A stretch of DNA of 64,000 bases from Pseudomonadota bacterium. GTDB taxonomy: Bacteria > CALINM01. The stretch spans positions 62,001-126,000 of the forward strand of contig JAOABK010000002.1 in assembly GCA_026418415.1 (NCBI GenBank). Reading direction: 5' to 3'. Both the position numbers and the translations under genes were made by a program. Shown piece by piece: positions 1-64,000 of this stretch. Positions within the stretch are counted from its first letter, which is position 1; every line of letters starts with the position of its first letter. The notes under the pieces were generated by a model, which was not told the origin of the DNA, made no database searches, and worked only from the letters and a program-made list of their open reading frames with translations.

Positions 1-2704
1 CTTTCTGTTCAGGGCTTAGTGGGCCATCTACTCCATCAAGAATAAGCTGAGTGTATCCTATTATTGAGTTAAGGGGTGTTCTAAGTTCATGGGACATAGT
101 TGCGAGGAATTGGGATTTAAGTTTATCAATTTCTTGTAAATGTTTATTTGCCTCTTCTAAAAGTAAGGATTTTCTTTCAAGTTCAATTGTTCTCTCTGAC
201 ACTTTTTTTTCTAACTCTTGATTTAATTGAGTAAGTTCTTGATATAATTGAGCATTTTTTAGTGCAAGACCAATTTGATTAGCAAGACCTTTAAAAAAGT
301 TTTTAAATTGTTCTGTGTAAAATCTCTTTGTTTTATTAAGGATAATTATTACACCCATTGGAGTACCTGCATAGAGAATTGGCGCAACAGCTAATGATTC
401 TACCAGTCCTCCATCTTCTAAATTTTTTATTTGAGGTGGGAAGGGAATATGCTGTAAGGACTCAATAAATATCACCCTATTTTCTTCAAATGATTTTCCA
501 GCAAAAGATTTTTCCATATCAAATTCAAAATTAATATAGATTTCTGATAAACCTTTTTGTTTTTTTATTCTAAGTTTTTTATCTTCATCGAAGAGTGCTA
601 TAGCACATGCATCAGCATTGAAATTGGAAATCAACATTTCTATTGCATTATTCATAATAGTTTCTTTGTCTATAGAGGTCATTAATTTTTCTAATGATGA
701 ATATAAAAGAGATAGTTCTTTTAATCTTATAGCAAGAGCTTGTCTACTTTCTTTTAAAGATTCTGAAACATCTTGGAATATATCAAATATTTTTACAACT
801 TTTGTACCAAATATCTTTAAAAAATTGTCTAAAATAATCGTTGCTGTTGGACCTCCCAAATGTGCAGCTAAAGTTTTCTCGACAAAGGTTCTAAGTTGCA
901 GTTCCTGAGATGAGGTTAATATATAAGGTTTTGGTATATTATTGGTTTCTATAAAGTTTTGGATAGCTTTTTCAGCAGAAGTTTTACCGATGAATTTTGA
1001 TAAAAATTCTTTGTATTCTTCAAGAGAAGGAGATCTATCAATGTGTTGTTGTTCAGTAATCTCAGGTACTAAGTCTTTTTTATCAATGTTTACAAAACTG
1101 TTTGCAAGTATTGATTCATTTTGGGATTGTTTAGTTAATACTGAGAAAGAAATTAAAAAAAGGAAATTAAATGTTAGAGACCAAAAGATAGAGTGGCTCC
1201 AAATGTCCAAGTTTTTTAGATAAAAAAGTGCTTGAGGTTTTAGCATCTCAATACCTAAAGGTCCGTATTTAATTACATTTTCTAATTTAGGAAAGACATT
1301 TATCAAAGAAGGGATAAAAAGGGTATAAAACCAGATTAAATAGCCAGCCATGATTCCAGCAAAGGCACCAATTTTATTAACTTTATTCCAATAAATGCCT
1401 AAAAATATTGCTGGTGCCAATTGAAGTATTGCACAAAAAGACATAAGACCTATATCTACAAGGATGAATTTTTCTGGAATAATTTTAAAATAGATGTAAC
1501 CAAGAACCATTACTAATAGTATTAAGAATCTTTTTATGTGAATAAGCAAAAAGGAAAGATTTATTTTTTTAAAGGTTATTTTAACAATAACCGGTGATAT
1601 TATGTGATTTAAAATCATGGTACTTAAAGTTACTGTTTCAACAATCAGCATGCCTGTCGCAGCTGAGAAACCCCCTATAAAAGCAAATAGACTCAATAGC
1701 TCTTCTCCTCTTGCAATGGGTATAAGTAAAACAAATAAATCTGAGTCATTTATTGAAAAACCTAAAAGTCTACCTCCTATAGATATTGCAGGAACAAAGA
1801 AATTTATCAGAAATAGGTATAAAGGAAAAATATACATAGCCTTTTTTATATGGTTTACATCATAGTTCTCAATAACTGAAATATGGAACTGTCTTGGTAA
1901 GAACATCACTGCAATTCCTGATAAAAGCATAAGATTAAACCATTGAAAATAATCTGGAGTAGATGGGGTATTAATGTTATATAGTTCTTTTATTTCTAAG
2001 AAATACAGTCCCTGATTAAGAATATCTTTATATCCATCAAAAATTAAATATGTTATATAAAAGCCAACTGCTACAAAGGCTATCAATTTAATGAAGGCTT
2101 CAAAAGCAATTGCGATTACCATACCTTCATGGCGCTCTGTAACGTCTAACTTTCTTGCACCAAAAAGAGCACCAAAGATAGATAGTAATATTGCAATATG
2201 AAAGGCATGATCTAAATAAAACTCTTTAAAGGAAACTTGAGAAAACTGTTTTGTACCGCTAAAAAAAAGTATGTTTAATGTACTCGAAATCGCTTTTAGT
2301 TGTAATGCTATATATGGTAGCATTCCAATAGTTAACATAATTGTTATAAAGCCAGCAAGATATGTTGATTTTCCGTATCTTGTACTAATAAAGTCAGCTA
2401 TAGAGGTTATATTATGTTGTTTTGCAATTAGGATTATTTTTCTCAATGTATGCCACCATGTAAAAGCTGCGAAAGTTGGGCCAATATAAACAAGAATATG
2501 TTGGTATCCATGTTTTGAAAAAAGACCTACACTGCCATAAAAAGTCCAAGCGGTACAATATACGGCAAGTGAAAATGAGTATATATATGGATTGGCTGCT
2601 AAACTTTTACCCTTTTCTTTTAATCTATCTGCGAAATAGGCGATAAGGAAGAGTATAATTAAATAACCAAATACTACAATCAGTATAAATTTTTCTCTTA
2701 ACAT
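1..2704 (-). CDS. Sodium:solute symporter (PutP-like) fused to GAF domain and sensor histidine kinase, C-terminus truncated by window edge
   Basis: My reverse-strand translation from ATG at 2704 is open to position 1: MLREKFILIVVFGYLIILFLIAYFADRLKEKG...SLAVYCTAWTFYGSVG (symporter), a GAF-like region (NFNADACAIALFDEDKKLRIKK), and an H-box SQFLATMSHELRTPLNSIIGYTQLILDG. Not in the ORF track because it runs off the edge. Confidence 0.9.
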   Translation of the reverse strand, partial: MLREKFILIVVFGYLIILFLIAYFADRLKEKGKSLAANPYIYSFSLAVYCTAWTFYGSVGLFSKHGYQHILVYIGPTFAAFTWWHTLRKIILIAKQHNITSIADFISTRYGKSTYLAGFITIMLTIGMLPYIALQLKAISSTLNILFFSGTKQFSQVSFKEFYLDHAFHIAILLSIFGALFGARKLDVTERHEGMVIAIAFEAFIKLIAFVAVGFYITYLIFDGYKDILNQGLYFLEIKELYNINTPSTPDYFQWFNLMLLSGIAVMFLPRQFHISVIENYDVNHIKKAMYIFPLYLFLINFFVPAISIGGRLLGFSINDSDLFVLLIPIARGEELLSLFAFIGGFSAATGMLIVETVTLSTMILNHIISPVIVKITFKKINLSFLLIHIKRFLILLVMVLGYIYFKIIPEKFILVDIGLMSFCAILQLAPAIFLGIYWNKVNKIGAFAGIMAGYLIWFYTLFIPSLINVFPKLENVIKYGPLGIEMLKPQALFYLKNLDIWSHSIFWSLTFNFLFLISFSVLTKQSQNESILANSFVNIDKKDLVPEITEQQHIDRSPSLEEYKEFLSKFIGKTSAEKAIQNFIETNNIPKPYILTSSQELQLRTFVEKTLAAHLGGPTATIILDNFLKIFGTKVVKIFDIFQDVSESLKESRQALAIRLKELSLLYSSLEKLMTSIDKETIMNNAIEMLISNFNADACAIALFDEDKKLRIKKQKGLSEIYINFEFDMEKSFAGKSFEENRVIFIESLQHIPFPPQIKNLEDGGLVESLAVAPILYAGTPMGVIIILNKTKRFYTEQFKNFFKGLANQIGLALKNAQLYQELTQLNQELEKKVSERTIELERKSLLLEEANKHLQEIDKLKSQFLATMSHELRTPLNSIIGYTQLILDGVDGPLSPEQK

Positions 2705-2706
2705 GG

Positions 2707-2901
2707 TTAATCTATACCTCTTGAGTATAGGTATATTACAAAGATTGAGATTATCCAGCCTAAATTAAGATATATAAAAAAAAGAGGATAACCTGCGATA
2801 AATATAAGTTGATTGAAAATTGTAATTAAAGGATAGTTAAGTATTATTACGCCAAGAACAAAAAGTATTAACCATAACTCTTTTTCTTTTAAGAACTTCA
2901 T
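2707..2901 (-). CDS. Small two-TM membrane protein, putative small partner of the symporter-kinase
   Basis: 64-aa hydrophobic ORF ending 2 nt before the symporter-kinase start. Confidence 0.65.
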   Translation of the reverse strand: MKFLKEKELWLILFVLGVIILNYPLITIFNQLIFIAGYPLFFIYLNLGWIISIFVIYLYSRGID

Positions 2902-2907
2902 ATTATT

Positions 2908-2935
2908 ATTCTATCTCATAATTTAAAACTGTCCA
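2908..2935 (-). promoter_or_regulatory. Putative sigma70-like promoter for the 2707-2901 gene
   Basis: Reverse strand TGGACA (2930-2935), 16-nt spacer, TAGAAT (2908-2913), then 6 nt to the ATG. Confidence 0.45.
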
Positions 2936-2976
2936 GATATATGATTTTATTTTTTAATTTAAAATTTATTTATTGT

Positions 2977-3876
2977 CTACTTAAATGGAGTGGGTATAAA
3001 AGTAAGAATAAAGACAATTAGAGAAAATATCCCAAGAAATTTTCTTAGGGGTGTAAGTTCTTCATCTTCATCTAATACTGGAGGATGTTTAGTTCCTATT
3101 ACTATTAACAGGAATGCCCAAATAAACCAACCTTCCCAGGCGAAAAAACCTAATATGATAAGAATTACTATAAAGAGTCTGCTTATGAAAACAGATTTTT
3201 TAGTAAAAAGGGCATATGAAATATGTCCACCATCTAATTGTCCCACAGGAAAAAGGTTCATCGCTGTTACAAAACATCCAATCCATCCTGCAAAAGCAAC
3301 GGGATGAAGCATAATATCCTTATTTTCTGGAAGATCTCCTATAATTATTTTTATCATTATTTTTATTAACAATGAATCCCCTAATGATATACTGACTTCT
3401 GGAATAGCATCAACTATTGTTGATTTACTTATACCATATATAAGAAAAGGTAGAGATATTAGAAAACCACTTATTGGTCCTGCTGTTCCTATATCTATTA
3501 ATTGGTTTTTGCTATTAATATTAGACTTCATTTTAATAATGGCACCAAAGGTACCTATAAAAGAGGGTGCTGGAATAAAATAAGGCAGGCTAGCCTCAAC
3601 ATTATGTTTTTTTGATAGAATATAATGTCCAAATTCATGAAAAAGAAGAATTGTCAATAATGATAAGGAAAAAGGCAATCCATTTTTAAGATTTTTTATT
3701 ATAAATGGATCTTTGCCTGCTAAAATAGTGCCTGCAAAAGTGGTAGTTAGGAATGTCAATAAAAAGAGTATGATATTTAACCATGGAATTTTTTTCGGGG
3801 ATTCTTTTTTTCTCCACAATCCATCTCCGTATTCGGAGAGCTCAATTATATAGTCATCATTATCATTGTAGCTCAT
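2977..3876 (-). CDS. Site-2 protease family (M50) membrane metalloprotease
   Basis: HEFGHYILSKKHNV zinc motif and NLFPVGQLDGGHISYALF in a multi-TM protein. Confidence 0.9.
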   Translation of the reverse strand: MSYNDNDDYIIELSEYGDGLWRKKESPKKIPWLNIILFLLTFLTTTFAGTILAGKDPFIIKNLKNGLPFSLSLLTILLFHEFGHYILSKKHNVEASLPYFIPAPSFIGTFGAIIKMKSNINSKNQLIDIGTAGPISGFLISLPFLIYGISKSTIVDAIPEVSISLGDSLLIKIMIKIIIGDLPENKDIMLHPVAFAGWIGCFVTAMNLFPVGQLDGGHISYALFTKKSVFISRLFIVILIILGFFAWEGWFIWAFLLIVIGTKHPPVLDEDEELTPLRKFLGIFSLIVFILTFIPTPFK

Positions 3877-4534
3877 AAAATTTTCTATACCCTTTAATAT
3901 ATACGCAGGTTAAATTTAATGGACAGCCATTGCAGGCAGGAATTTTTTTGCAGTGTTTCTTTGAATGTTCAACAATTAGTGCATGGTATTCCTTATAAAT
4001 TTCAATGTCAAGGGGAAGTGAATTGTGAAAAATTGTCTGTAGTGAGGCATAATCAATATTTTCCTTTTTTGTAACACCGAGCCTAAACATAACTCTTTTA
4101 GTATAACTATCAACTACAAAATAAGGTAGATTAAGAGCATAAAGAAGGATACTATCAGCAGTTTCAGGGCCTATTCCTTTAATTTTTAATAGTAAATCTC
4201 GTAAATTTTTTTCGTTCTTTAACAAATCAAAATTAAATTTATAGTTAGCAAAAAAATTAAGGAAGTTTATTATTTTTAGTGTTTTTTGTTTATAAAAACC
4301 AGAAGGCTTAATAAGGTATTCGATAATTTCAGGTTTAGTATTATATAGTTTTTTAGGTTCAAGCAAGTCATTTTTTTTAAGATTTGAGATTGCTTTAGTT
4401 ACATTATTCCATGATGTATTTTGTGTGAGTATTGCACCTATTATAACTTCAAATTGAGTATCTGCTGGCCACCAATTCTGATTTTTATAATGTTTTAGCA
4501 AAAGATTATATATATCAAGAATTGTTTTTGTCAT
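3863..4534 (-). CDS. Endonuclease III-like HhH-GPD DNA glycosylase with C-terminal [4Fe-4S] motif
   Basis: LLKIKGIGPETADSILLYALNLPYFVVDSYTKRV and CKKIPACNGCPLNLTC. Confidence 0.88.
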   Translation of the reverse strand: MTKTILDIYNLLLKHYKNQNWWPADTQFEVIIGAILTQNTSWNNVTKAISNLKKNDLLEPKKLYNTKPEIIEYLIKPSGFYKQKTLKIINFLNFFANYKFNFDLLKNEKNLRDLLLKIKGIGPETADSILLYALNLPYFVVDSYTKRVMFRLGVTKKENIDYASLQTIFHNSLPLDIEIYKEYHALIVEHSKKHCKKIPACNGCPLNLTCVYIKGYRKFYELQ

Positions 4535-6149
4535 TTAATATATTTTTTCTTAGGGTATTTATTTCTTGAAGTTCTTTTTCTAAATTCTTTAATAGTGAAG
4601 AAATTTTGCTATTTGATGAGATTATAGAATCATTTAGTGGTTTTATAATTAACATGCTTTTTGCTATTGTTTCAAAATCCATGCGCATTTTAATTACCTG
4701 ATTTTTGAAAAATTTAGTCATTTCATTTATTTGTACGACCAAATTACCAAGTTGTTTACTTGTTTTAGCTTGTTCTGCTGTGGAATTTTTAGCAAAATTT
4801 GCGATTTCCTTAACTTTTTCTGTTGATATAATTATCTGTTCAGCACCTTTACGTTGTTCGTTCATTGCTTTTGTAAATTCTGCAACCATTTGGTTTATTT
4901 GTTCTGTAGATTTTGCAATATGGGTTATTCCCTTAGATTGCTCTATATTTGCTTTTGCGATTTCTCTGACTCTTTCGTCAGCTTTTTCAATAGAAAGCAA
5001 TATTTTCTTAAAAATTTCTCCTGTTTGAGAGGTTAGTTCAACTCCCTCTTTTATAGCCTTCGTACTTTGTGTTATTGCATTTAAGGCTTTATCGCCTTTA
5101 GCTAATATGTTTTGAATTATTATAGCAATTTCTTTTGTAGAAACTCCGGTTCTCTCTGCTAATTCTTTAATCTCCTCTGCAACTACTGAAAAAGATTTTC
5201 CCTGATCTCCTGATTGAGCGGCTATAATTGCAGCATTTAAAGCGAGAAGAGCGGTTTCTTCCGCAATATCTTCAATAACTTGCAATATTTTCCCTATTGA
5301 CTTAATATCTTGGGACAATTCTGTTAGAGCGTTAAAGGAGAAATCGTTAGACTCTTTTATTTTGGTCATGCTTGATTCAGTTGCTATTATGGCTTCTTTA
5401 CCGAGTTGTGCATCTTTTTCCATTTCTTCTGTAAATTTAGCGGATTCTAATGCCTTTATTTCAACCTCTTTAATTGATGCTTCCATTTCAAGCATTGCTG
5501 AATTTGTGTCCTCAGAAATTCTTCTTAAACCATCAAGGTTAATGTTTAATTCCTTTGAAATCGCAATTAGTTGAAAAATTGCAGAAGAAACTTCATCAAT
5601 AAAATTAAATAGTTTTGCTATTTTTTCACTAACCTCTTCTATACTTGCTGCAAGCTCCAAAGTTGCAGAAGAGCTTTCATCTATATTTATGCTTATTGTT
5701 TCTATTTTTTCGGTAAGCTCACGCATTGTAATCATTATCTCTTCTATGTTTTTAGAAATTTCTAAAATTGTAGCATACTCATTTTTTGTATGTTCATCTA
5801 TTTCATTTGAATTATGAAAAAGAGAGGCTATTGTTTCTCTCAATCTTTTTTCAATTTGTTGTATTTTAAGAAAGCAATCAAGAAGGGGTTGAAAAATTTG
5901 TTTGTAAGGGTTGTTATCACTTAATTGACCTACTTTTAAATTAGATGATTCGATTTTCACCAATTCCTGTGTTCTTATTTTTTCAATTTTGGTGTTATAA
6001 TAAAAAACAATGCGAAATAATACAGTTGTGATGGCAACAAAGATTGTTATAGAAATGAATGTTGTACTGCCAAATCCAAAGATAGTTGCGGAGATTGCAG
6101 AAACTATAAAAAAAACGATTAGAAATATAATGTCAATATATTTGTCCAT
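4515..6149 (-). CDS. Methyl-accepting chemotaxis protein
   Basis: Signalling hairpin IEDIAEETALLALNAAIIAAQSGDQGKSFSVVAEEIKELAERTGVSTKEI; N-terminal TM hairpin. Confidence 0.92.
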   Translation of the reverse strand: MDKYIDIIFLIVFFIVSAISATIFGFGSTTFISITIFVAITTVLFRIVFYYNTKIEKIRTQELVKIESSNLKVGQLSDNNPYKQIFQPLLDCFLKIQQIEKRLRETIASLFHNSNEIDEHTKNEYATILEISKNIEEIMITMRELTEKIETISINIDESSSATLELAASIEEVSEKIAKLFNFIDEVSSAIFQLIAISKELNINLDGLRRISEDTNSAMLEMEASIKEVEIKALESAKFTEEMEKDAQLGKEAIIATESSMTKIKESNDFSFNALTELSQDIKSIGKILQVIEDIAEETALLALNAAIIAAQSGDQGKSFSVVAEEIKELAERTGVSTKEIAIIIQNILAKGDKALNAITQSTKAIKEGVELTSQTGEIFKKILLSIEKADERVREIAKANIEQSKGITHIAKSTEQINQMVAEFTKAMNEQRKGAEQIIISTEKVKEIANFAKNSTAEQAKTSKQLGNLVVQINEMTKFFKNQVIKMRMDFETIAKSMLIIKPLNDSIISSNSKISSLLKNLEKELQEINTLRKNILNDKNNS

Positions 6150-6195
6150 TTCACTAAATAAATTAGTTTAAAAAGGTTAATTTTGCAACAGAAAA

Positions 6196-6882
6196 ATGAA
6201 TAAAATGAGCTTTGAGGTGTTCATCGAAAAATTGGTTGGAGAAAAAATTCAGGAATATAGAAATTTCTATATAGCCTTTACACATCCTTCTTTTGATAAA
6301 AAAGATAATTATGAAAGATTAGAATTTTTAGGAGATGCTGTATTAAACGTTGCAATATCACACATTCTTTATTTTAAATATAGCAAATGTAGTGAAGGTA
6401 TTCTTTCAAAAAAAAGAGCTTCACTTATTAATGGAAAAGTATTGGCTTTTATAAGCAAAACAATGGGTTTACACAAATGGATTAATTTAGGTAAAGGAGA
6501 AGAAAAAGATTTAGGTAATCAAAAAGAATCTATACTTTCAAATGTTTTTGAGGCTTTTATCGGTGCAATATATCTTACAAAGGGAATGGATTTTGTTATT
6601 AAGTGGTTAGAAGATCATTTTGACCTATTTGAAAGTTCAAAAGAAGATTTTGAAGATTATAAGTCTTTACTACAAGAGCTTTTACATGCAAAAAAAAGTA
6701 AGCTTCCAGAATATGTGCTTGAAAAAGAAGTTGGGATGGCTCATAAAAAGACTTTTTATGTAAAGTTAATACTTTCAGAGAACAACATTTTTGAAGGTAT
6801 AGGAAATAGTAAAAAAAGTGCTGAACAGGATGCTGCGAAAAAAGCTTATTTGTTTTTAATGAACAGGAAGAAGCATGGGTAG
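6196..6882 (+). CDS. rnc: Ribonuclease III
   Basis: NYERLEFLGDAVLNVAIS signature plus C-terminal dsRBD (SLLQELLHAKKSKLPEYVL...KKSAEQDAAKKAY). Confidence 0.95.
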   Translation: MNKMSFEVFIEKLVGEKIQEYRNFYIAFTHPSFDKKDNYERLEFLGDAVLNVAISHILYFKYSKCSEGILSKKRASLINGKVLAFISKTMGLHKWINLGKGEEKDLGNQKESILSNVFEAFIGAIYLTKGMDFVIKWLEDHFDLFESSKEDFEDYKSLLQELLHAKKSKLPEYVLEKEVGMAHKKTFYVKLILSENNIFEGIGNSKKSAEQDAAKKAYLFLMNRKKHG

Positions 6883-7930
6883 TAGTAAATTAATTGTACC
6901 TTTTTTTATCAGGATGAAGGGGTGTATATATAATTGTATTTATTGTAATCAATATGCTTTTATTGAACCAGAAGTGGATGAAAACATACATAGAGTAGTT
7001 GAAAGGTATTTAAATTTTTCTAAGAAATATGAGTCAGTAGAATTAGCATTTTATGGTGGCACCTTTTTGAATCTTCCAGAAAAAACAATTGCAAAACTAC
7101 TCGAAGAAGCTCGTAATTTAAAAGATAAAGGGCTTATTAATTCAATTAGAATCTCAACAACACCAGATAGCATTACATATAAAAAAGCAAATTTTATAAA
7201 GGGCATTGTAAATACAGTTGAGATAGGTGTTCAAACTATTGATGATAGGATACTAAGATTATTAAAGAGAAAATATAACATGAGTCTTTGTTTAGAGAGG
7301 ACATTACTTCTAAGAGAAATGGGTTTTAACTTGGGTTATCAGTTAATGGTTGGGTTGCCAACCCAAACATATACTTCATTTATGCAAACTATTAATACTG
7401 TTTGTTTAGTAAAACCTAACTTTGTAAGAATATATCCTTTAGTTGTTTTAAAGAATACTCCACTTGAAAATTATCTAAGATTAAATGTTGTTAATTATCC
7501 AGATTTAGATTTTATTTTGAATGCTGGTGCTTATGCATTATTTCAATTCTATAAGAAAGGAATCAAAGTAATTAAGGTTGGATTAACTGAGTTTTTTGAT
7601 GAAAGTGAGGTATATAGAGGATATATGGTTAAAAACTGGCGTATTGAAATGGAATCAGTTTTATGGCGCAGTTTTTTAGCTAAGTTGGTGACAGATATTG
7701 GCAATCAAAAAGTTATTATCAAATGCTCTTGTGAGGACTATGATGCTATTATTGGAATAAATAAAAGGAATTGGAATTATTTTTATAGGTTAGGTTATGA
7801 ACTTGAAGTTTTGAGATCCAATAACTTAACAAGATTTGTTTTAGAGTTGGGTAATGAAAAATATACTTTATTAGAAGCTAATTTTATGAAAGAAGAAGTA
7901 GTTTTACCTAAGGGAATTGAAAAAACATAG
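6875..7930 (+). CDS. Radical SAM protein (Elp3-like/oxygen-independent coproporphyrinogen oxidase-like fold)
   Basis: PFFIRMKGCIYNCIYCNQYAF CxxxCxxC motif; ELAFYGGTF; GVQTIDDRIL. Confidence 0.85.
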   Translation: MGSSKLIVPFFIRMKGCIYNCIYCNQYAFIEPEVDENIHRVVERYLNFSKKYESVELAFYGGTFLNLPEKTIAKLLEEARNLKDKGLINSIRISTTPDSITYKKANFIKGIVNTVEIGVQTIDDRILRLLKRKYNMSLCLERTLLLREMGFNLGYQLMVGLPTQTYTSFMQTINTVCLVKPNFVRIYPLVVLKNTPLENYLRLNVVNYPDLDFILNAGAYALFQFYKKGIKVIKVGLTEFFDESEVYRGYMVKNWRIEMESVLWRSFLAKLVTDIGNQKVIIKCSCEDYDAIIGINKRNWNYFYRLGYELEVLRSNNLTRFVLELGNEKYTLLEANFMKEEVVLPKGIEKT

Positions 7931-7990
7931 TATATGTTTTATTGTTTATGAACTGTATAATGTTACTAATTTTGTAAATTTTTAAATCTC

Positions 7991-8019
7991 TTGTAAAAAA
8001 AGATTATAAATCATATAAT
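7991..8019 (+). promoter_or_regulatory. Putative sigma70-like promoter for aroA
   Basis: TTGTAA (7991-7996), 17-nt spacer, TATAAT (8014-8019), 8 nt before the aroA ATG. Confidence 0.5.
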
Positions 8020-8027
8020 CAAACCTT

Positions 8028-9314
8028 ATGAAAGTACAGCCTGCTAAATATTTGAAAGGAGAAGTAAAAATACCAGGAGATAAGTCAATAACTCATAGAG
8101 CTATCATTTTTTCATCTCTATCAGATGGAAAATGCAATATAGAAAATATGGGATTAGGTCAAGATAATATAAGTACTATCAATGTGTTTAGAAATATGGG
8201 GGTTAGAATTAATAGAGTAAAGGATAAGTGTGTTGTTGATGGTGTTGGAATACATGGTCTGAAAGAGCCTATTAATATTCTTGATGCAGGTAATTCTGGT
8301 ACAACTATAAGAATTGTAAGTGGGATTTTATCAGCTCAGAGTTTTTTTTCTGTCATAACAGGAGATAAATATTTAGTCAAAAGACCTATGAAAAGAATTG
8401 TAGAACCACTAAGTATGATGGGTGCTTATATAATAGGGCGAGAGAAAAATTCTTTTCCTCCTCTTGCAATTTTAGGAAATAGTAAATTAAAAGGGATAAA
8501 CTATAACCTAACGGTTGCCAGTGCTCAGGTTAAATCTTCTATACTTATGGCTGGTATGTATGCTGATAGTGAAACTACTATTTCTGAACCGGTTAAGTCG
8601 AGAGATCACACCGAAAGGATTATGAAATATCTCAATATCCCGATTAAAGTAGAGGGCACCACTGTTAAAATAGATCCTGTAAATAAAATTCCATCATTTA
8701 ATTTAAAAGTTCCAGGTGATATCTCATCAGCCAGTTTTTTTATTGTTGCAGGAACTTTGTTAAAAGATTCTATGATAACAATAAAGAATGTTTCTCTAAA
8801 TGAGACAAGAACAGGCATAATAGATGTATTACTTAGTATGGGAGCAAATATAAAACTTGAAAACGTTAGAGAGGAATGTGGGGAACCAGTTGGGGACATT
8901 ATAGTTAAGGGGGTAGAATATTTGAAGCCCTTTGAGATTAGAGGTGAAATTATTCCAAGACTGATAGATGAAATCCCTATTCTTTCTATAGCAGGTGCCT
9001 TTGCAGATGGAATTTCTATAATAGATGATGCCCACGAATTGCGAGTTAAAGAGAGTGACAGAATAAAATCTATGTTGGAGGGTCTTAAAATCTTAGGAGT
9101 TAAAGTAGAAGAATTGCCAGCAGGTATGATTATTCATGGAACAAGAAATTTCAAATCAGGAAAAGTTAACACATTTGGTGACCATAGAATAGCGATGTCT
9201 TTTTTTGTTTTTGGTTTATGTTCGAATTTGGGAGTTGAACTTGATGATGTTTCTTCAGTAAAAATTTCATTTCCCGATTTTTTTAATAGAATGGAGAGTT
9301 TAATTAATGCTTGA
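8028..9314 (+). CDS. aroA: 3-phosphoshikimate 1-carboxyvinyltransferase (EPSP synthase)
   Basis: GDKSITHRAIIFSSL, LDAGNSGTTIRI, RVKESDRI, GDHRIAMSF motifs. Confidence 0.97.
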   Translation: MKVQPAKYLKGEVKIPGDKSITHRAIIFSSLSDGKCNIENMGLGQDNISTINVFRNMGVRINRVKDKCVVDGVGIHGLKEPINILDAGNSGTTIRIVSGILSAQSFFSVITGDKYLVKRPMKRIVEPLSMMGAYIIGREKNSFPPLAILGNSKLKGINYNLTVASAQVKSSILMAGMYADSETTISEPVKSRDHTERIMKYLNIPIKVEGTTVKIDPVNKIPSFNLKVPGDISSASFFIVAGTLLKDSMITIKNVSLNETRTGIIDVLLSMGANIKLENVREECGEPVGDIIVKGVEYLKPFEIRGEIIPRLIDEIPILSIAGAFADGISIIDDAHELRVKESDRIKSMLEGLKILGVKVEELPAGMIIHGTRNFKSGKVNTFGDHRIAMSFFVFGLCSNLGVELDDVSSVKISFPDFFNRMESLINA

Positions 9315-9990
9315 AGTAGTTACAATAGATGGGCCTTCAGGAAGTGGAAAAAGTACTGTTTCTAAGGCATTAGCCAAAAGGTTGAATTATAGCTACCTTG
9401 ATACAGGTGCAATGTATAGAGCCTTTGCCTTAGAAGTTTTAACTAAAGGATTAGAGAATCACAAAGAGAAGTATATTAATCTTTTGAAAGATTTTTATAT
9501 TGAGTTTTCTTATAACAGCGAACATACACAAAGAGTGATTTGTAATGGCAGAGATGTAACTGATCATATTAGAACTCCAGAAGTTAGTATGTGGGCTTCA
9601 ACAATTTCTAAAGAGAAAGAAGTAAGAGAAAAAATGGGATATTTACAACGCAAGATGGGTGAAAAAGGGAAGTTTGTTGCTGAAGGAAGGGATATGGGAA
9701 CGGTTGTTTTTAAGGATGCTTTTGTCAAGTTTTATCTTTTTGCCTCTCCTGAAGTTAGAGCCATGAGAAGGTATAAAGAGCTTTTGGATAAGAAAATACA
9801 AGTAACCTATGAAGAGGTGCTTGAAGATGTAAAGAAAAGAGATGAACAGGATAGCAATAGAGAATTAGCACCCTTGAAACCAGCTGAAGATGCTATTTTA
9901 ATTGATAGTTCTGAGTTAACAGTGGATGAGGTAGTTGATAAAATGTACTCAATAGTCATGGAGAAAAAAAGGTTATGGAAATATATATAG
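9307..9990 (+). CDS. cmk: Cytidylate kinase
   Basis: TIDGPSGSGKSTVSKALAKRLNYSYLDTGAMYRA; AEGRDMGTVVF. Confidence 0.96.
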   Translation: MLEVVTIDGPSGSGKSTVSKALAKRLNYSYLDTGAMYRAFALEVLTKGLENHKEKYINLLKDFYIEFSYNSEHTQRVICNGRDVTDHIRTPEVSMWASTISKEKEVREKMGYLQRKMGEKGKFVAEGRDMGTVVFKDAFVKFYLFASPEVRAMRRYKELLDKKIQVTYEEVLEDVKKRDEQDSNRELAPLKPAEDAILIDSSELTVDEVVDKMYSIVMEKKRLWKYI

Positions 9991-10817
9991 CACGTTCTGC
10001 TGGTTTTTGTTATGGTGTTAAACGAGCAATAAATTTAGCGAAAAAAACTCTTTCCAAAAGCAAAGAAAATTGTTTTACTTTAGGTCCAATAATACACAAT
10101 CCCTTCGTTGTTGAAGAATTAGAAAAACAGGGGTTAAAGGTTGTTGATTCCGTAAAGGATATTAAAAAGGGTACTCTTGTTATTAGATCCCATGGTATCT
10201 CCAAACAGGAAAAAGAGTATCTCGATAAAATGGGAAGAAAAGTTTCTGTTGTAGATGCAACTTGTCCTTTTGTTGAAAAAGCTCTTGCCATGCTTGAAAT
10301 ATTAAAAAAAGAAGGATATGAAATATTCTATTTAGGAGATAAGAATCATCCAGAAGTAAGGGGTTTGCTAAGTTATATAAATAATCAGGCGGTAGTATTT
10401 GAAAAACCTGAAGACATACCAGAAAAAAAATATAAAAAAGTGGGACTTATCTCTCAAACCACTCAAAAGCCAGAGGTTTTTAAACGTTCTGTTGAAAAAC
10501 TATTACCCCTTTGTGAAGAGCTAAGAGTTTTTAATACGATCTGTAAAACAACAACTATTAGACAAAGAGAGGCAAAAGATTTAGCAAAAAAGGTTGATTT
10601 AATGATAGTATTGGGTGGTAAAATAAGTGCTAATACAAAAAAGCTTGCTGAGATTTGTAGAGAGGAGCTTGAAAAAACCTATCATATTGAGACAGCGAAG
10701 GACTTAAAGAAAAGCTGGTTTAAGGGAGTCAAAAAAGTAGGTATCACTGCAGGTGCATCAACACCAAGGGAACATATAAAAGAAGTAGTAGAATTTTTAA
10801 AAAATCTGGGGGAATAA
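9975..10817 (+). CDS. ispH: 4-hydroxy-3-methylbut-2-enyl diphosphate reductase
   Basis: ARSAGFCYGVKRAI, RSHGISKQE, DATCPFVEKA, GITAGASTPREHIKEV. Confidence 0.96.
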   Translation: MEIYIARSAGFCYGVKRAINLAKKTLSKSKENCFTLGPIIHNPFVVEELEKQGLKVVDSVKDIKKGTLVIRSHGISKQEKEYLDKMGRKVSVVDATCPFVEKALAMLEILKKEGYEIFYLGDKNHPEVRGLLSYINNQAVVFEKPEDIPEKKYKKVGLISQTTQKPEVFKRSVEKLLPLCEELRVFNTICKTTTIRQREAKDLAKKVDLMIVLGGKISANTKKLAEICREELEKTYHIETAKDLKKSWFKGVKKVGITAGASTPREHIKEVVEFLKNLGE

Positions 10818-10821
10818 AAAA

Positions 10822-12408
10822 ATGGAGAGTTTTGAAGAGTTACTTAAAATGACATCACTCGAAAGCCTTGAAGGAGTTGTAACAGGGCAGATAGTAAGAA
10901 AAAGTAATGATGGAATTTTAGTTGATTTAAAAAGTAAGGCTGAAAAATTTATTTCTCGAGCTGAATTTTTAGAAGATGAATGGAATAGATTGAAAGAGGG
11001 TGATGAAATTCAAGTATTTGTGGAATCAGGAAGGATTTCTTATTCTAAAGGAAGAAAACTTTTGGCCTTGGCAGAAATAAACGAGAGTTTTGATAGAAAT
11101 GAGCCAATTTTAGTAAAACTTATGAAAACAGTAAAAGGTGGTCTATTAGCTGATTATAAGGGAATAGAAATCTTCATACCACATTCTCAGATTGGCAAAG
11201 ATTCTTATAATATGGGCGTTACGATTGAGGTCTTGATTAAAAATATAGAGGATAATGGTAGAAAGATAATTGGATCTATTTCTGAGTATCAAAAGTTATT
11301 AAAAGAAAAGAAAATAGATGAATTTTTCAAAAAGATGAAAGTTGGTGATGTTGTTTCAGGAGTAGTTAAAGGACTAATAGAAAAGGGCATTTTTGTAAAT
11401 GTTGAAGGGTTAGATTGTTTTGTGCCATTCTCAGAGTTGACATACAAAAGGATCAAAAGACCAGATGAAATGTTTAAGGTCGGTGATAGGGTAGAAGCAA
11501 AAATTATAGATTTAAAGCCAGAGGAAGGAAAAGCGACACTTAGTTTGAAAGCCTTAGAGGAGGATCCTTGGCAAAAGTTTTTACGAAACTACAAAGAGAA
11601 TGACAAAGTTAAAGGCATTGTAAGGAGCATGATAGATAAGGGAGTTTTTGTTGAGATAATAGATGGGGTAGATGGGTTTTTACATGTGTCAGAAATATCA
11701 TGGACAGAACGTGTAAATAATCCAAAAAAATACTTTAAGGTTGGTGATCACATTGAGTGCCTCATAAAAAAGATAGATAAAGAGGGAAAAAAAGTCTCTC
11801 TTAGCTTTAGAGAAATGTTGACCAATCCTTGGGAAGATTTTTTGAATGAAAATCCTATTGGGTCAATCTTAAAGGTAAAAATAAAAAAGATTATCGAACC
11901 AGGGATAGTCTTAGAACTTACAAATGATTTAGAAGGTTTTGTACCAAACGAGAACATTAGCTGGAAATATGTTAATGAAACAAAAAAGGGACTTAAAGAG
12001 GGTGATGAAATAAAAGTTAAACTAATGGCAGGTGATGCGGAGAAAAAAAGACTAATCTTTAGCATAAAAGATTTGTCAGAAGATCCATGGGAAAATTTTG
12101 TGGGCACAAAAAAAGTAGGAGATGAGATAGATGGGGTAATAAAAAAGATTATGGACAACGTAATCATTGTTGAAGTTGCTCCTTATATTGAAGGGATTGT
12201 CAAAAAGTCAGAGTTTATTAAAGATAGAAGAGAACAGATACCCTCAGAGGGACAGAATATGACATTCATTATAAAAGAGTTTGATCAAAAAAAGAAAAGG
12301 GTACTATTAAGTTATCTTGATCTTCTGAAAAAAAGAGATGAGGAAGCAATGGAAGAACTAAAGAAAATGAATACTACTAAAGTTACATTAGGGGATTTTT
12401 TTAAATAA
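10822..12408 (+). CDS. rpsA: 30S ribosomal protein S1 (multiple S1 RNA-binding domains)
   Basis: Repeated S1 modules, e.g. VKGIVRSMIDKGVFVEIIDGVDGFLHVSEISW; downstream of cmk-ispH. Confidence 0.93.
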   Translation: MESFEELLKMTSLESLEGVVTGQIVRKSNDGILVDLKSKAEKFISRAEFLEDEWNRLKEGDEIQVFVESGRISYSKGRKLLALAEINESFDRNEPILVKLMKTVKGGLLADYKGIEIFIPHSQIGKDSYNMGVTIEVLIKNIEDNGRKIIGSISEYQKLLKEKKIDEFFKKMKVGDVVSGVVKGLIEKGIFVNVEGLDCFVPFSELTYKRIKRPDEMFKVGDRVEAKIIDLKPEEGKATLSLKALEEDPWQKFLRNYKENDKVKGIVRSMIDKGVFVEIIDGVDGFLHVSEISWTERVNNPKKYFKVGDHIECLIKKIDKEGKKVSLSFREMLTNPWEDFLNENPIGSILKVKIKKIIEPGIVLELTNDLEGFVPNENISWKYVNETKKGLKEGDEIKVKLMAGDAEKKRLIFSIKDLSEDPWENFVGTKKVGDEIDGVIKKIMDNVIIVEVAPYIEGIVKKSEFIKDRREQIPSEGQNMTFIIKEFDQKKKRVLLSYLDLLKKRDEEAMEELKKMNTTKVTLGDFFK

Positions 12409-12420
12409 TAGGAAAGTATT

Positions 12421-13320
12421 ATGAGTAAAAAAAGGATTTTTTTTGCACTCTTTACTATTTTTGTATTGCTGATTTTATTTCTTACCATTCTTTATTATTT
12501 CGAAGATCCTGATAGAGGACTTGTAATGGGTGATTCTATTGGAGTTGTTGAAATAACAGGTGTTATTAAAGATGGCAAGGAAGAACTTAGGCAATTATAT
12601 GATTTTGGTAAAAACAATAAAGTGAAAGCAATAATAATAAGAATTGATACTCCGGGAGGTGCAGTTGGTCCATCTCAAGAGATTTATAATGAGATATTGA
12701 AAATAAAAAAGAAAAAGCCCGTTATAGCCTCAATTGGAACAATTGGAGCTTCTGGGGGTTATTATATAGCGAGTGGTGCTAGTAAAATTGTTGCAAATCC
12801 AGGAAGTATTACGGGTAGTATTGGTGTTATTATGCAATTTATGAGTTTTGAAAGTCTTCTTGGAAAGGTTGGCATTAAAGGAAATGTAATTAAAAGTGGT
12901 GAGTATAAAGACACAGGGTCTCCATTTAGGGATATGACGAAGGAAGAAAAGGTATTGATGCAAGGCCTTCTTGATGATGTTCATAATCAATTTATTGATG
13001 CTGTCAGTAATGGTAGGAATCTAAACAGGAAGGAAGTTGAGAAAATTGCAGATGGTAGAATAATTACAGGAAAGCAAGCAAAAGATCTAAAGCTTGTTGA
13101 TGAATTAGGCAATTTCAATGATGCAGTAGAGATTGCAAAAAAACTATCAGGTATTCAAGGAGAGCCTAAACTAATTTTTGGAAGAAAAAAGAAGAGTATG
13201 CTTTTTGACTTATTAAGTGATTTTTCCGAAAATGATGCAAAAAGCCAGTTTTATCTTCTTCTTTCTGATTTAAGAATACCAAAGTATTTACTACCGATTT
13301 ATAAATATTTTGAAAATTGA
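12421..13320 (+). CDS. sppA: Signal peptide peptidase SppA
   Basis: IIRIDTPGGAVGPSQEIYNEI, GTIGASGGYYIASGA, GSITGSIGVIMQF. Confidence 0.93.
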   Translation: MSKKRIFFALFTIFVLLILFLTILYYFEDPDRGLVMGDSIGVVEITGVIKDGKEELRQLYDFGKNNKVKAIIIRIDTPGGAVGPSQEIYNEILKIKKKKPVIASIGTIGASGGYYIASGASKIVANPGSITGSIGVIMQFMSFESLLGKVGIKGNVIKSGEYKDTGSPFRDMTKEEKVLMQGLLDDVHNQFIDAVSNGRNLNRKEVEKIADGRIITGKQAKDLKLVDELGNFNDAVEIAKKLSGIQGEPKLIFGRKKKSMLFDLLSDFSENDAKSQFYLLLSDLRIPKYLLPIYKYFEN

Positions 13321-13799
13321 GTTATATGTTAATTGGTGTAGTTTCAGATACCCATCTTAGAGGTAATGACAACCGCTTCTATATTCTTGTAGAAAAGTTT
13401 TTTAAAAACTGTTCATATATTTTACATGCAGGGGATATTACAGATACTAAAATTTTTGAAGGTATAGATAAGGAAATTATCGCTGTTAAAGGGAATATGG
13501 ATTTTGGACAAGATTTACCATTGAAGAGAGTTATAGAAATTGAAAATGTTAGATTAGGGTTAATACATGGCTATGGAGAACCTCGTGGAATTGAGATGAG
13601 AGTTATAAAGGAATTTGAGAAAAATCCAGTTGATTGCATAGTCTTTGGTCATACACATATGTATTATATTGGGGAAATTGGAGGCATAAAATTATTTAAT
13701 CCTGGCTCTCCTTTTGATAGCAGGTATGGTTGTAGGAAGAGCGTTGGTTTTATAGAAGTAAATGGGAAAGAAATAAATTTAAGAATTGAGGAGATTTAA
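13317..13799 (+). CDS. YfcE/MJ0936-type metallophosphoesterase
   Basis: GVVSDTHLRG, HAGDITD, VKGNMDF, HGYGEP, VFGHTHM. Confidence 0.88.
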   Translation: MSYMLIGVVSDTHLRGNDNRFYILVEKFFKNCSYILHAGDITDTKIFEGIDKEIIAVKGNMDFGQDLPLKRVIEIENVRLGLIHGYGEPRGIEMRVIKEFEKNPVDCIVFGHTHMYYIGEIGGIKLFNPGSPFDSRYGCRKSVGFIEVNGKEINLRIEEI

Positions 13800-13800
13800 A

Positions 13801-14304
13801 ATGGTTAAAAATATATATGCACCATGGCGTAAAGATTTTATAGAGAAAAAAGAACCGAAGGAAGAGGGATGTATCTTTTGTAATAGAAGTAAACTTGAAC
13901 CAAGTTTAGACAGTCTTGTGGTTTTTAAGGATCACTATAGCTTTGTTGTTTTAAATAAATACCCCTACAACAATGGTCATATAATGGTTGCCCCCTATAA
14001 ACATACTGATAATCTTAGTGATTTAACTAAAGAAGAGTATACAGAGATTATGAAAAATATAATTTTAGGCGTAGAAGTCATTAAAGAGGCATATAATCCT
14101 CAAGGATTTAATATTGGTATGAATTTAGGATCAATTGCAGGGGCTGGTGTTGTAGATCATTTACATTGGCATATAGTTCCAAGGTGGGGAGGGGATACAA
14201 ATTTTATGCCTGTGATTTCTGGTACAAAAGTTTTACACGAAATTTTAACAGAGACTTTTGAGAGAATCTATCCAATATTTGAAAAAATAAAAAAATTATC
14301 TTGA
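13801..14304 (+). CDS. HIT family protein
   Basis: CIFCNRS; HIMVAPYKHT; VVDHLHWHIVPRW. ATG at 13801 preferred to the track start 13786. Confidence 0.92.
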   Translation: MVKNIYAPWRKDFIEKKEPKEEGCIFCNRSKLEPSLDSLVVFKDHYSFVVLNKYPYNNGHIMVAPYKHTDNLSDLTKEEYTEIMKNIILGVEVIKEAYNPQGFNIGMNLGSIAGAGVVDHLHWHIVPRWGGDTNFMPVISGTKVLHEILTETFERIYPIFEKIKKLS

Positions 14305-14334
14305 ACCTATAAATAATTTATCTTTTTGATTGTT

Positions 14335-16851
14335 ATGGAAAGGCTCGAAGAAAAAATAACCCCAATGATGCAACAGTACCTTTCTATTAAAGAGAGGTAT
14401 AAAGATGCTTTTCTTTTCTTTAGAGTAGGTGATTTTTACGAGCTCTTTTATGATGACGCTATTAAGGCTTCATCAATATTAAACATTGCTTTGACAAGTA
14501 GGAACAAAGGAGAGAAAGATTCTGTTCCTCTTTGTGGTGTGCCCTATCATTCTGTAGATTTTTATTTAAATAAGCTTATACAAGCAGGATATAAGATAGT
14601 TTTGTGTGATCAGGTCGAAGACCCAAAGACTGCAAAGGGTGTGGTTAAACGAGAAGTGGTAAAAGTAATAACTCCAGGGACTGTAATTGATCTTGATATA
14701 TTGGACCCTAAAAAAAATAATTTCATAGCAGCAGTTTATTTTGAAGAGAATATTATTCATGTAGCCTTTGCAGATGCATCGTGTAGTAAAGTTCAATATT
14801 ATTTTACTAACAACTTAAAGAGAGATCTTTTTGAAAGATTTAACATTAGTGAACTAATTGTTTGTGATAAAGATAGAGAAAAAATACTCAATGGCAATTA
14901 TGAGATATCTTTTTTAGTAAGTGTAGTTGAATCAAAGGATTTTGTATGTTTTATAAAAGAGAATATAAAAAATTATGCTTTACCGTTATTAGAATATTAT
15001 TTAAAAGATGTTGCATTAATAAAATCTGTCAATTTTGAAGGCGCCCAAGAGTTTATTTTGAAAAAATACATGTTTATAGATGAAAATGCCCAAAGAGATT
15101 TGGAGATTTTTCAACCAATTTTAGATACAAAAAATCAATTTACACTTCTATCTGTTATGGACAACACAATAACACCTATGGGGGGTCGGCTATTAAGAAA
15201 TTACCTTGCCTTTCCTCTCATTAATATTGATGAAATAAATGAGAGATTGGATTTAGTTGAAGCCCTAATAAGAAAATCCTATCTTATTGATCCTCTGAAG
15301 CAGATATTAAAGAAAATTTCAGATTTAGAAAGAATTTTGACAAATTTAGAATCCTACAATCCCCTTCCTCGAAACCTAATTGGTTTAGTAAATAGTTTAA
15401 AACAAGCTAAAGAAATTAATTTAATAATAAAAGAGATACCTGAGTTTAAAGATAGTTTTCAAACTCCAGATCTATCTCACGTGACCTCAACTATCGAGAA
15501 TGCAATTGTTGAAAATCCACCGACAAATATTAGAGATGGTGGTGTAATTAAAGATGGATTTTCAAAGGAGTTAGATGAATTAAGGGAAATATTGAAAAGC
15601 GGGACAAAGTTCATAATTGAATATGAGAAAAAAGAAAGGGATAAAACAGGTATAGCCTCTTTAAAAGTAAGGTTTAATAAAGTATTTGGATATTATATTG
15701 AGGTTACTAAGTCAAATTTAAGCAACGTTCCAGATTATTACCAGAGGAAACAAACGCTTGTTAATGCAGAAAGATTTATAACAGAGGAATTAAAAGAGTT
15801 AGAGGATAAAGTTTTATCTGCATCAGAAAAGTCAAAGCAGTTAGAAATCCATATATTCTCTGAACTCATAAAGGAGGTTTTGAAATACAAAGAAGATATT
15901 AAAAGAACTTCAGATTTGATAGCAAAGCTTGATGTTATAATTAACTTTGCTAATAACGCTATTAGCTATAATTACGTAAGGCCACATTTTAGTTTAGATG
16001 GTAACTTTAAAGTGAATGAAGGAAGACATCCCTTTGTGGAAAGAGCAATAGATAACTTTGTTCCTAACGATACAATGTTAGATAAAAATAATAATATTAT
16101 GCTTATAACTGGTCCTAATATGGCTGGTAAATCAACATACATGAGGCAGGTTGCATTAATTTCAATAATGGCACAAACCGGAGCCTTTGTTCCAGCTAAG
16201 TATGCTCAATTACCTATTATCGAACAAATTTTTACGCGAATTGGGACATCTGATTTTTTGGCTTCAGGTAAGAGTACTTTTATGGTAGAGATGTTAGAGA
16301 CAGCGAGGATTTTAAAGGAATCAAATGAGAGAAGTCTTGTAATTCTTGATGAAGTGGGTAGAGGTACAAGTACTTACGATGGTATGGCTATTGCTTGGTC
16401 AGTACTTGAATATCTTGCTATGTATGAAAAAAAGCCATATGTACTATTTTCAACGCATTATCATGAATTAACCGAGCTTTCCTTGACATTTAAGAATATT
16501 AAAAATTATAATGTTTCTGTAAGAGAGTGGAAAGGAGAAATAGTTTTTTTACATAAGTTACAGGAAGGTGTAGCTAATAGAAGTTATGGAATTCATGTTG
16601 CAAAATTAGCTGGACTGCCAGAGTCAGTAATACAAAGGGCGCAAAAAATATTAGAAGAATTAGAAGAAGAGCTTGTTAAAGATCCAAATAGAAGAAAAAG
16701 TATGAAAAAAGAAGATAAAATTCAACTTTCTCTCTTTTCACCCCTTGAGAAAAAGGTTTTTGATGAAATTAAAGAGAGCGATTTAAACAATATGACTCCA
16801 CTCATGGCTTTTGATTTATTGAGAAAACTAAAAGGTATGATAGAGGATTGA
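14335..16851 (+). CDS. mutS: DNA mismatch repair protein MutS
   Basis: MMQQYLSIKERYKDAFLFFRVGDFYELFYDDA; ITGPNMAGKSTYMRQVA; VILDEVGRGTSTYDG; FSTHYHEL. ATG at 14335 preferred to TTG at 14326. Confidence 0.97.
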   Translation: MERLEEKITPMMQQYLSIKERYKDAFLFFRVGDFYELFYDDAIKASSILNIALTSRNKGEKDSVPLCGVPYHSVDFYLNKLIQAGYKIVLCDQVEDPKTAKGVVKREVVKVITPGTVIDLDILDPKKNNFIAAVYFEENIIHVAFADASCSKVQYYFTNNLKRDLFERFNISELIVCDKDREKILNGNYEISFLVSVVESKDFVCFIKENIKNYALPLLEYYLKDVALIKSVNFEGAQEFILKKYMFIDENAQRDLEIFQPILDTKNQFTLLSVMDNTITPMGGRLLRNYLAFPLINIDEINERLDLVEALIRKSYLIDPLKQILKKISDLERILTNLESYNPLPRNLIGLVNSLKQAKEINLIIKEIPEFKDSFQTPDLSHVTSTIENAIVENPPTNIRDGGVIKDGFSKELDELREILKSGTKFIIEYEKKERDKTGIASLKVRFNKVFGYYIEVTKSNLSNVPDYYQRKQTLVNAERFITEELKELEDKVLSASEKSKQLEIHIFSELIKEVLKYKEDIKRTSDLIAKLDVIINFANNAISYNYVRPHFSLDGNFKVNEGRHPFVERAIDNFVPNDTMLDKNNNIMLITGPNMAGKSTYMRQVALISIMAQTGAFVPAKYAQLPIIEQIFTRIGTSDFLASGKSTFMVEMLETARILKESNERSLVILDEVGRGTSTYDGMAIAWSVLEYLAMYEKKPYVLFSTHYHELTELSLTFKNIKNYNVSVREWKGEIVFLHKLQEGVANRSYGIHVAKLAGLPESVIQRAQKILEELEEELVKDPNRRKSMKKEDKIQLSLFSPLEKKVFDEIKESDLNNMTPLMAFDLLRKLKGMIED

Positions 16852-17615
16852 TGAAGTTAATTTATAAGTTATTAAAATTATTGTTGAACCAAAGAGCAGT
16901 AAAAGAAGATAACGAGACATTAAATATAATTTTAAACAGAAAAAGTTGTAGGAGATTTTCAAAAAAAAAAGTAAGTAAAGAAATTTTAGAGAAAATTCTT
17001 TTAGCAGGTGCAAGTACTCCCTCTACTGTTAATCTTCAAACTTGGAGTTTCTTTCCCTTTGACTATGATGAATGGTACCAAAAGTTTGGTAATCCCATAC
17101 CTTTTGGTGCACAGGCTGCAATTATTGTATGTGCTGATTTAAAAAGGCTTGAGGTAATTGATCCTGTTTTTAAAAAATTTCCATATTGTTTTTATACCTT
17201 AGCAGTTATGAATGCATCTCTATCGGCAATGAATATGACATTAGCAATAGAGGGATTTGGTCTTAAATCGATTATGTTGTCTCAAACTGGCAGGACGGGC
17301 TTCATGGACTATGAATATATTAAGGAAAAATTATCCTTACCTTCTCTTGTCTTTCCATTAACCACTATAGCTTTTGGTTTTCCTGAAAACGAATTATTAT
17401 TTTCTCCACCTAAATTGGATAAAGAGGTTATAATACATAGAGATGGTAAATATACATTAAGGGAAGAAGAAACTATAGCATGGTTAAAAGATATGGATTT
17501 TGCATGTAATCTTGCTGAAGGGGAGAAGATAACTGAAAAATTTAAAAACTATCTGAAGATGTTGCCAAAAGCCGAGGAGGAACTGGCTAATGCCTTTAAA
17601 AAAATATCAGATTAG
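16848..17615 (+). CDS. Nitroreductase family protein
   Basis: NRKSCRRFSKKKVSKEILEKILLAGASTPSTVNLQTWSFF; GLKSIML. Confidence 0.82.
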   Translation: MMKLIYKLLKLLLNQRAVKEDNETLNIILNRKSCRRFSKKKVSKEILEKILLAGASTPSTVNLQTWSFFPFDYDEWYQKFGNPIPFGAQAAIIVCADLKRLEVIDPVFKKFPYCFYTLAVMNASLSAMNMTLAIEGFGLKSIMLSQTGRTGFMDYEYIKEKLSLPSLVFPLTTIAFGFPENELLFSPPKLDKEVIIHRDGKYTLREEETIAWLKDMDFACNLAEGEKITEKFKNYLKMLPKAEEELANAFKKISD

Positions 17616-19176
17616 CTTGATTTTTATAATTCTTGCTATTTTCGTTCTGACAGGGGCAAAGCCAGCAAAAAGGGCAAAGAAAGTTGAGTCACCTTTTGAG
17701 AGGCTTAAAAGAGAGTATATAACCTACAAACATACTGAAAGTGAGTTTAAAGAATCAAAATTAAAGGAGTTTTATTCTAAGTTTCAACAGATTTCAGAAA
17801 ACGGTGGAGATAAGGATAAGTTGCCTGCTCAATATTTTTGTGCCGATGTAATGGAAAAACTTTTTGAGGTCACTGGTAGTGAACACTATTTGGAAAAAGC
17901 TATTGATATTTATAAGAAAATTTCTTTAAATAATAATAGTTTTGGTATCGCAGCAAGAAAAAAGATTGAACTTTATGGTGGATATAAAAAGAATAAGACT
18001 GCAAATACTGTTGAAAATAATCAAAGTTTAAAAAACACTGACTTACAATCTACTTTTATTAAACTATTATCGGTTAAGCAGGAATCCTCTGATAATTATA
18101 CAAGAGTTATTCTTGAACTAAGCAATAATGCCACCTATGAACATAAATTTTTGAGAGAAGATCCTGAAGCAAATAAACCAAAGAGGATAGTAGTTGATAT
18201 ACAAAATGCTATTTTAGGTGATGGTATCTCACAAAATATTCCTGTTTCAGACAAGTTTGTTGACAAAATTAGGATAGGCCAGTTTACTAAAGATATAGCA
18301 AGAATAGTGATTGACATTGTTAGGCTGGAAAGTTATAAAGTTTATGTTATAGACAATCCTACAAGAATTGTTATTGATATATATGGTGAAGAGATAAAAA
18401 AAAGTATAAAGAATGAAATTAATAATGCAAATCTTGCAATAAATTCAAAAAATTATAATCTTACAGTTAGTAAAATTGTTCTTGATCCTGGGCATGGTGG
18501 ACATGATCCTGGTGCAATTGGTTATAATGGATTGAAGGAAAAAGATGTTGTTCTTGATATAGCTCTTAAAGTTGGTAATTTAATTAAAAATTATTTTCCT
18601 GAAATAGAAGTAATTTACACAAGAGATGATGACTATTACTTAGCCCTTGATGAAAGAACAAAAATTGCGAATTCAAAGAAGGCCGATTTATTTGTTTCTA
18701 TTCATGCAAACGCAAGTAAAAACAAAGTAGCAAGAGGTATTGAAACATATTTTTTGGATTTTACTAAAGAAGAGAGGGCAAAAGAGGTTGCTGCAAGAGA
18801 AAATGCAACCACTTTACAGGGGGTTGATGAAGTTCAAGCAATTTTAAGAGATCTAATTGTAAGTTCTAAGTATAATGAATCTACTTTGTTGGCTTCTCTG
18901 ATTCAAAAAAGCTTGGTGGATACATTATCAAATGTAAATGGTGAAATTAATAATTTAGGGGTTAAGCAGGGCCCATTTTATGTTTTAATTGGTGCTGCTA
19001 TGCCAAGTGTTCTTGTTGAAACCTCTTTCATAACTAATGAAAAGGAAGGTTCTTTGCTTGCCACAAATGATTATAGGAATTATATAGCTAAAGGTATTTT
19101 TGATGGGATAAAGGATTACATAATGAAAACAGCGACAGTGAAAGATAATGGTGAAAGAAAAATCGTTGCGCGATAG
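17590..19176 (+). CDS. N-acetylmuramoyl-L-alanine amidase (AMIN domain plus Amidase_3)
   Basis: Signal peptide; AMIN-like region; KIVLDPGHGGHDPGAIGYNGLKEKDVVLDIAL; FVSIHANAS; VLVETSFITNEKE. Confidence 0.93.
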   Translation: MPLKKYQISLIFIILAIFVLTGAKPAKRAKKVESPFERLKREYITYKHTESEFKESKLKEFYSKFQQISENGGDKDKLPAQYFCADVMEKLFEVTGSEHYLEKAIDIYKKISLNNNSFGIAARKKIELYGGYKKNKTANTVENNQSLKNTDLQSTFIKLLSVKQESSDNYTRVILELSNNATYEHKFLREDPEANKPKRIVVDIQNAILGDGISQNIPVSDKFVDKIRIGQFTKDIARIVIDIVRLESYKVYVIDNPTRIVIDIYGEEIKKSIKNEINNANLAINSKNYNLTVSKIVLDPGHGGHDPGAIGYNGLKEKDVVLDIALKVGNLIKNYFPEIEVIYTRDDDYYLALDERTKIANSKKADLFVSIHANASKNKVARGIETYFLDFTKEERAKEVAARENATTLQGVDEVQAILRDLIVSSKYNESTLLASLIQKSLVDTLSNVNGEINNLGVKQGPFYVLIGAAMPSVLVETSFITNEKEGSLLATNDYRNYIAKGIFDGIKDYIMKTATVKDNGERKIVAR

Positions 19177-21718
19177 AATTAAATCATTAAATGAAAATCA
19201 AAAACAGTTATTTTTGAAATTCAAAAATCCACAACTCATTTTTGTCAAAAGGACAGATTTCTTTAATGAATTAATCTTTAGATTGTTTAGAAAACTACCA
19301 AACTTTGATTTAATAGAAAAAAAAGTATTTCTATGTGCTGTCGGGGGATTTGGTAGAAATGAGCTATACCCTAAATCAGACATTGACGTTTTTATAGTTT
19401 ATAAAAATATAAGAGAGAAAGAGTTGACCCCTATAATCCAAGAAGTATTTCTTCCTATTATTGATTGTGGAATAGAAGTTAGCTATATATTCAAGGAGTG
19501 GAATGAATTACCAAATTTAGAAACAGAACTTACCACAATTACATCTTTATTAAACATTAGATATATTGCGGGGAATTATTTTCTTTATGAAAATTGGTTA
19601 AACAATTTTCGTTCTTTTTTATTTAAAAATAGAAAAACATATAAAAATCTAAAAATTGAAGAATACCAACTTAGGTATAAAAAATACAATCAATCGCCCT
19701 ATATTCTTGAACCAAATATTAAGGAAGGGATTGGTGGATTAAGGGAGTTTCATTATATTAAATGGTTGGCTCAAGTTATCATTGGAATTCGAGATTTAGA
19801 ATATTTATATAATGCTGGACTGATAGAAAAATATGAACATAAAATGTTGAAAGAGGCATATAAATTTCTTTCAACAATAAGATGTTATATACATTTCTTT
19901 GAAACAGGCAGAAAAGAGATATTGACTTTTCAATTACAAGAACATATTGCACAGTTTTTAGGTTATCAAGGTGAGGATGTATATGAAAAGATAGAAAAAT
20001 TTATGGGAGATTATTATAGATATACCCATGAAGTTTTTATGATTTCGAAAAAGCTTTTCCATAATTACGAACTTCTTTTGAAAAGGCCTAAAAATTTTAT
20101 AAGAAAAGAAATAGATAGAGGCATATCGATAGAGGGTTTTGGGGAGGGTGAAATTTGCGTATATGAAAGAGAAGTAGAAGAAAATCCACGCATTCTATTG
20201 AAGGCATTTTATTATTCAAGAAGGTTGAAAAAAAGCATTTCTTTTAAGACGATGAATTTAATAAAAAAACTTTCAAATAAACTGAGTATTTATATCTGGG
20301 ATGATGAGATGAAGAACTTATTTATGGATATACTTTCCCCTGGTAGCACTGAAGACTTTAACACAATAATGCAAATGTATGAATCCGACTTTTTAAAAAT
20401 CATCATACCTGAGTTTAGTGATATCTACCATAAAATGCAATTTGATGCTTATCATATTTATACGATTGATGTACATTCTCTCATGACAGCAAAAAAGATT
20501 TGGGATTTTTTTGAAGTAAATTATTTCGAGATTAGGGAAAAAATTAAGAATCCTTGGCTTCTTGTTCTATCTGCTTTACTTCACGACATTGGAAAAGGCG
20601 TGGGAAAGAGCCATGCTGAAGTAGGAGCAAAGATTGTAGAACAGATATCGGTAAAGATGGGATTATCCAATGAAGATGCAGAGTTGTTAAAATTTCTTGT
20701 TAGAAAACATCTTTTAATGTCTTGGATTGCAAGACATAGAGATATATCTGATATCATCTTTTTAAAGAAAGTTTTTACTGAAGAGATAAGAAATGTAGAA
20801 TATTTGAACTACTTGTTTTTTTTAACTGTAGCTGATGCTATGAGTGTAGGTGAAGGGGCTTGGAGTTCGTGGAAAGAGAATTTATATACAACACTTTATA
20901 ATAACTTTGTATCAACTTCCAAGAGTATTTCTGTGGCTCTAAAAGATTTCATAGAAGATAGTGTTTTATATAAAGTGGAAATATTGAAAGGTCAGTTAAA
21001 AAAAGCAGGAAAAGAATATTTAACCAATTTAATAAGTGTTTTACCAAAAAATTATATATTAACGAACGATATCAAAACAATTATCAGAGATTTAGAAATA
21101 GATTACAAATTTTTAAATTCCAATGAAGATTTTATATTAGAAATATTAAATAGGCCAAACGAAAGAGTATCAGAGATAATAATTGCAACAAAAGATTCTC
21201 AAGGACTTTTTTCCCAGTTAGCCGGAGCTTTCACTTACGTGGGGTTTAATATTTTAAGTGCTACTATAAATACAAGAAACAATGGCAATATACTTGACAT
21301 ATTTTTGGTTGATATGGGAAGACATGATATTGAGATTGATACCCATCTTTTTGATAAGTTAAGAGATGTGTTATCTAAAATTATAAAAGAGGGTGAGAAA
21401 ATTGACGAATTAGTTATTAATAAAGCAAAGAAATACCATAAGAAAAGTGTATTTAAAGAAAAGAATGAAGTTGTTTTTGATAACAAAAGCTCTGATGAAT
21501 ATACAATCATAGATGTTTTTGCGAATGATCATATGGGATTATTATTTGAGATAACAAGAACATTAAACATGTTGTCTTTAAATATATACTTTTCAAAGAT
21601 TTCAACATATGGTGAACGAGCTGTTGATGTTTTTTATGTAAAAAAAGATGGGAAAAAATTAGATAATGCTGAAATGGATTATGTGAGAAATCAAATACTT
21701 AGAGCAATTTCTCATTGA
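19148..21718 (+). CDS. glnD: [Protein-PII] uridylyltransferase/uridylyl-removing enzyme (NT-HD-ACT-ACT)
   Basis: GGFGRNELYPKSDIDVFIVY; HSLMTAKKIWDFF...LLHDIGKGVGKSHAEVGA; two C-terminal ACT-like domains. Confidence 0.92.
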   Translation: MVKEKSLRDRIKSLNENQKQLFLKFKNPQLIFVKRTDFFNELIFRLFRKLPNFDLIEKKVFLCAVGGFGRNELYPKSDIDVFIVYKNIREKELTPIIQEVFLPIIDCGIEVSYIFKEWNELPNLETELTTITSLLNIRYIAGNYFLYENWLNNFRSFLFKNRKTYKNLKIEEYQLRYKKYNQSPYILEPNIKEGIGGLREFHYIKWLAQVIIGIRDLEYLYNAGLIEKYEHKMLKEAYKFLSTIRCYIHFFETGRKEILTFQLQEHIAQFLGYQGEDVYEKIEKFMGDYYRYTHEVFMISKKLFHNYELLLKRPKNFIRKEIDRGISIEGFGEGEICVYEREVEENPRILLKAFYYSRRLKKSISFKTMNLIKKLSNKLSIYIWDDEMKNLFMDILSPGSTEDFNTIMQMYESDFLKIIIPEFSDIYHKMQFDAYHIYTIDVHSLMTAKKIWDFFEVNYFEIREKIKNPWLLVLSALLHDIGKGVGKSHAEVGAKIVEQISVKMGLSNEDAELLKFLVRKHLLMSWIARHRDISDIIFLKKVFTEEIRNVEYLNYLFFLTVADAMSVGEGAWSSWKENLYTTLYNNFVSTSKSISVALKDFIEDSVLYKVEILKGQLKKAGKEYLTNLISVLPKNYILTNDIKTIIRDLEIDYKFLNSNEDFILEILNRPNERVSEIIIATKDSQGLFSQLAGAFTYVGFNILSATINTRNNGNILDIFLVDMGRHDIEIDTHLFDKLRDVLSKIIKEGEKIDELVINKAKKYHKKSVFKEKNEVVFDNKSSDEYTIIDVFANDHMGLLFEITRTLNMLSLNIYFSKISTYGERAVDVFYVKKDGKKLDNAEMDYVRNQILRAISH

Positions 21719-22392
21719 TACTTTTGTAGCACTTTTTTTAATTTATTCTCTATTTTTTCCCTGTAAATATAGAAAAATCCAATTATAATAAGAACAACTA
21801 CCGCTAAGGTTATAAAGGTTTTATAATGTTCATGTCTAATGAGGCTTCCACCAATGGATAATAAAAAAGTGCTCATAATTCTTCCAAAAGTTGAAATTAT
21901 TATGAATACCCTGGGTGTCATTTTACTTAATCCAAGAATATAACATAAATAATCTTTAGGAAAACCAGGCATAAGGAATAAAAATGCTGAAATCGAAGTC
22001 CCTTTATGGGTCATAAGATAATCAAAACGTTTTAGATATTCTTGTTTTACGAAAAAAAGAACTAAGGGTCTTCCAAAAACTCTTGCTAAATAAAAAGCTA
22101 TTATTGAGCCTAATGTTAAACCAATTGTTGAATATATTGTACCAAGAAGAGTTCCGAAAAGATAACCACCTATAAATCCAGTAACTTCACCGGGGACAAA
22201 GGCTATAATCACCTGTATAATCTGAAGTAAGATAAAAATGAAGACCGAAAGCGTTTTGAAAGAATTTACAAATGCTATAAGCTTATTTTGATCGGTTACT
22301 ATTGAGAGGATATTATATTTAATTGTAAAGAATATCGAAAAAACAAGAATAGAGAGTAATAATATAGCCTTTATTAGTATCTTTTTTTGCAT
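21712..22392 (-). CDS. TVP38/TMEM64 (DedA-like/SNARE-associated) membrane protein
   Basis: VPGEVTGFIGGYLFGTLLGTIYSTIGLTLGSIIAFYLARVFGR; LFLMPGFPKDYLCYILGLS. Confidence 0.87.
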   Translation of the reverse strand: MQKKILIKAILLLSILVFSIFFTIKYNILSIVTDQNKLIAFVNSFKTLSVFIFILLQIIQVIIAFVPGEVTGFIGGYLFGTLLGTIYSTIGLTLGSIIAFYLARVFGRPLVLFFVKQEYLKRFDYLMTHKGTSISAFLFLMPGFPKDYLCYILGLSKMTPRVFIIISTFGRIMSTFLLSIGGSLIRHEHYKTFITLAVVVLIIIGFFYIYREKIENKLKKVLQKYQ

Positions 22393-22468
22393 TAATTTAT
22401 TAAATTTTAAGGAAGTGCAAATCCTTTTACAAGTTTTTTATTTAGTAGAATCGTTAAAATTTTTAAAT

Positions 22469-22474
22469 TATAAT
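22469..22474 (+). promoter_or_regulatory. Putative -10 element for xerD (weak -35)
   Basis: TATAAT 6 nt upstream of ATG at 22481. Confidence 0.3.
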
Positions 22475-22480
22475 TTCTTT

Positions 22481-23344
22481 ATGCATCAATATATAGATGC
22501 CTTTTTACAGCAACTTATGGTAATTAGGGGATTGTCACAAAAAACAGTCGAATCCTATGCAAATGATTTAAGGAATTTTTGTAATTTCTTGGAAAGGGAG
22601 GGCAGAAAAGATATCATTCCCAATACTGAAGATTTTTTAAAGTTTTTTGAAAAACTTCAACAAGAGGGTAAGGAGACAACCTCAATTGTTAGAAATATGG
22701 TATCTTTAAGACAGTTTACGAAATATTTAACAAAAGAGGGTGTAATAGATAGAGATCCGCTTTTTAATATAACCCTACCAAAACTTAGAAGATCCTTGCC
22801 CGATGTTCTTACTGAAGAAGAAGTTGAGTCACTAATAAAAATTCCTAAAACTGAAACGAGGAAGGGGCTTAGAGATAGAGTAATTCTCGAACTTCTTTAT
22901 GCCACTGGAATGAGAGTTTCAGAATTAGTGACTTTAAAATTAATACAATTGAATATTCAAGTTGGTTTTGTTATTGTTAAAGGCAAAGGAAATAAAGAAA
23001 GAGTTATTCCTTTGGGTGAAGAAGCGATGTATTGGTTAAAAAAGTATATGGAAAGCAACCATCTGAAAGATTTTGTATTTCCAGGCAAAAAGGGGAGGCA
23101 TATAACTCGTCAATATGTTTGGAAATTAATTAAGGAATGTGCTATAAAGGCAAATATAAAATCAATTAGTCCCCATTCTCTCAGACATTCTTTTGCTACC
23201 CATTTGTTATTAAGGGGTGCAGATTTGCATTCAGTCCAGTTGATGTTAGGACATTCTGATATTTCAACTACTGAAATATATACTCACCTTACTAAAGAGC
23301 ATCTAAAATCTGTATACTATAAGTATCATCCAAGGGCAAGGTAG
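22481..23344 (+). CDS. Tyrosine recombinase XerC/XerD-like
   Basis: MHQYIDAFLQQLMVIRGLSQKTVESYANDLRNF; LLYATGMRVSELVTL; SPHSLRHSFATHLLLRGADLHSVQLMLGHSDISTTEIYTH. ATG at 22481 preferred to the track start 22415. Confidence 0.93.
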   Translation: MHQYIDAFLQQLMVIRGLSQKTVESYANDLRNFCNFLEREGRKDIIPNTEDFLKFFEKLQQEGKETTSIVRNMVSLRQFTKYLTKEGVIDRDPLFNITLPKLRRSLPDVLTEEEVESLIKIPKTETRKGLRDRVILELLYATGMRVSELVTLKLIQLNIQVGFVIVKGKGNKERVIPLGEEAMYWLKKYMESNHLKDFVFPGKKGRHITRQYVWKLIKECAIKANIKSISPHSLRHSFATHLLLRGADLHSVQLMLGHSDISTTEIYTHLTKEHLKSVYYKYHPRAR

Positions 23345-23349
23345 TTTGT

Positions 23350-25983
23350 ATGGAAATTATTGTAACTCATGCTAATGCAGATTTTGATGGTATTGGTGCG
23401 ATGATTGGTGTAAAAAAACTCTATCCCGATGCTTTGTTGGTTTTTTTGGGCTCTCAAGAAGAGGCGGTTAATAGAGTAGTCGAGGAATTTAGCGAAAAAA
23501 CAACCGATAGATTTTATAAGATCAGGGATTTGAAAATAGAACATTTAAAAAAAGTAATACTTGTAGATACCAGATCACCAAAAAGGTTAGGAGGAATAGA
23601 GGAATATATTGAAAAGTTTAAGCCGGAGATACATATATTTGATCATCATGCATTTCAAAACGGTGATTATAAAGGAGATAAGGAATTTTACAAGGAAGTG
23701 GGTTCGACTGTAACAATTATATGTGAAATTCTTGAAAAATCTAAAATTCAAATTTCTCCTTATGAAGCAACGATAATGATGGCTGGTATATATGAAGATA
23801 CAGGAATGCTTACATATTCTTCTACAACTTCTAATGATTACAAAGCTTGTGCCTGGTTATTGAGGCAAGGAGCAAAGTTAGAAAAAGTTAGAGAACTCAT
23901 TTCAAAAGAGGCTTCAAGATTACAGATTGGTTTGCTTAACGATATGCTTAACGATCTAAGAATATACAATATTTATGGTCATGATATTGGAATTACAATC
24001 GCCTCATCAGAAGAGTTTATTGGTGATTTTGCTGTTTTGGTACAAAAGGTTAAGGATATTGAAAATTTACCTGCTATATTTGGAATTGGCAGGTTTGGGG
24101 ATAGAATTTTTGTTTCAGCACGTAGTAGAATCCCTGAAGTAAATGTTGGTGAGATACTTTCAATTTTTGGTGGTGGAGGACATGCTTATGCAGCTTCTGC
24201 AACGGTTAGAGATTTAACAGTTTTTCAAGTCCAAGAACTTATTCTGGAAGAATTGAAAAAGAGGATAGAAAAACCAAAAGTTGCGAGAGATATAATGTCA
24301 ATGCCAGTTAAATATGTAACCCCCGATGAATCAATAGATGAAGTAAAAGAGATCCTGACCAAATATAATATAAATATGGTTCCAGTTTGTGAGAAGTCAA
24401 AAAACGGCAAGGCTAAGATAATAGGGTTAATTTCAAGACAGAATGTTGAAAAAGCAGCTTTCCATGGGTTTGAGAAACTTCCTGTTAAAAATTTTATGAC
24501 CACAGAGTTTTATAGTATAAGACCGGATTCTGATATAAATGAGATTAGAGAGCTAATCTTCAGAGGAAGACAGAGATTACTGCCAGTAGTGAATGAGGAA
24601 GGAGAACCTTTAGGAGTTATTACTAGGACTGATTTTTTAAGAATTATTCAAGATGAATCAATCCATGAAGAAGAAGTTGGTGAGAGAAAAGGAGAATTTA
24701 ATAAAAATCTAAAATATTTAATCGAAACTTTATTTGATAAAGAAACACAGGAAAGACTAATTAAGATTGGAGAGATTGCAGAAAGTTATGGATACAATGC
24801 ATTTATAGTAGGTGGTGTTGTCAGGGATTTAATATTAAGAAAGCCAAATTATGATATTGATGTAGTTATAGAAGGTGATTGTCACAAAATGGTTCAGACA
24901 TTAAGCAAGCTTTTAAAAACCAAGGTCGTTGAACATAGAAAATTTGGTACTGCAACACTAATTTTTGATGATGGCAAAAAAATTGATTTAGCTACAGCAA
25001 GGATAGAGTATTATCCATCTCCTGCAAGCCTTCCAACTGTTGAATGGGGGTCTTTAAAATTAGACCTTTACAGGCGCGATTTTACAATTAATACTTTAGC
25101 AGTGAAACTGAATCCTGGAAGTTTTGGTAATCTAATAGATTACTTTGGAGGCTTGAGAGATATAAAAGATGGAATAATTAGAGTAATTCATAATTTGAGC
25201 TTTGTTGAAGACCCAACAAGGGTTTTTCGTGCCCTTCGATTTGAAGCAAGATTTAATTTTAAAATCAGTAAACATACCTTTTATTTAATTAAAAATGCTA
25301 TTAAAATGAACGTTTTTAATCTAATAAAAGGACCAAGAATACTTAATGAAATTGAATTGATATTTCAAGAAGAAGAAATAATTAAAATTATGGATAGAAT
25401 TGATGAGTTAGATTTAATGAAATACATTGTCCCAAAGGTTAATTGGAAAGAACAAAAAAAATTATTTATAAGGGCTAAGGAGCTAATTAGGTGGTATGAA
25501 TTATTATATACAGGGATTAATCTGGACAAATCTCTTATATATTTTCTCTGTCTATTTGATAACTTAGATCTAAATGAAGCAAGTTCTGTAATCAAGGATT
25601 TAGGTATGAGGGGTAGTATTTCGAAAGTCCTTTTAGATTATAAAAAGAAAGAAGGTATGTTTTTAAATTCCATAAATAATCTAAAAGAGGAGTATGAAAT
25701 CTATTTTTTACTAAAAGATTTGCAAGTTGAATTGAGTCTATACCTTATGGCTAAGATTGATGATGAAAGAATAAAGAGGATTTTTTCTCTTTACTTTACT
25801 GATTTTTCTAAAGAGAAGGTTTCTATAAATGGTGAAGATTTAAAAAAATTAGGATATAACCCTTCTCCTGTTTTTACAAAAATTTTTAATGGATTAATGA
25901 TAGAAAGATTAAAAGGCAATATAAAGACTAAAGAGCAAGAGATTGAATGGGTTAAAAAACATTTTCCATTACAAAATATTTAA
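23350..25983 (+). CDS. DHH/DHHA1 - tandem CBS - poly(A) polymerase/tRNA nucleotidyltransferase fusion
   Basis: VTHANADFDGIGAMIGV; FDHH; CBS pair (VARDIMSMPVKYVTPDESIDEV / VKNFMTTEFYSIRPDSDI); GGVVRDLILRKPNYDIDVVIEGD; RRDFTINTLAVKL. Confidence 0.9.
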   Translation: MEIIVTHANADFDGIGAMIGVKKLYPDALLVFLGSQEEAVNRVVEEFSEKTTDRFYKIRDLKIEHLKKVILVDTRSPKRLGGIEEYIEKFKPEIHIFDHHAFQNGDYKGDKEFYKEVGSTVTIICEILEKSKIQISPYEATIMMAGIYEDTGMLTYSSTTSNDYKACAWLLRQGAKLEKVRELISKEASRLQIGLLNDMLNDLRIYNIYGHDIGITIASSEEFIGDFAVLVQKVKDIENLPAIFGIGRFGDRIFVSARSRIPEVNVGEILSIFGGGGHAYAASATVRDLTVFQVQELILEELKKRIEKPKVARDIMSMPVKYVTPDESIDEVKEILTKYNINMVPVCEKSKNGKAKIIGLISRQNVEKAAFHGFEKLPVKNFMTTEFYSIRPDSDINEIRELIFRGRQRLLPVVNEEGEPLGVITRTDFLRIIQDESIHEEEVGERKGEFNKNLKYLIETLFDKETQERLIKIGEIAESYGYNAFIVGGVVRDLILRKPNYDIDVVIEGDCHKMVQTLSKLLKTKVVEHRKFGTATLIFDDGKKIDLATARIEYYPSPASLPTVEWGSLKLDLYRRDFTINTLAVKLNPGSFGNLIDYFGGLRDIKDGIIRVIHNLSFVEDPTRVFRALRFEARFNFKISKHTFYLIKNAIKMNVFNLIKGPRILNEIELIFQEEEIIKIMDRIDELDLMKYIVPKVNWKEQKKLFIRAKELIRWYELLYTGINLDKSLIYFLCLFDNLDLNEASSVIKDLGMRGSISKVLLDYKKKEGMFLNSINNLKEEYEIYFLLKDLQVELSLYLMAKIDDERIKRIFSLYFTDFSKEKVSINGEDLKKLGYNPSPVFTKIFNGLMIERLKGNIKTKEQEIEWVKKHFPLQNI

Positions 25984-26010
25984 AAAATTTGTAAAATAAA
26001 AGGAGGAAAA

Positions 26011-26754
26011 ATGAGAAAATATTTTACCGCTCTTTTTTTCGTTTTAATTACCTATAGTACATCCTTTGCTATTGATGACATCAAATTTTCTTTTGGCATG
26101 ACCCAGTCAATGTTCAGAGATTTTTCAAAAGAAATGGGACTTGCTTTATCTTATAAGAATCTTATACCTGCTGAACCTTTGGGAATTACTGGTTTTGATG
26201 TTGGGTTTGAGGTAAATGCTATAGAAATAAGTGATGGTGCATGGAAAAATGCGATAAAGGACAAAAATGTACCATCTTATCTTGTTGTTCCTAAAATAAG
26301 AATAATAAAGGGGCTACCATTAGGCATTGATGTAGGTGCTTTTTACTCTCAAGTTCCAGATTCAAATATTAAAATATATGGTGGTGAGTTAAAATATTCA
26401 ATTTTAGAAGGTGGTGTTGCCACTCCAGCTTTAGCAATAAGAGGGACATATACACAGTTAGAAGGTGTTAGTGAGTTAGGTTTTAAAACCTACGGATTGG
26501 ATGCAATAATAAGCAAAGGGTTTTTCATGATAACGCCATATGGTGGGGTAGGATTAAATAGATTTGAAAGTACCCCTAAAGGATTTGCATCTGCTGTGTT
26601 TCCTACTGGGTTGGGATTAAAAGATGAAAAAAAGACATATTATAAAGCTTTTGTTGGAGCAAGGGTAACTCTTGTTTTATTGTCCTTAACCGGAGAAGTT
26701 GAGTTTAATGAATTTAAACCGGTTTATTCAATTAAAGGAGCAATTACTTTTTAG
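26011..26754 (+). CDS. Hypothetical exported protein, possible outer-membrane beta-barrel
   Basis: N-terminal signal peptide (MRKYFTALFFVLITYSTSFA), amphipathic strand pattern, C-terminal aromatic residue (GAITF). Confidence 0.55.
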   Translation: MRKYFTALFFVLITYSTSFAIDDIKFSFGMTQSMFRDFSKEMGLALSYKNLIPAEPLGITGFDVGFEVNAIEISDGAWKNAIKDKNVPSYLVVPKIRIIKGLPLGIDVGAFYSQVPDSNIKIYGGELKYSILEGGVATPALAIRGTYTQLEGVSELGFKTYGLDAIISKGFFMITPYGGVGLNRFESTPKGFASAVFPTGLGLKDEKKTYYKAFVGARVTLVLLSLTGEVEFNEFKPVYSIKGAITF

Positions 26755-26780
26755 TCTAAAAAAGTTAAAGGAGCTGTGCC

Positions 26781-28076
26781 ATGATAATTCAATGTGATGA
26801 ATGTAAGGCAAAATTTAAATTAGATGATTCAAAATTAAAACCAGAGGGTGTTAAGGTAAAATGTAAAAAGTGTAGCCACGTATTTTTTGTCTATCCAGAA
26901 AGAGAACCTGTGAAAGAAGATAACTTGTTTGAGGCAACTTCACAATCTGAAGATTCAAAAACTAAAGAAAGTATACAAGAAGAGTTATCTCATGATTGGA
27001 ATACCGATATTTTTACGCAAAAACCTACATTTGAAAAAGAAGAAGAAAAACAGGAAGGTGGTTTTACTTGGGAAAGCTTTTCTCAAGATTTTGGCTTAGG
27101 GAAAGGAGAAACGGAGCCATCGCCAAAAATTGAAGAAGAAATTAAAACTGAAGAAGAAAGGATTGATTTAGAGGAAAGCTTTAAGGAAGAGAATAAAGAA
27201 AATACTTTAAAAGATCAAGAACAGAAAGAATTTTCATTAGAGGGTATTGTATCAGATTTCCCAAAAGAAGAAGAATTCAAGGAACAGGATAGGTTTGAAT
27301 TTGAGGCTTCTGTGACAAAGGAGCAAAAAGAAGAAGATATTACATCATCCTCTTTGGAACAAAGTTTATTAGGGGAAGGGAGTGAATTTACCTTTGAGGA
27401 AAGGAAAGAAGAGGTAACTAAACAGGAAGAAGGTTTTAATTTTATATTTGAAGAACCAAAAGAAATTGGTGAGGACATTTCAGCTCCAAAAAAATTCGAA
27501 GATCTAATAAGTCCAACTCAGGGAGAAGAAAAGATTGAAGAAATAGAAAGTGAAAAGGAAGTGCCTTTACAACCAGAGGATTTTTTAGTGCAGACACCCA
27601 AGAAATTTAATCTTATGAGTATTTTAATCAGCATTCTCATAGTTATTGTGATTGGTGGTGGGGGTACAGGTTTTATGTGGTGGCAGAAAGTAAAAATGAT
27701 GGAAAGTATGGGAAGTTTTGGAATTACAAATGTTAAAAGCGCAATTAAAGAAGCTAAAGATCCTGCTCAAATTTTTGTAGTAACAGGTAAGATTAAAAAC
27801 GAATTTAATGTGCCTAAAAGCTTTTTGAAAGTTAAATGTACTGTTTATGGAAAAAATAATGCCAAATTAGCTGAAAAAACTGTATTTGCAGGGAATGTGT
27901 TTACCGATGCGGAACTTAAGGAGTTAACGTTTGCTGAGATTGATAAAGGTTTAAATAACAAGATGGGGAAATCCATGATAAATGTTGATGTACCTCCAGG
28001 TAAGCTTTTAGATTTTATGATTGTTTTTGACAATATACCTCCTGATGCAATTTCAATCGAGGTTGAAGGAGCATAG
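26781..28076 (+). CDS. MJ0042-type zinc-ribbon protein with acidic linker, TM and DUF3426-like C-terminus
   Basis: MIIQCDECKAKFKLDDSKLKPEGVKVKCKKCSHVFFV; long Glu-rich stretch; TM at LISILIVIVIGGGGTGFMWW. Confidence 0.8.
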   Translation: MIIQCDECKAKFKLDDSKLKPEGVKVKCKKCSHVFFVYPEREPVKEDNLFEATSQSEDSKTKESIQEELSHDWNTDIFTQKPTFEKEEEKQEGGFTWESFSQDFGLGKGETEPSPKIEEEIKTEEERIDLEESFKEENKENTLKDQEQKEFSLEGIVSDFPKEEEFKEQDRFEFEASVTKEQKEEDITSSSLEQSLLGEGSEFTFEERKEEVTKQEEGFNFIFEEPKEIGEDISAPKKFEDLISPTQGEEKIEEIESEKEVPLQPEDFLVQTPKKFNLMSILISILIVIVIGGGGTGFMWWQKVKMMESMGSFGITNVKSAIKEAKDPAQIFVVTGKIKNEFNVPKSFLKVKCTVYGKNNAKLAEKTVFAGNVFTDAELKELTFAEIDKGLNNKMGKSMINVDVPPGKLLDFMIVFDNIPPDAISIEVEGA

Positions 28077-28958
28077 ATGCACAGAATTCTTGAAAAAATA
28101 TATTATGAAGTTAGAGCACCAAAGATTGATTTTAAAGATATAGGCGGTTTATTTGATGTTAAAAAGAAGGTTGATGAGTTAATAGTCTTTCCTATTACAA
28201 AGAGAAAAGAACTATTAGATATGGGACTTGAGTTGCCAAAAGGGGTAATACTATGGGGGCCTCTTGGTGTTGGTATGACAATGCTTGCTGAAGCTGCAGC
28301 TTATAGGGCAGGAGTTACTTTTGTTTATGTTTCTGGACAGGAGGTTTTAAATAAAAAAGATGCTTTAAGAGAAGCAATTGATACTGCAATTTCTGAAGCG
28401 CCATGTGTCCTATACATATCCGATTGTGATTGGATTGTACCAAGACCTAATTGTAATTATGAGTGGGGACATGGAAATCTAAGAGGTAAACCACCAACCT
28501 TTAGCGATGATGAATTTCGCCTTTTTTTTATCAGTGAAATTGATAGAGTCCAGCAATATGATGAGGTTAGGTTAATTGGAGGATGTTATCGAATAGATGT
28601 GGTTGATCAATCAATAATTAAGGAAAAGAAAAGATTTAATAGGAAAATTTATATACATCCACCGTATATAGAAGATAGGATAGATATGTTAAGAATCTAT
28701 CTTAGCAAAATTAGAAACTTAGGTAAGGATGTAAATATAGAGGAATTAGCAAGATTAACTGAAGGTTATGTAGGCTGGGATATAGAAAGTCTTTATAAAA
28801 AAGCCTCTCTCTTTGCAGTAATGGATGGAAAGGATGTTGTAGACAGAGAATCTTTTATAAAAGCTTTAAAGGATATAAAACCCTGGCTAACAAAAGATAT
28901 GATAGAAGGATATGAAAAACTTTATCAACTTGATTGTCCCCATCATTATACTTTTTAG
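28077..28958 (+). CDS. AAA+ ATPase-like protein with degenerate Walker A (Lys to Met)
   Basis: FKDIGGLFDVKKKVDELIVFPITKRKELLDMGLELPKGVILWGPLGVGMTMLAEAAA; NRKIYIHPPYIEDRIDMLRIYL; LARLTEGYVGWDIESLYKKAS. Confidence 0.82.
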   Translation: MHRILEKIYYEVRAPKIDFKDIGGLFDVKKKVDELIVFPITKRKELLDMGLELPKGVILWGPLGVGMTMLAEAAAYRAGVTFVYVSGQEVLNKKDALREAIDTAISEAPCVLYISDCDWIVPRPNCNYEWGHGNLRGKPPTFSDDEFRLFFISEIDRVQQYDEVRLIGGCYRIDVVDQSIIKEKKRFNRKIYIHPPYIEDRIDMLRIYLSKIRNLGKDVNIEELARLTEGYVGWDIESLYKKASLFAVMDGKDVVDRESFIKALKDIKPWLTKDMIEGYEKLYQLDCPHHYTF

Positions 28959-28960
28959 TT

Positions 28961-29404
28961 ATGAAAGAGATTAAGAAACTCATAAATTTTCATGGACATA
29001 AGTGTCCAATGTCAACTATCGGGTATAAAGCAGGTTTACTGGCAAAAAAATTGCTTAAATTAAAACGGAATGAGCATAAAAATGCCTATGCATATGTATA
29101 TTATAAAAGTTGTGCCATTGATGGTATTCAGATTGCCTTTCCAGCTACATTTGGTAACAACAATATAGAAGTCTATAATGAGCAAAAGATGATTTTTCAA
29201 TTTGAAAATAAAAACACAAACACAAAGGTAGAGATAAAATTTTCAAATAGGCTTCAGGAAAAGTTGGAAAATTATGCGAATATTAGATCAAAAGCTGAGA
29301 GGGAAGATTCGTATTTAAAATTACAGAAAAAGGTTTACAAAGAGTTATATGATTTTGTTTTAAAAACTAATCCAGTAGATTTATTTATTGTTAGGTTTTT
29401 GTAA
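28961..29404 (+). CDS. FmdE-like (formylmethanofuran dehydrogenase subunit E) domain protein
   Basis: MKEIKKLINFHGHKCPMSTIGYKAGLLAKK; YYKSCAIDGIQIAFPATFGN. Track start 28934 lies inside the previous gene. Confidence 0.72.
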   Translation: MKEIKKLINFHGHKCPMSTIGYKAGLLAKKLLKLKRNEHKNAYAYVYYKSCAIDGIQIAFPATFGNNNIEVYNEQKMIFQFENKNTNTKVEIKFSNRLQEKLENYANIRSKAEREDSYLKLQKKVYKELYDFVLKTNPVDLFIVRFL

Positions 29405-29407
29405 TAT

Positions 29408-30361
29408 ATGGAAATTTTAAATACGATCTTTCAAGTCTTTATAACAGAATTAAAAAAGATGTGGTTTTTTACTTTGCTAAGCATACTTATTGCTGCATTG
29501 ATTAAAACCTATCAATGGGATTTAAAAATCAGGATGCTTCTTCAAAAAAAAATTAAAACAGGAATTTTTTTTGCCACCTTTGTGGGAATGGCTTCTCCCC
29601 TTTGTTCCTGTGGAATATTGCCAATAGCAATTTCCCTTGCTGCTGCAGGTGTGCCTCTCCCACCTTTAGTTTCACTTCTTTTTACTTCACCTGTAATGGG
29701 ACCAGAGGCTCTTGTTATAACCTATGGTGGTTTGGGGTTTGATTTTGCAATGGGAAAGCTCATTTTTTCTTTGTTTTTTGGTTTACTTATGGGGTTTTGT
29801 TTTTTGTTATTGCAGAAGTTTAAATATTATGATGAGAGCAGTATAAGAATAGTTCCAGTATATAATGAAAGGGGCGAACTTAAATCTTCATTTGAAATAG
29901 CTTGTGAGAATAAAATTAGAATAAAAACCATGACAGTTTTTCCAAGGGATAGTAAATTTAGGTTTTTTCTTGATAGATTTATAGATATGGGATTATTTAT
30001 TGGATCTTTAACACTTCTTGCTATTCTACTTGAAGCATTTATGTACGCCTTAGTTCCCCAGAGCATTCTTAAAGAGGTCTTAAGTTACCATGGAATTTCC
30101 GCTTTTTTTATAACTGCTTTTTTTGGTTTGTTAATTCCATTGAATCAAATTGCAGCAGTGCCAATTATAAAGGGGCTTACAAATTTAGGCATGCCTTTAT
30201 CACTTGGTATGGTGTTGATGTTTTCAGGAGCGGTAACAAGTATTCCTTCTATGATAGTTTTATACAAAATTTTTAAACCAAGGGTTTTAATATTATTTTT
30301 GTTGCTCTGTCTAATTTTTTCGATGTTAACAGGAATTATATACAATTTTTTTGTCATTTGA
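29408..30361 (+). CDS. Permease of the DUF318/SO_0444-like family (putative metal efflux)
   Basis: ASPLCSCGILPIAISLAAAGVPLPPLVSLLFTSPVMGPEALVITYGGLG; second PLNQIAAVPIIKGLTNLGMPLSLGMVLMFSGAVTSIPSM. Confidence 0.8.
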   Translation: MEILNTIFQVFITELKKMWFFTLLSILIAALIKTYQWDLKIRMLLQKKIKTGIFFATFVGMASPLCSCGILPIAISLAAAGVPLPPLVSLLFTSPVMGPEALVITYGGLGFDFAMGKLIFSLFFGLLMGFCFLLLQKFKYYDESSIRIVPVYNERGELKSSFEIACENKIRIKTMTVFPRDSKFRFFLDRFIDMGLFIGSLTLLAILLEAFMYALVPQSILKEVLSYHGISAFFITAFFGLLIPLNQIAAVPIIKGLTNLGMPLSLGMVLMFSGAVTSIPSMIVLYKIFKPRVLILFLLLCLIFSMLTGIIYNFFVI

Positions 30362-30434
30362 CGTAGTTTTGTTAGGTAAAGGTATATAAAAATTGAAAAT
30401 GTTAAAAGGCATGTTTTTTGCAAAGTAATTATTA

Positions 30435-30464
30435 TTGACATTTAATTTTTAAAGCAAATATAAT
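30435..30464 (+). promoter_or_regulatory. Consensus sigma70 promoter
   Basis: TTGACA (30435-30440), 18-nt spacer, TATAAT (30459-30464), 30 nt upstream of ATG 30495. Confidence 0.75.
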
Positions 30465-30494
30465 TAAAGAAACTCTAATTTTAAGGAGTTAACT

Positions 30495-31958
30495 ATGAAA
30501 AAAGTTTTTTTAATCTTTTGCATCAGTTTATTGATGCCAGTTTTAACAGTATCAGCAAAAAATGTTAGTTTTAAGGATGTTTCAGAAAAAGCGGGAGTAG
30601 CCTTCAAAGGAAATGGTAAAGGGGTAGCAGTAGCAGATTACAACAATGATGGTTATTTAGATATCTTAATTTCTAACAAAGGCGGTGGTTTAAGGTTGTA
30701 TAAAAACAATGGTAATGGCACATTTACTGATGTTACAGTGGAAGTTGGTTTAGATGATGCAGGTTACTGTCTTGGGGCTGTTTTTGGCGATATAGATAAT
30801 GACGGCTGGGTTGATCTTTATGTCCCCAAAGGTGGAGTCTATGAGATTGAAACAAACCGTTTATTTAAGAATGTGAATGGAAAGTTTGTTGATATTACAG
30901 AGAAGGCTGGTGTAGCGGGTATTGTTGATGGCAAACCAGCTTTTAGTTATGGTGCAGCGATGGCTGATTATGATAAAGATGGCTTTTTAGATATTTACGT
31001 AGCTAATTATGGTCCTGGCACTAGAAATATATTATATAGAAATAATGGAAATGGTACTTTTACAGATGTTACAGATAAAGCGGGTGTTGCTAATAGAGGA
31101 TGGAGCTGGAGTGCTACATGGGCAGATGTAAATGGTGATGGCTATCCTGATTTATATGTTTGTAATGGTAGGTATCCAGCGGGAGAGCCAAATAGACTAT
31201 ATATAAATAAAGGCAATGGGACTTTTGAAGACTTGGCGGTAAAAGCAGGTGTTGCAGATGAAGGATGGACATTAGGTGCAGCATTTGCAGATGTCAATAA
31301 CGATGGATACCTTGACCTTTATACTTCAAATTATATTGGTGATAATAATCTTTATATAAATGATGGCAAAGGGAATTTTAAAAAGGTTACCTCAAATATA
31401 AAGGGTGCTCCAAAGGATCATTGGGGTAAAGGACCTTCTTTTGGTGATGTAAACAATGATGGATGGCTCGATCTTTATGAGGGTGATTGTAAATTAGCAA
31501 ATCAGCTCTATATAAATAAGGGTAATGGCAAGTTTGAAAATATTGCACAATCAGTTCCTGTAATTAAGTGTGAAACAGTAAGGACTAAAGGAACAGTCTT
31601 TGCTGATTTCAATAACGATGGTCAGTTGGATTTATATGTGGTCAACTGGGGTGCTGCAAACAAATTATTTTTGAATGAAGCTAAGAATTCAGATTGGTTA
31701 GAAATAAAGTTAGTTGGTAATGGAAAGAGTAATAAAGATGCCATAGGAGCTAAGATTTATGTTTATGATAAAAAGGGGAAACTAATGGGATTTCGTGAGG
31801 TTGTAACCGCATCTGGTTTCTGTTCCCAACCACCAAAGGTACAGCATTTTGGTCTATCAGCTAAGGATACTTATGATGTAAAGGTTATTTTCCCATCTGG
31901 TAAAGAGGTTGTAAAGAAAGATGTAAAAACCGCTCAAATATTGACAATTTCGGAATAA
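30495..31958 (+). CDS. Exported FG-GAP/VCBS repeat protein with C-terminal ASPIC/UnbV-like domain
   Basis: Signal peptide; seven DxNxDGxxD loops (DYNNDGYLDI, DIDNDGWVDL, DYDKDGFLDI, DVNGDGYPDL, DVNNDGYLDL, DVNNDGWLDL, DFNNDGQLDL); C-terminal DWLEIKLVGNGKSNKDAIGAKI. Confidence 0.88.
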   Translation: MKKVFLIFCISLLMPVLTVSAKNVSFKDVSEKAGVAFKGNGKGVAVADYNNDGYLDILISNKGGGLRLYKNNGNGTFTDVTVEVGLDDAGYCLGAVFGDIDNDGWVDLYVPKGGVYEIETNRLFKNVNGKFVDITEKAGVAGIVDGKPAFSYGAAMADYDKDGFLDIYVANYGPGTRNILYRNNGNGTFTDVTDKAGVANRGWSWSATWADVNGDGYPDLYVCNGRYPAGEPNRLYINKGNGTFEDLAVKAGVADEGWTLGAAFADVNNDGYLDLYTSNYIGDNNLYINDGKGNFKKVTSNIKGAPKDHWGKGPSFGDVNNDGWLDLYEGDCKLANQLYINKGNGKFENIAQSVPVIKCETVRTKGTVFADFNNDGQLDLYVVNWGAANKLFLNEAKNSDWLEIKLVGNGKSNKDAIGAKIYVYDKKGKLMGFREVVTASGFCSQPPKVQHFGLSAKDTYDVKVIFPSGKEVVKKDVKTAQILTISE

Positions 31959-31980
31959 TTCTTATTTTTAAAAGTAGATA

Positions 31981-32019
31981 AAAAGGGAAGCCTGATTTTA
32001 TAGGGCTTCCCTTTTTTTT
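31981..32019 (+). terminator. Rho-independent terminator
   Basis: AAAAGGGAAGCC tgattttatag GGCTTCCCTTTT with an 8-T run; perfect stem. Confidence 0.88.
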
Positions 32020-32047
32020 GGCTTGTTTTTTGATTAATAGATGAAAT

Positions 32048-33031
32048 ATGAAAGGATTAATTTTTTTATTTTTAATATTTTTTTCCAATTTCGAAGCACT
32101 TGCTTTTAACATTAATGTTAATTTACATTACGAAAACACTAAACTTTTAAAAGATGTTAGGGTTTGTTTTTGGGAAAAAAAATCTCTGATTTATAGTGAT
32201 AAGCCCTCTTTTTGTGTAAGTTCTGACGAAAAGGGTAATGCTGATATAGATTTGCCTTCGGGAGAATACTATGTTTTTGCAGAAAAAAAGCTTGCAAATA
32301 AATATTTGTTTGGCTTTTACGGTTTAAATCCTTTGAATGTATCGAAAAGTAAAATTTTAAATATAAATTTAATAGATTATCCAGATGTATTTATAAAAAA
32401 AACAAAATTTAGAGGCATAAAAGGGAAAGTTTTATATAAAGGTCAACCAATCAGGGAGGCTGAAGTACTTGTATATATTGATACAAGTACTGAATTTAAG
32501 GGCCCTCCTTTTCAATATGCTAAGTCAGATGAAAAAGGTGAGTTTAATATACCTCTCGAAGAAGGCAGTTATTATCTATTTGTAAAAAAGAAAAGAGAGC
32601 CCTTTGGACCACCAAAAGTAGGTGACCTTGTAGCCTTTTTCCCGCAATTTCCAATAATTATAAAGGGAAAGGAAGGTTATGAATTAAGCATTGAGATGAT
32701 GAAGGTTTCTGAGAAGATTTCTCAATCATTTAATAAATTGATAAGGATTTATGGTAATGTAAAAGATAAAAAGGGAGCTTATTTAAAGAATGTTTATGTA
32801 GTGGCTTATAATACTTCTGAAACTCTTGGTAAACCTAAGTATATCTCTTCTTTGACAGATCAAGAAGGGAGATTTTCAATATTTATTAAAGAAGCGGGAA
32901 GATACTATCTGGTTGTTAGAAAAAATTTAGGTGATACACCAGATATTGATGATGTTTATGTATATGGAGAGATAGAAATTAAGGATGAAGATGATAAGAA
33001 GATCGATATTATTACAGATTTTGATAGTTAG
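32048..33031 (+). CDS. Exported three-module carboxypeptidase-regulatory-like protein (paralog 1)
   Basis: Signal peptide; three Ig-like modules each ending in a GxYYxxx strand; GPPKVGDLVAFFPQFP in module 2. Confidence 0.7.
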   Translation: MKGLIFLFLIFFSNFEALAFNINVNLHYENTKLLKDVRVCFWEKKSLIYSDKPSFCVSSDEKGNADIDLPSGEYYVFAEKKLANKYLFGFYGLNPLNVSKSKILNINLIDYPDVFIKKTKFRGIKGKVLYKGQPIREAEVLVYIDTSTEFKGPPFQYAKSDEKGEFNIPLEEGSYYLFVKKKREPFGPPKVGDLVAFFPQFPIIIKGKEGYELSIEMMKVSEKISQSFNKLIRIYGNVKDKKGAYLKNVYVVAYNTSETLGKPKYISSLTDQEGRFSIFIKEAGRYYLVVRKNLGDTPDIDDVYVYGEIEIKDEDDKKIDIITDFDS

Positions 33032-34769
33032 TTTTTTGACAAATTTTATTTTTTTTGTCAGTTATTCCTTAGCTGATCTTTTCTACTATCATGGAGATAA
33101 AATTAGTAAAAACACCGAATGGCGAGGAAGAGTTTTTATTAAGGGGACATTATATATAGACAAGGGTGTGGAATTAAAGATAAGCCCCGGTACTAAAATA
33201 TTATTTAAGAAACTTGATGTAGATAATGATGGAGTTTCCGAAAGTTTAATAATATCTTCTGGGACTATTAAAGCTGTGGGAGAAAGAGAAAATCCCATAA
33301 TGTTCACTTCTGATGAAATTAATAAGAACTGGGGGGATTGGAGAGAAATTCAAATAAACCACGCGAGAAATATACACTTTGAATATTGCATTTTTGAATA
33401 TGGTGAGTATGCGCTGCATATTCATTTTTCTGAAGGGATTATAAGGAATTGTATTTTTAGAAATAATGCTGATGGAACAAGAATAGGTAATGCAAAATTA
33501 GAGATTAAAAATAATCTTTTTGAGAAAAATATAGGCAAAGCCTTGAATTTTACAAGTAGTAAGTTAATAATCTCAAGAAATACAATTAGAAATAATAGAG
33601 ACGGACTTTTTGTATTTGAAAAATCTGGCGAAACGATTATTGATGAGAATAACATTTATGATAATCATGCAAATATCAAAGTTGGGGATTTTTTTCAAGG
33701 AAAACTAAGAATTGGAAAAACCTTTGTGAATAATACTTTAGATCTCCAAAAAGAAATTAGCATTGAAAAACTGGAAAGACCTATCTTAGGAGCTATGCCA
33801 AATATCAAAGATGCCTATATAATTTATAATATTGATACTGATGGATTTGTTGATGGTGGTTTGGGTATATTTAATAATGTTGCCTATATTCCATCATTTG
33901 ATGGAAATGTTTACGAAGTGAATTTAGATTCAGGGAGCTACTTAAAAATCCTTGTCAATGATTTTACTGATTCTGTCCCTGCCATAGATGAAAACAACGT
34001 GTATATTCTTACTTGGGATGGAATTATAAGAGCAATTGATAGAAAAAATAAAAAGATAATATGGCTGGATAAATTTAATCCTTCATTGAAAGATGATCAT
34101 AGAATGGCAAGTCCCATATTATATGAAGAGTATTTAATTGCTATAAGTCAGGGAGGGCATTTCAAAATTATTAATAAGTCTAATGGGAAAGTTATTTTTG
34201 ATGCTGTTTTTAATGGAGAGTTTAGGGCAACTCCTTTGATTTTTGAAAAGAATATTTTTCTTCCTTCTGTTACTGGAGATCTTTACAAAATATCTCTTAA
34301 AGATTTCAATATTCATAATAAAAAATTTGATGTTAATTTTTATAGCACCCCTATTGTGTACAATGGTTTAATTTATCTTTTAGGCAGTAATGGTAAACTA
34401 ATTGGTATAGATGTAGATTTGAATATAAAAAAATATCTTGAATTAAAAGGGCATTTTCGCTATCAAAGCCCAGTAGTTTTTAAAGATAAAATAGTTTTAT
34501 TTTCCCTTGATGGATATATATATGAGATATCTTCAGACAAGATAGATAATTACAAAAAAACAGACTATATATTTACAGCTACACCAATTGTTTATGATAA
34601 CATATTTATTTTAGTCCCAACTTTTCAAGGAGAGTTGGTATTCTTTGATGGTGTGAAAACCTTTAATATAGGAAATTTTGGGGAGATCCAATTTAGCCCT
34701 GCAGTTTATGGCGATAAAATAGTTTTTGGCACGAGGAATAATAAAATATATGCTATCAAAATTTGGTGA
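32985..34769 (+). CDS. Exported right-handed beta-helix protein with C-terminal PQQ-like beta-propeller
   Basis: NNLFEKN.../RNTIRNNRDGLFVF coils; propeller blades AIDENNVYILTWDGIIRAIDRKNKKIIW, IVYNGLIYLLGSNGKLIGIDV, AVYGDKIVFGTRNNKIYAIKI. Confidence 0.78.
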   Translation: MKMIRRSILLQILIVSFLTNFIFFVSYSLADLFYYHGDKISKNTEWRGRVFIKGTLYIDKGVELKISPGTKILFKKLDVDNDGVSESLIISSGTIKAVGERENPIMFTSDEINKNWGDWREIQINHARNIHFEYCIFEYGEYALHIHFSEGIIRNCIFRNNADGTRIGNAKLEIKNNLFEKNIGKALNFTSSKLIISRNTIRNNRDGLFVFEKSGETIIDENNIYDNHANIKVGDFFQGKLRIGKTFVNNTLDLQKEISIEKLERPILGAMPNIKDAYIIYNIDTDGFVDGGLGIFNNVAYIPSFDGNVYEVNLDSGSYLKILVNDFTDSVPAIDENNVYILTWDGIIRAIDRKNKKIIWLDKFNPSLKDDHRMASPILYEEYLIAISQGGHFKIINKSNGKVIFDAVFNGEFRATPLIFEKNIFLPSVTGDLYKISLKDFNIHNKKFDVNFYSTPIVYNGLIYLLGSNGKLIGIDVDLNIKKYLELKGHFRYQSPVVFKDKIVLFSLDGYIYEISSDKIDNYKKTDYIFTATPIVYDNIFILVPTFQGELVFFDGVKTFNIGNFGEIQFSPAVYGDKIVFGTRNNKIYAIKIW

Positions 34770-37113
34770 AAAAAGAACTTTAAATATTTTTTACCTCTCC
34801 TTTTCTGTTTTAACCTTCGAATTACTTTTAACAAGGATATTCTCTGTTCTTATGTGGTATCACTTTGCTTCGCTTGCAATTGGAATTGCAATGTTAGGTC
34901 TTGGTTTAGGCGCTGTGACTGCTTTTTTATTTAAGAACAGATATGATAAATTCTTTGAAATAGCATTTTTAATGTATATTTTTTATTTTCTTATCTTACA
35001 TTTACTTTTCTTTTTATTACATCAAAATACAGAGGTTATTCTGCCCTATTTATCTTTCTTTCATCAACCATATTTTCAACCCTTTCAGAGAGGTGTTTTT
35101 TATAGCTTTAATTATAGTTTGTTAATAGGTATAGTTATTTTCTACATAATTATTTTAGTACCCTTTGTAGTTGCAGGATATTTAATTTCTTGTATTTTTA
35201 GAATGTATTCCCTTGATTCTCAAAGGCTTTACTATTCTGATATGTTTGGTGCAGGCCTTGCTTCAGTTTTTCTTGCTATTTCTTTGTATCTAATAAATCC
35301 CATGTCTGTTTTTTCTCTCCTATCTCTAATTGGGATTTTCATTTACTACTTAAATGTAAAAAGAAAGATACTTTTTCTACCAGTAATGCTAATATCCCTT
35401 TCATTATTGTATGCAAGTATTGTTTTTAAAAAAGATGAAATTATGATTGCGCGGGGAAAACTCCAGAAAAATATAATCTGGTCAAAATGGAACCCCTTTT
35501 CCAGAGTAATAGTTTATCCCTTGAAAGATGAAGAAAAAGTTAATCCCTTTGGACAAAGCCCCCTTTATAGAGGGTATATTCCAGATCAGTGGGGTGTGCT
35601 CGTTGATGATACCGGTTATACTGTGGCAAGTGAATTTCCAGACAAAGCTGAAAAAAAAGAATTCTTTAGATGGAATATAGTTTCTCTACCCTATACAATT
35701 CGAACCGGATCAACTTTAATAATAGGTCCTGGTGGCGGTAAAGACATAAACTGCGCAATTAGTATGGGAGTTGGAGGAAATAGTATTAAAGCTGTTGAGT
35801 TAAACCCTCAAGTTGTAGAGGCAGTAAATGAGGTATTGGGAGAAAAAACTGGAAAACTATATAGTCAAGTTAAAACTTACATTAAAGAGGGTAGGAGTTT
35901 TTTAGAGAGAGACAAAGAAAAATATGATGTCATACAAGCCACATCAGTTTACGGAAGAATTCCACCTGCTTCTGGTATTTTTACCTTTGCAGAGGATAAC
36001 TTATATACATTGGAGGCTTTCATTACATATTTAAACAGGCTAAAAGAGGGAGGAGTACTTGTCCTATCAAGATTTATTTATGAAAAAACTATACCTAAAA
36101 TGGTTTTATTGTCTATAGAGGCTTTAAGGCAAATTGGTTATGAAAAACCAAATTTATCAATTTTCCTTGCACGAGAGAGAGGACTTGCCACTTTACTTGT
36201 AAAAAAGGGTTTTTTTACTCCCAATGAAGTCGAAACCCTTAAGAATTTTTGCAAAACAAGGGATTTCGAAATTCTTTATGAGCCCTTTGATAGGTATGAA
36301 AATTTTTATGGTGAATTAATTACAGGCAGTTCATCTTATAGCCTTATATTACCTACCGATGACAGACCTTTTTATTATTATAATCTGTCAAAAAAAGATT
36401 TTATGAAGTCCATTATTTTCGGTAATGATTCATTCGAAGAGAGGGGTGTTAATATTTTAAGGATATTCACTTTTTTAAGTCTGGTTTTTTCTTTTATAAT
36501 TTTTATTTTGCCCTTCTTCATTAAATCAACTGTTAAAGTTGAAGGGAAAATGAAATTAATCTCTGGGGCACTATTTGCATTGCTGGGATTTGGTTATATA
36601 CTTATAGAAATTGTAATGATAAAAAATTTCACCCTATTTTTAGAGACCCCGGTATATTCAATGATATTTGTAGTTGGTAGCATGCTTATTTCGTCATCTA
36701 TAGGATCTCTTTGTTCAAGAAATTATATAAACAGTTATAGCGATCTTAAAAAATTTTTTCTGGTACTTATTTTGCTTATTATAATTTTGAGTTTTATTTT
36801 GAAACAAATAAATCACTGGATTTATTTGCCTTTTTTGACTAAGATTGTGATTGCAGTTGCAATTGTTGGTGTTTTGGGTTTTTTTATGGGTATACCATTT
36901 CCAGTTACATTAAAGGTTTTTGGTACTTTGGAAGAAAGATTAGTAGCGTGGGGGCTATCAATTAACAGTGTCTTTTCTGTTATAGGTAGTTTTGTAACAT
37001 TAATGTTTGTAGTAAATTTTGGCTATCATATGACATTTTTAATAGGTTTTATTGTATATTTATTAGCCTTCATCACATTTCTTATTTTGAATAAAAGTTA
37101 TGTACAAAAATAA
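34750..37113 (+). CDS. Polytopic membrane protein with embedded spermidine-synthase-like domain
   Basis: N-terminal TM bundle, STLIIGPGGGKDINCAISMGVGGNSIKAVELNPQVVEAV, C-terminal TM bundle. ATG at 34750 preferred to TTG at 34726. Confidence 0.75.
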   Translation: MLSKFGEKRTLNIFYLSFSVLTFELLLTRIFSVLMWYHFASLAIGIAMLGLGLGAVTAFLFKNRYDKFFEIAFLMYIFYFLILHLLFFLLHQNTEVILPYLSFFHQPYFQPFQRGVFYSFNYSLLIGIVIFYIIILVPFVVAGYLISCIFRMYSLDSQRLYYSDMFGAGLASVFLAISLYLINPMSVFSLLSLIGIFIYYLNVKRKILFLPVMLISLSLLYASIVFKKDEIMIARGKLQKNIIWSKWNPFSRVIVYPLKDEEKVNPFGQSPLYRGYIPDQWGVLVDDTGYTVASEFPDKAEKKEFFRWNIVSLPYTIRTGSTLIIGPGGGKDINCAISMGVGGNSIKAVELNPQVVEAVNEVLGEKTGKLYSQVKTYIKEGRSFLERDKEKYDVIQATSVYGRIPPASGIFTFAEDNLYTLEAFITYLNRLKEGGVLVLSRFIYEKTIPKMVLLSIEALRQIGYEKPNLSIFLARERGLATLLVKKGFFTPNEVETLKNFCKTRDFEILYEPFDRYENFYGELITGSSSYSLILPTDDRPFYYYNLSKKDFMKSIIFGNDSFEERGVNILRIFTFLSLVFSFIIFILPFFIKSTVKVEGKMKLISGALFALLGFGYILIEIVMIKNFTLFLETPVYSMIFVVGSMLISSSIGSLCSRNYINSYSDLKKFFLVLILLIIILSFILKQINHWIYLPFLTKIVIAVAIVGVLGFFMGIPFPVTLKVFGTLEERLVAWGLSINSVFSVIGSFVTLMFVVNFGYHMTFLIGFIVYLLAFITFLILNKSYVQK

Positions 37114-38131
37114 ATTATTCTTATTTTTCCTTATTTTACTTTCCTGTTTTCATTCCGAGGAAGCTGTAGTTAATGGAAGAATTTTATTTGACGGTAAACC
37201 TGTTTACGATTGTGAGATCTCAGTATTTTTAAAAGAAGAAAAAGATAAGACCGTACCTCCAGTAAAAGTAGTTGCAACTGATGAAAATGGAGTATTTTCA
37301 ATTAAGTTGAAAAGAGGTGTTTATTATCTTAATGCGAGAAAAAGACACAACCAAGATGGTGAGGTAATAATGCTTGTTGGAGATACAAGAAAGATAGAAG
37401 TTCAAAGGGATATAAATTTAGGGGATTGGAATCTTCACTCTAAGAAAGATAGTAAAAATTTTGAAAAGGGGACTGGGATAGAAGGCAGGGTTGTGAATTT
37501 TACGGATTACTCAAAAGTTAGGATTTACATATATGACAATACTAAAACTCAGTTAAGAGGACCTGATTATGTAAGGGAAGCGAAGATAAATCCCGATGGC
37601 TCTTTTAAAATAGACCTTCCTTCTGGTAAATATTATTTAGCGGTAAGGGAAAGAGAAAAAAGATTGGCTGGCCCCCTTTCCGAAAAAGATAAGACTGGTT
37701 ATTATGAAAAAAATCCTTTTTCAGTGGAAAAGGGTATGTATGTAAAATTAGGTGAAATTAGATTAACCAATGTGGATATTAAAAAGTTACAAAAAGTGAA
37801 TGAAAGTGGAATAATAGGAGATGGTATTATTATAACAGGAAATGTATTTATAAAAGATAAAAAACTAAATAAAAAAATCTACATCCTTGCTTATGAGAAT
37901 CAAGAAATGATAGGAAAACCAGTAAGCATATCAACTGCAGATGAGCAAGGTAATTTTAAAATACTTCTACCAAAAGAGGGGAAGTATTATATAGGTGCCC
38001 GCTCAAGATTAGGCGGTCCTGTTGAACCAGGAGAGTATATTGGAGCGTATACTGGTAGTAGTGATAGGTCTATTTATGTCTCAAAGGGGAAGGAAATTAA
38101 AATTAAGATTGAGGTAAATGAGGTATGGTAA
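37100..38131 (+). CDS. Three-module carboxypeptidase-regulatory-like lipoprotein (paralog 2)
   Basis: LILLSC lipobox; modules ending GVYYLNARKR, GKYYLAVRER, GKYYIGARSR. Confidence 0.7.
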   Translation: MYKNKLFLFFLILLSCFHSEEAVVNGRILFDGKPVYDCEISVFLKEEKDKTVPPVKVVATDENGVFSIKLKRGVYYLNARKRHNQDGEVIMLVGDTRKIEVQRDINLGDWNLHSKKDSKNFEKGTGIEGRVVNFTDYSKVRIYIYDNTKTQLRGPDYVREAKINPDGSFKIDLPSGKYYLAVREREKRLAGPLSEKDKTGYYEKNPFSVEKGMYVKLGEIRLTNVDIKKLQKVNESGIIGDGIIITGNVFIKDKKLNKKIYILAYENQEMIGKPVSISTADEQGNFKILLPKEGKYYIGARSRLGGPVEPGEYIGAYTGSSDRSIYVSKGKEIKIKIEVNEVW

Positions 38132-39156
38132 AAAATATTTTAATAAATTTAATGTTAATTTTTATTTTTTCAAACATATGTTTTGGTCAGGAAAATTATG
38201 GGGTTATTAAAGGAAGAGCTGCCTATAAAGGAGAAGTCTTTTCTGGAATAAAAATTCTTGTTTATAAAGAAAAGGAGCATATTGATTTAACAAAACCCGA
38301 TATAGTAGCAGGCGAGACAAAGATTGATGGGAGTTATGAATTTTCTATTCCAGTTGGGAGGTATTATCTTGTGGCTTTAAAAAAGAAGTATAATGTTGAT
38401 AATTTCAAGCCAGAAGAAGGAGATCTTTATTGTTTTTACAGTGGAAGTCCAGTGGAGGTAGTTGAAAAGGGGATTACCTATGTGGGATTTAATCTTATAA
38501 AAGTAGGCAAAAGCAAGCCAGACAAAAAATCTAACAATTCTGGTATTTATGGAAAGGTATTTTTTGAAGGAAAAAACTTGGAAAAGTCATATATATATGT
38601 TTATAAAGACTTTAAAGGAGGTTTTAGAGGACCAGCCTTTATTGTATACCCTTCCTATGATGGGAATTTCAGTATTAATCTTCCTCCTGGTACTTATTAT
38701 ATAATTGCAAGAAAAAGGGCAAAGGGAGGTATGTACGGTCCTATAGAAGAGGGTGATTTATTCAACTTTTATCATGGTAATCCAGTTGTTGTAAAAAAAG
38801 GCTATATGAAAAATGTAGAGATTGAATGTGTTAAAAGACTCAGTCAGTTAGAAAGTGATGAGGGATATCCAATTTTAAGCGGAGTGGTTAGAGATAAAAA
38901 TGGCAAACCCTTAGCAGGAATATTTGTTCTACTCTACCATAATCGTGAAATGCAGGGAAAGCCTTTGTATATTTCAGGCAGATCTGATTCTAATGGAAAT
39001 TTTTCAATAAAAGTGCCTCCTGGAAAATATTATATATTAGCAAGGGAAAATATTGGAGGACCTCCTATTACTGGTGAATGGACTGGTAAACTTTTAGATC
39101 CCGTTAACATTGAAAGTAATGTTAAAATTCAAATCATAATGGAGAAAACAAAATGA
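38125..39156 (+). CDS. Exported three-module carboxypeptidase-regulatory-like protein (paralog 3)
   Basis: Signal peptide; GRYYLVALKK, GTYYIIARKRAKGGMYGPIEEGDLFNFYHGNPVVV, GKYYILAREN. Confidence 0.72.
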   Translation: MVKNILINLMLIFIFSNICFGQENYGVIKGRAAYKGEVFSGIKILVYKEKEHIDLTKPDIVAGETKIDGSYEFSIPVGRYYLVALKKKYNVDNFKPEEGDLYCFYSGSPVEVVEKGITYVGFNLIKVGKSKPDKKSNNSGIYGKVFFEGKNLEKSYIYVYKDFKGGFRGPAFIVYPSYDGNFSINLPPGTYYIIARKRAKGGMYGPIEEGDLFNFYHGNPVVVKKGYMKNVEIECVKRLSQLESDEGYPILSGVVRDKNGKPLAGIFVLLYHNREMQGKPLYISGRSDSNGNFSIKVPPGKYYILARENIGGPPITGEWTGKLLDPVNIESNVKIQIIMEKTK

Positions 39157-40463
39157 TGAAAAATAAAGTGAAAGTTTTATTTCTCCTGAAAATTCTTATT
39201 TTGTTAATATTATCAAATAGTTATGCAAAAGAAAACGTAATATCAGGAGAAAAAAATTATTCTGGGAATGTAGAACTTAAAGGAGATTATTTAATTAAAC
39301 AGGGAACTAAAATAAATCTACAGCCAGGTAGTGTACTTTTGTTCACTGGTAAAGTGAGATTTTCTGGTACTGTTAAAAATAAAATAATCATTAAGGGAGC
39401 CAAAGATTCTTTAGTAAGATTTGTTCAATCAGATGCAGAACTTCAAAATGTTGATATATTTGGTTTAGAAGGTATTGAATTTATTGAAAGTAAAGCCTTT
39501 ATAGAAAATCTTCAATTCAAGGATAATAAAGTGGGATTGAAAATAGTTCGAAATTCACAGGCTTTTGTAAAATCAACTATATTTACGGGAAATGAGATTG
39601 GCCTTGCTGTGGAGCTCAAGTCAAATTGTAAAATAGAAGACTCAAAATTTGATAAAAATGAAGCAGGTATTGTTTTAGGACAACAGGGCTTATGTGAAGT
39701 TTTTAGAAGCCTTTTAAATAATAATAAAGTTGGGGTATTTATCAACAGAGATAGTTTAGCTAATATTATGGGGTCTAAGTTCACTGAAAATGTTAAGGGT
39801 ATAGATGTTTATCAGAACATAGGAAGCAAAATAACCGCTAACACTTTTACTAAAAATAAAACTGGTATTTTTGGTGAAGCTTTTTCTCAGATCGACATTG
39901 AAAAAAATGATTTTATAGAAAATGAGACTGCTATTGATTTTTTGCAAGTGGTCACCGGTAAAATTAGAAATAATATTTTTAAAAATAATAACACTGCAAT
40001 ATTATTGGAGAAGAAAAGTGCACCAGATATTAGAAATAATACTTTTGAAGGAAATGAGACAGGAATTATATGCAATTTTTCTTCCTATCCTGTAATTACA
40101 AAAAACAACTTTTTGAATAATAGATTTCATATAAAATTAGGGGAATTCCAATCAGCAGATTTTGAAAACAGGACAGGCTCGTTGACTATACAATTAAAAG
40201 AAGTTGTGGAAAAACAAAGTAGAAGAAGTGGACAGTTTACAGAAAAACAAAAAAAAGTTTACTCTGGAGAAGTATTTGCAAAAAACAATTATTGGGATGA
40301 GAATACAGTAAAGGAATTTAAAACAAAAGAAAATGTATCCACTATATACGATGGGTTTGATTTGAAAGAGGTCACCTATGAAGGTTATGGTGATCAAAAA
40401 TATGCAATAGATAAGGTAATTTATAAACCATATTTAACAACACCTGTTAAAATTAATAAATGA
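39153..40463 (+). CDS. Exported right-handed parallel beta-helix (NosD-like) protein
   Basis: Signal peptide; repeated coils (ITANTFTKNKTGIFGEA, IRNNIFKNNNTAILLE, IRNNTFEGNETGIIC); NNYWDEN near the C-terminus. Confidence 0.8.
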   Translation: MMKNKVKVLFLLKILILLILSNSYAKENVISGEKNYSGNVELKGDYLIKQGTKINLQPGSVLLFTGKVRFSGTVKNKIIIKGAKDSLVRFVQSDAELQNVDIFGLEGIEFIESKAFIENLQFKDNKVGLKIVRNSQAFVKSTIFTGNEIGLAVELKSNCKIEDSKFDKNEAGIVLGQQGLCEVFRSLLNNNKVGVFINRDSLANIMGSKFTENVKGIDVYQNIGSKITANTFTKNKTGIFGEAFSQIDIEKNDFIENETAIDFLQVVTGKIRNNIFKNNNTAILLEKKSAPDIRNNTFEGNETGIICNFSSYPVITKNNFLNNRFHIKLGEFQSADFENRTGSLTIQLKEVVEKQSRRSGQFTEKQKKVYSGEVFAKNNYWDENTVKEFKTKENVSTIYDGFDLKEVTYEGYGDQKYAIDKVIYKPYLTTPVKINK

Positions 40464-41470
40464 GATATTTATTTTTCTTAATTTTTTATGCTTTTTTAGT
40501 ACAAGATCTTTACTCCCATGAGGTAAAGGGTAGGGTAGTTTTTAAAGAAAATACACCTGTTTTTGGTGCTAATGTAAACATTTATAATGAGAATAGAGAT
40601 ACTAAAATATTGAGCACTACTACCGATCCAGAGGGGTATTTTAATATAAATTTAGAAGAAGGGGTTTATTTTTTTGAGGCCACATATGTTGAAAAAAATA
40701 GAAGATTTGTTGGATATAGCGGTAAAAATCCCTTACTTGTATCGGGTAGTGAATATATTGGCATTAGGCTTCTTCCCTTGTATAAATTTAAGGAACAAAA
40801 GGTCAAAAATAATAAAACAAAGGTTATAGGTCAGGTTCTTTTTGAAGATAAGCCATTAAAGGATTCTATAGTTTATTTCTATCTTTCTGGAAGGGATATT
40901 AAAGGCATGCCCTATGTTTATTCTATGCCAACAAACAAAAAAGGTTTTTTTGAAATCAATGACATTTTGCCGGGTAAATATTTTATTGTAGCGAGAAAAA
41001 AGATTAGTGGTAGTCTTTTTGGCCCAATTGAAGAAGGCGACTTTATAGGATTCTTTCAACATAATCCTATAAACCTTGAAAAGGGTAAGGTATATAGCAT
41101 AGTAATTCCAGTTTTCAAAAAGGTTCAAGATGACGTGCCTATTCAAGTTTCCGCTAAATATAAAATCACAGGATACGCAATAGATGAAAAGGGAAATCCA
41201 GTTTCAGGAGTATATGCCTTTGCATATAAAAATAAAGAGATGGGGCACGAAAGGCCTATAAGTATTTCAAAAAAGACAAAGAAAGATGGGTATTTTGAAT
41301 TGCCTATTCCTGAAAGTGGTAAGTATTATATAGGTGTAAGGCAATTTTATGGTGGTACACCATTACAAGGAGAGTTATATGGACTCTATGAACAAACTTA
41401 TGATCATCATATCTATGTAGATAAAAACATTGAAAATATTAAAATTACTGTTAGAAAAATTTTAAGATGA
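40460..41470 (+). CDS. Exported three-module carboxypeptidase-regulatory-like protein (paralog 4)
   Basis: Signal peptide; GVYFFEATYV, GKYFIVARKKISGSLFGPIEEGDFIGFFQHNPINL, GKYYIGVRQF. Confidence 0.72.
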   Translation: MRYLFFLIFYAFLVQDLYSHEVKGRVVFKENTPVFGANVNIYNENRDTKILSTTTDPEGYFNINLEEGVYFFEATYVEKNRRFVGYSGKNPLLVSGSEYIGIRLLPLYKFKEQKVKNNKTKVIGQVLFEDKPLKDSIVYFYLSGRDIKGMPYVYSMPTNKKGFFEINDILPGKYFIVARKKISGSLFGPIEEGDFIGFFQHNPINLEKGKVYSIVIPVFKKVQDDVPIQVSAKYKITGYAIDEKGNPVSGVYAFAYKNKEMGHERPISISKKTKKDGYFELPIPESGKYYIGVRQFYGGTPLQGELYGLYEQTYDHHIYVDKNIENIKITVRKILR

Positions 41471-42315
41471 AAGTTTTGAATATAATTTTTTTTATTATAA
41501 CTACTGTTAATTGTCTTTATGCTAAAAATTTGCCAGTTAAAGAGATTTTCACAGAAGAGGTATGGAGGGGAGAAATATTAGTAGAAGGAGTGGTTGCAGT
41601 AAGAAAGGAAGGTAAGTTAACAATAGAACCAGGCACAGTAATTCTTTTCAAATCTATTGATATAGATGACGATGGTATTGGTGATAGTGAACTTTATGTA
41701 GAAGGGACAATTATTGCAAAGGGAAGTAAAGATGCTCCAATAGTATTTACATCAGAAAGTAATGATAAAATCCCCTCTTCATGGAAGTATATAATGGTTA
41801 ACCATGCAAAATATGCCTATTTTGAGCATGTACTATTTGAAGGTGCCTTTTCGGGGCTCCAAGTACATTTTACCAAGGCAATAGTTAAAAACTCAATATT
41901 TAGAAACAATGTTGATGGCTTTAGATTTTCAACAGCTAATATTTATGTTTGTAATAACAAAATGACTAAAAATCGTCATGGTATAAGGTATGAAGAAAGG
42001 GATTCAAAAGGTATTATAGAATTCAATTCCATACAGGAAAATGAAATAGGAATTTTTCCTGTAACTAAATGTGGTGATAAAGTAAATTTTAGGTATAACA
42101 ATATAGAAAAAAACGGTTATAATATAAAAGTAGGAGATGAGCAAAAAGAAAATTTATCTTTCAAAAATAACTATTTTGGTATGATTTTTGAGAGTGAAAT
42201 TAGAAAAAAGATTTATGACAAACATTTTGATAAAAATTTACCAATTGTTAATATTAAACCCTATTCAAAAAAACCTTTTTTGGAGAGTGATGTTAAATGT
42301 TTAGAAGAATTTTAG
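41467..42315 (+). CDS. Exported short beta-helix protein, paralog of the N-terminal half of 32985-34769
   Basis: EVWRGEILVEG...EPGTVILFKSIDIDDDGIGDSELYVEGTIIAKGSKDAPIVFTSE aligns by eye with TEWRGRVFIKG...SPGTKILFKKLDVDNDGVSESLIISSGTIKAVGERENPIMFTSD. Confidence 0.75.
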   Translation: MKVLNIIFFIITTVNCLYAKNLPVKEIFTEEVWRGEILVEGVVAVRKEGKLTIEPGTVILFKSIDIDDDGIGDSELYVEGTIIAKGSKDAPIVFTSESNDKIPSSWKYIMVNHAKYAYFEHVLFEGAFSGLQVHFTKAIVKNSIFRNNVDGFRFSTANIYVCNNKMTKNRHGIRYEERDSKGIIEFNSIQENEIGIFPVTKCGDKVNFRYNNIEKNGYNIKVGDEQKENLSFKNNYFGMIFESEIRKKIYDKHFDKNLPIVNIKPYSKKPFLESDVKCLEEF

Positions 42316-42836
42316 TAAGTTTATTACTCTTTTTTTGCTTTTATGGGATCTCCAATGCCTGTGTTGGTAAGACAATTTATATAGGACATCTTGATACTAA
42401 AGAAGAAGAAATGGTTAGTAATATTCTATCAAGGCTTATAACAGAAAGAACGGGCACATCAGTTAAGCTAAAAAAATATTCAAATGTAAGCGCTTTACTC
42501 AATTCAGCATCTTCAGGTGAAGTAGATTTATTTGTTTTTGACAGTAATAAAATAAATGAACTTTCTAAAACAACTGATTTTGAAAAAGCAAAAAGTGATT
42601 TCAACACTAAATTTAATCTCGTCTTTTTAAAACCCCTTTTAGAATCTAAAAGCGATTATACAGTTCCAATAATAAGGAAGGATACTTTAAAAAAATTTCC
42701 TGCTCTTCCAAGACTCATTGAAAAACTAAATGGACTTGTTCAACCATCTGTTATATCAGACCTTGTTAAGGACTCTGAAAAAAGGGGTACCAAGGATACA
42801 GTTAGGGATTTTTTAAAATCAAAAAATTTAATATAA
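42297..42836 (+). CDS. Exported OpuAC-like (glycine betaine SBP) domain, apparently missing lobe 2
   Basis: Signal peptide; KTIYIGHLDTKEEEMVSNILSRLITERTG; SSGEVDLFVFDSN; VPIIRKDTLKKFPALPRLIEKLNGLV; VRDFLKSKNLI. Confidence 0.6.
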   Translation: MFRRILVSLLLFFCFYGISNACVGKTIYIGHLDTKEEEMVSNILSRLITERTGTSVKLKKYSNVSALLNSASSGEVDLFVFDSNKINELSKTTDFEKAKSDFNTKFNLVFLKPLLESKSDYTVPIIRKDTLKKFPALPRLIEKLNGLVQPSVISDLVKDSEKRGTKDTVRDFLKSKNLI

Positions 42837-42839
42837 CTT

Positions 42840-43721
42840 ATGGAAAGAAGAAATTTTTTAAAAGTTATTGGCTCAAGTTTTTTGTTTAATTTAATTGGGG
42901 CTAAATTTGTTCTACCCTCAGATCCAAAGGTACTTTCAGTTGCAGAAGGAAAGGATTATGAAAAAATTACTAAGGATGCTATTAATGCTATTGGAGGCAT
43001 ATCCAAATTTGTTAAACCAGATGATGTTGTAGTTATAAAACCAAACATTGGCTGGGATAGAACCCCTGAGCAGTCAGCAAATACACACCCCCTTGTTGTT
43101 AAAGCGATTGCCGAAGAATGTATAAAAGCAGGTGCAAAGAGGGTAAAGATTTTTGACAGAACCTGTAATGATCCAAGAAGATGTTATGAAACAAGTGGTT
43201 TTAATGCGGTTTTTAGAAATATGAGGAAGGTTGAATTAAAACATATTGAGTATGAAAGATTTAAGAATGTAAAGCTTAACGGTAAGTTTTTGAAAGAATG
43301 GGAGCTCTATGATGAGGCATTAAATGCAGATGTTTTCATAAATGTTCCTGTAGCAAAGCACCATGGATTAACAACCCTTACCTTGGCTTTAAAGAATGTT
43401 ATGGGGATAATGGGTGGAAACAGGGGATATATTCATAGAGATATTGAAACCGCATTAGCGGATATAAATTCTGTTGTTAAGAGCCATTTAACTATAATTG
43501 ATGCTACAAGGATTCTTTTAAATCATGGGCCTCAGGGTGGAGATTTAAAAGATGTTAAAGTATTGAATAGAGTGGTTGCATCTGCAGATATTGTTTTAGC
43601 GGATGCTTACGCAACAACATTCTTTGGTAAAAAACCAGAAGAAATTTCTATAACCGTTGAAGCCTTTAAGCGTGGACTTGGAGAAATGCGTTTATCCAAT
43701 GCGAAAGTGATAAAGGTCTAA
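42840..43721 (+). CDS. DUF362 protein with Tat-type signal
   Basis: MERRNFLKVIGSSFLFNLIG twin-arginine motif; DDVVVIKPNIGWDRTPEQSANTHPLVVKAIAEECIKAGAKRVKIFDRT. Confidence 0.85.
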   Translation: MERRNFLKVIGSSFLFNLIGAKFVLPSDPKVLSVAEGKDYEKITKDAINAIGGISKFVKPDDVVVIKPNIGWDRTPEQSANTHPLVVKAIAEECIKAGAKRVKIFDRTCNDPRRCYETSGFNAVFRNMRKVELKHIEYERFKNVKLNGKFLKEWELYDEALNADVFINVPVAKHHGLTTLTLALKNVMGIMGGNRGYIHRDIETALADINSVVKSHLTIIDATRILLNHGPQGGDLKDVKVLNRVVASADIVLADAYATTFFGKKPEEISITVEAFKRGLGEMRLSNAKVIKV

Positions 43722-45256
43722 TGAAAAGATTAAATCTTTCTAAAATATCTCAGTTTTTTTTTCTAATTCTTTTTCTTTTTTTATTTGTAAACACAGAATA
43801 TAGGGGTAAAGATGAAATATCTTTAGCTATTAACAGTTTTTTTAGAGCAAATCCCCTTGTTTTATTTTCCTATATATTATCGAATTTTTCTTTTACCTGG
43901 ATACTTTTCCCTGCCTTACTTTTAACTTTTTTCAGTTTTTTTTTGGGTAGATTTTTTTGTGGATGGATCTGCCCTCTTGGCACGACCATAGATTTTTTTT
44001 CAAAGTTTTTTAGAAAAAAAGAGAAGAGAATATTTCATCCCCATCTTAAATATTATCTATTGGGATTCCTCTTGTTTGTGTCTCTTTTTGGGATTAATAT
44101 CACAGGGCTTTTAGATCCAATAGCAATTCTTGTTAGATTCTTGACTTTTACCGCCTTCCCTTTGTTTGGAGATATTGTTAAATCAGGCTGGGTGGGGTTG
44201 TATGAGATACTCGGTGAAAAAAGGGATTCTATTGCATTTCTCTATGATTTTTTAAAATCCAACATTCTCCCCTTTAGGGAAACGATATATCCTCTTGCTT
44301 TTGTTTCGTTCTTTATTTTTATAGTAATTCTTATACTTGAAAAGTTTGAGAAAAGAAGCTGGTGTAGGAATCTTTGCCCCCTTGGGACTCTACTTGGATT
44401 ACTAAGTAAATTTTCTATTTTTAAAAGGTTACCACAAAATCTATGCAAGGATTGTGGAGATTGTAAAAGTATTTGTCCCACTGGATTCGAAAAAGATCTT
44501 TTACAAAGAGAAGAGTGCATATTATGCATGGATTGTGAATTTAAGTGTAAGTTCAAAAGAGTTAGATTCAATATAGCAATGAAACCAGACATTGAAACCA
44601 GTTTTTCTAAGCGAAGGGTTTTTATAACAAGCTTTATAACTGGTTATTTTGTTTCTGGTGTTTTTAAATTTTTTAGAGATGGTCATGATAGTAGATTGCT
44701 AAGACCACCGGGTGTTAAAGATGAAAAAGTTTTTTTGCAAAAATGTGTTCGATGTGGTGAGTGCATCAAGATTTGCCTCAAAAATGCTTTATATCCCGCT
44801 GTTTTCACAAATGGCTTTTATAATCTTTTTACGCCTATTTTAATACCAAGGAAAGGGTATTGTGAGTATAATTGTACCTTGTGTGGACAGGTATGTCCTA
44901 CCAAAGCAATTCCTCAACTGCCTTTAGAAACTAAACGAAAAGAGGTTATTGGTATTGCAGTTTTTGATAAAAATCATTGTTTGCCTTACGCAAAGAAGGT
45001 AAACTGTATGGTGTGTGAAGAGCATTGTCCTGTTCCAAAAAAGGCGATAAGATTTGAGGTTGTTTATGAAAGGGATTATGATGGGAAAATGAAAGAGTTA
45101 AAAAAACCCTATGTTGTTGATGAATTATGTATAGGTTGTGGTATATGTGAATATATATGTCCTCTTACTTCAAAGGCTGGCATAGAGGTTTTTAAGAGTA
45201 AAGAATTAAGTAGGAGTGATATTTATGGCTATAATGGAAATTCTAAAATATCCTGA
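43721..45256 (+). CDS. NapH-like membrane ferredoxin fused to a NapG/MauM-like polyferredoxin
   Basis: CGWICPLGTTIDFFSKFF, CRNLCPLGTLLGLLSKF, CKDCGDCKSICP, then internal SKRRVFITSFITGYFVSG, then CVRCGECIKIC, CTLCGQVCP, CMVCEEHCP, CIGCGICEYICP. Confidence 0.82.
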   Translation: MKRLNLSKISQFFFLILFLFLFVNTEYRGKDEISLAINSFFRANPLVLFSYILSNFSFTWILFPALLLTFFSFFLGRFFCGWICPLGTTIDFFSKFFRKKEKRIFHPHLKYYLLGFLLFVSLFGINITGLLDPIAILVRFLTFTAFPLFGDIVKSGWVGLYEILGEKRDSIAFLYDFLKSNILPFRETIYPLAFVSFFIFIVILILEKFEKRSWCRNLCPLGTLLGLLSKFSIFKRLPQNLCKDCGDCKSICPTGFEKDLLQREECILCMDCEFKCKFKRVRFNIAMKPDIETSFSKRRVFITSFITGYFVSGVFKFFRDGHDSRLLRPPGVKDEKVFLQKCVRCGECIKICLKNALYPAVFTNGFYNLFTPILIPRKGYCEYNCTLCGQVCPTKAIPQLPLETKRKEVIGIAVFDKNHCLPYAKKVNCMVCEEHCPVPKKAIRFEVVYERDYDGKMKELKKPYVVDELCIGCGICEYICPLTSKAGIEVFKSKELSRSDIYGYNGNSKIS

Positions 45257-45734
45257 TCAAAGGTTAAGAGTTGTAGCTAAAGAAATTGATAAAATAAATA
45301 ACGATATTAAAAAGATTTCTATGTCTATGATAGAAACTATGTACCATGCGAAAGGTATCGGGCTTGCAGCAACACAGGTTGGTATTCCTATAAGGCTTTT
45401 TGTAATTGATATTGAACAGCTTGATGAGAATCCTAATCCTATTGTTTTTATAAATCCAAAAATAATTTTATCTGAAGGTAGAGAAAAACATGATGAGGGG
45501 TGTCTTAGCATCCCAGGTTACACTGCACCGGTGGAACGTGCTTCAAAAGTAATTGTTAAATTTTTAGATCTTGAAGGGAATTCTCAGGAATTGATTGCAG
45601 AAGGGCTTCTCGCAAGAGCGATTCAGCATGAAAATGACCATTTAGATGGCAAACTTTTCATTGATAGACTTAGTCCAATAAGAAAAGAGCTAATAATCAA
45701 AAAGTTAAAAAAGGAGATGGAAAAAAGTCTATGA
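45225..45734 (+). CDS. def: Peptide deformylase
   Basis: GIGLAATQVGIPIRLFVID; EGCLSIPG; IQHENDHLDGKLF. AGGAG at 45212 precedes ATG at 45225. Confidence 0.96.
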   Translation: MAIMEILKYPDQRLRVVAKEIDKINNDIKKISMSMIETMYHAKGIGLAATQVGIPIRLFVIDIEQLDENPNPIVFINPKIILSEGREKHDEGCLSIPGYTAPVERASKVIVKFLDLEGNSQELIAEGLLARAIQHENDHLDGKLFIDRLSPIRKELIIKKLKKEMEKSL

Positions 45735-46654
45735 AAATTGGTTTTTTCGGAACCCCTGATTTTGTATTGGAGTACCTTGATGCAATTTATAAATCAAGTA
45801 ATACTATATCATTTATCGTTACTGCTCCTGATAAGCCAAAGGGAAGGGGACAAAAAATAATCCCACCTGCCCCTAAGGTTTTTGCAATCGAAAAGAATAT
45901 ACCCTATTTCCAGCCAGAAAATATAAAGGATGATAATTTCATTAATACTTTAAAATCCTTCGACACCGATATTTTTGTTGTAATTGCCTATGGTAAAAAA
46001 CTGCCTAAAGAGATCCTCGAATTGCCCAAGCTTGGCTCATACAACGTTCACTTTTCCTTACTTCCCCGCTGGAGGGGGGCTGCACCTGTTAACTGGGCAA
46101 TTTTATCTGGTGATACTGAAACTGGTGTCACTTTGATGAAAATGGATGAAGGGCTTGATACTGGTGATATATTTCTTCAAGAAAAAACAGGAATTGGGTT
46201 TTATGAAACTTCTGTTGATGTATTTAAAAAACTAATTCCTTTAGGAATAAAGTTATTGTTAAGGGGAGTTGAGATTTTAAAGAATTATGTTCCACAGTTT
46301 ACAAAGCAAGATGAGCGTTTTGTGACTTATGCTAAACCATTTAAAAAAAGTGATGGCTTAATAGATTGGTCAAAAGGGGCATTTGATATACATAATATGG
46401 TTAGAGCTCTTCAGCCTTGGCCCAGTGCTTATACAAATATAAAAGGTAAACTTGTAAAAATTTGGAAAACAGATGTTATCAATAATGATTCAATACCTGG
46501 AAAGATTGAAAAAATTGATAAAAGTGCTGTTTTAATTGGAACAGGAAAGGGTATTATAAAATTGCTTGAGATACAAGAAGAAGGTAAAAATAAGAGCAGT
46601 CCCTCTCAACTTTTTTTAAAATATGGCTTCAAAAATGGTGACTCTATATGTTAA
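45731..46654 (+). CDS. fmt: Methionyl-tRNA formyltransferase
   Basis: FFGTPDFVLEYLDAI; NVHFSLLPRWRGAAPVNWAILSGDTETGVTLMKMDEGLDTGDI. Confidence 0.96.
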   Translation: MKIGFFGTPDFVLEYLDAIYKSSNTISFIVTAPDKPKGRGQKIIPPAPKVFAIEKNIPYFQPENIKDDNFINTLKSFDTDIFVVIAYGKKLPKEILELPKLGSYNVHFSLLPRWRGAAPVNWAILSGDTETGVTLMKMDEGLDTGDIFLQEKTGIGFYETSVDVFKKLIPLGIKLLLRGVEILKNYVPQFTKQDERFVTYAKPFKKSDGLIDWSKGAFDIHNMVRALQPWPSAYTNIKGKLVKIWKTDVINNDSIPGKIEKIDKSAVLIGTGKGIIKLLEIQEEGKNKSSPSQLFLKYGFKNGDSIC

Positions 46655-46694
46655 GTCTCGTTGAGGGATTAAGAAGGGGCAGATTTTTTCAGAA

Positions 46695-47219
46695 ATGATA
46701 ATAAAAAAGTTTTGTTTAAAGGTTCTTTATCCAATCTTTTCTTTTTTTTATAAACTCTTAAAATTAGACAAAGATAGGTGTATAAAGTTTTTCGTAGAAC
46801 TAAATAATAGATTTACCTTTCGGAAGATATCTAAATTAAAAGACAAACCAAAAAAAATATTACTTTTGATGCCCCATTGTCTCCAATTTTCCGATTGCGA
46901 GTATAGAATAACTGGAAAAGTAATTAAATGTAAAATGTGTGGCAAATGTGAGATAAAAGATTTAATGGAAATTTCAAAAAGATATAATGTAAAATTATCT
47001 GTTGCTACAGGTGGCACTATGGCGAGGAATATAATAAAAAATTTCAATCCCCAACTTATTATTGCAACAGCTTGCGAAAGGGATCTTATATCGGGTTTGA
47101 TAGATACAATAAATCTTCCAGTTATTGGTATTTTAAATGAAAGACCCTACGGACCTTGTTTAGATACGAGGGTTGATTTAGAAAAAATCACTTCAATACT
47201 TGAGAGTTTGCAGAGGTGA
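46695..47219 (+). CDS. DUF116 family protein
   Basis: LLLMPHCLQFSDCEYRI...CKMCGKCEI...ATGGTMARNIIKNFNPQLIIATACERDLISGLID. Confidence 0.8.
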   Translation: MIIKKFCLKVLYPIFSFFYKLLKLDKDRCIKFFVELNNRFTFRKISKLKDKPKKILLLMPHCLQFSDCEYRITGKVIKCKMCGKCEIKDLMEISKRYNVKLSVATGGTMARNIIKNFNPQLIIATACERDLISGLIDTINLPVIGILNERPYGPCLDTRVDLEKITSILESLQR

Positions 47220-47221
47220 AT

Positions 47222-47884
47222 ATGAAAGACATTCTGATTGCACCATCAATTTTATCTGCGGATTTTGGTAATCTGAAAGAAGAGATATATAAGGTTGAAC
47301 TGGCTGGTGCTGATTTAATCCATTTAGATATTATGGATGGACATTTTGTTCCTAACCTTACCTTTGGTCCCTATGGAGTTTCTTGTATAAAAAAGTATGC
47401 AAAAAAGCCCTTAGATGTTCATCTTATGCTTGATAACCCCGATGAATTTATTCATCCCTTCATAGATGCTGGAGCAGATATGGTTTCAGTTCATTTAGAG
47501 AGTTGTAAGCATATACAAAGAACTCTAACTGAAATAAAGAGAAGGGGAGTAAAGGCAGGTGTGGCAATAAATCCCGCTACTTCTTTTGAACCAATAGAGT
47601 ATATTCTTGAATCTATTGACTTTGTATTAATTATGACAGTTAATCCTGGATTTGGTGGGCAGAGCTTTATAGAAGGTGTAGTAAAAAAGATTGAGAGGTT
47701 AAACAAACTATTAATTAAATATAAATCTCCCTGTGTTATAGAGGTCGATGGTGGTATTGATGATAAAACAATAAGGAAGGTTTATGATGCTGGAGCAAGA
47801 ATAATAGTAGCAGGCAACTTCATATTCAAAAACACAAATTATAAGAAAGCTATAGAAAAGCTAAGAAAAGCATGCCAGAAATAG
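47222..47884 (+). CDS. rpe: Ribulose-phosphate 3-epimerase
   Basis: APSILSADFGNLKEEI; HLDIMDGHFVPNLTFGP; MTVNPGFGGQSFIEG; IEVDGGID. Confidence 0.96.
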   Translation: MKDILIAPSILSADFGNLKEEIYKVELAGADLIHLDIMDGHFVPNLTFGPYGVSCIKKYAKKPLDVHLMLDNPDEFIHPFIDAGADMVSVHLESCKHIQRTLTEIKRRGVKAGVAINPATSFEPIEYILESIDFVLIMTVNPGFGGQSFIEGVVKKIERLNKLLIKYKSPCVIEVDGGIDDKTIRKVYDAGARIIVAGNFIFKNTNYKKAIEKLRKACQK

Positions 47885-48528
47885 ATAATATTGAACTAAT
47901 TTTAAGACTTGTTATTGCAGCGACTTTTGGTGGTTTAATAGGGCTTGAAAGACAGATTCAAGGTCAATCCGCTGGATTTAGAACCCAACTACTTGTCTGT
48001 TTAGGTGCCTGTTTATTTACCATCATCTCTCTAAAAGTTTATTTAACCTTTGGTCAGTCAGCAGATCCGGGACGTATATCGGCACAGATAGTTGTTGGTA
48101 TTGGTTTTTTGGGTGCAGGTGCAATTTTGAGACAGGGAGAATTTATAAGGGGTCTTACTACTGCTGCCACACTTTGGACAGTAAGTGCTATAGGTATGGC
48201 AATTGGTTTTGGAGAGTATTTGATAGCATCTGTGGGTACGATACTTGTCCTTGCAAATCTAATAATTTTAAAACATTTAGAAAGCAAAATTCCAAGGGAT
48301 AGATATGTAAATGTGATAATTGAAACTCTTGAAAGTGATGAAACAGATTATTACTCTTTGGCAAAAGATTCTAACGTAGAAATTGTGGGAAAATCTTTCA
48401 AATACTTACTTGATAAGGAATTGAAACATTATAATCTAAATGTGAAATATAAAAAGGAAAGGGAGATAAATACATTTTTAAGAAAATTAAGAGAGATAAA
48501 GGGATTGCGAATGCTGATGCTTGATTAA
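47872..48528 (+). CDS. MgtC/SapB family membrane protein
   Basis: FGGLIGLERQIQGQSAGFRTQLLVCLGACLFT; VVGIGFLGAGAILRQGEFIRGLTTAATLWTVSAIGMAIG. Confidence 0.92.
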   Translation: MPEIDNIELILRLVIAATFGGLIGLERQIQGQSAGFRTQLLVCLGACLFTIISLKVYLTFGQSADPGRISAQIVVGIGFLGAGAILRQGEFIRGLTTAATLWTVSAIGMAIGFGEYLIASVGTILVLANLIILKHLESKIPRDRYVNVIIETLESDETDYYSLAKDSNVEIVGKSFKYLLDKELKHYNLNVKYKKEREINTFLRKLREIKGLRMLMLD

Positions 48529-48570
48529 TTTTATTATTAATAAAAAAATTTTTTTAAAAATAAAATTTCG

Positions 48571-48600
48571 TTGACATTTTGATTTGCTAATTGATATTAT
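48571..48600 (+). promoter_or_regulatory. Strong sigma70-like promoter for mdh, with AT-rich UP-like region
   Basis: TTGACA (48571-48576), 18-nt spacer, TATTAT (48595-48600); A7T7 tract at 48542-48555 just upstream. Confidence 0.72.
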
Positions 48601-48616
48601 CAAGAAAAATTAATAG

Positions 48617-49564
<948 letters not shown>

Positions 49565-49568
49565 TACC

Positions 49569-50414
49569 ATGAAAAAGATTACAGAAGAACAGATAATTGA
49601 GGCTATTAAAAACCTTTTTCTTGATGCAGGGAAGTTTCTTCCTGAAGATGTTTACTGTGCTTTTGAAAATAGTTTAAAGGTCGAGGAATCGCCTTTAGGA
49701 AGGGCCGTACTTGAACAATTAATTGAAAATAAGAAAATTGCTGAAAACGATGGTATGGCGCTTTGTCAGGATACGGGATTTGCTGTAGTATTTGTAGAAT
49801 GGGGCACAAGAGTTATTTTTGATGGTAAAGATTTATTTGAAGCAGTAAATGAAGGTGTTAGAAGGGCATACAAAGATGGTTATTACAGGAAATCAATAGT
49901 TAACGATCCCCTTTTTGATAGAAAAAATACAGGTGATAATACCCCCTGTCTTCTTCATTTTGAGTTTGTGCCTGGTGAAAACGTTAGAATTATTGCTGCA
50001 CCCAAGGGTGGTGGTAGTGAGAATATGAGCGCAATAAAGATGTTAAGACCAGCAGACGGTGTTGAAGGTGTTAAGAGATTTGTTATTGAAACTGTTGAGA
50101 AAGCGGGAGGCAATCCCTGTCCGCCTATTATTGTTGGGGTTGGGATTGGTGGTACCTTTGAGAAATCAGCATATCTCGCTAAAAAGGCTCTTTTAAGAGA
50201 AATTGGTGAGCATAACAAAGATGATAGATATGCTAATTTAGAAAGGGAATTGCTAACAGAGATAAATAAATTAGGTATTGGTCCAATGGGTTTTGGTGGT
50301 AGGGTTACAGCACTTGCAGTGAATATCGAATATTACCCTTGCCATATTGCAAGTTTACCTGTGGCTGTGAATATTCAGTGCCATAGCGCAAGACATAAAG
50401 AGGTAATCTTATAA
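49569..50414 (+). CDS. Class I fumarate hydratase, alpha subunit (TtdA-like)
   Basis: ALCQDTGFAVVFVEWG; GGGSENMSAIKML; PPIIVGVGIGGTFEKSAYLAKKALLR. Confidence 0.93.
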   Translation: MKKITEEQIIEAIKNLFLDAGKFLPEDVYCAFENSLKVEESPLGRAVLEQLIENKKIAENDGMALCQDTGFAVVFVEWGTRVIFDGKDLFEAVNEGVRRAYKDGYYRKSIVNDPLFDRKNTGDNTPCLLHFEFVPGENVRIIAAPKGGGSENMSAIKMLRPADGVEGVKRFVIETVEKAGGNPCPPIIVGVGIGGTFEKSAYLAKKALLREIGEHNKDDRYANLERELLTEINKLGIGPMGFGGRVTALAVNIEYYPCHIASLPVAVNIQCHSARHKEVIL

Positions 50415-50968
50415 TGATAAAAAAAATAAATACACCCCTTTCAGATGAAATTATATCTCAACTTAAGTGTGGCGATCTTGTAGAGATTACAGGTGTAATC
50501 TTCACCGCAAGAGATGCAGCTCATAAAAGATTGGTAGAATTAATAAAGGATGGTAAAGAACTTCCCTTTGATATAAGGGGGGCTGTAATATATTACGTTG
50601 GTCCAACCCCTGCTAAACCTGGTCAAGTAATCGGCTCTGCAGGACCAACCACAAGTTATAGGATGGATCCCTATGCTCCAGTACTTTTAGAAAAAGGGCT
50701 AAAAGGGATGATAGGTAAGGGAAAACGTTCAAAGGAAGTAAGAGATGCTATTGTAAAATATAAGGGCATATATTTTGCTTCAACAGGTGGAGCTGCTGCT
50801 CTTTTAGCCAAGCATATTAAGAGTTCTGAAATAGTTGCATATGAGGATTTGGGACCTGAGGCGATAAGGAAGCTCTATGTGGAGAATTTTCCAGCAATAG
50901 TTGTAAACGATATATATGGAAATGACCTTTACGAAGAGGGAGTGAAAAGATACAAAATTAATGAGTAA
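50414..50968 (+). CDS. Class I fumarate hydratase, beta subunit (TtdB-like)
   Basis: GVIFTARDAAHKRLVELI; GPTPAKPGQVIGSAGPTTSYRMDPYAP. Confidence 0.93.
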   Translation: MIKKINTPLSDEIISQLKCGDLVEITGVIFTARDAAHKRLVELIKDGKELPFDIRGAVIYYVGPTPAKPGQVIGSAGPTTSYRMDPYAPVLLEKGLKGMIGKGKRSKEVRDAIVKYKGIYFASTGGAAALLAKHIKSSEIVAYEDLGPEAIRKLYVENFPAIVVNDIYGNDLYEEGVKRYKINE

Positions 50969-51485
50969 AAAGCTTCAATTCTACTTAAGAAGGTTACATG
51001 GTATAACTGGAATTTTTCCACTCGGTTACTTTCTTTATTATCATTTACAAAGTATGGCTTCAATATCCTCGGAAAACATTCTTTTTGGTGTTGTCTTTTT
51101 ATGGCTTCCTCTTTTGTTTCACAGCGTCTATGGAATGTACATAACCTATGAAGGGAGTGTTAATATTGGCTGTTATGGATATTGGCGTAATTACATGTAT
51201 TTTCTTCAAAGGTGGACAGGCATCTTTATTTTTATTTTTCTTATCTGGCATATTTATATAATGAAATTTGGTAGTTATTCTGCCACTGGATTAAATAATT
51301 TTGTTCTCTTTTTTGGTGTGATTATTTCAATTTTTCATGTTGCAAATGGTATTTTTGGTTTTCTTGTTGATATGGGTGTAGTAGTTGGGGAGAAGGCACA
51401 AAGGGTTGCTGTTGGAATTAGCATTATATTTTTTATTATTTTTGCTATATTTGGCATTCATAAATTCTATAGCTTTGTACAATAG
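50961..51485 (+). CDS. sdhC: Succinate dehydrogenase/fumarate reductase cytochrome b subunit
   Basis: RRLHGITGIFPLGYFLYYHLQ; LQRWTGIFIFIFLIWHIYIMKF; upstream of SdhA/B-like genes. Confidence 0.87.
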   Translation: MSKKLQFYLRRLHGITGIFPLGYFLYYHLQSMASISSENILFGVVFLWLPLLFHSVYGMYITYEGSVNIGCYGYWRNYMYFLQRWTGIFIFIFLIWHIYIMKFGSYSATGLNNFVLFFGVIISIFHVANGIFGFLVDMGVVVGEKAQRVAVGISIIFFIIFAIFGIHKFYSFVQ

Positions 51486-51494
51486 GAGATAATT

Positions 51495-53240
51495 TTGTCA
51501 TCAGGATGTGAAGTTATAGTTGTTGGTGGTGGTTTGGCTGGATTGATGGCAACGATAGTTGCCTGTGAGAATAATTTGAGAGTTAAGCTTTTCACTTTAC
51601 TTCCAGCTAAGCGTTCCCATTCTGTATGTGCTCAGGGGGGGATTAATGCTTCTGTAAACACAAAGGGCGAAGGAGACAGTCCAGAGATTCATTTTTACGA
51701 AACCGTATATGGCGGAGATTTCCTGGCAAATCAGCCACCAGTTAAAGCAATGTGCGAGAACGCACCAAATATTGTTTATCTCCTTGATAGGATGGGGGTT
51801 ATGTTTAATAGAACCCCAGAGGGATTCCTGGATTTTAGAAGATTTGGTGGTACTCAATATCATAGAACTGCTTTTGCTGGGGCAACAACTGGTCAACAGA
51901 TTCTCTATGCTCTTGATGAACAGGTTAGAAGATTTGAATCAAGTGGTCTTGTAAAGAAATATACTGGATGGGAGTTTTTACGGGCTGTCATAGATGATGA
52001 TAACATTTGTAGAGGAATAGTTGCTGGTAATATCCATACACAGGAAATAGAGTATTTTAAAGCTGATGCGGTAGTAATTGCCACTGGTGGCCTTGGTATG
52101 ATTTTTGGTAAAAGCACAAATTCTGTGATTTGTACTGGTTCTGCTCAATCCATCCTATACAAGCAAGGTGTTAAATATGCAAATGGCGAATTCATACAAG
52201 TTCATCCTACTGCAATTGCTGGTGGAGATAAGTTAAGACTTATATCGGAGTCGGTTCGTGGCGAAGGTGGCCGAATTTGGACATATAAAGATGGTAAACC
52301 ATGGTATTTTCTCGAAGAAAAGTATCCAAAGTATGGAAACCTTGTCCCCAGAGATATTGCAAGTAGAGAGATTTTCAATGTTTGTGTGAATATGGGACTT
52401 GGAATAGATGGAAAAAATCAGGTTTATCTTGATGTAACTCACATAGATAGACAGACTCTCGAATATAAGTTAGGAGGGGTTCTTGAGATTTATGAAAAAT
52501 TTATGGGTGAGGATCCCTATACTAAGCCTATGAAGGTTTTTCCGGCTGTTCATTATACTATGGGTGGACTTTGGGTGGATTATAATCAAATGACAAATAT
52601 TCCAGGGCTCTTTGCTGCTGGGGAATGTGAGTACCAGTACCATGGTGCTAATAGATTGGGAGCTAATTCTCTTCTTTCCTGTATACATGGTGGCATGGTA
52701 GTAGGTAAAAAGATCCCTGAATACCTTAAGGGACTGGATAAATCTTGCGCTGATATAGGAGAAAATCTATTTGAAAGGGAGAAAAAGTCTGTACTTTCTA
52801 AATTTGAGCGTTACAAATCTTTGAAGGGAAAAGAAAATCCTTACCACTTACATAAAGAGCTTGGTGAATTAATGACAGAAAATGTAACTGTTATAAGATA
52901 TAATGACAAACTAAAAATGACCATTGAAAAGATAAAGGAGCTTAAAGAACGTTTCAATAAAATTGATATTCTTGATAATTCCGATTTTGGAAATCAGACT
53001 TTATTTTATGTAAACCAGCTTGCTAATATGCTTGATCTTGCTCTTGTTATAACGAAGGGTGCATTATTGAGGAATGAAAGCAGAGGTAGCCATTATAAAC
53101 CAGAGTTTCCCCAACGGGATGATGAAAATTTTCTAAAAACTACTATAGCGATTTATGATGAGAAAAATGATGAACCTGTGATATCATATGAAGAGGTAGA
53201 CACTTCATTAATTAAACCAGTAACAAGGAAGTATGACTGA
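51495..53240 (+). CDS. sdhA: Succinate dehydrogenase/fumarate reductase flavoprotein subunit (TTG start)
   Basis: VVGGGLAGLMATIVACENN; RSHSVCAQGGINA; HPTAIAGGDKLRLISESVRGEGGRIW; FAAGECEYQYHGANRLGANSLLSCIHGG. Confidence 0.94.
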   Translation: MSSGCEVIVVGGGLAGLMATIVACENNLRVKLFTLLPAKRSHSVCAQGGINASVNTKGEGDSPEIHFYETVYGGDFLANQPPVKAMCENAPNIVYLLDRMGVMFNRTPEGFLDFRRFGGTQYHRTAFAGATTGQQILYALDEQVRRFESSGLVKKYTGWEFLRAVIDDDNICRGIVAGNIHTQEIEYFKADAVVIATGGLGMIFGKSTNSVICTGSAQSILYKQGVKYANGEFIQVHPTAIAGGDKLRLISESVRGEGGRIWTYKDGKPWYFLEEKYPKYGNLVPRDIASREIFNVCVNMGLGIDGKNQVYLDVTHIDRQTLEYKLGGVLEIYEKFMGEDPYTKPMKVFPAVHYTMGGLWVDYNQMTNIPGLFAAGECEYQYHGANRLGANSLLSCIHGGMVVGKKIPEYLKGLDKSCADIGENLFEREKKSVLSKFERYKSLKGKENPYHLHKELGELMTENVTVIRYNDKLKMTIEKIKELKERFNKIDILDNSDFGNQTLFYVNQLANMLDLALVITKGALLRNESRGSHYKPEFPQRDDENFLKTTIAIYDEKNDEPVISYEEVDTSLIKPVTRKYD

Positions 53241-53980
53241 TGAAAATCAGGGTAATCGTAGAAAGGAGAATGTCTCCAGTTTCAACTCCTTATATAAATG
53301 AGTTTGATCTAGATGTGGAAGAATCAGCAAATGTAATTTCAGTTCTGATGGAAATAAGAAGAAATCCAGTGACAGTTTCTGGTGAAAAGGTGGCACCAGT
53401 ATCCTTTGAGTGTAGTTGTTTAGAAGAGGTTTGTGGTGCCTGTACTATGAATATCAATGGTAAAGCAAGACAGGCATGTAGTGCCCTTGTAAAAGATTTG
53501 GGTAGCAAGATTTATCTGTCTCCATTGAGGAAGTTCCCCGTGTTAAGAGATTTAATAGTTGATAGAAAGAGGATTTTTGAAGGTCTAAGAAGGGTTAAGG
53601 CATGGATACCCATAGATGGAACTCACGGGTTAGGTCCAGGCCCTAAAGTTTCTGAAAAAACCCAGAGAATAGGATATAAATTATCAAGGTGTATGAGTTG
53701 TGGTGTGTGTATGGAAGCATGTCCACAGGTAAATGACAGGTCAAATTTTATTGGTCCTGCGGTTATTGCACAAGTTTTGCTATTTAATTTACATCCAACT
53801 GGAGCAATGATAAAAGAAGATAGATTAGAGGCACTCATGGATGAGGGCGGGATATCGGAATGTGGTAATGCTCAAAACTGCGTGAAAGCCTGTCCAAAAC
53901 AAGTACCACTAACTTTTTCCATAGCAAAGTTAAATAGAGATACACTTTTTTATAGTATAAAAAGATTGCTTGATTCTTAA
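53240..53980 (+). CDS. sdhB: Succinate dehydrogenase/fumarate reductase iron-sulfur subunit
   Basis: CSCLEEVCGACTMNINGKARQAC [2Fe-2S]; CMSCGVCMEACP; CGNAQNCVKACPKQVPL. Confidence 0.93.
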   Translation: MKIRVIVERRMSPVSTPYINEFDLDVEESANVISVLMEIRRNPVTVSGEKVAPVSFECSCLEEVCGACTMNINGKARQACSALVKDLGSKIYLSPLRKFPVLRDLIVDRKRIFEGLRRVKAWIPIDGTHGLGPGPKVSEKTQRIGYKLSRCMSCGVCMEACPQVNDRSNFIGPAVIAQVLLFNLHPTGAMIKEDRLEALMDEGGISECGNAQNCVKACPKQVPLTFSIAKLNRDTLFYSIKRLLDS

Positions 53981-53998
53981 GTATTTTTGGGGGGCATT

Positions 53999-54412
53999 AT
54001 GAAGATTATTTTAGATAAAGAAAAACTCAACTCTTCCTACGTTCAGGCAATAAAAGAAATGTCAATGCAAAAGGTGATGTCCTGTTATCAGTGTGGAAAA
54101 TGTACTGCGGGCTGTCCTATTGCCGATTTTATGGATGTAGTGCCTAATGAGATGATGAGGCTTGTTATGTTAGGTGAGATTGAAAAACTAATATCTTCAA
54201 AAGCAATCTGGCTATGTACATCCTGTTTTCAATGCGGAACCCGTTGTCCTAAGGGTATTGAAGTTCACAGAGTATTTGAGGCTTTGAGGAGCATTGCATT
54301 AAGAGAGGGTAAAAATTATACAAATATAGAAAAGTTATCAGAAGAACAGCTTGAGGCAATACCTCAGCAAGGGATAATAGCTGGTTTCAGAAAATTTGAA
54401 TCACTTGAGTGA
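53999..54412 (+). CDS. Heterodisulfide reductase subunit C-like
   Basis: MSCYQCGKCTAGCPIADFMDVVPNEMMRLVMLGEIEKLISSKAIWLCTSCFQCGTRCPKGI. ATG at 53999 (MKIILDK...). Confidence 0.9.
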   Translation: MKIILDKEKLNSSYVQAIKEMSMQKVMSCYQCGKCTAGCPIADFMDVVPNEMMRLVMLGEIEKLISSKAIWLCTSCFQCGTRCPKGIEVHRVFEALRSIALREGKNYTNIEKLSEEQLEAIPQQGIIAGFRKFESLE

Positions 54413-54476
54413 TTTTATGTGGCAAAGACTAAGAATTTTAAAGTTTCATGTAATAATTTACAAAAAGGGGATTTAA

Positions 54477-55361
54477 ATGATTAGTTATCCTTATTTTCCT
54501 GGATGTGCTTTAAGCACCAAGGCAAAGGCTCTTGATATATGTGCAAGGGAGTCAATCAAGGCTCTTGGCTATGAGTTAAAGGAAATAGACGACTGGACTT
54601 GTTGTGGAGCTGTTTTTCCACTTGCAGAAGATGAGCATATAAGACTTGTTTCACCTGCAAGGGCATTTTTCAAAGCGTCAACAGTTTCTGATAAATTGGT
54701 AACCCTCTGTTCAGCGTGTTTTAATGTTCTAAGAAGAAGTCAGAAGGTTTTGAAGGAAAACATTCAAAGAAGAGAGAGAGTCCTAAACTACATGGAAGAG
54801 GAGGTTCCGGAAAAATATCCAGAAAATCTTAAAGTTATTCACCTAATAGAACTATTGAGCAATGAAATTGGTTTTGAAAATCTCTCTCAAAAGATAAAAA
54901 GAAGTTTAGGGGGATTGAAAATAGCTCCCTTTTATGACTGTTTAACTTTTAGACCTCCCAAAGAAATGGAGTTCGATGATCCTGAAAATCCAAAGATTTT
55001 TGGAAATTATATAACCGCTCTTGGTGGTGATCCTATTGATTTTCCTTATAGAAGTGAATGCTGTGGTGCCCACATTTCTGTTAGCAATCCAGAGGTTTCT
55101 TTAGAATGTTCTATGAGAATAATAAACAGTGCAAGGCAAAACGGTGCAGAAGCACTACTTACTTCATGCCCCCTTTGTCATTACAACTTAGACGCAAGAC
55201 AAAAGGAGATGTTAGATAAAAGAATAGACTTTAAACCGATGCCTGTATTTTATTTGACACAGCTTTTAGGGATTACTTTGGAGTTACCCGAAGCAGTGCT
55301 TGGTTTTGAAAAAAACTATGTTTCACCTTTGCCCTTACTTAAAGAAAAAGGGCTTTTATAA
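54477..55361 (+). CDS. Heterodisulfide reductase subunit B-like (CCG domains)
   Basis: YFPGCALSTKAKALDICARESIKALG; WTCCGAVFPL; SECCGAHISVSNPEVSLECSMRIINSARQNGAEALLTSCPLCHYNLD. Confidence 0.9.
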   Translation: MISYPYFPGCALSTKAKALDICARESIKALGYELKEIDDWTCCGAVFPLAEDEHIRLVSPARAFFKASTVSDKLVTLCSACFNVLRRSQKVLKENIQRRERVLNYMEEEVPEKYPENLKVIHLIELLSNEIGFENLSQKIKRSLGGLKIAPFYDCLTFRPPKEMEFDDPENPKIFGNYITALGGDPIDFPYRSECCGAHISVSNPEVSLECSMRIINSARQNGAEALLTSCPLCHYNLDARQKEMLDKRIDFKPMPVFYLTQLLGITLELPEAVLGFEKNYVSPLPLLKEKGLL

Positions 55362-55373
55362 GGGAGTAGAAAG

Positions 55374-57323
55374 ATGAAAAAGATAGGATTATTTATCTGC
55401 CATTGTGGTAGCAATATTGCTGGGACTATCGATATTCCAGAGGTTAAAAAGTTCTTTAGCGAGTATGATGATATAGAAATTTCTGATGATTATAAATATA
55501 TGTGCTCAGAACCTGGCCAGAAAAAGTTAAGGGATGCAATTGTAGAGAGAGGATTAAATGGTGTGGTAGTAGCCTGTTGTTCTCCAAGAATGCATGAGAT
55601 TACCTTTAGAAACGCAGCGGTTTCTGCAGGATTAAACCCCTACAAAGTTGAAATAGCAAATATTCGTGAACAATGTAGTTGGGTACATCAAAAAGAGAAA
55701 GACAAAGCTACAAAGAAATCTATAGACATCATTAAGACAATGATTGAAAAGGTAAAAAGAGATGAGGCATTACAGCCTATTGAGTTTGATATTACAAAAA
55801 GAGCACTTGTTATTGGTGGTGGTATAGCGGGAATAACCGCTGCAGTAGATATAGCGAACGCAGGATATGAAGTTGTTCTTGTAGAAAAAAGACATTCAAT
55901 AGGTGGTAAAATGCTCGAGCTTTCAGAGACATTTCCAACCCTTGACTGTGCTCAATGTACCTTAACACCAAAGACTGTTGAAGCGGGTAGGCATCCAAAA
56001 ATAAAACTAATGGTTTACTCTGAAGTTGAAGAAGTCAAAGGCTATATTGGAAATTTTGATGTGAAAATAAGAAGAAAGGCTTCCTATGTTGATTGGAATA
56101 AATGTACTGGATGTGGATTATGTCAGGAGAAATGCCCTTCAAAGACAGAATCAGAGTTTGACCATGGGCTTGGTGAGAGAAAGGCAATTTATACATTATC
56201 ACCTCAAGCAGTTCCAAATAAACCAATAATTGATAAAAACAGCTGTAGGTTTTTTAGAGAAGGAAAATGTAGGGTTTGTGAAAAGGTTTGTCCTGTACAG
56301 GCTATAAATTATGAGATGAAAGATGAGGTTATAGAAGAGAAAGTAGGGGCAATTGTAGTGGCTACTGGTTATGAAATCCTTGAAACTGAAAAGATACCAG
56401 AGTACGGCTATGGTATGTATAAGGATGTAATAGATGGCCTACAATTTGAGAGATTGAATTCAGCATCTGGTCCTACAGCAGGTGAGATCAGAAGACCATC
56501 AGATGGTAAGGTTCCAAAAGAAGTGGTATTTATAAAATGTGTAGGCTCAAGGGATCCAGAAAAGGGGATCCCCTATTGTTCGAGAATCTGTTGTATGTAT
56601 TTAGGAAAACATGCAAGGTTATATAAACACAAAGTACCTGATGGACAGGCGTATCTATTTTATATGGACATTCGATCCTTTGGTAAGGGATATGAAGAGT
56701 TTATTCAACAGTCAATGGAAGAAGCAAATTTGTTATACATCCGTGGAAGGGTAGCAAGGATAATGCAAGAAGGTGATAAATTAGTTGTTTGGGGAGTTGA
56801 TACACTATCGGGAAGAAAGGTTGAGATAAAGGCTGATATGGTAGTACTCGGTACCGCAGTAGTACCTTCTAAGGGAGCTACAGAATTAGCAAAAGTTCTA
56901 AGAACAGCAACAGACGAGTATGGCTTTTTTAATGAAGCACACATAAAGTTGAAGCCTGTAGAAAGTATGACTGGAGGTATATATTTAGCGGGATGTGCTC
57001 AGGCACCAAAGGATATTCCTGATACAGTAGCTCAAGCTGGCGCAGCAGCAGCAAAGGTACTTTCTCTATTTGGTCAGGAGAAGATGGTTCAGGAGCCGCT
57101 TATTGCATGTGTTGATACAGATCTTTGCAGTGGTTGTGGGGTTTGTGTTACCGCCTGTCCCTTTGATGCAAGAATGCTTGATGTTGATGAGAAAATAAGT
57201 ATTGTAAATGAAGCTCTTTGTCAGGGTTGTGGGGCATGTGTTTCTGCGTGTCCTAATAAGGCATGCCAGTTAAGAAATGCATCACCAAAAACTTATATGG
57301 CAATGGTAGATAAATATTTATAA
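55374..57323 (+). CDS. Heterodisulfide reductase subunit A-like (FAD + [4Fe-4S])
   Basis: IGLFICHCGSNIAGTIDIPEV; ALVIGGGIAGITAAVDIANAGYEVVLVEK; FPTLDCAQCTLTPKTVEAGRHPKI; CTGCGLCQEKCP; CSGCGVCVTACP; CQGCGACVSACP. Confidence 0.94.
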   Translation: MKKIGLFICHCGSNIAGTIDIPEVKKFFSEYDDIEISDDYKYMCSEPGQKKLRDAIVERGLNGVVVACCSPRMHEITFRNAAVSAGLNPYKVEIANIREQCSWVHQKEKDKATKKSIDIIKTMIEKVKRDEALQPIEFDITKRALVIGGGIAGITAAVDIANAGYEVVLVEKRHSIGGKMLELSETFPTLDCAQCTLTPKTVEAGRHPKIKLMVYSEVEEVKGYIGNFDVKIRRKASYVDWNKCTGCGLCQEKCPSKTESEFDHGLGERKAIYTLSPQAVPNKPIIDKNSCRFFREGKCRVCEKVCPVQAINYEMKDEVIEEKVGAIVVATGYEILETEKIPEYGYGMYKDVIDGLQFERLNSASGPTAGEIRRPSDGKVPKEVVFIKCVGSRDPEKGIPYCSRICCMYLGKHARLYKHKVPDGQAYLFYMDIRSFGKGYEEFIQQSMEEANLLYIRGRVARIMQEGDKLVVWGVDTLSGRKVEIKADMVVLGTAVVPSKGATELAKVLRTATDEYGFFNEAHIKLKPVESMTGGIYLAGCAQAPKDIPDTVAQAGAAAAKVLSLFGQEKMVQEPLIACVDTDLCSGCGVCVTACPFDARMLDVDEKISIVNEALCQGCGACVSACPNKACQLRNASPKTYMAMVDKYL

Positions 57324-57327
57324 AGGG

Positions 57328-57843
57328 ATGTTAATGAAGATATCTGAGATTAATAAGCATACGGGTCAAGATATTTTACTCTGTTATCAGTGCCAGAAAT
57401 GCACTGCCACATGTCCAGTGTCAAATTTTATGGATATTAAGCCAGACGTGGTAGTAAGAATGTCCATTAATGGAAAATTAGACAACCTGATGAGGAGTAG
57501 AACAATTTGGGTTTGTACTGGTTGTGAGACCTGTGGAAGTAGATGTCCAAACCTAATAAGTGTTGGTAAAATTAATGAGTTCATGAGACAGCTTGCCTAT
57601 GAAAATAAAATCTCACCTGCAGTTAAGCCAGCATTGGATATACATTTAGCCTTTTTGAATAGTATAAAGCGTTTTGGCATTGTTCACGAGGCGAGTATGC
57701 TTGCAGAGTTTAAGTTGAGAACAAAGGATTTTTTAAGTGATTTAAAATTGGGGTTAAAGATGTTTTTAAAAGGGAAAATACCCATTAAGCCCCATACAAT
57801 TAAGGGTATTAATGAAATAAAAAGGATTTTTGAGGAAAAATGA
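57328..57843 (+). CDS. Heterodisulfide reductase subunit C-like (second copy)
   Basis: CYQCQKCTATCPVSNFMDIKPDVVVRMSINGKLDNLMRSRTIWVCTGCETCGSRCP. Confidence 0.9.
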   Translation: MLMKISEINKHTGQDILLCYQCQKCTATCPVSNFMDIKPDVVVRMSINGKLDNLMRSRTIWVCTGCETCGSRCPNLISVGKINEFMRQLAYENKISPAVKPALDIHLAFLNSIKRFGIVHEASMLAEFKLRTKDFLSDLKLGLKMFLKGKIPIKPHTIKGINEIKRIFEEK

Positions 57844-58673
57844 AAAAGATAACCTACTATCCTGGATGTACTTTACATTCAACAGCTTATGAATATGGAG
57901 ATTCAACAGAAGCTGTTCTAAAGTATTTAGGTATAGAGTGGCAGGAAATACCCGATTGGAACTGTTGTGGTGCTGCATCAGCAAAGAGTTTGAATCATAA
58001 GTTATCAATACTTCTTCCTGCAAGAAATATAAAAAACGCCTCTACTCTAAATAACGATATTTATGTTCCCTGTGCTGGGTGTTACAACAACATGATGAAA
58101 GCCAAAAGGGCTTTGGAAAATGCAGAAGAAAGGCAGAATATTGAAAAGAGCTTAGGTAAGTTTGAAAGCATACCAGAAGTCTATCCTTTAATGAGGCTTT
58201 TTACAGATAAAGCCATACTTGAGAAACTTTCACAAAGTAAATTAAAGACCGACGTTAAAGTGGCTTCTTATTATGGATGTGCTTTTGTAAGACCTGAAGA
58301 GGTTTTACAAAACGAAAATCCCGAGATTCCTCAGTCAATAGACAATATTTTAAATGCAGTTGGATTAGAGACCGTTGAGTGGCCTTTAAAAAGTTTTTGC
58401 TGTGGTGGTGACTTGAGTTTGGCTGATAGTAGTGTTGTATCAGTACTTGTAGAAAAGATTATAAATTATGCAAAAGAGGCAGGAGCTAATGCAATTGTTA
58501 CTGCCTGTCCCCTTTGTCAGGCAAACTTAGAGATGAGACAGAAAGAGCCTTTCCCTATATTCTATTTTACAGAGATTTTAGGTATTGCTATGGGAATAGA
58601 TAATGAAAAGTGGTGGAAAAAGCACCTTGTGGATCCAAGGGATCTGGTATCGAAAATTAAGGGAGGAAAGTAA
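57840..58673 (+). CDS. Heterodisulfide reductase subunit B-like (second copy)
   Basis: YYPGCTLHSTAYEYGDSTEAVLKYLG; WNCCGAASAKS; SFCCGGDLSLADSSVVSVLVEKIINYAKEAGANAIVTACPLCQANLE. Confidence 0.9.
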   Translation: MKKITYYPGCTLHSTAYEYGDSTEAVLKYLGIEWQEIPDWNCCGAASAKSLNHKLSILLPARNIKNASTLNNDIYVPCAGCYNNMMKAKRALENAEERQNIEKSLGKFESIPEVYPLMRLFTDKAILEKLSQSKLKTDVKVASYYGCAFVRPEEVLQNENPEIPQSIDNILNAVGLETVEWPLKSFCCGGDLSLADSSVVSVLVEKIINYAKEAGANAIVTACPLCQANLEMRQKEPFPIFYFTEILGIAMGIDNEKWWKKHLVDPRDLVSKIKGGK

Positions 58674-61255
58674 TGGTTAAACCTGTAATTGTTGTTGGTT
58701 CTGGTTTTGCGGGACTTTCCTGTGCCTTTCATTTAGCTGAAGCGGGTATACCAGTAATAATTCTTGAAAAGAAAGAAAAATTAGGGGGGTATTTTCCTCA
58801 ACTAAAAAAGCAATTTCCAACAAACTCCTGTGGTGTTTGTTTTATGCATCCCGATTATCCAGCTTACTGCCCATATATAGAGGCTGAGAGACATGAAAAT
58901 ATCACTGTTTATACGAATGTGAGTATTCAAAATATTGAAAATTATCAAGAGGGAGTAAATATTAAGTTTTCAGCAGACGGTATATTGAATGAAATAGATG
59001 GACAGGCTCTTGTCATTGCCACTGGTTATGAGCCTTTTGATATTTCGATGAAGCCAGATTTAGGCGGTGGGTTATATGAAAATGTTTATCCCGCTCTTAA
59101 TTTTGAAGACCATATTTATGATCTGATAGCTGAGAACAAAAGCTTGCCACAGAGAAAGATTGCCTATATCCAATGTGTTGGTTCAAGGGATTTGAAAATA
59201 AAAAGGCCCTATTGCTCTTCCTTTTGTTGTATGTATGCTATAAAACAGGCATTGCTTATTAAAGATTTTGATCCCGATGTGGATATTTCAATATTTTATA
59301 TGGACATAAGGTCCTTTGGTAAGGACTACGAAAGATATTATTTGTCTGCAAGAGAAAAGGGGATAAAGTTTATAAGAAGTGCTGTGGCATCTGTTAAAAA
59401 GAGACCTTCAACAGGGAAGCTGGAAGTCCTTTATACAAAAGACGGTAGTGCAACTGAGGAAACCTTTGATGCTGTTGTTCTATCCCAAGGTGCAGTTATA
59501 GAAAAAAGTATTCTCGATTTGATGAAGAAATTAGATGTGGAAATAGATTTTTATAAGCCCAAGCTTTTTGAGGATAGGGAGATTAAGAGGAATATTTTTG
59601 TTACTGGCACTCTTTATGATCCAATGGATATACCCGATTCTGCAATTGATGGGATTGCAACCGCTTCGAAAATAATTTCCCGAAATATGATTACCCCAAA
59701 AATTTTAGCTCCCGTTAAGGTTAAAACTCAAAAGGTAGCTAAAATAGGCATTTTTCTTTTAGGTTGTGATAATAGGCTTGATGATATAGTTAGAACAAGA
59801 TTTTCTGAAGCCCTGAAAGTAAAGGATCTGGATGAAATTCAATACGCTGTTAGGGAAAATAAATTTGATGGGGCTGTTATTATAACAGATGATATAAGAA
59901 AAACCTCAGGATTTTTGGAAAATAAAAATTACTGTGGGCTTCATATAGATTCTGTTGTTTTAGTTCCTTCATTTAATAATGCCCTTTTAGAAGAAATATC
60001 TGCTTCAATACAAAAATTAAGACAAGTAAAAAGAAATAACCATGTGCCAAAGGCTTTAAACAGCAAGGTATGTATAATAGGTGGTGGTCTTGCAGGTTTA
60101 GTTTCTGCCAAGTTTTTGGGGGAAATGGGAATTAATGTAGTTATTGTGGAGAAAGAAGATAGGTTAGGTGGAAGATTATTAGAAATTCCTTCAAGGCTCG
60201 ATCTTGTTAAAAATTACATTAAATATGTTGAGGACAATAAAAATATTGAAATATTACTTAATTCTAAGGTCAAAGATGTGGAAGGAAGACTGGGGGAATA
60301 TATTTTACAAATAGAATCAAAAGAGGATGTAAGAAAATTAAAAGTTGATGCTCTATTAGTAACAACTGGTGGTATTCCAAGGAAAAATGTAGTTGTTCAG
60401 GAAGATGGAAAAAGGGTTTTTACAATCTTTGATTTTGAAAATAGATTTGATGAAATCTCAAAGAGCAAAAGGGTTGTTTTCAAACAATGTGCAGGCTCTC
60501 GAACAGAGGATAACCCAGTGTGTTATAAGGTCTGCTGTAAAAAAGCTGTTATGAGTGCCATAGCATTAAAGAATAAAAACCCAGAAATTGAAATCTTTAT
60601 TTTGCACAAAGATATAAGAACCTATGGCTTTAGTGAGAATCTCTATCGGCAGGCAAGAGCAATGGGTATTCAGTTTATCAGGTATTCTCAAGAGCCGGAG
60701 ATAATGAGGGAAAGTGAAAAATTAAAGGTTAAGGTATTAGAAGATGGAACAAATAGCGAATTTATATTTGAACCAGAATATGTGCTTTTATCTTCAGGTA
60801 TGAATCCAAATACAGAAGAAGTAGCAGAAGTTTTAGGAATTGGAACTACTGACGGATTTATTAATCCCTATAACCAAAAAACAGGCTTACTGGATATAAA
60901 AAATGGAATATATTCAGCAGGTTTATGTCTTGCTCCAAACTATACAGAAGATGTGATTAAACAAGCGGAAGCAGTAGCAGTAAGAATAGCAATCAAATTA
61001 GCGGGAAGACAGTTATATGTGAAGTTTAATACTGCTTTTGTAAATCCCAAATACTGCTGTGGTTGTGAGCTTTGCGTAAAGGCTTGTCCAGTTTCAGCAA
61101 GGTATATGGATTATGAGGAGAAAATTGCAAGGGTAGATGAAGCACTTTGTGAAGGTTGTGGCAACTGTGCTATGGTATGTGCCAATAAAGCTTCGCAACA
61201 TAAAGTTTTTGAACATAAAGGCATGTTAAAAACCATTGATTTAATGGTAGGTTAA
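58673..61255 (+). CDS. Tandem HdrA-like flavoprotein fusion (two FAD modules, C-terminal ferredoxin domain)
   Basis: VIVVGSGFAGLSCAFHLAEAGIPVIILEK at the N-terminus and KVCIIGGGLAGLVSAKFLGEMGINVVIVEK mid-protein; C-terminal CCGCELCVKACP and CEGCGNCAMVC. Confidence 0.9.
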   Translation: MVKPVIVVGSGFAGLSCAFHLAEAGIPVIILEKKEKLGGYFPQLKKQFPTNSCGVCFMHPDYPAYCPYIEAERHENITVYTNVSIQNIENYQEGVNIKFSADGILNEIDGQALVIATGYEPFDISMKPDLGGGLYENVYPALNFEDHIYDLIAENKSLPQRKIAYIQCVGSRDLKIKRPYCSSFCCMYAIKQALLIKDFDPDVDISIFYMDIRSFGKDYERYYLSAREKGIKFIRSAVASVKKRPSTGKLEVLYTKDGSATEETFDAVVLSQGAVIEKSILDLMKKLDVEIDFYKPKLFEDREIKRNIFVTGTLYDPMDIPDSAIDGIATASKIISRNMITPKILAPVKVKTQKVAKIGIFLLGCDNRLDDIVRTRFSEALKVKDLDEIQYAVRENKFDGAVIITDDIRKTSGFLENKNYCGLHIDSVVLVPSFNNALLEEISASIQKLRQVKRNNHVPKALNSKVCIIGGGLAGLVSAKFLGEMGINVVIVEKEDRLGGRLLEIPSRLDLVKNYIKYVEDNKNIEILLNSKVKDVEGRLGEYILQIESKEDVRKLKVDALLVTTGGIPRKNVVVQEDGKRVFTIFDFENRFDEISKSKRVVFKQCAGSRTEDNPVCYKVCCKKAVMSAIALKNKNPEIEIFILHKDIRTYGFSENLYRQARAMGIQFIRYSQEPEIMRESEKLKVKVLEDGTNSEFIFEPEYVLLSSGMNPNTEEVAEVLGIGTTDGFINPYNQKTGLLDIKNGIYSAGLCLAPNYTEDVIKQAEAVAVRIAIKLAGRQLYVKFNTAFVNPKYCCGCELCVKACPVSARYMDYEEKIARVDEALCEGCGNCAMVCANKASQHKVFEHKGMLKTIDLMVG

Positions 61256-61266
61256 TGGAGGATAAA

Positions 61267-61689
61267 ATGAGTGATTTTGAACCAAAAATTATAGGGTTTT
61301 TATGCAACTGGTGTACTTATACGGGCGCTGATCTTGCAGGAACAGCGAGAATTCAGTATCCCTCAAATATAAGAGTAATAAGAATGATGTGTTCTGGCGG
61401 AGTTGATATGGTTTATGTTATGAAAGCCTTACTTGAAGGAGCAGATGGTGTATTAATTGGTGGTTGCCATCCAGGCGATTGTCATTACCAGAGTGGGAAT
61501 TTTAAAGCAAGAAGAAGGGTAGCGATTTTAAAAAAGATACTACAACAATTAGGATATAACGAAGATAGGGTATGGTTAAGATGGATTTCTGCGAGTGAAG
61601 GGAAAAAATTTGCTAACACAGTAACAGAAATGGTTGAATATTTAAAAAAGCTTGGGCCTAATCCTTTTAAATATACGGGAAATATATAA
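61267..61689 (+). CDS. MvhD-like (hydrogenase/Hdr delta) iron-sulfur subunit
   Basis: IIGFLCNWCTYTGADLAGTARIQYPSNIRVIRMMCSGGVDMVYVMKALLEGADGVLIGGCHPGDCHYQSGNFKARRR. Confidence 0.92.
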   Translation: MSDFEPKIIGFLCNWCTYTGADLAGTARIQYPSNIRVIRMMCSGGVDMVYVMKALLEGADGVLIGGCHPGDCHYQSGNFKARRRVAILKKILQQLGYNEDRVWLRWISASEGKKFANTVTEMVEYLKKLGPNPFKYTGNI

Positions 61690-61707
61690 AAACACGAGAG
61701 GTAGAAC

Positions 61708-62814
61708 ATGGGAGTTTCTATAGAATTAAATAATATCTCAGCATTAAAAGAGATACTCAAAGAATCTTTGGAAAATAAAGTTGTAGATGCAGTACTTGGG
61801 CTTTTCTGGGATGAGAATAAGGAAACTGTTGCCTATGGTATGACCAAAGATGTTAATATTTTAGAAAGACTTGAAGTGCTTTGTCCTTCTATGCCAGTAC
61901 AGGGAGCAAGGGTAGTTTCAAATATAAAATTCACTGAAACCCCAATCAGGGTCTTATGTATAATTAAACCCTGTGAAATGAGGGCTGTAGTTGAGTTAGT
62001 GAAGTTAAAGCAAATTATGCCAGAGAAGTTAATATTTTTAAGCATGGATTGTGGTGGAGCCCTTGAACCAGAAAAGTTTAAAGAGTTTAATAAATTTGGA
62101 AAAGATGTTGTTGGTGAATACCTTTCATGTTACGAGAATTTTAGCGATTTCAGTTATACTTCTGAGAACTATCGCTTTGCCTGTAGGGTTTGTGATAGGT
62201 GTGTTCCTAAGATATCTGATTTAAGGCTAAGATCCTATGGTAAAACGAAATATTTAGAAGCTTTGAGTGATAAGGGGCATAAGTTTCTTAATGAAACAAT
62301 AAAAGATGGACTTAAAGAAATGGATTTTTCTTCCTATGAGGATAGTTTGAAAAAAATCATTGATAATAGAAAGGCAAATAAGGACAAGGAAAGGGAGTTA
62401 TTTAAAAAAGAGATAAACTCCATTGAGAGTTTTACAAGGGAGTTATCAGCCTGTATTAGATGTCATAACTGTATGGTAAATTGCCCTGCCGATTACTGTA
62501 AAGAGTGTATATTCAGATCACCAGTTTTTGATCATCCCTCAGAAAATTATGAGTTATGGTTAGAAAGAAAGGGCATGATAAAGCTTCCATCAGATACATT
62601 ATTATTCCATTTAACAAGACTGAACCATATGAGTACATCCTGTGTATCCTGTGGAATGTGTGAAACTTCTTGTCCTGTCGGGATAAGACTCACAAGAATC
62701 TTTAGTTTTATTGGAGAGGAAACACAGAAGATTTTCGATTATGAGCCTGGTAGAAGCTATACAGAGGAGTTGCCAGTAGCAACTTTTAGAGAAAAAGAAC
62801 TTGATAAAGTTTAA
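61708..62814 (+). CDS. FrhB-like/4Fe-4S dicluster oxidoreductase subunit
   Basis: IKPCEMRAVVELVKLKQ; FACRVCDRCVPKISDLRL; CIRCHNCMVNCPADYC; CVSCGMCETSCPVGI. Confidence 0.75.
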   Translation: MGVSIELNNISALKEILKESLENKVVDAVLGLFWDENKETVAYGMTKDVNILERLEVLCPSMPVQGARVVSNIKFTETPIRVLCIIKPCEMRAVVELVKLKQIMPEKLIFLSMDCGGALEPEKFKEFNKFGKDVVGEYLSCYENFSDFSYTSENYRFACRVCDRCVPKISDLRLRSYGKTKYLEALSDKGHKFLNETIKDGLKEMDFSSYEDSLKKIIDNRKANKDKERELFKKEINSIESFTRELSACIRCHNCMVNCPADYCKECIFRSPVFDHPSENYELWLERKGMIKLPSDTLLFHLTRLNHMSTSCVSCGMCETSCPVGIRLTRIFSFIGEETQKIFDYEPGRSYTEELPVATFREKELDKV

Positions 62815-62833
62815 ACTTTAGGAGGATAGATAT

Positions 62834-63604
62834 ATGAAGGGCATACTATTGACGGGAGACAAACCGATAATTCCAGAAGGGACCAAGATGGTTCCAGTGT
62901 ATATAATGGGAAAAAAATATGATGTGCCAGAAACACTAACAATCCAGAAGGCCCTTGAGTATGCAGGGTACCAGTTGATAAGGGGATGTGGTTGTAGAGG
63001 TGGTATTTGTGGTGCCTGTGCTACGGTCTATAGGATTATGGGAGACCACAAACTATACTTTGGACTTGCCTGTCAGACTGTAGTTAAGGAAAATATGGTT
63101 CTTACCCAGATTCCCTTTTATCCCTATAAAAGAAGAATACATGACATAGACAATTTAGAACCAACTGCAGAGACGATGGCAAAGATTTATCCAGAGATAA
63201 TGAAATGTGTAGGTTGTAATACCTGTACAAGAGCCTGTCCTATGGAAATAAAGGTTATGGATTATATAAATGCAGCAATTCGAGGTGATATTGAAAGGTG
63301 TGCTAAACTTTCCCTTGATTGCATTTTATGTGGTCTTTGTACTTCCCGTTGTCCTGCACAGATAACTCATTATAATGTAGGTATGCTTGCAAGAAGACTA
63401 ACAGGTGCAAAAATATTTAAAAGTGCCGAACATTTAAAGGCAAGGGTACAAGAGATACAATCTGGGAAATATGAGCCCTTTTTAAGGGAACTTATAGAAG
63501 CGAGTGAAGAAGAGTTAAAAAGGCGATATGTGGAAGAAAGGGAGTGGGAACCTTTAGACTCCAAAGAAAAGGGATGGAAACCACAGGATCAGAGGTATTT
63601 ATAA
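62834..63604 (+). CDS. Fumarate-reductase-like (TfrB-like) [2Fe-2S]/[4Fe-4S] iron-sulfur subunit
   Basis: GCGCRGGICGACATVYR...ACQT; CVGCNTCTRACPMEIKVMDYI; CILCGLCTSRCPAQI. Confidence 0.78.
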   Translation: MKGILLTGDKPIIPEGTKMVPVYIMGKKYDVPETLTIQKALEYAGYQLIRGCGCRGGICGACATVYRIMGDHKLYFGLACQTVVKENMVLTQIPFYPYKRRIHDIDNLEPTAETMAKIYPEIMKCVGCNTCTRACPMEIKVMDYINAAIRGDIERCAKLSLDCILCGLCTSRCPAQITHYNVGMLARRLTGAKIFKSAEHLKARVQEIQSGKYEPFLRELIEASEEELKRRYVEEREWEPLDSKEKGWKPQDQRYL

Positions 63605-63636
63605 AATTAATTATGCAATCGGCGATTTTATTTGAT

Positions 63637-63664
63637 TGTGTGAATTTTAAAACATTTTCACACA
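63637..63664. repeat. Perfect inverted repeat TGTGTGAA-N12-TTCACACA
   Basis: 8-bp arms at 63637-63644 and 63657-63664, no T run after; lies in the 90-nt gap between two genes. Confidence 0.7.
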
Positions 63665-63694
63665 GGTACTAAAAAATAATTAAGGAGTGAGAAG

Positions 63695-64000
63695 ATGTCT
63701 GGATATCCAGAAAGTTTGAGAGAATCAATAAAATTAGTAGAAAAAACAAGGGCAGAAAGGGTTGAAAAGGCGAAAAGAGGGGAGATTTTTAAGCCTCTAA
63801 CGATGGAGCAACGTAAAGAAGTGCTCTCTAAGTTTCATCCCGATTACATGGAAGGGACAAAAAGAGTGGTAAATGTAGGACCTGATAAAGGTGAGATGTT
63901 CCCCAACGAGCTTGCAGACCTTTTGGAGGCCCATAGCAGGATAAATCCAAAAGACTTCGATCTCAATAATTACGACTTAGAGACGGATGTTTTAGTGATT
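63695..64000 (+). CDS. Probable FAD-binding fumarate-reductase-like flavoprotein, N-terminus only (truncated by window end)
   Basis: ORF from ATG 63695 open to window end: MSGYPESLRESIKLVEKTRAERVEKAKRGEIFKPLTMEQRKEVLSKFHPDYMEG...NNYDLETDVLVI, a likely start of the FAD-binding Rossmann strand; strong SD AAGGAG; follows a TfrB-like gene. Confidence 0.6.
   Translation, partial: MSGYPESLRESIKLVEKTRAERVEKAKRGEIFKPLTMEQRKEVLSKFHPDYMEGTKRVVNVGPDKGEMFPNELADLLEAHSRINPKDFDLNNYDLETDVLVI

Follow-up and report, generated by a model that had tools for sequence, protein, structure and literature searches.

An operon of exported beta-helix and carboxypeptidase-regulatory-like proteins is probably the envelope arm of a GeoRSP peptide-maturation system

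We asked what a run of tightly packed genes for exported proteins, ending in a redox module, does in a Pseudomonadota bacterium (GenBank assembly GCA_026418415.1, contig JAOABK010000002.1). The window, the whole 64,000-nucleotide stretch of DNA that was analysed, carries these genes at positions 32048-45256. An earlier note, made from the sequence alone, had described eleven same-strand open reading frames there, all of which are present:

32048..33031, + strand, CpR1, exported, with repeated transthyretin/carboxypeptidase-regulatory domains
32985..34769, + strand, BH1, exported, NosD-like beta-helix and PQQ-type beta-propeller
34726..37113, + strand, SPM, a 14-TM protein whose Rossmann domain resembles that of spermidine synthase but has no canonical D-x-x-D-P
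37100..38131, + strand, CpR2, lipoprotein
38125..39156, + strand, CpR3, exported
39153..40463, + strand, BH2, exported, NosD-like beta-helix
40460..41470, + strand, CpR4, exported
41467..42315, + strand, BH3, exported beta-helix
42297..42836, + strand, OpuAC-like, short periplasmic binding protein
42840..43721, + strand, DUF362, Tat-exported, with a LarA-like fold
43721..45256, + strand, NapH-NapG fusion (NapGH), likely quinol dehydrogenase

The packing is as tight as the note had claimed (junctions of -47, -44, -14, -7, -4, -4, -4, -19, +3 and -1 nt). Its count of nine exported proteins also holds: CpR1-4, BH1-3 and the OpuAC-like protein have signal peptides (that of CpR2 with the lipobox LLSC) and DUF362 has a Tat motif (RRNFLK). 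The remaining two are membrane proteins as described, with 14 (SPM) and 5 (NapGH) predicted TM segments, and we likewise counted zero CXXCH motifs in all eleven. The domain labels survived in part. Pfam agrees with the calls, except that the spermidine synthase match is below cut-off and the OpuAC match covers only about one lobe. SPM scored 20.3 bits against the Pfam spermidine synthase model (cut-off 22.9) and 23 bits against that of NCBIfam (cut-off 260). The canonical catalytic motif of spermidine synthase is D-x-x-D-P; SPM has ATSVYGR at the place where it is expected, and [AS][ST][AS]V[FY]G is common to the SPM proteins that are operon members. Spermidine synthesis was therefore rejected as its role. 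The OpuAC-like protein has 179 residues, compared with 270-300 in the usual binding protein, and its profile and model span about half of their PDB matches, thus falling short of the two-lobe ligand-binding fold. Its mature N-terminus, as predicted, carries a Cys-Val-Gly that is invariant.

The last two genes encode the redox module. The RRxF Tat motif of DUF362 is present in 19 of 19 relatives. A sequence search of the PDB with DUF362 gave no match; in a fold search with its model, all 19 matches at E<=0.001 were LarA structures. DUF362 and LarA belong to the same Pfam clan, and LarA1 employs His174, Lys184 and His200 (PMC11770544). The invariant H175-x9-K185-x13-H199 of DUF362 provides candidate counterparts, by spacing only, of the LarA Arg75/Lys184/His200-type cofactor residues. 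In contrast to the lactate racemase LarA (about 420 residues), DUF362 has about 290 residues and is Tat-exported. NapGH shares with the known NapGH quinol dehydrogenase the NapH and NapG halves, two CX3CP motifs and motifs for six [4Fe-4S] clusters, with an internal RR motif preceding the NapG half, and it is likely a quinol dehydrogenase. It differs in that it is a single fused protein, each half scoring under the curated cut-off of its separate model, with DUF362 as partner and NapA, NapB and NapC not nearby.

Where does the conserved unit begin? The note had placed its start at CpR1 (32048). This boundary was rejected, since in relatives the operon is headed by the AAA gene, which here starts at 28077 and is the first operon gene in loci L126-L130, L135, L138, L142 and L143. 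The upstream genes and control elements are:

28077..28958, + strand, AAA ATPase, CDC48/PAN-like (Pfam AAA, NCBIfam)
28934..29404, + strand, FmdE-domain protein (Pfam FmdE, 97.6 bits), position shared with relatives
29408..30361, + strand, ArsP_1-type permease (Pfam, 140.7 bits), position shared with relatives
30407, + strand, sigma-54-like site AGGCATGTTTTTTGCA, upstream of FG-GAP
30435..30464, + strand, sigma-70 consensus promoter TTGACA-18-TATAAT (12/12), preceding FG-GAP
30495..31958, + strand, FG-GAP/ASPIC propeller, CRTAC1-like, exported
31982..32020, + strand, terminator-like hairpin GGGAAGCC...GGCTTCCC, then T8, read from the sequence, between FG-GAP and CpR1

No protein of the set is better conserved than FG-GAP, which keeps 54-80% identity between phyla. 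Despite the terminator-like hairpin before CpR1, the AAA, FmdE, ArsP and FG-GAP genes are members of the operon's system. A role in anti-phage defence was also considered and rejected, as PADLOC gave only a weak IetA-type match to the AAA protein.

We then asked how far the gene order extends beyond this genome; the note had named an order unconserved in any relative as grounds for dropping its proposal. Among the compared genomes, nearly all of them MAGs, the order was kept far beyond the species, and the proposal survives this test. A sister genus has it and, with identities of 30-60%, so do MAGs of Desulfuromonadales type and other MAGs. G002, family f109 and six Desulfuromonadales-type MAGs show the order in full, the six MAGs with parts of it on separate contigs or loci. 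In f109, NapGH is directly followed by a second cluster, ResB-HK-RR-EB_dh-CpR5-HEAT-NapH2-PhnD-YedE-PqqD-radical SAM-SPASM-desulfurase, which includes a sigma-54 regulator, the heme-binding EB_dh and a NapH-like protein. In the window genome this cluster lies on another contig, while in other genomes it is contiguous with the operon, and the compact loci L280, L281 and L122 combine both halves. Sigma-54-like sites stand upstream of the lead genes AAA (8 of 12) and EB_dh (8 of 10), compared with 1.4% of other genes, and sigma-54 control of both clusters is likely from these sites.

In the linked cluster, the radical SAM enzyme is a member of the NCBIfam family "GeoRSP" (TIGR04303, cut-off 400 bits), with scores of 409.8 in G002, 421.3-421.7 in G110 and 420.7 in G373; those of G001 (385.6) and of the contig-truncated copy in the window genome (270.6) are under the cut-off. 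For PqqD, the GeoRSP model TIGR04302 was the best or only match (47-81 bits, cut-off 100), and the SPASM partner reached 75 bits against the GeoRSP model TIGR04304 (cut-off 300) in G373 and gave no match in G001. We propose the GeoRSP set (PqqD, radical SAM/SPASM and SPASM protein) as the cytoplasmic core of the system. CpR and TIGR04303 mark the identical 12 of 386 genomes, which represent 7 families, so that these counts lack phylogenetic independence. Of the 244 genomes of one class, 73 had both, 160 had neither, and 4 and 7 had one of the two (agreement in 233 of 244). TIGR04303 was present in 27 of 27 operon-type genomes and absent from three genomes with only paralogs or the DUF362-NapGH pair. 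Moreover, strong OpuAC matches (E<1e-50) were confined to GeoRSP genomes (10 of 12).

Could the surface proteins and the redox module nevertheless be unrelated neighbours that share a transcript by accident? The DUF362-NapGH pair does also stand alone, outside the system and without GeoRSP. In G001, the operon locus and the GeoRSP-core locus have decayed together, leaving OpuAC-DUF362-NapGH and the PqqD/radical SAM/SPASM/desulfurase core intact with most else gone. Because G001 keeps these modules, the CpR/BH part may not be essential, or may be a user in its own right. However, the order kept in distant families together with the co-occurrence with GeoRSP led us to reject a chance neighbourhood, and L280 unites DUF362, CpR, BH and GeoRSP in a single compact locus. 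We therefore regard an accidental pairing as very improbable.

The linked cluster also raises the possibility that its purpose is selenium metabolism, supplying selenoproteins or a selenium-containing cofactor. YedE scored 341 bits against the seleno_YedE cut-off of 200, and the desulfurase belongs to the EF2568 family. Against this, the system-bearing genomes G373, G088 and G357 and the closed genome G396 are all without selD, whereas G026 and G037 have selD without the system. As selD is not universal among system-bearing genomes, we rejected selenium metabolism as the purpose and give it hardly any weight.

If the core matures a peptide, is a precursor encoded nearby? A candidate of 17-20 residues, M-K-x(0-3)-Y-x-[KR]-P-x3-G-x3-V-H-P-C, was found in 20 of 27 GeoRSP genomes, as 21 distinct genes preceded by ribosome-binding-like sites. 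P, H, P and C are invariant and the C-terminal end is VHPC (IHPC in one of the 21); shuffled sequence gave no instance of the motif, and Pfam and NCBIfam models gave no match. The gene lies after the radical SAM gene, between SPM and CpR2 (L094, L095; directly before CpR2 in G110 and G373), or beside FG-GAP (L139, L141, L144). In f109 it sits inside the operon, a further point against unrelated neighbours. It was not seen in the DNA examined from 7 of the 27 genomes, nor in the window genome, where contig C69 breaks off within the radical SAM gene and 40 further stretches were searched. There its expected site falls in the assembly gap at the end of C69, and we predict a peptide like MKYIKPKTLGISTVHPC (G001) directly 3' of the radical SAM gene.

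Taken together, we propose, with a probability of roughly 0.6, that the eleven genes with AAA, FmdE, ArsP and FG-GAP are the envelope arm of a GeoRSP peptide-maturation system. The first interpretation thus stands as a conserved, undescribed envelope operon whose NapH-NapG-type fusion could feed electrons, and falls in taking it as self-contained, since it is half of a larger system. The sequences establish membership of the system, the kept order, the co-occurrence, the existence of the peptide gene and likely sigma-54 control; beyond these, we infer its working as follows. The precursor ending in V-H-P-C would be handed by the PqqD-like chaperone to the radical SAM/SPASM enzyme, assisted by the SPASM-domain partner, while YedE, PhnD and the cysteine desulfurase would take care of sulfur (or selenium). 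The product would arrive in the periplasm (no exporter for it was identified), where the short OpuAC-type, NosD-like beta-helix, propeller and CpR proteins may hold, assemble or use it. NapGH would move quinol electrons across the membrane into the periplasm, with DUF362 as its likely partner there. The peptide would thereby yield a redox or metal-binding factor for use in the envelope, with a logic like that of PQQ or mycofactocin and a periplasmic part like Nos maturation. More tentatively, the VHPC peptide, made on the ribosome and modified by the radical SAM enzyme, could be a new exported redox or metal cofactor built into a dedicated machine of CpR, beta-helix, DUF362 and NapGH proteins, a doubtful idea at present.

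PQQ and mycofactocin biosynthesis likewise use a short precursor, a PqqD-type chaperone and a radical SAM/SPASM enzyme, and finding clients by co-occurrence, the logic of PMC3023750, parallels PQQ/mycofactocin-type work. In contrast to them, the VHPC precursor is unrelated by eye and matches no family model, the radical SAM enzyme scores far under the cut-offs of those families, and there is a large envelope gene set.

Alternatively, the proteins could form an envelope electron conduit for extracellular electron transfer, leading from the quinone pool to the surface and either poor in cytochromes or linked to them, in which the peptide is structural or regulatory. The system contains redox modules (NapGH, NapH2 and EB_dh), Geobacter- and Geopsychrobacter-labelled MAGs are among the hosts, L139 has the order FG-GAP, peptide, 45-CXXCH protein, and in L121 the peptide comes after a 17-CXXCH ORF. 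However, the window operon, with no CXXCH, offers no multiheme c-type cytochrome, a multiheme gene is absent from most full-system loci within the stretches examined, and a conduit alone leaves the peptide, PqqD, radical SAM enzyme and desulfurase unaccounted for; we consider it unlikely. The likeness to nitrous oxide reductase maturation (NosD-family beta-helices and NapH-type ferredoxins) suggests instead the maturation of a periplasmic metal-sulfur site, as by NosR/NosD/NosL, in which the peptide would serve as carrier or ligand. Its support comes from six NosD-like or beta-helix proteins, two NapH-type polyferredoxins, the YedE sulfur/selenium transporter with the desulfurase, and the fold of DUF362, that of a Ni-S pincer enzyme. 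Yet no NosZ-like client, NosFY-like ABC pair or NosL occurs in the loci read, the LarA correspondence is one of fold and spacing, and the beta-helix proteins may be plain scaffolds, so this too seems improbable.

A literature search covering few subscription papers and no preprints returned no account of the cluster, GeoRSP or DUF362-NapH. GeoRSP was known as a name for three families without an assigned function; in the literature covered, we found no description of an envelope arm, of likely sigma-54 control or of a VHPC peptide. A name without substrate or site of action thus gains the VHPC micro-peptide as candidate substrate, about 25 genes as partners, a compartment and a likely sigma-54 regulon, and DUF362, a widespread family of no known function, gains a context. 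An isolated 'unknown operon' becomes a defined, testable system, and an orphan gene family is opened to experiment. Should the product prove to be a redox or metal cofactor, this would bear on envelope electron handling in Geobacter-type and related anaerobes, and the exported cofactor, if real, would be a periplasmic counterpart of PQQ and mycofactocin in Desulfuromonadales-type bacteria and their relatives, serving anaerobic respiration or metal-sulfur chemistry.

All eleven open reading frames that the earlier note had proposed as a single operon were present at exactly the positions it gave, and the junctions were as tight as claimed, with overlaps of up to 47 nt and gaps of no more than 3 nt.

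32048-45256, forward strand: CpR1, BH1, SPM, CpR2, CpR3, BH2, CpR4, BH3, OpuAC, DUF362, NapGH (CpR, carboxypeptidase-regulatory-like; BH, beta-helix; SPM, spermidine-synthase-like)
49569-63604: fumarase/succinate dehydrogenase genes, then an extended series of Hdr-like iron-sulfur electron-transfer genes, unrelated to the system described here

Export signals were indeed found in nine of the eleven proteins, the other two being membrane proteins, and none of the eleven contained a CXXCH motif, as claimed. Pfam assigned carboxypeptidase-regulatory/DUF4198 (transthyretin-like) domains to CpR1-4, beta-helices to BH1-3 (BH1 and BH2 additionally match NosD), a PQQ-type propeller to BH1, and OpuAC, DUF362 and polyferredoxin domains to the last genes; by NCBIfam the polyferredoxin is a NapH-NapG fusion. 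The canonical catalytic motif of spermidine synthase is D-x-x-D-P. SPM, with 14 predicted TM and a weak Pfam spermine-synthase match, has ATSVYGR in place of this motif. Members of its 14-TM family are spread over many phyla, where they have unrelated neighbourhoods and another active-site motif (VDSWAA type; L006-L026, e.g. L036:8981-15837).

The window genome is a 2.0-Mb MAG of 31% GC with only two close relatives among the genomes compared; almost all of the genomes are MAGs, and gene starts are approximate. The neighbourhood-conservation check recommended earlier was run, and the operon order was kept in G002 (same family, other genus), in Desulfuromonadales-type MAGs and in the distant family f109. 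G002 contains all eleven genes in identical order, preceded by ZnR-AAA-FmdE-ArsP-FG-GAP, and both there and in the window peptide deformylase and formyltransferase genes lie downstream. The recurring unit, AAA-FmdE-ArsP-FG-GAP-(CpR1)-BH1-SPM-CpR2-(BH)-CpR3-BH2-CpR4-BH3-OpuAC-DUF362-NapGH, was found in G386, G387, G388, G390 and G394 (most of it also in G399) and in f109 (G110, G373), with protein identities of roughly 25-60% across these MAGs and f109. Relatives are labelled in their records as Deltaproteobacteria, Desulfuromonadales, Geopsychrobacter, Geobacter and Deferrisomatales MAGs. The conserved unit is larger than the operon.

In G110 and G373 a second cluster directly follows NapGH; in the window genome it lies on a different contig (C69, locus L113). 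Its order is repeated beside TIGR04303 (a radical SAM/SPASM family of the NCBIfam GeoRSP set) in many genomes, and the compact loci L280 and L122 combine genes from both halves.

Second cluster, G110/G373: ResB, histidine kinase, sigma-54 regulator, EB_dh, CpR5, HEAT lipoprotein, second NapH-like protein, PhnD, small membrane protein, YedE, PqqD, radical SAM, SPASM protein, cysteine desulfurase
L280: OpuAC, ResB, BH, DUF362, BH, CpR, BH, BH, PhnD, YedE, ArsP, PqqD, radical SAM, SPASM

The second cluster belongs with the conserved unit. Its radical SAM protein falls in TIGR04303 (cut-off 400 bits; 421.7 in G110, 409.8 in G002), YedE is seleno_YedE (341 versus 200) and the cysteine desulfurase is of the EF2568 type (522 versus 377), while GeoRSP models were the best matches of the PqqD and SPASM proteins with scores below cut-off. 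The window genome also carries selD with an in-frame TGA (G000:C95:51038-51943), which suggests selenocysteine decoding there and in most relatives.

The CpR profile and TIGR04303 were found in the same 12 of 386 genomes, from seven families. Within a class of 244 genomes, 73 had both, 4 TIGR04303 only, 7 CpR only (six of them 70-82% complete) and 160 neither (Fisher p ~1e-48, uncorrected for phylogeny). Strong OpuAC matches (E<1e-50) occurred in 10 of the 12 TIGR04303 genomes and nowhere else. TIGR04303 was absent from G026, G044 and G037, which have only the DUF362-NapGH pair or an SPM paralog, so this pair is a reusable module. Stand-alone pairs lie at L050:8168-10713 and L051:8869-11504 in genomes without GeoRSP, the latter followed by a second DUF362-like gene.

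The surroundings of the radical SAM gene were screened for small conserved ORFs, and the search was then widened to 3.3 Mb of DNA. This yielded 21 distinct candidate precursor-peptide genes, each 17-20 codons long, from 20 genomes, with the pattern M-K-x(0-3)-[YF]-x-[KR]-P-x3-G-x3-V-H-P-C-stop, in which neither Pro at -12 nor the closing H-P-C varies. A purine-rich ribosome-binding-like site precedes every one, and shuffled DNA gave zero VHPC peptide genes. Neither Pfam nor NCBIfam models matched the peptide, such short sequences being difficult for both tools. The gene lies 3' of the radical SAM gene in G001 (MKYIKPKTLGISTVHPC, same genus as the window genome), G002 (MKYVRPKAKGISSVHPC) and others. 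In L094 (MRKVRYIRPRLVGTSSVHPC) and L095 it sits within the operon, separating SPM from CpR2, and in L139, L141 and L144 it is next to FG-GAP. In G399 and G402 it adjoins FG-GAP and is missing 3' of the radical SAM gene, the pattern expected if a single copy is enough. The window genome's own copy was not seen because C69 ends within the radical SAM gene. In L139 (9816-21186, uncultured Geobacter MAG) the FG-GAP ortholog and then the peptide gene precede an open frame of 3116 aa that carries 45 CXXCH motifs and extends past the locus end. Two more peptide genes occur at L121:16269-19999, directly 3' of a 17-CXXCH open frame, and at L289:3509 (G310), adjoining genes resembling B12-type radical SAM enzymes.

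The DUF362 structure model (pLDDT 89.5) matched only LarA-family structures at E<=0.001, and DUF362 belongs to the same Pfam clan as LarA (PMC11770544). Its Tat motif, H175, K185 and H199 are invariant across 19 relatives, and the spacing of the three residues is similar to that of His174, Lys184 and His200 in LarA1 (PMC11770544), a likeness that we treat as a lead. The OpuAC model is that of a shortened choline/ergothioneine-type binding protein, whose predicted mature N-terminus carries an invariant CVG.

As judged from the genomes, peptide, PqqD, radical SAM/SPASM proteins and a large envelope arm are shown to form one conserved, co-occurring system, and the operon is very likely the envelope arm of this GeoRSP system (probability about 0.85). 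The VHPC peptide is probably a modified precursor. The radical SAM enzyme would modify its VHPC end, NapGH would carry quinol electrons to the periplasm, where the product would be active, and the beta-helix, CpR, OpuAC and DUF362 proteins may bind or use it. PQQ/mycofactocin offers the closest logic (PMC3023750); a product acting as a redox or metal factor is a tentative idea, held at less than even odds.

Sigma-54-like sites (TGGYAY-N5-TTGCT type) lie upstream of AAA in 8 of 12 loci and of EB_dh in 8 of 10, and upstream of 1.4% of other genes (n=285); in the window a perfect sigma-70 promoter lies in the gap before FG-GAP, as does a weaker sigma-54-like site. In G001 most of both clusters has been lost naturally, with fragments and a nonsense codon remaining (C42, L045; C214, L116). 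Its operon locus lacks ~12.9 kb, AAA is fused to CpR4, BH3 has one nonsense codon and one frameshift, and a DNA search found no other copy. Only fragments of RR, EB_dh, CpR5, Opu2 and BH6 persist where the second cluster is reduced; OpuAC, DUF362, NapGH, PqqD, radical SAM, SPASM and desulfurase frames are still open. This joint decay supports the operon and second cluster being one system, and the natural loss helps in asking which of its parts are dispensable.
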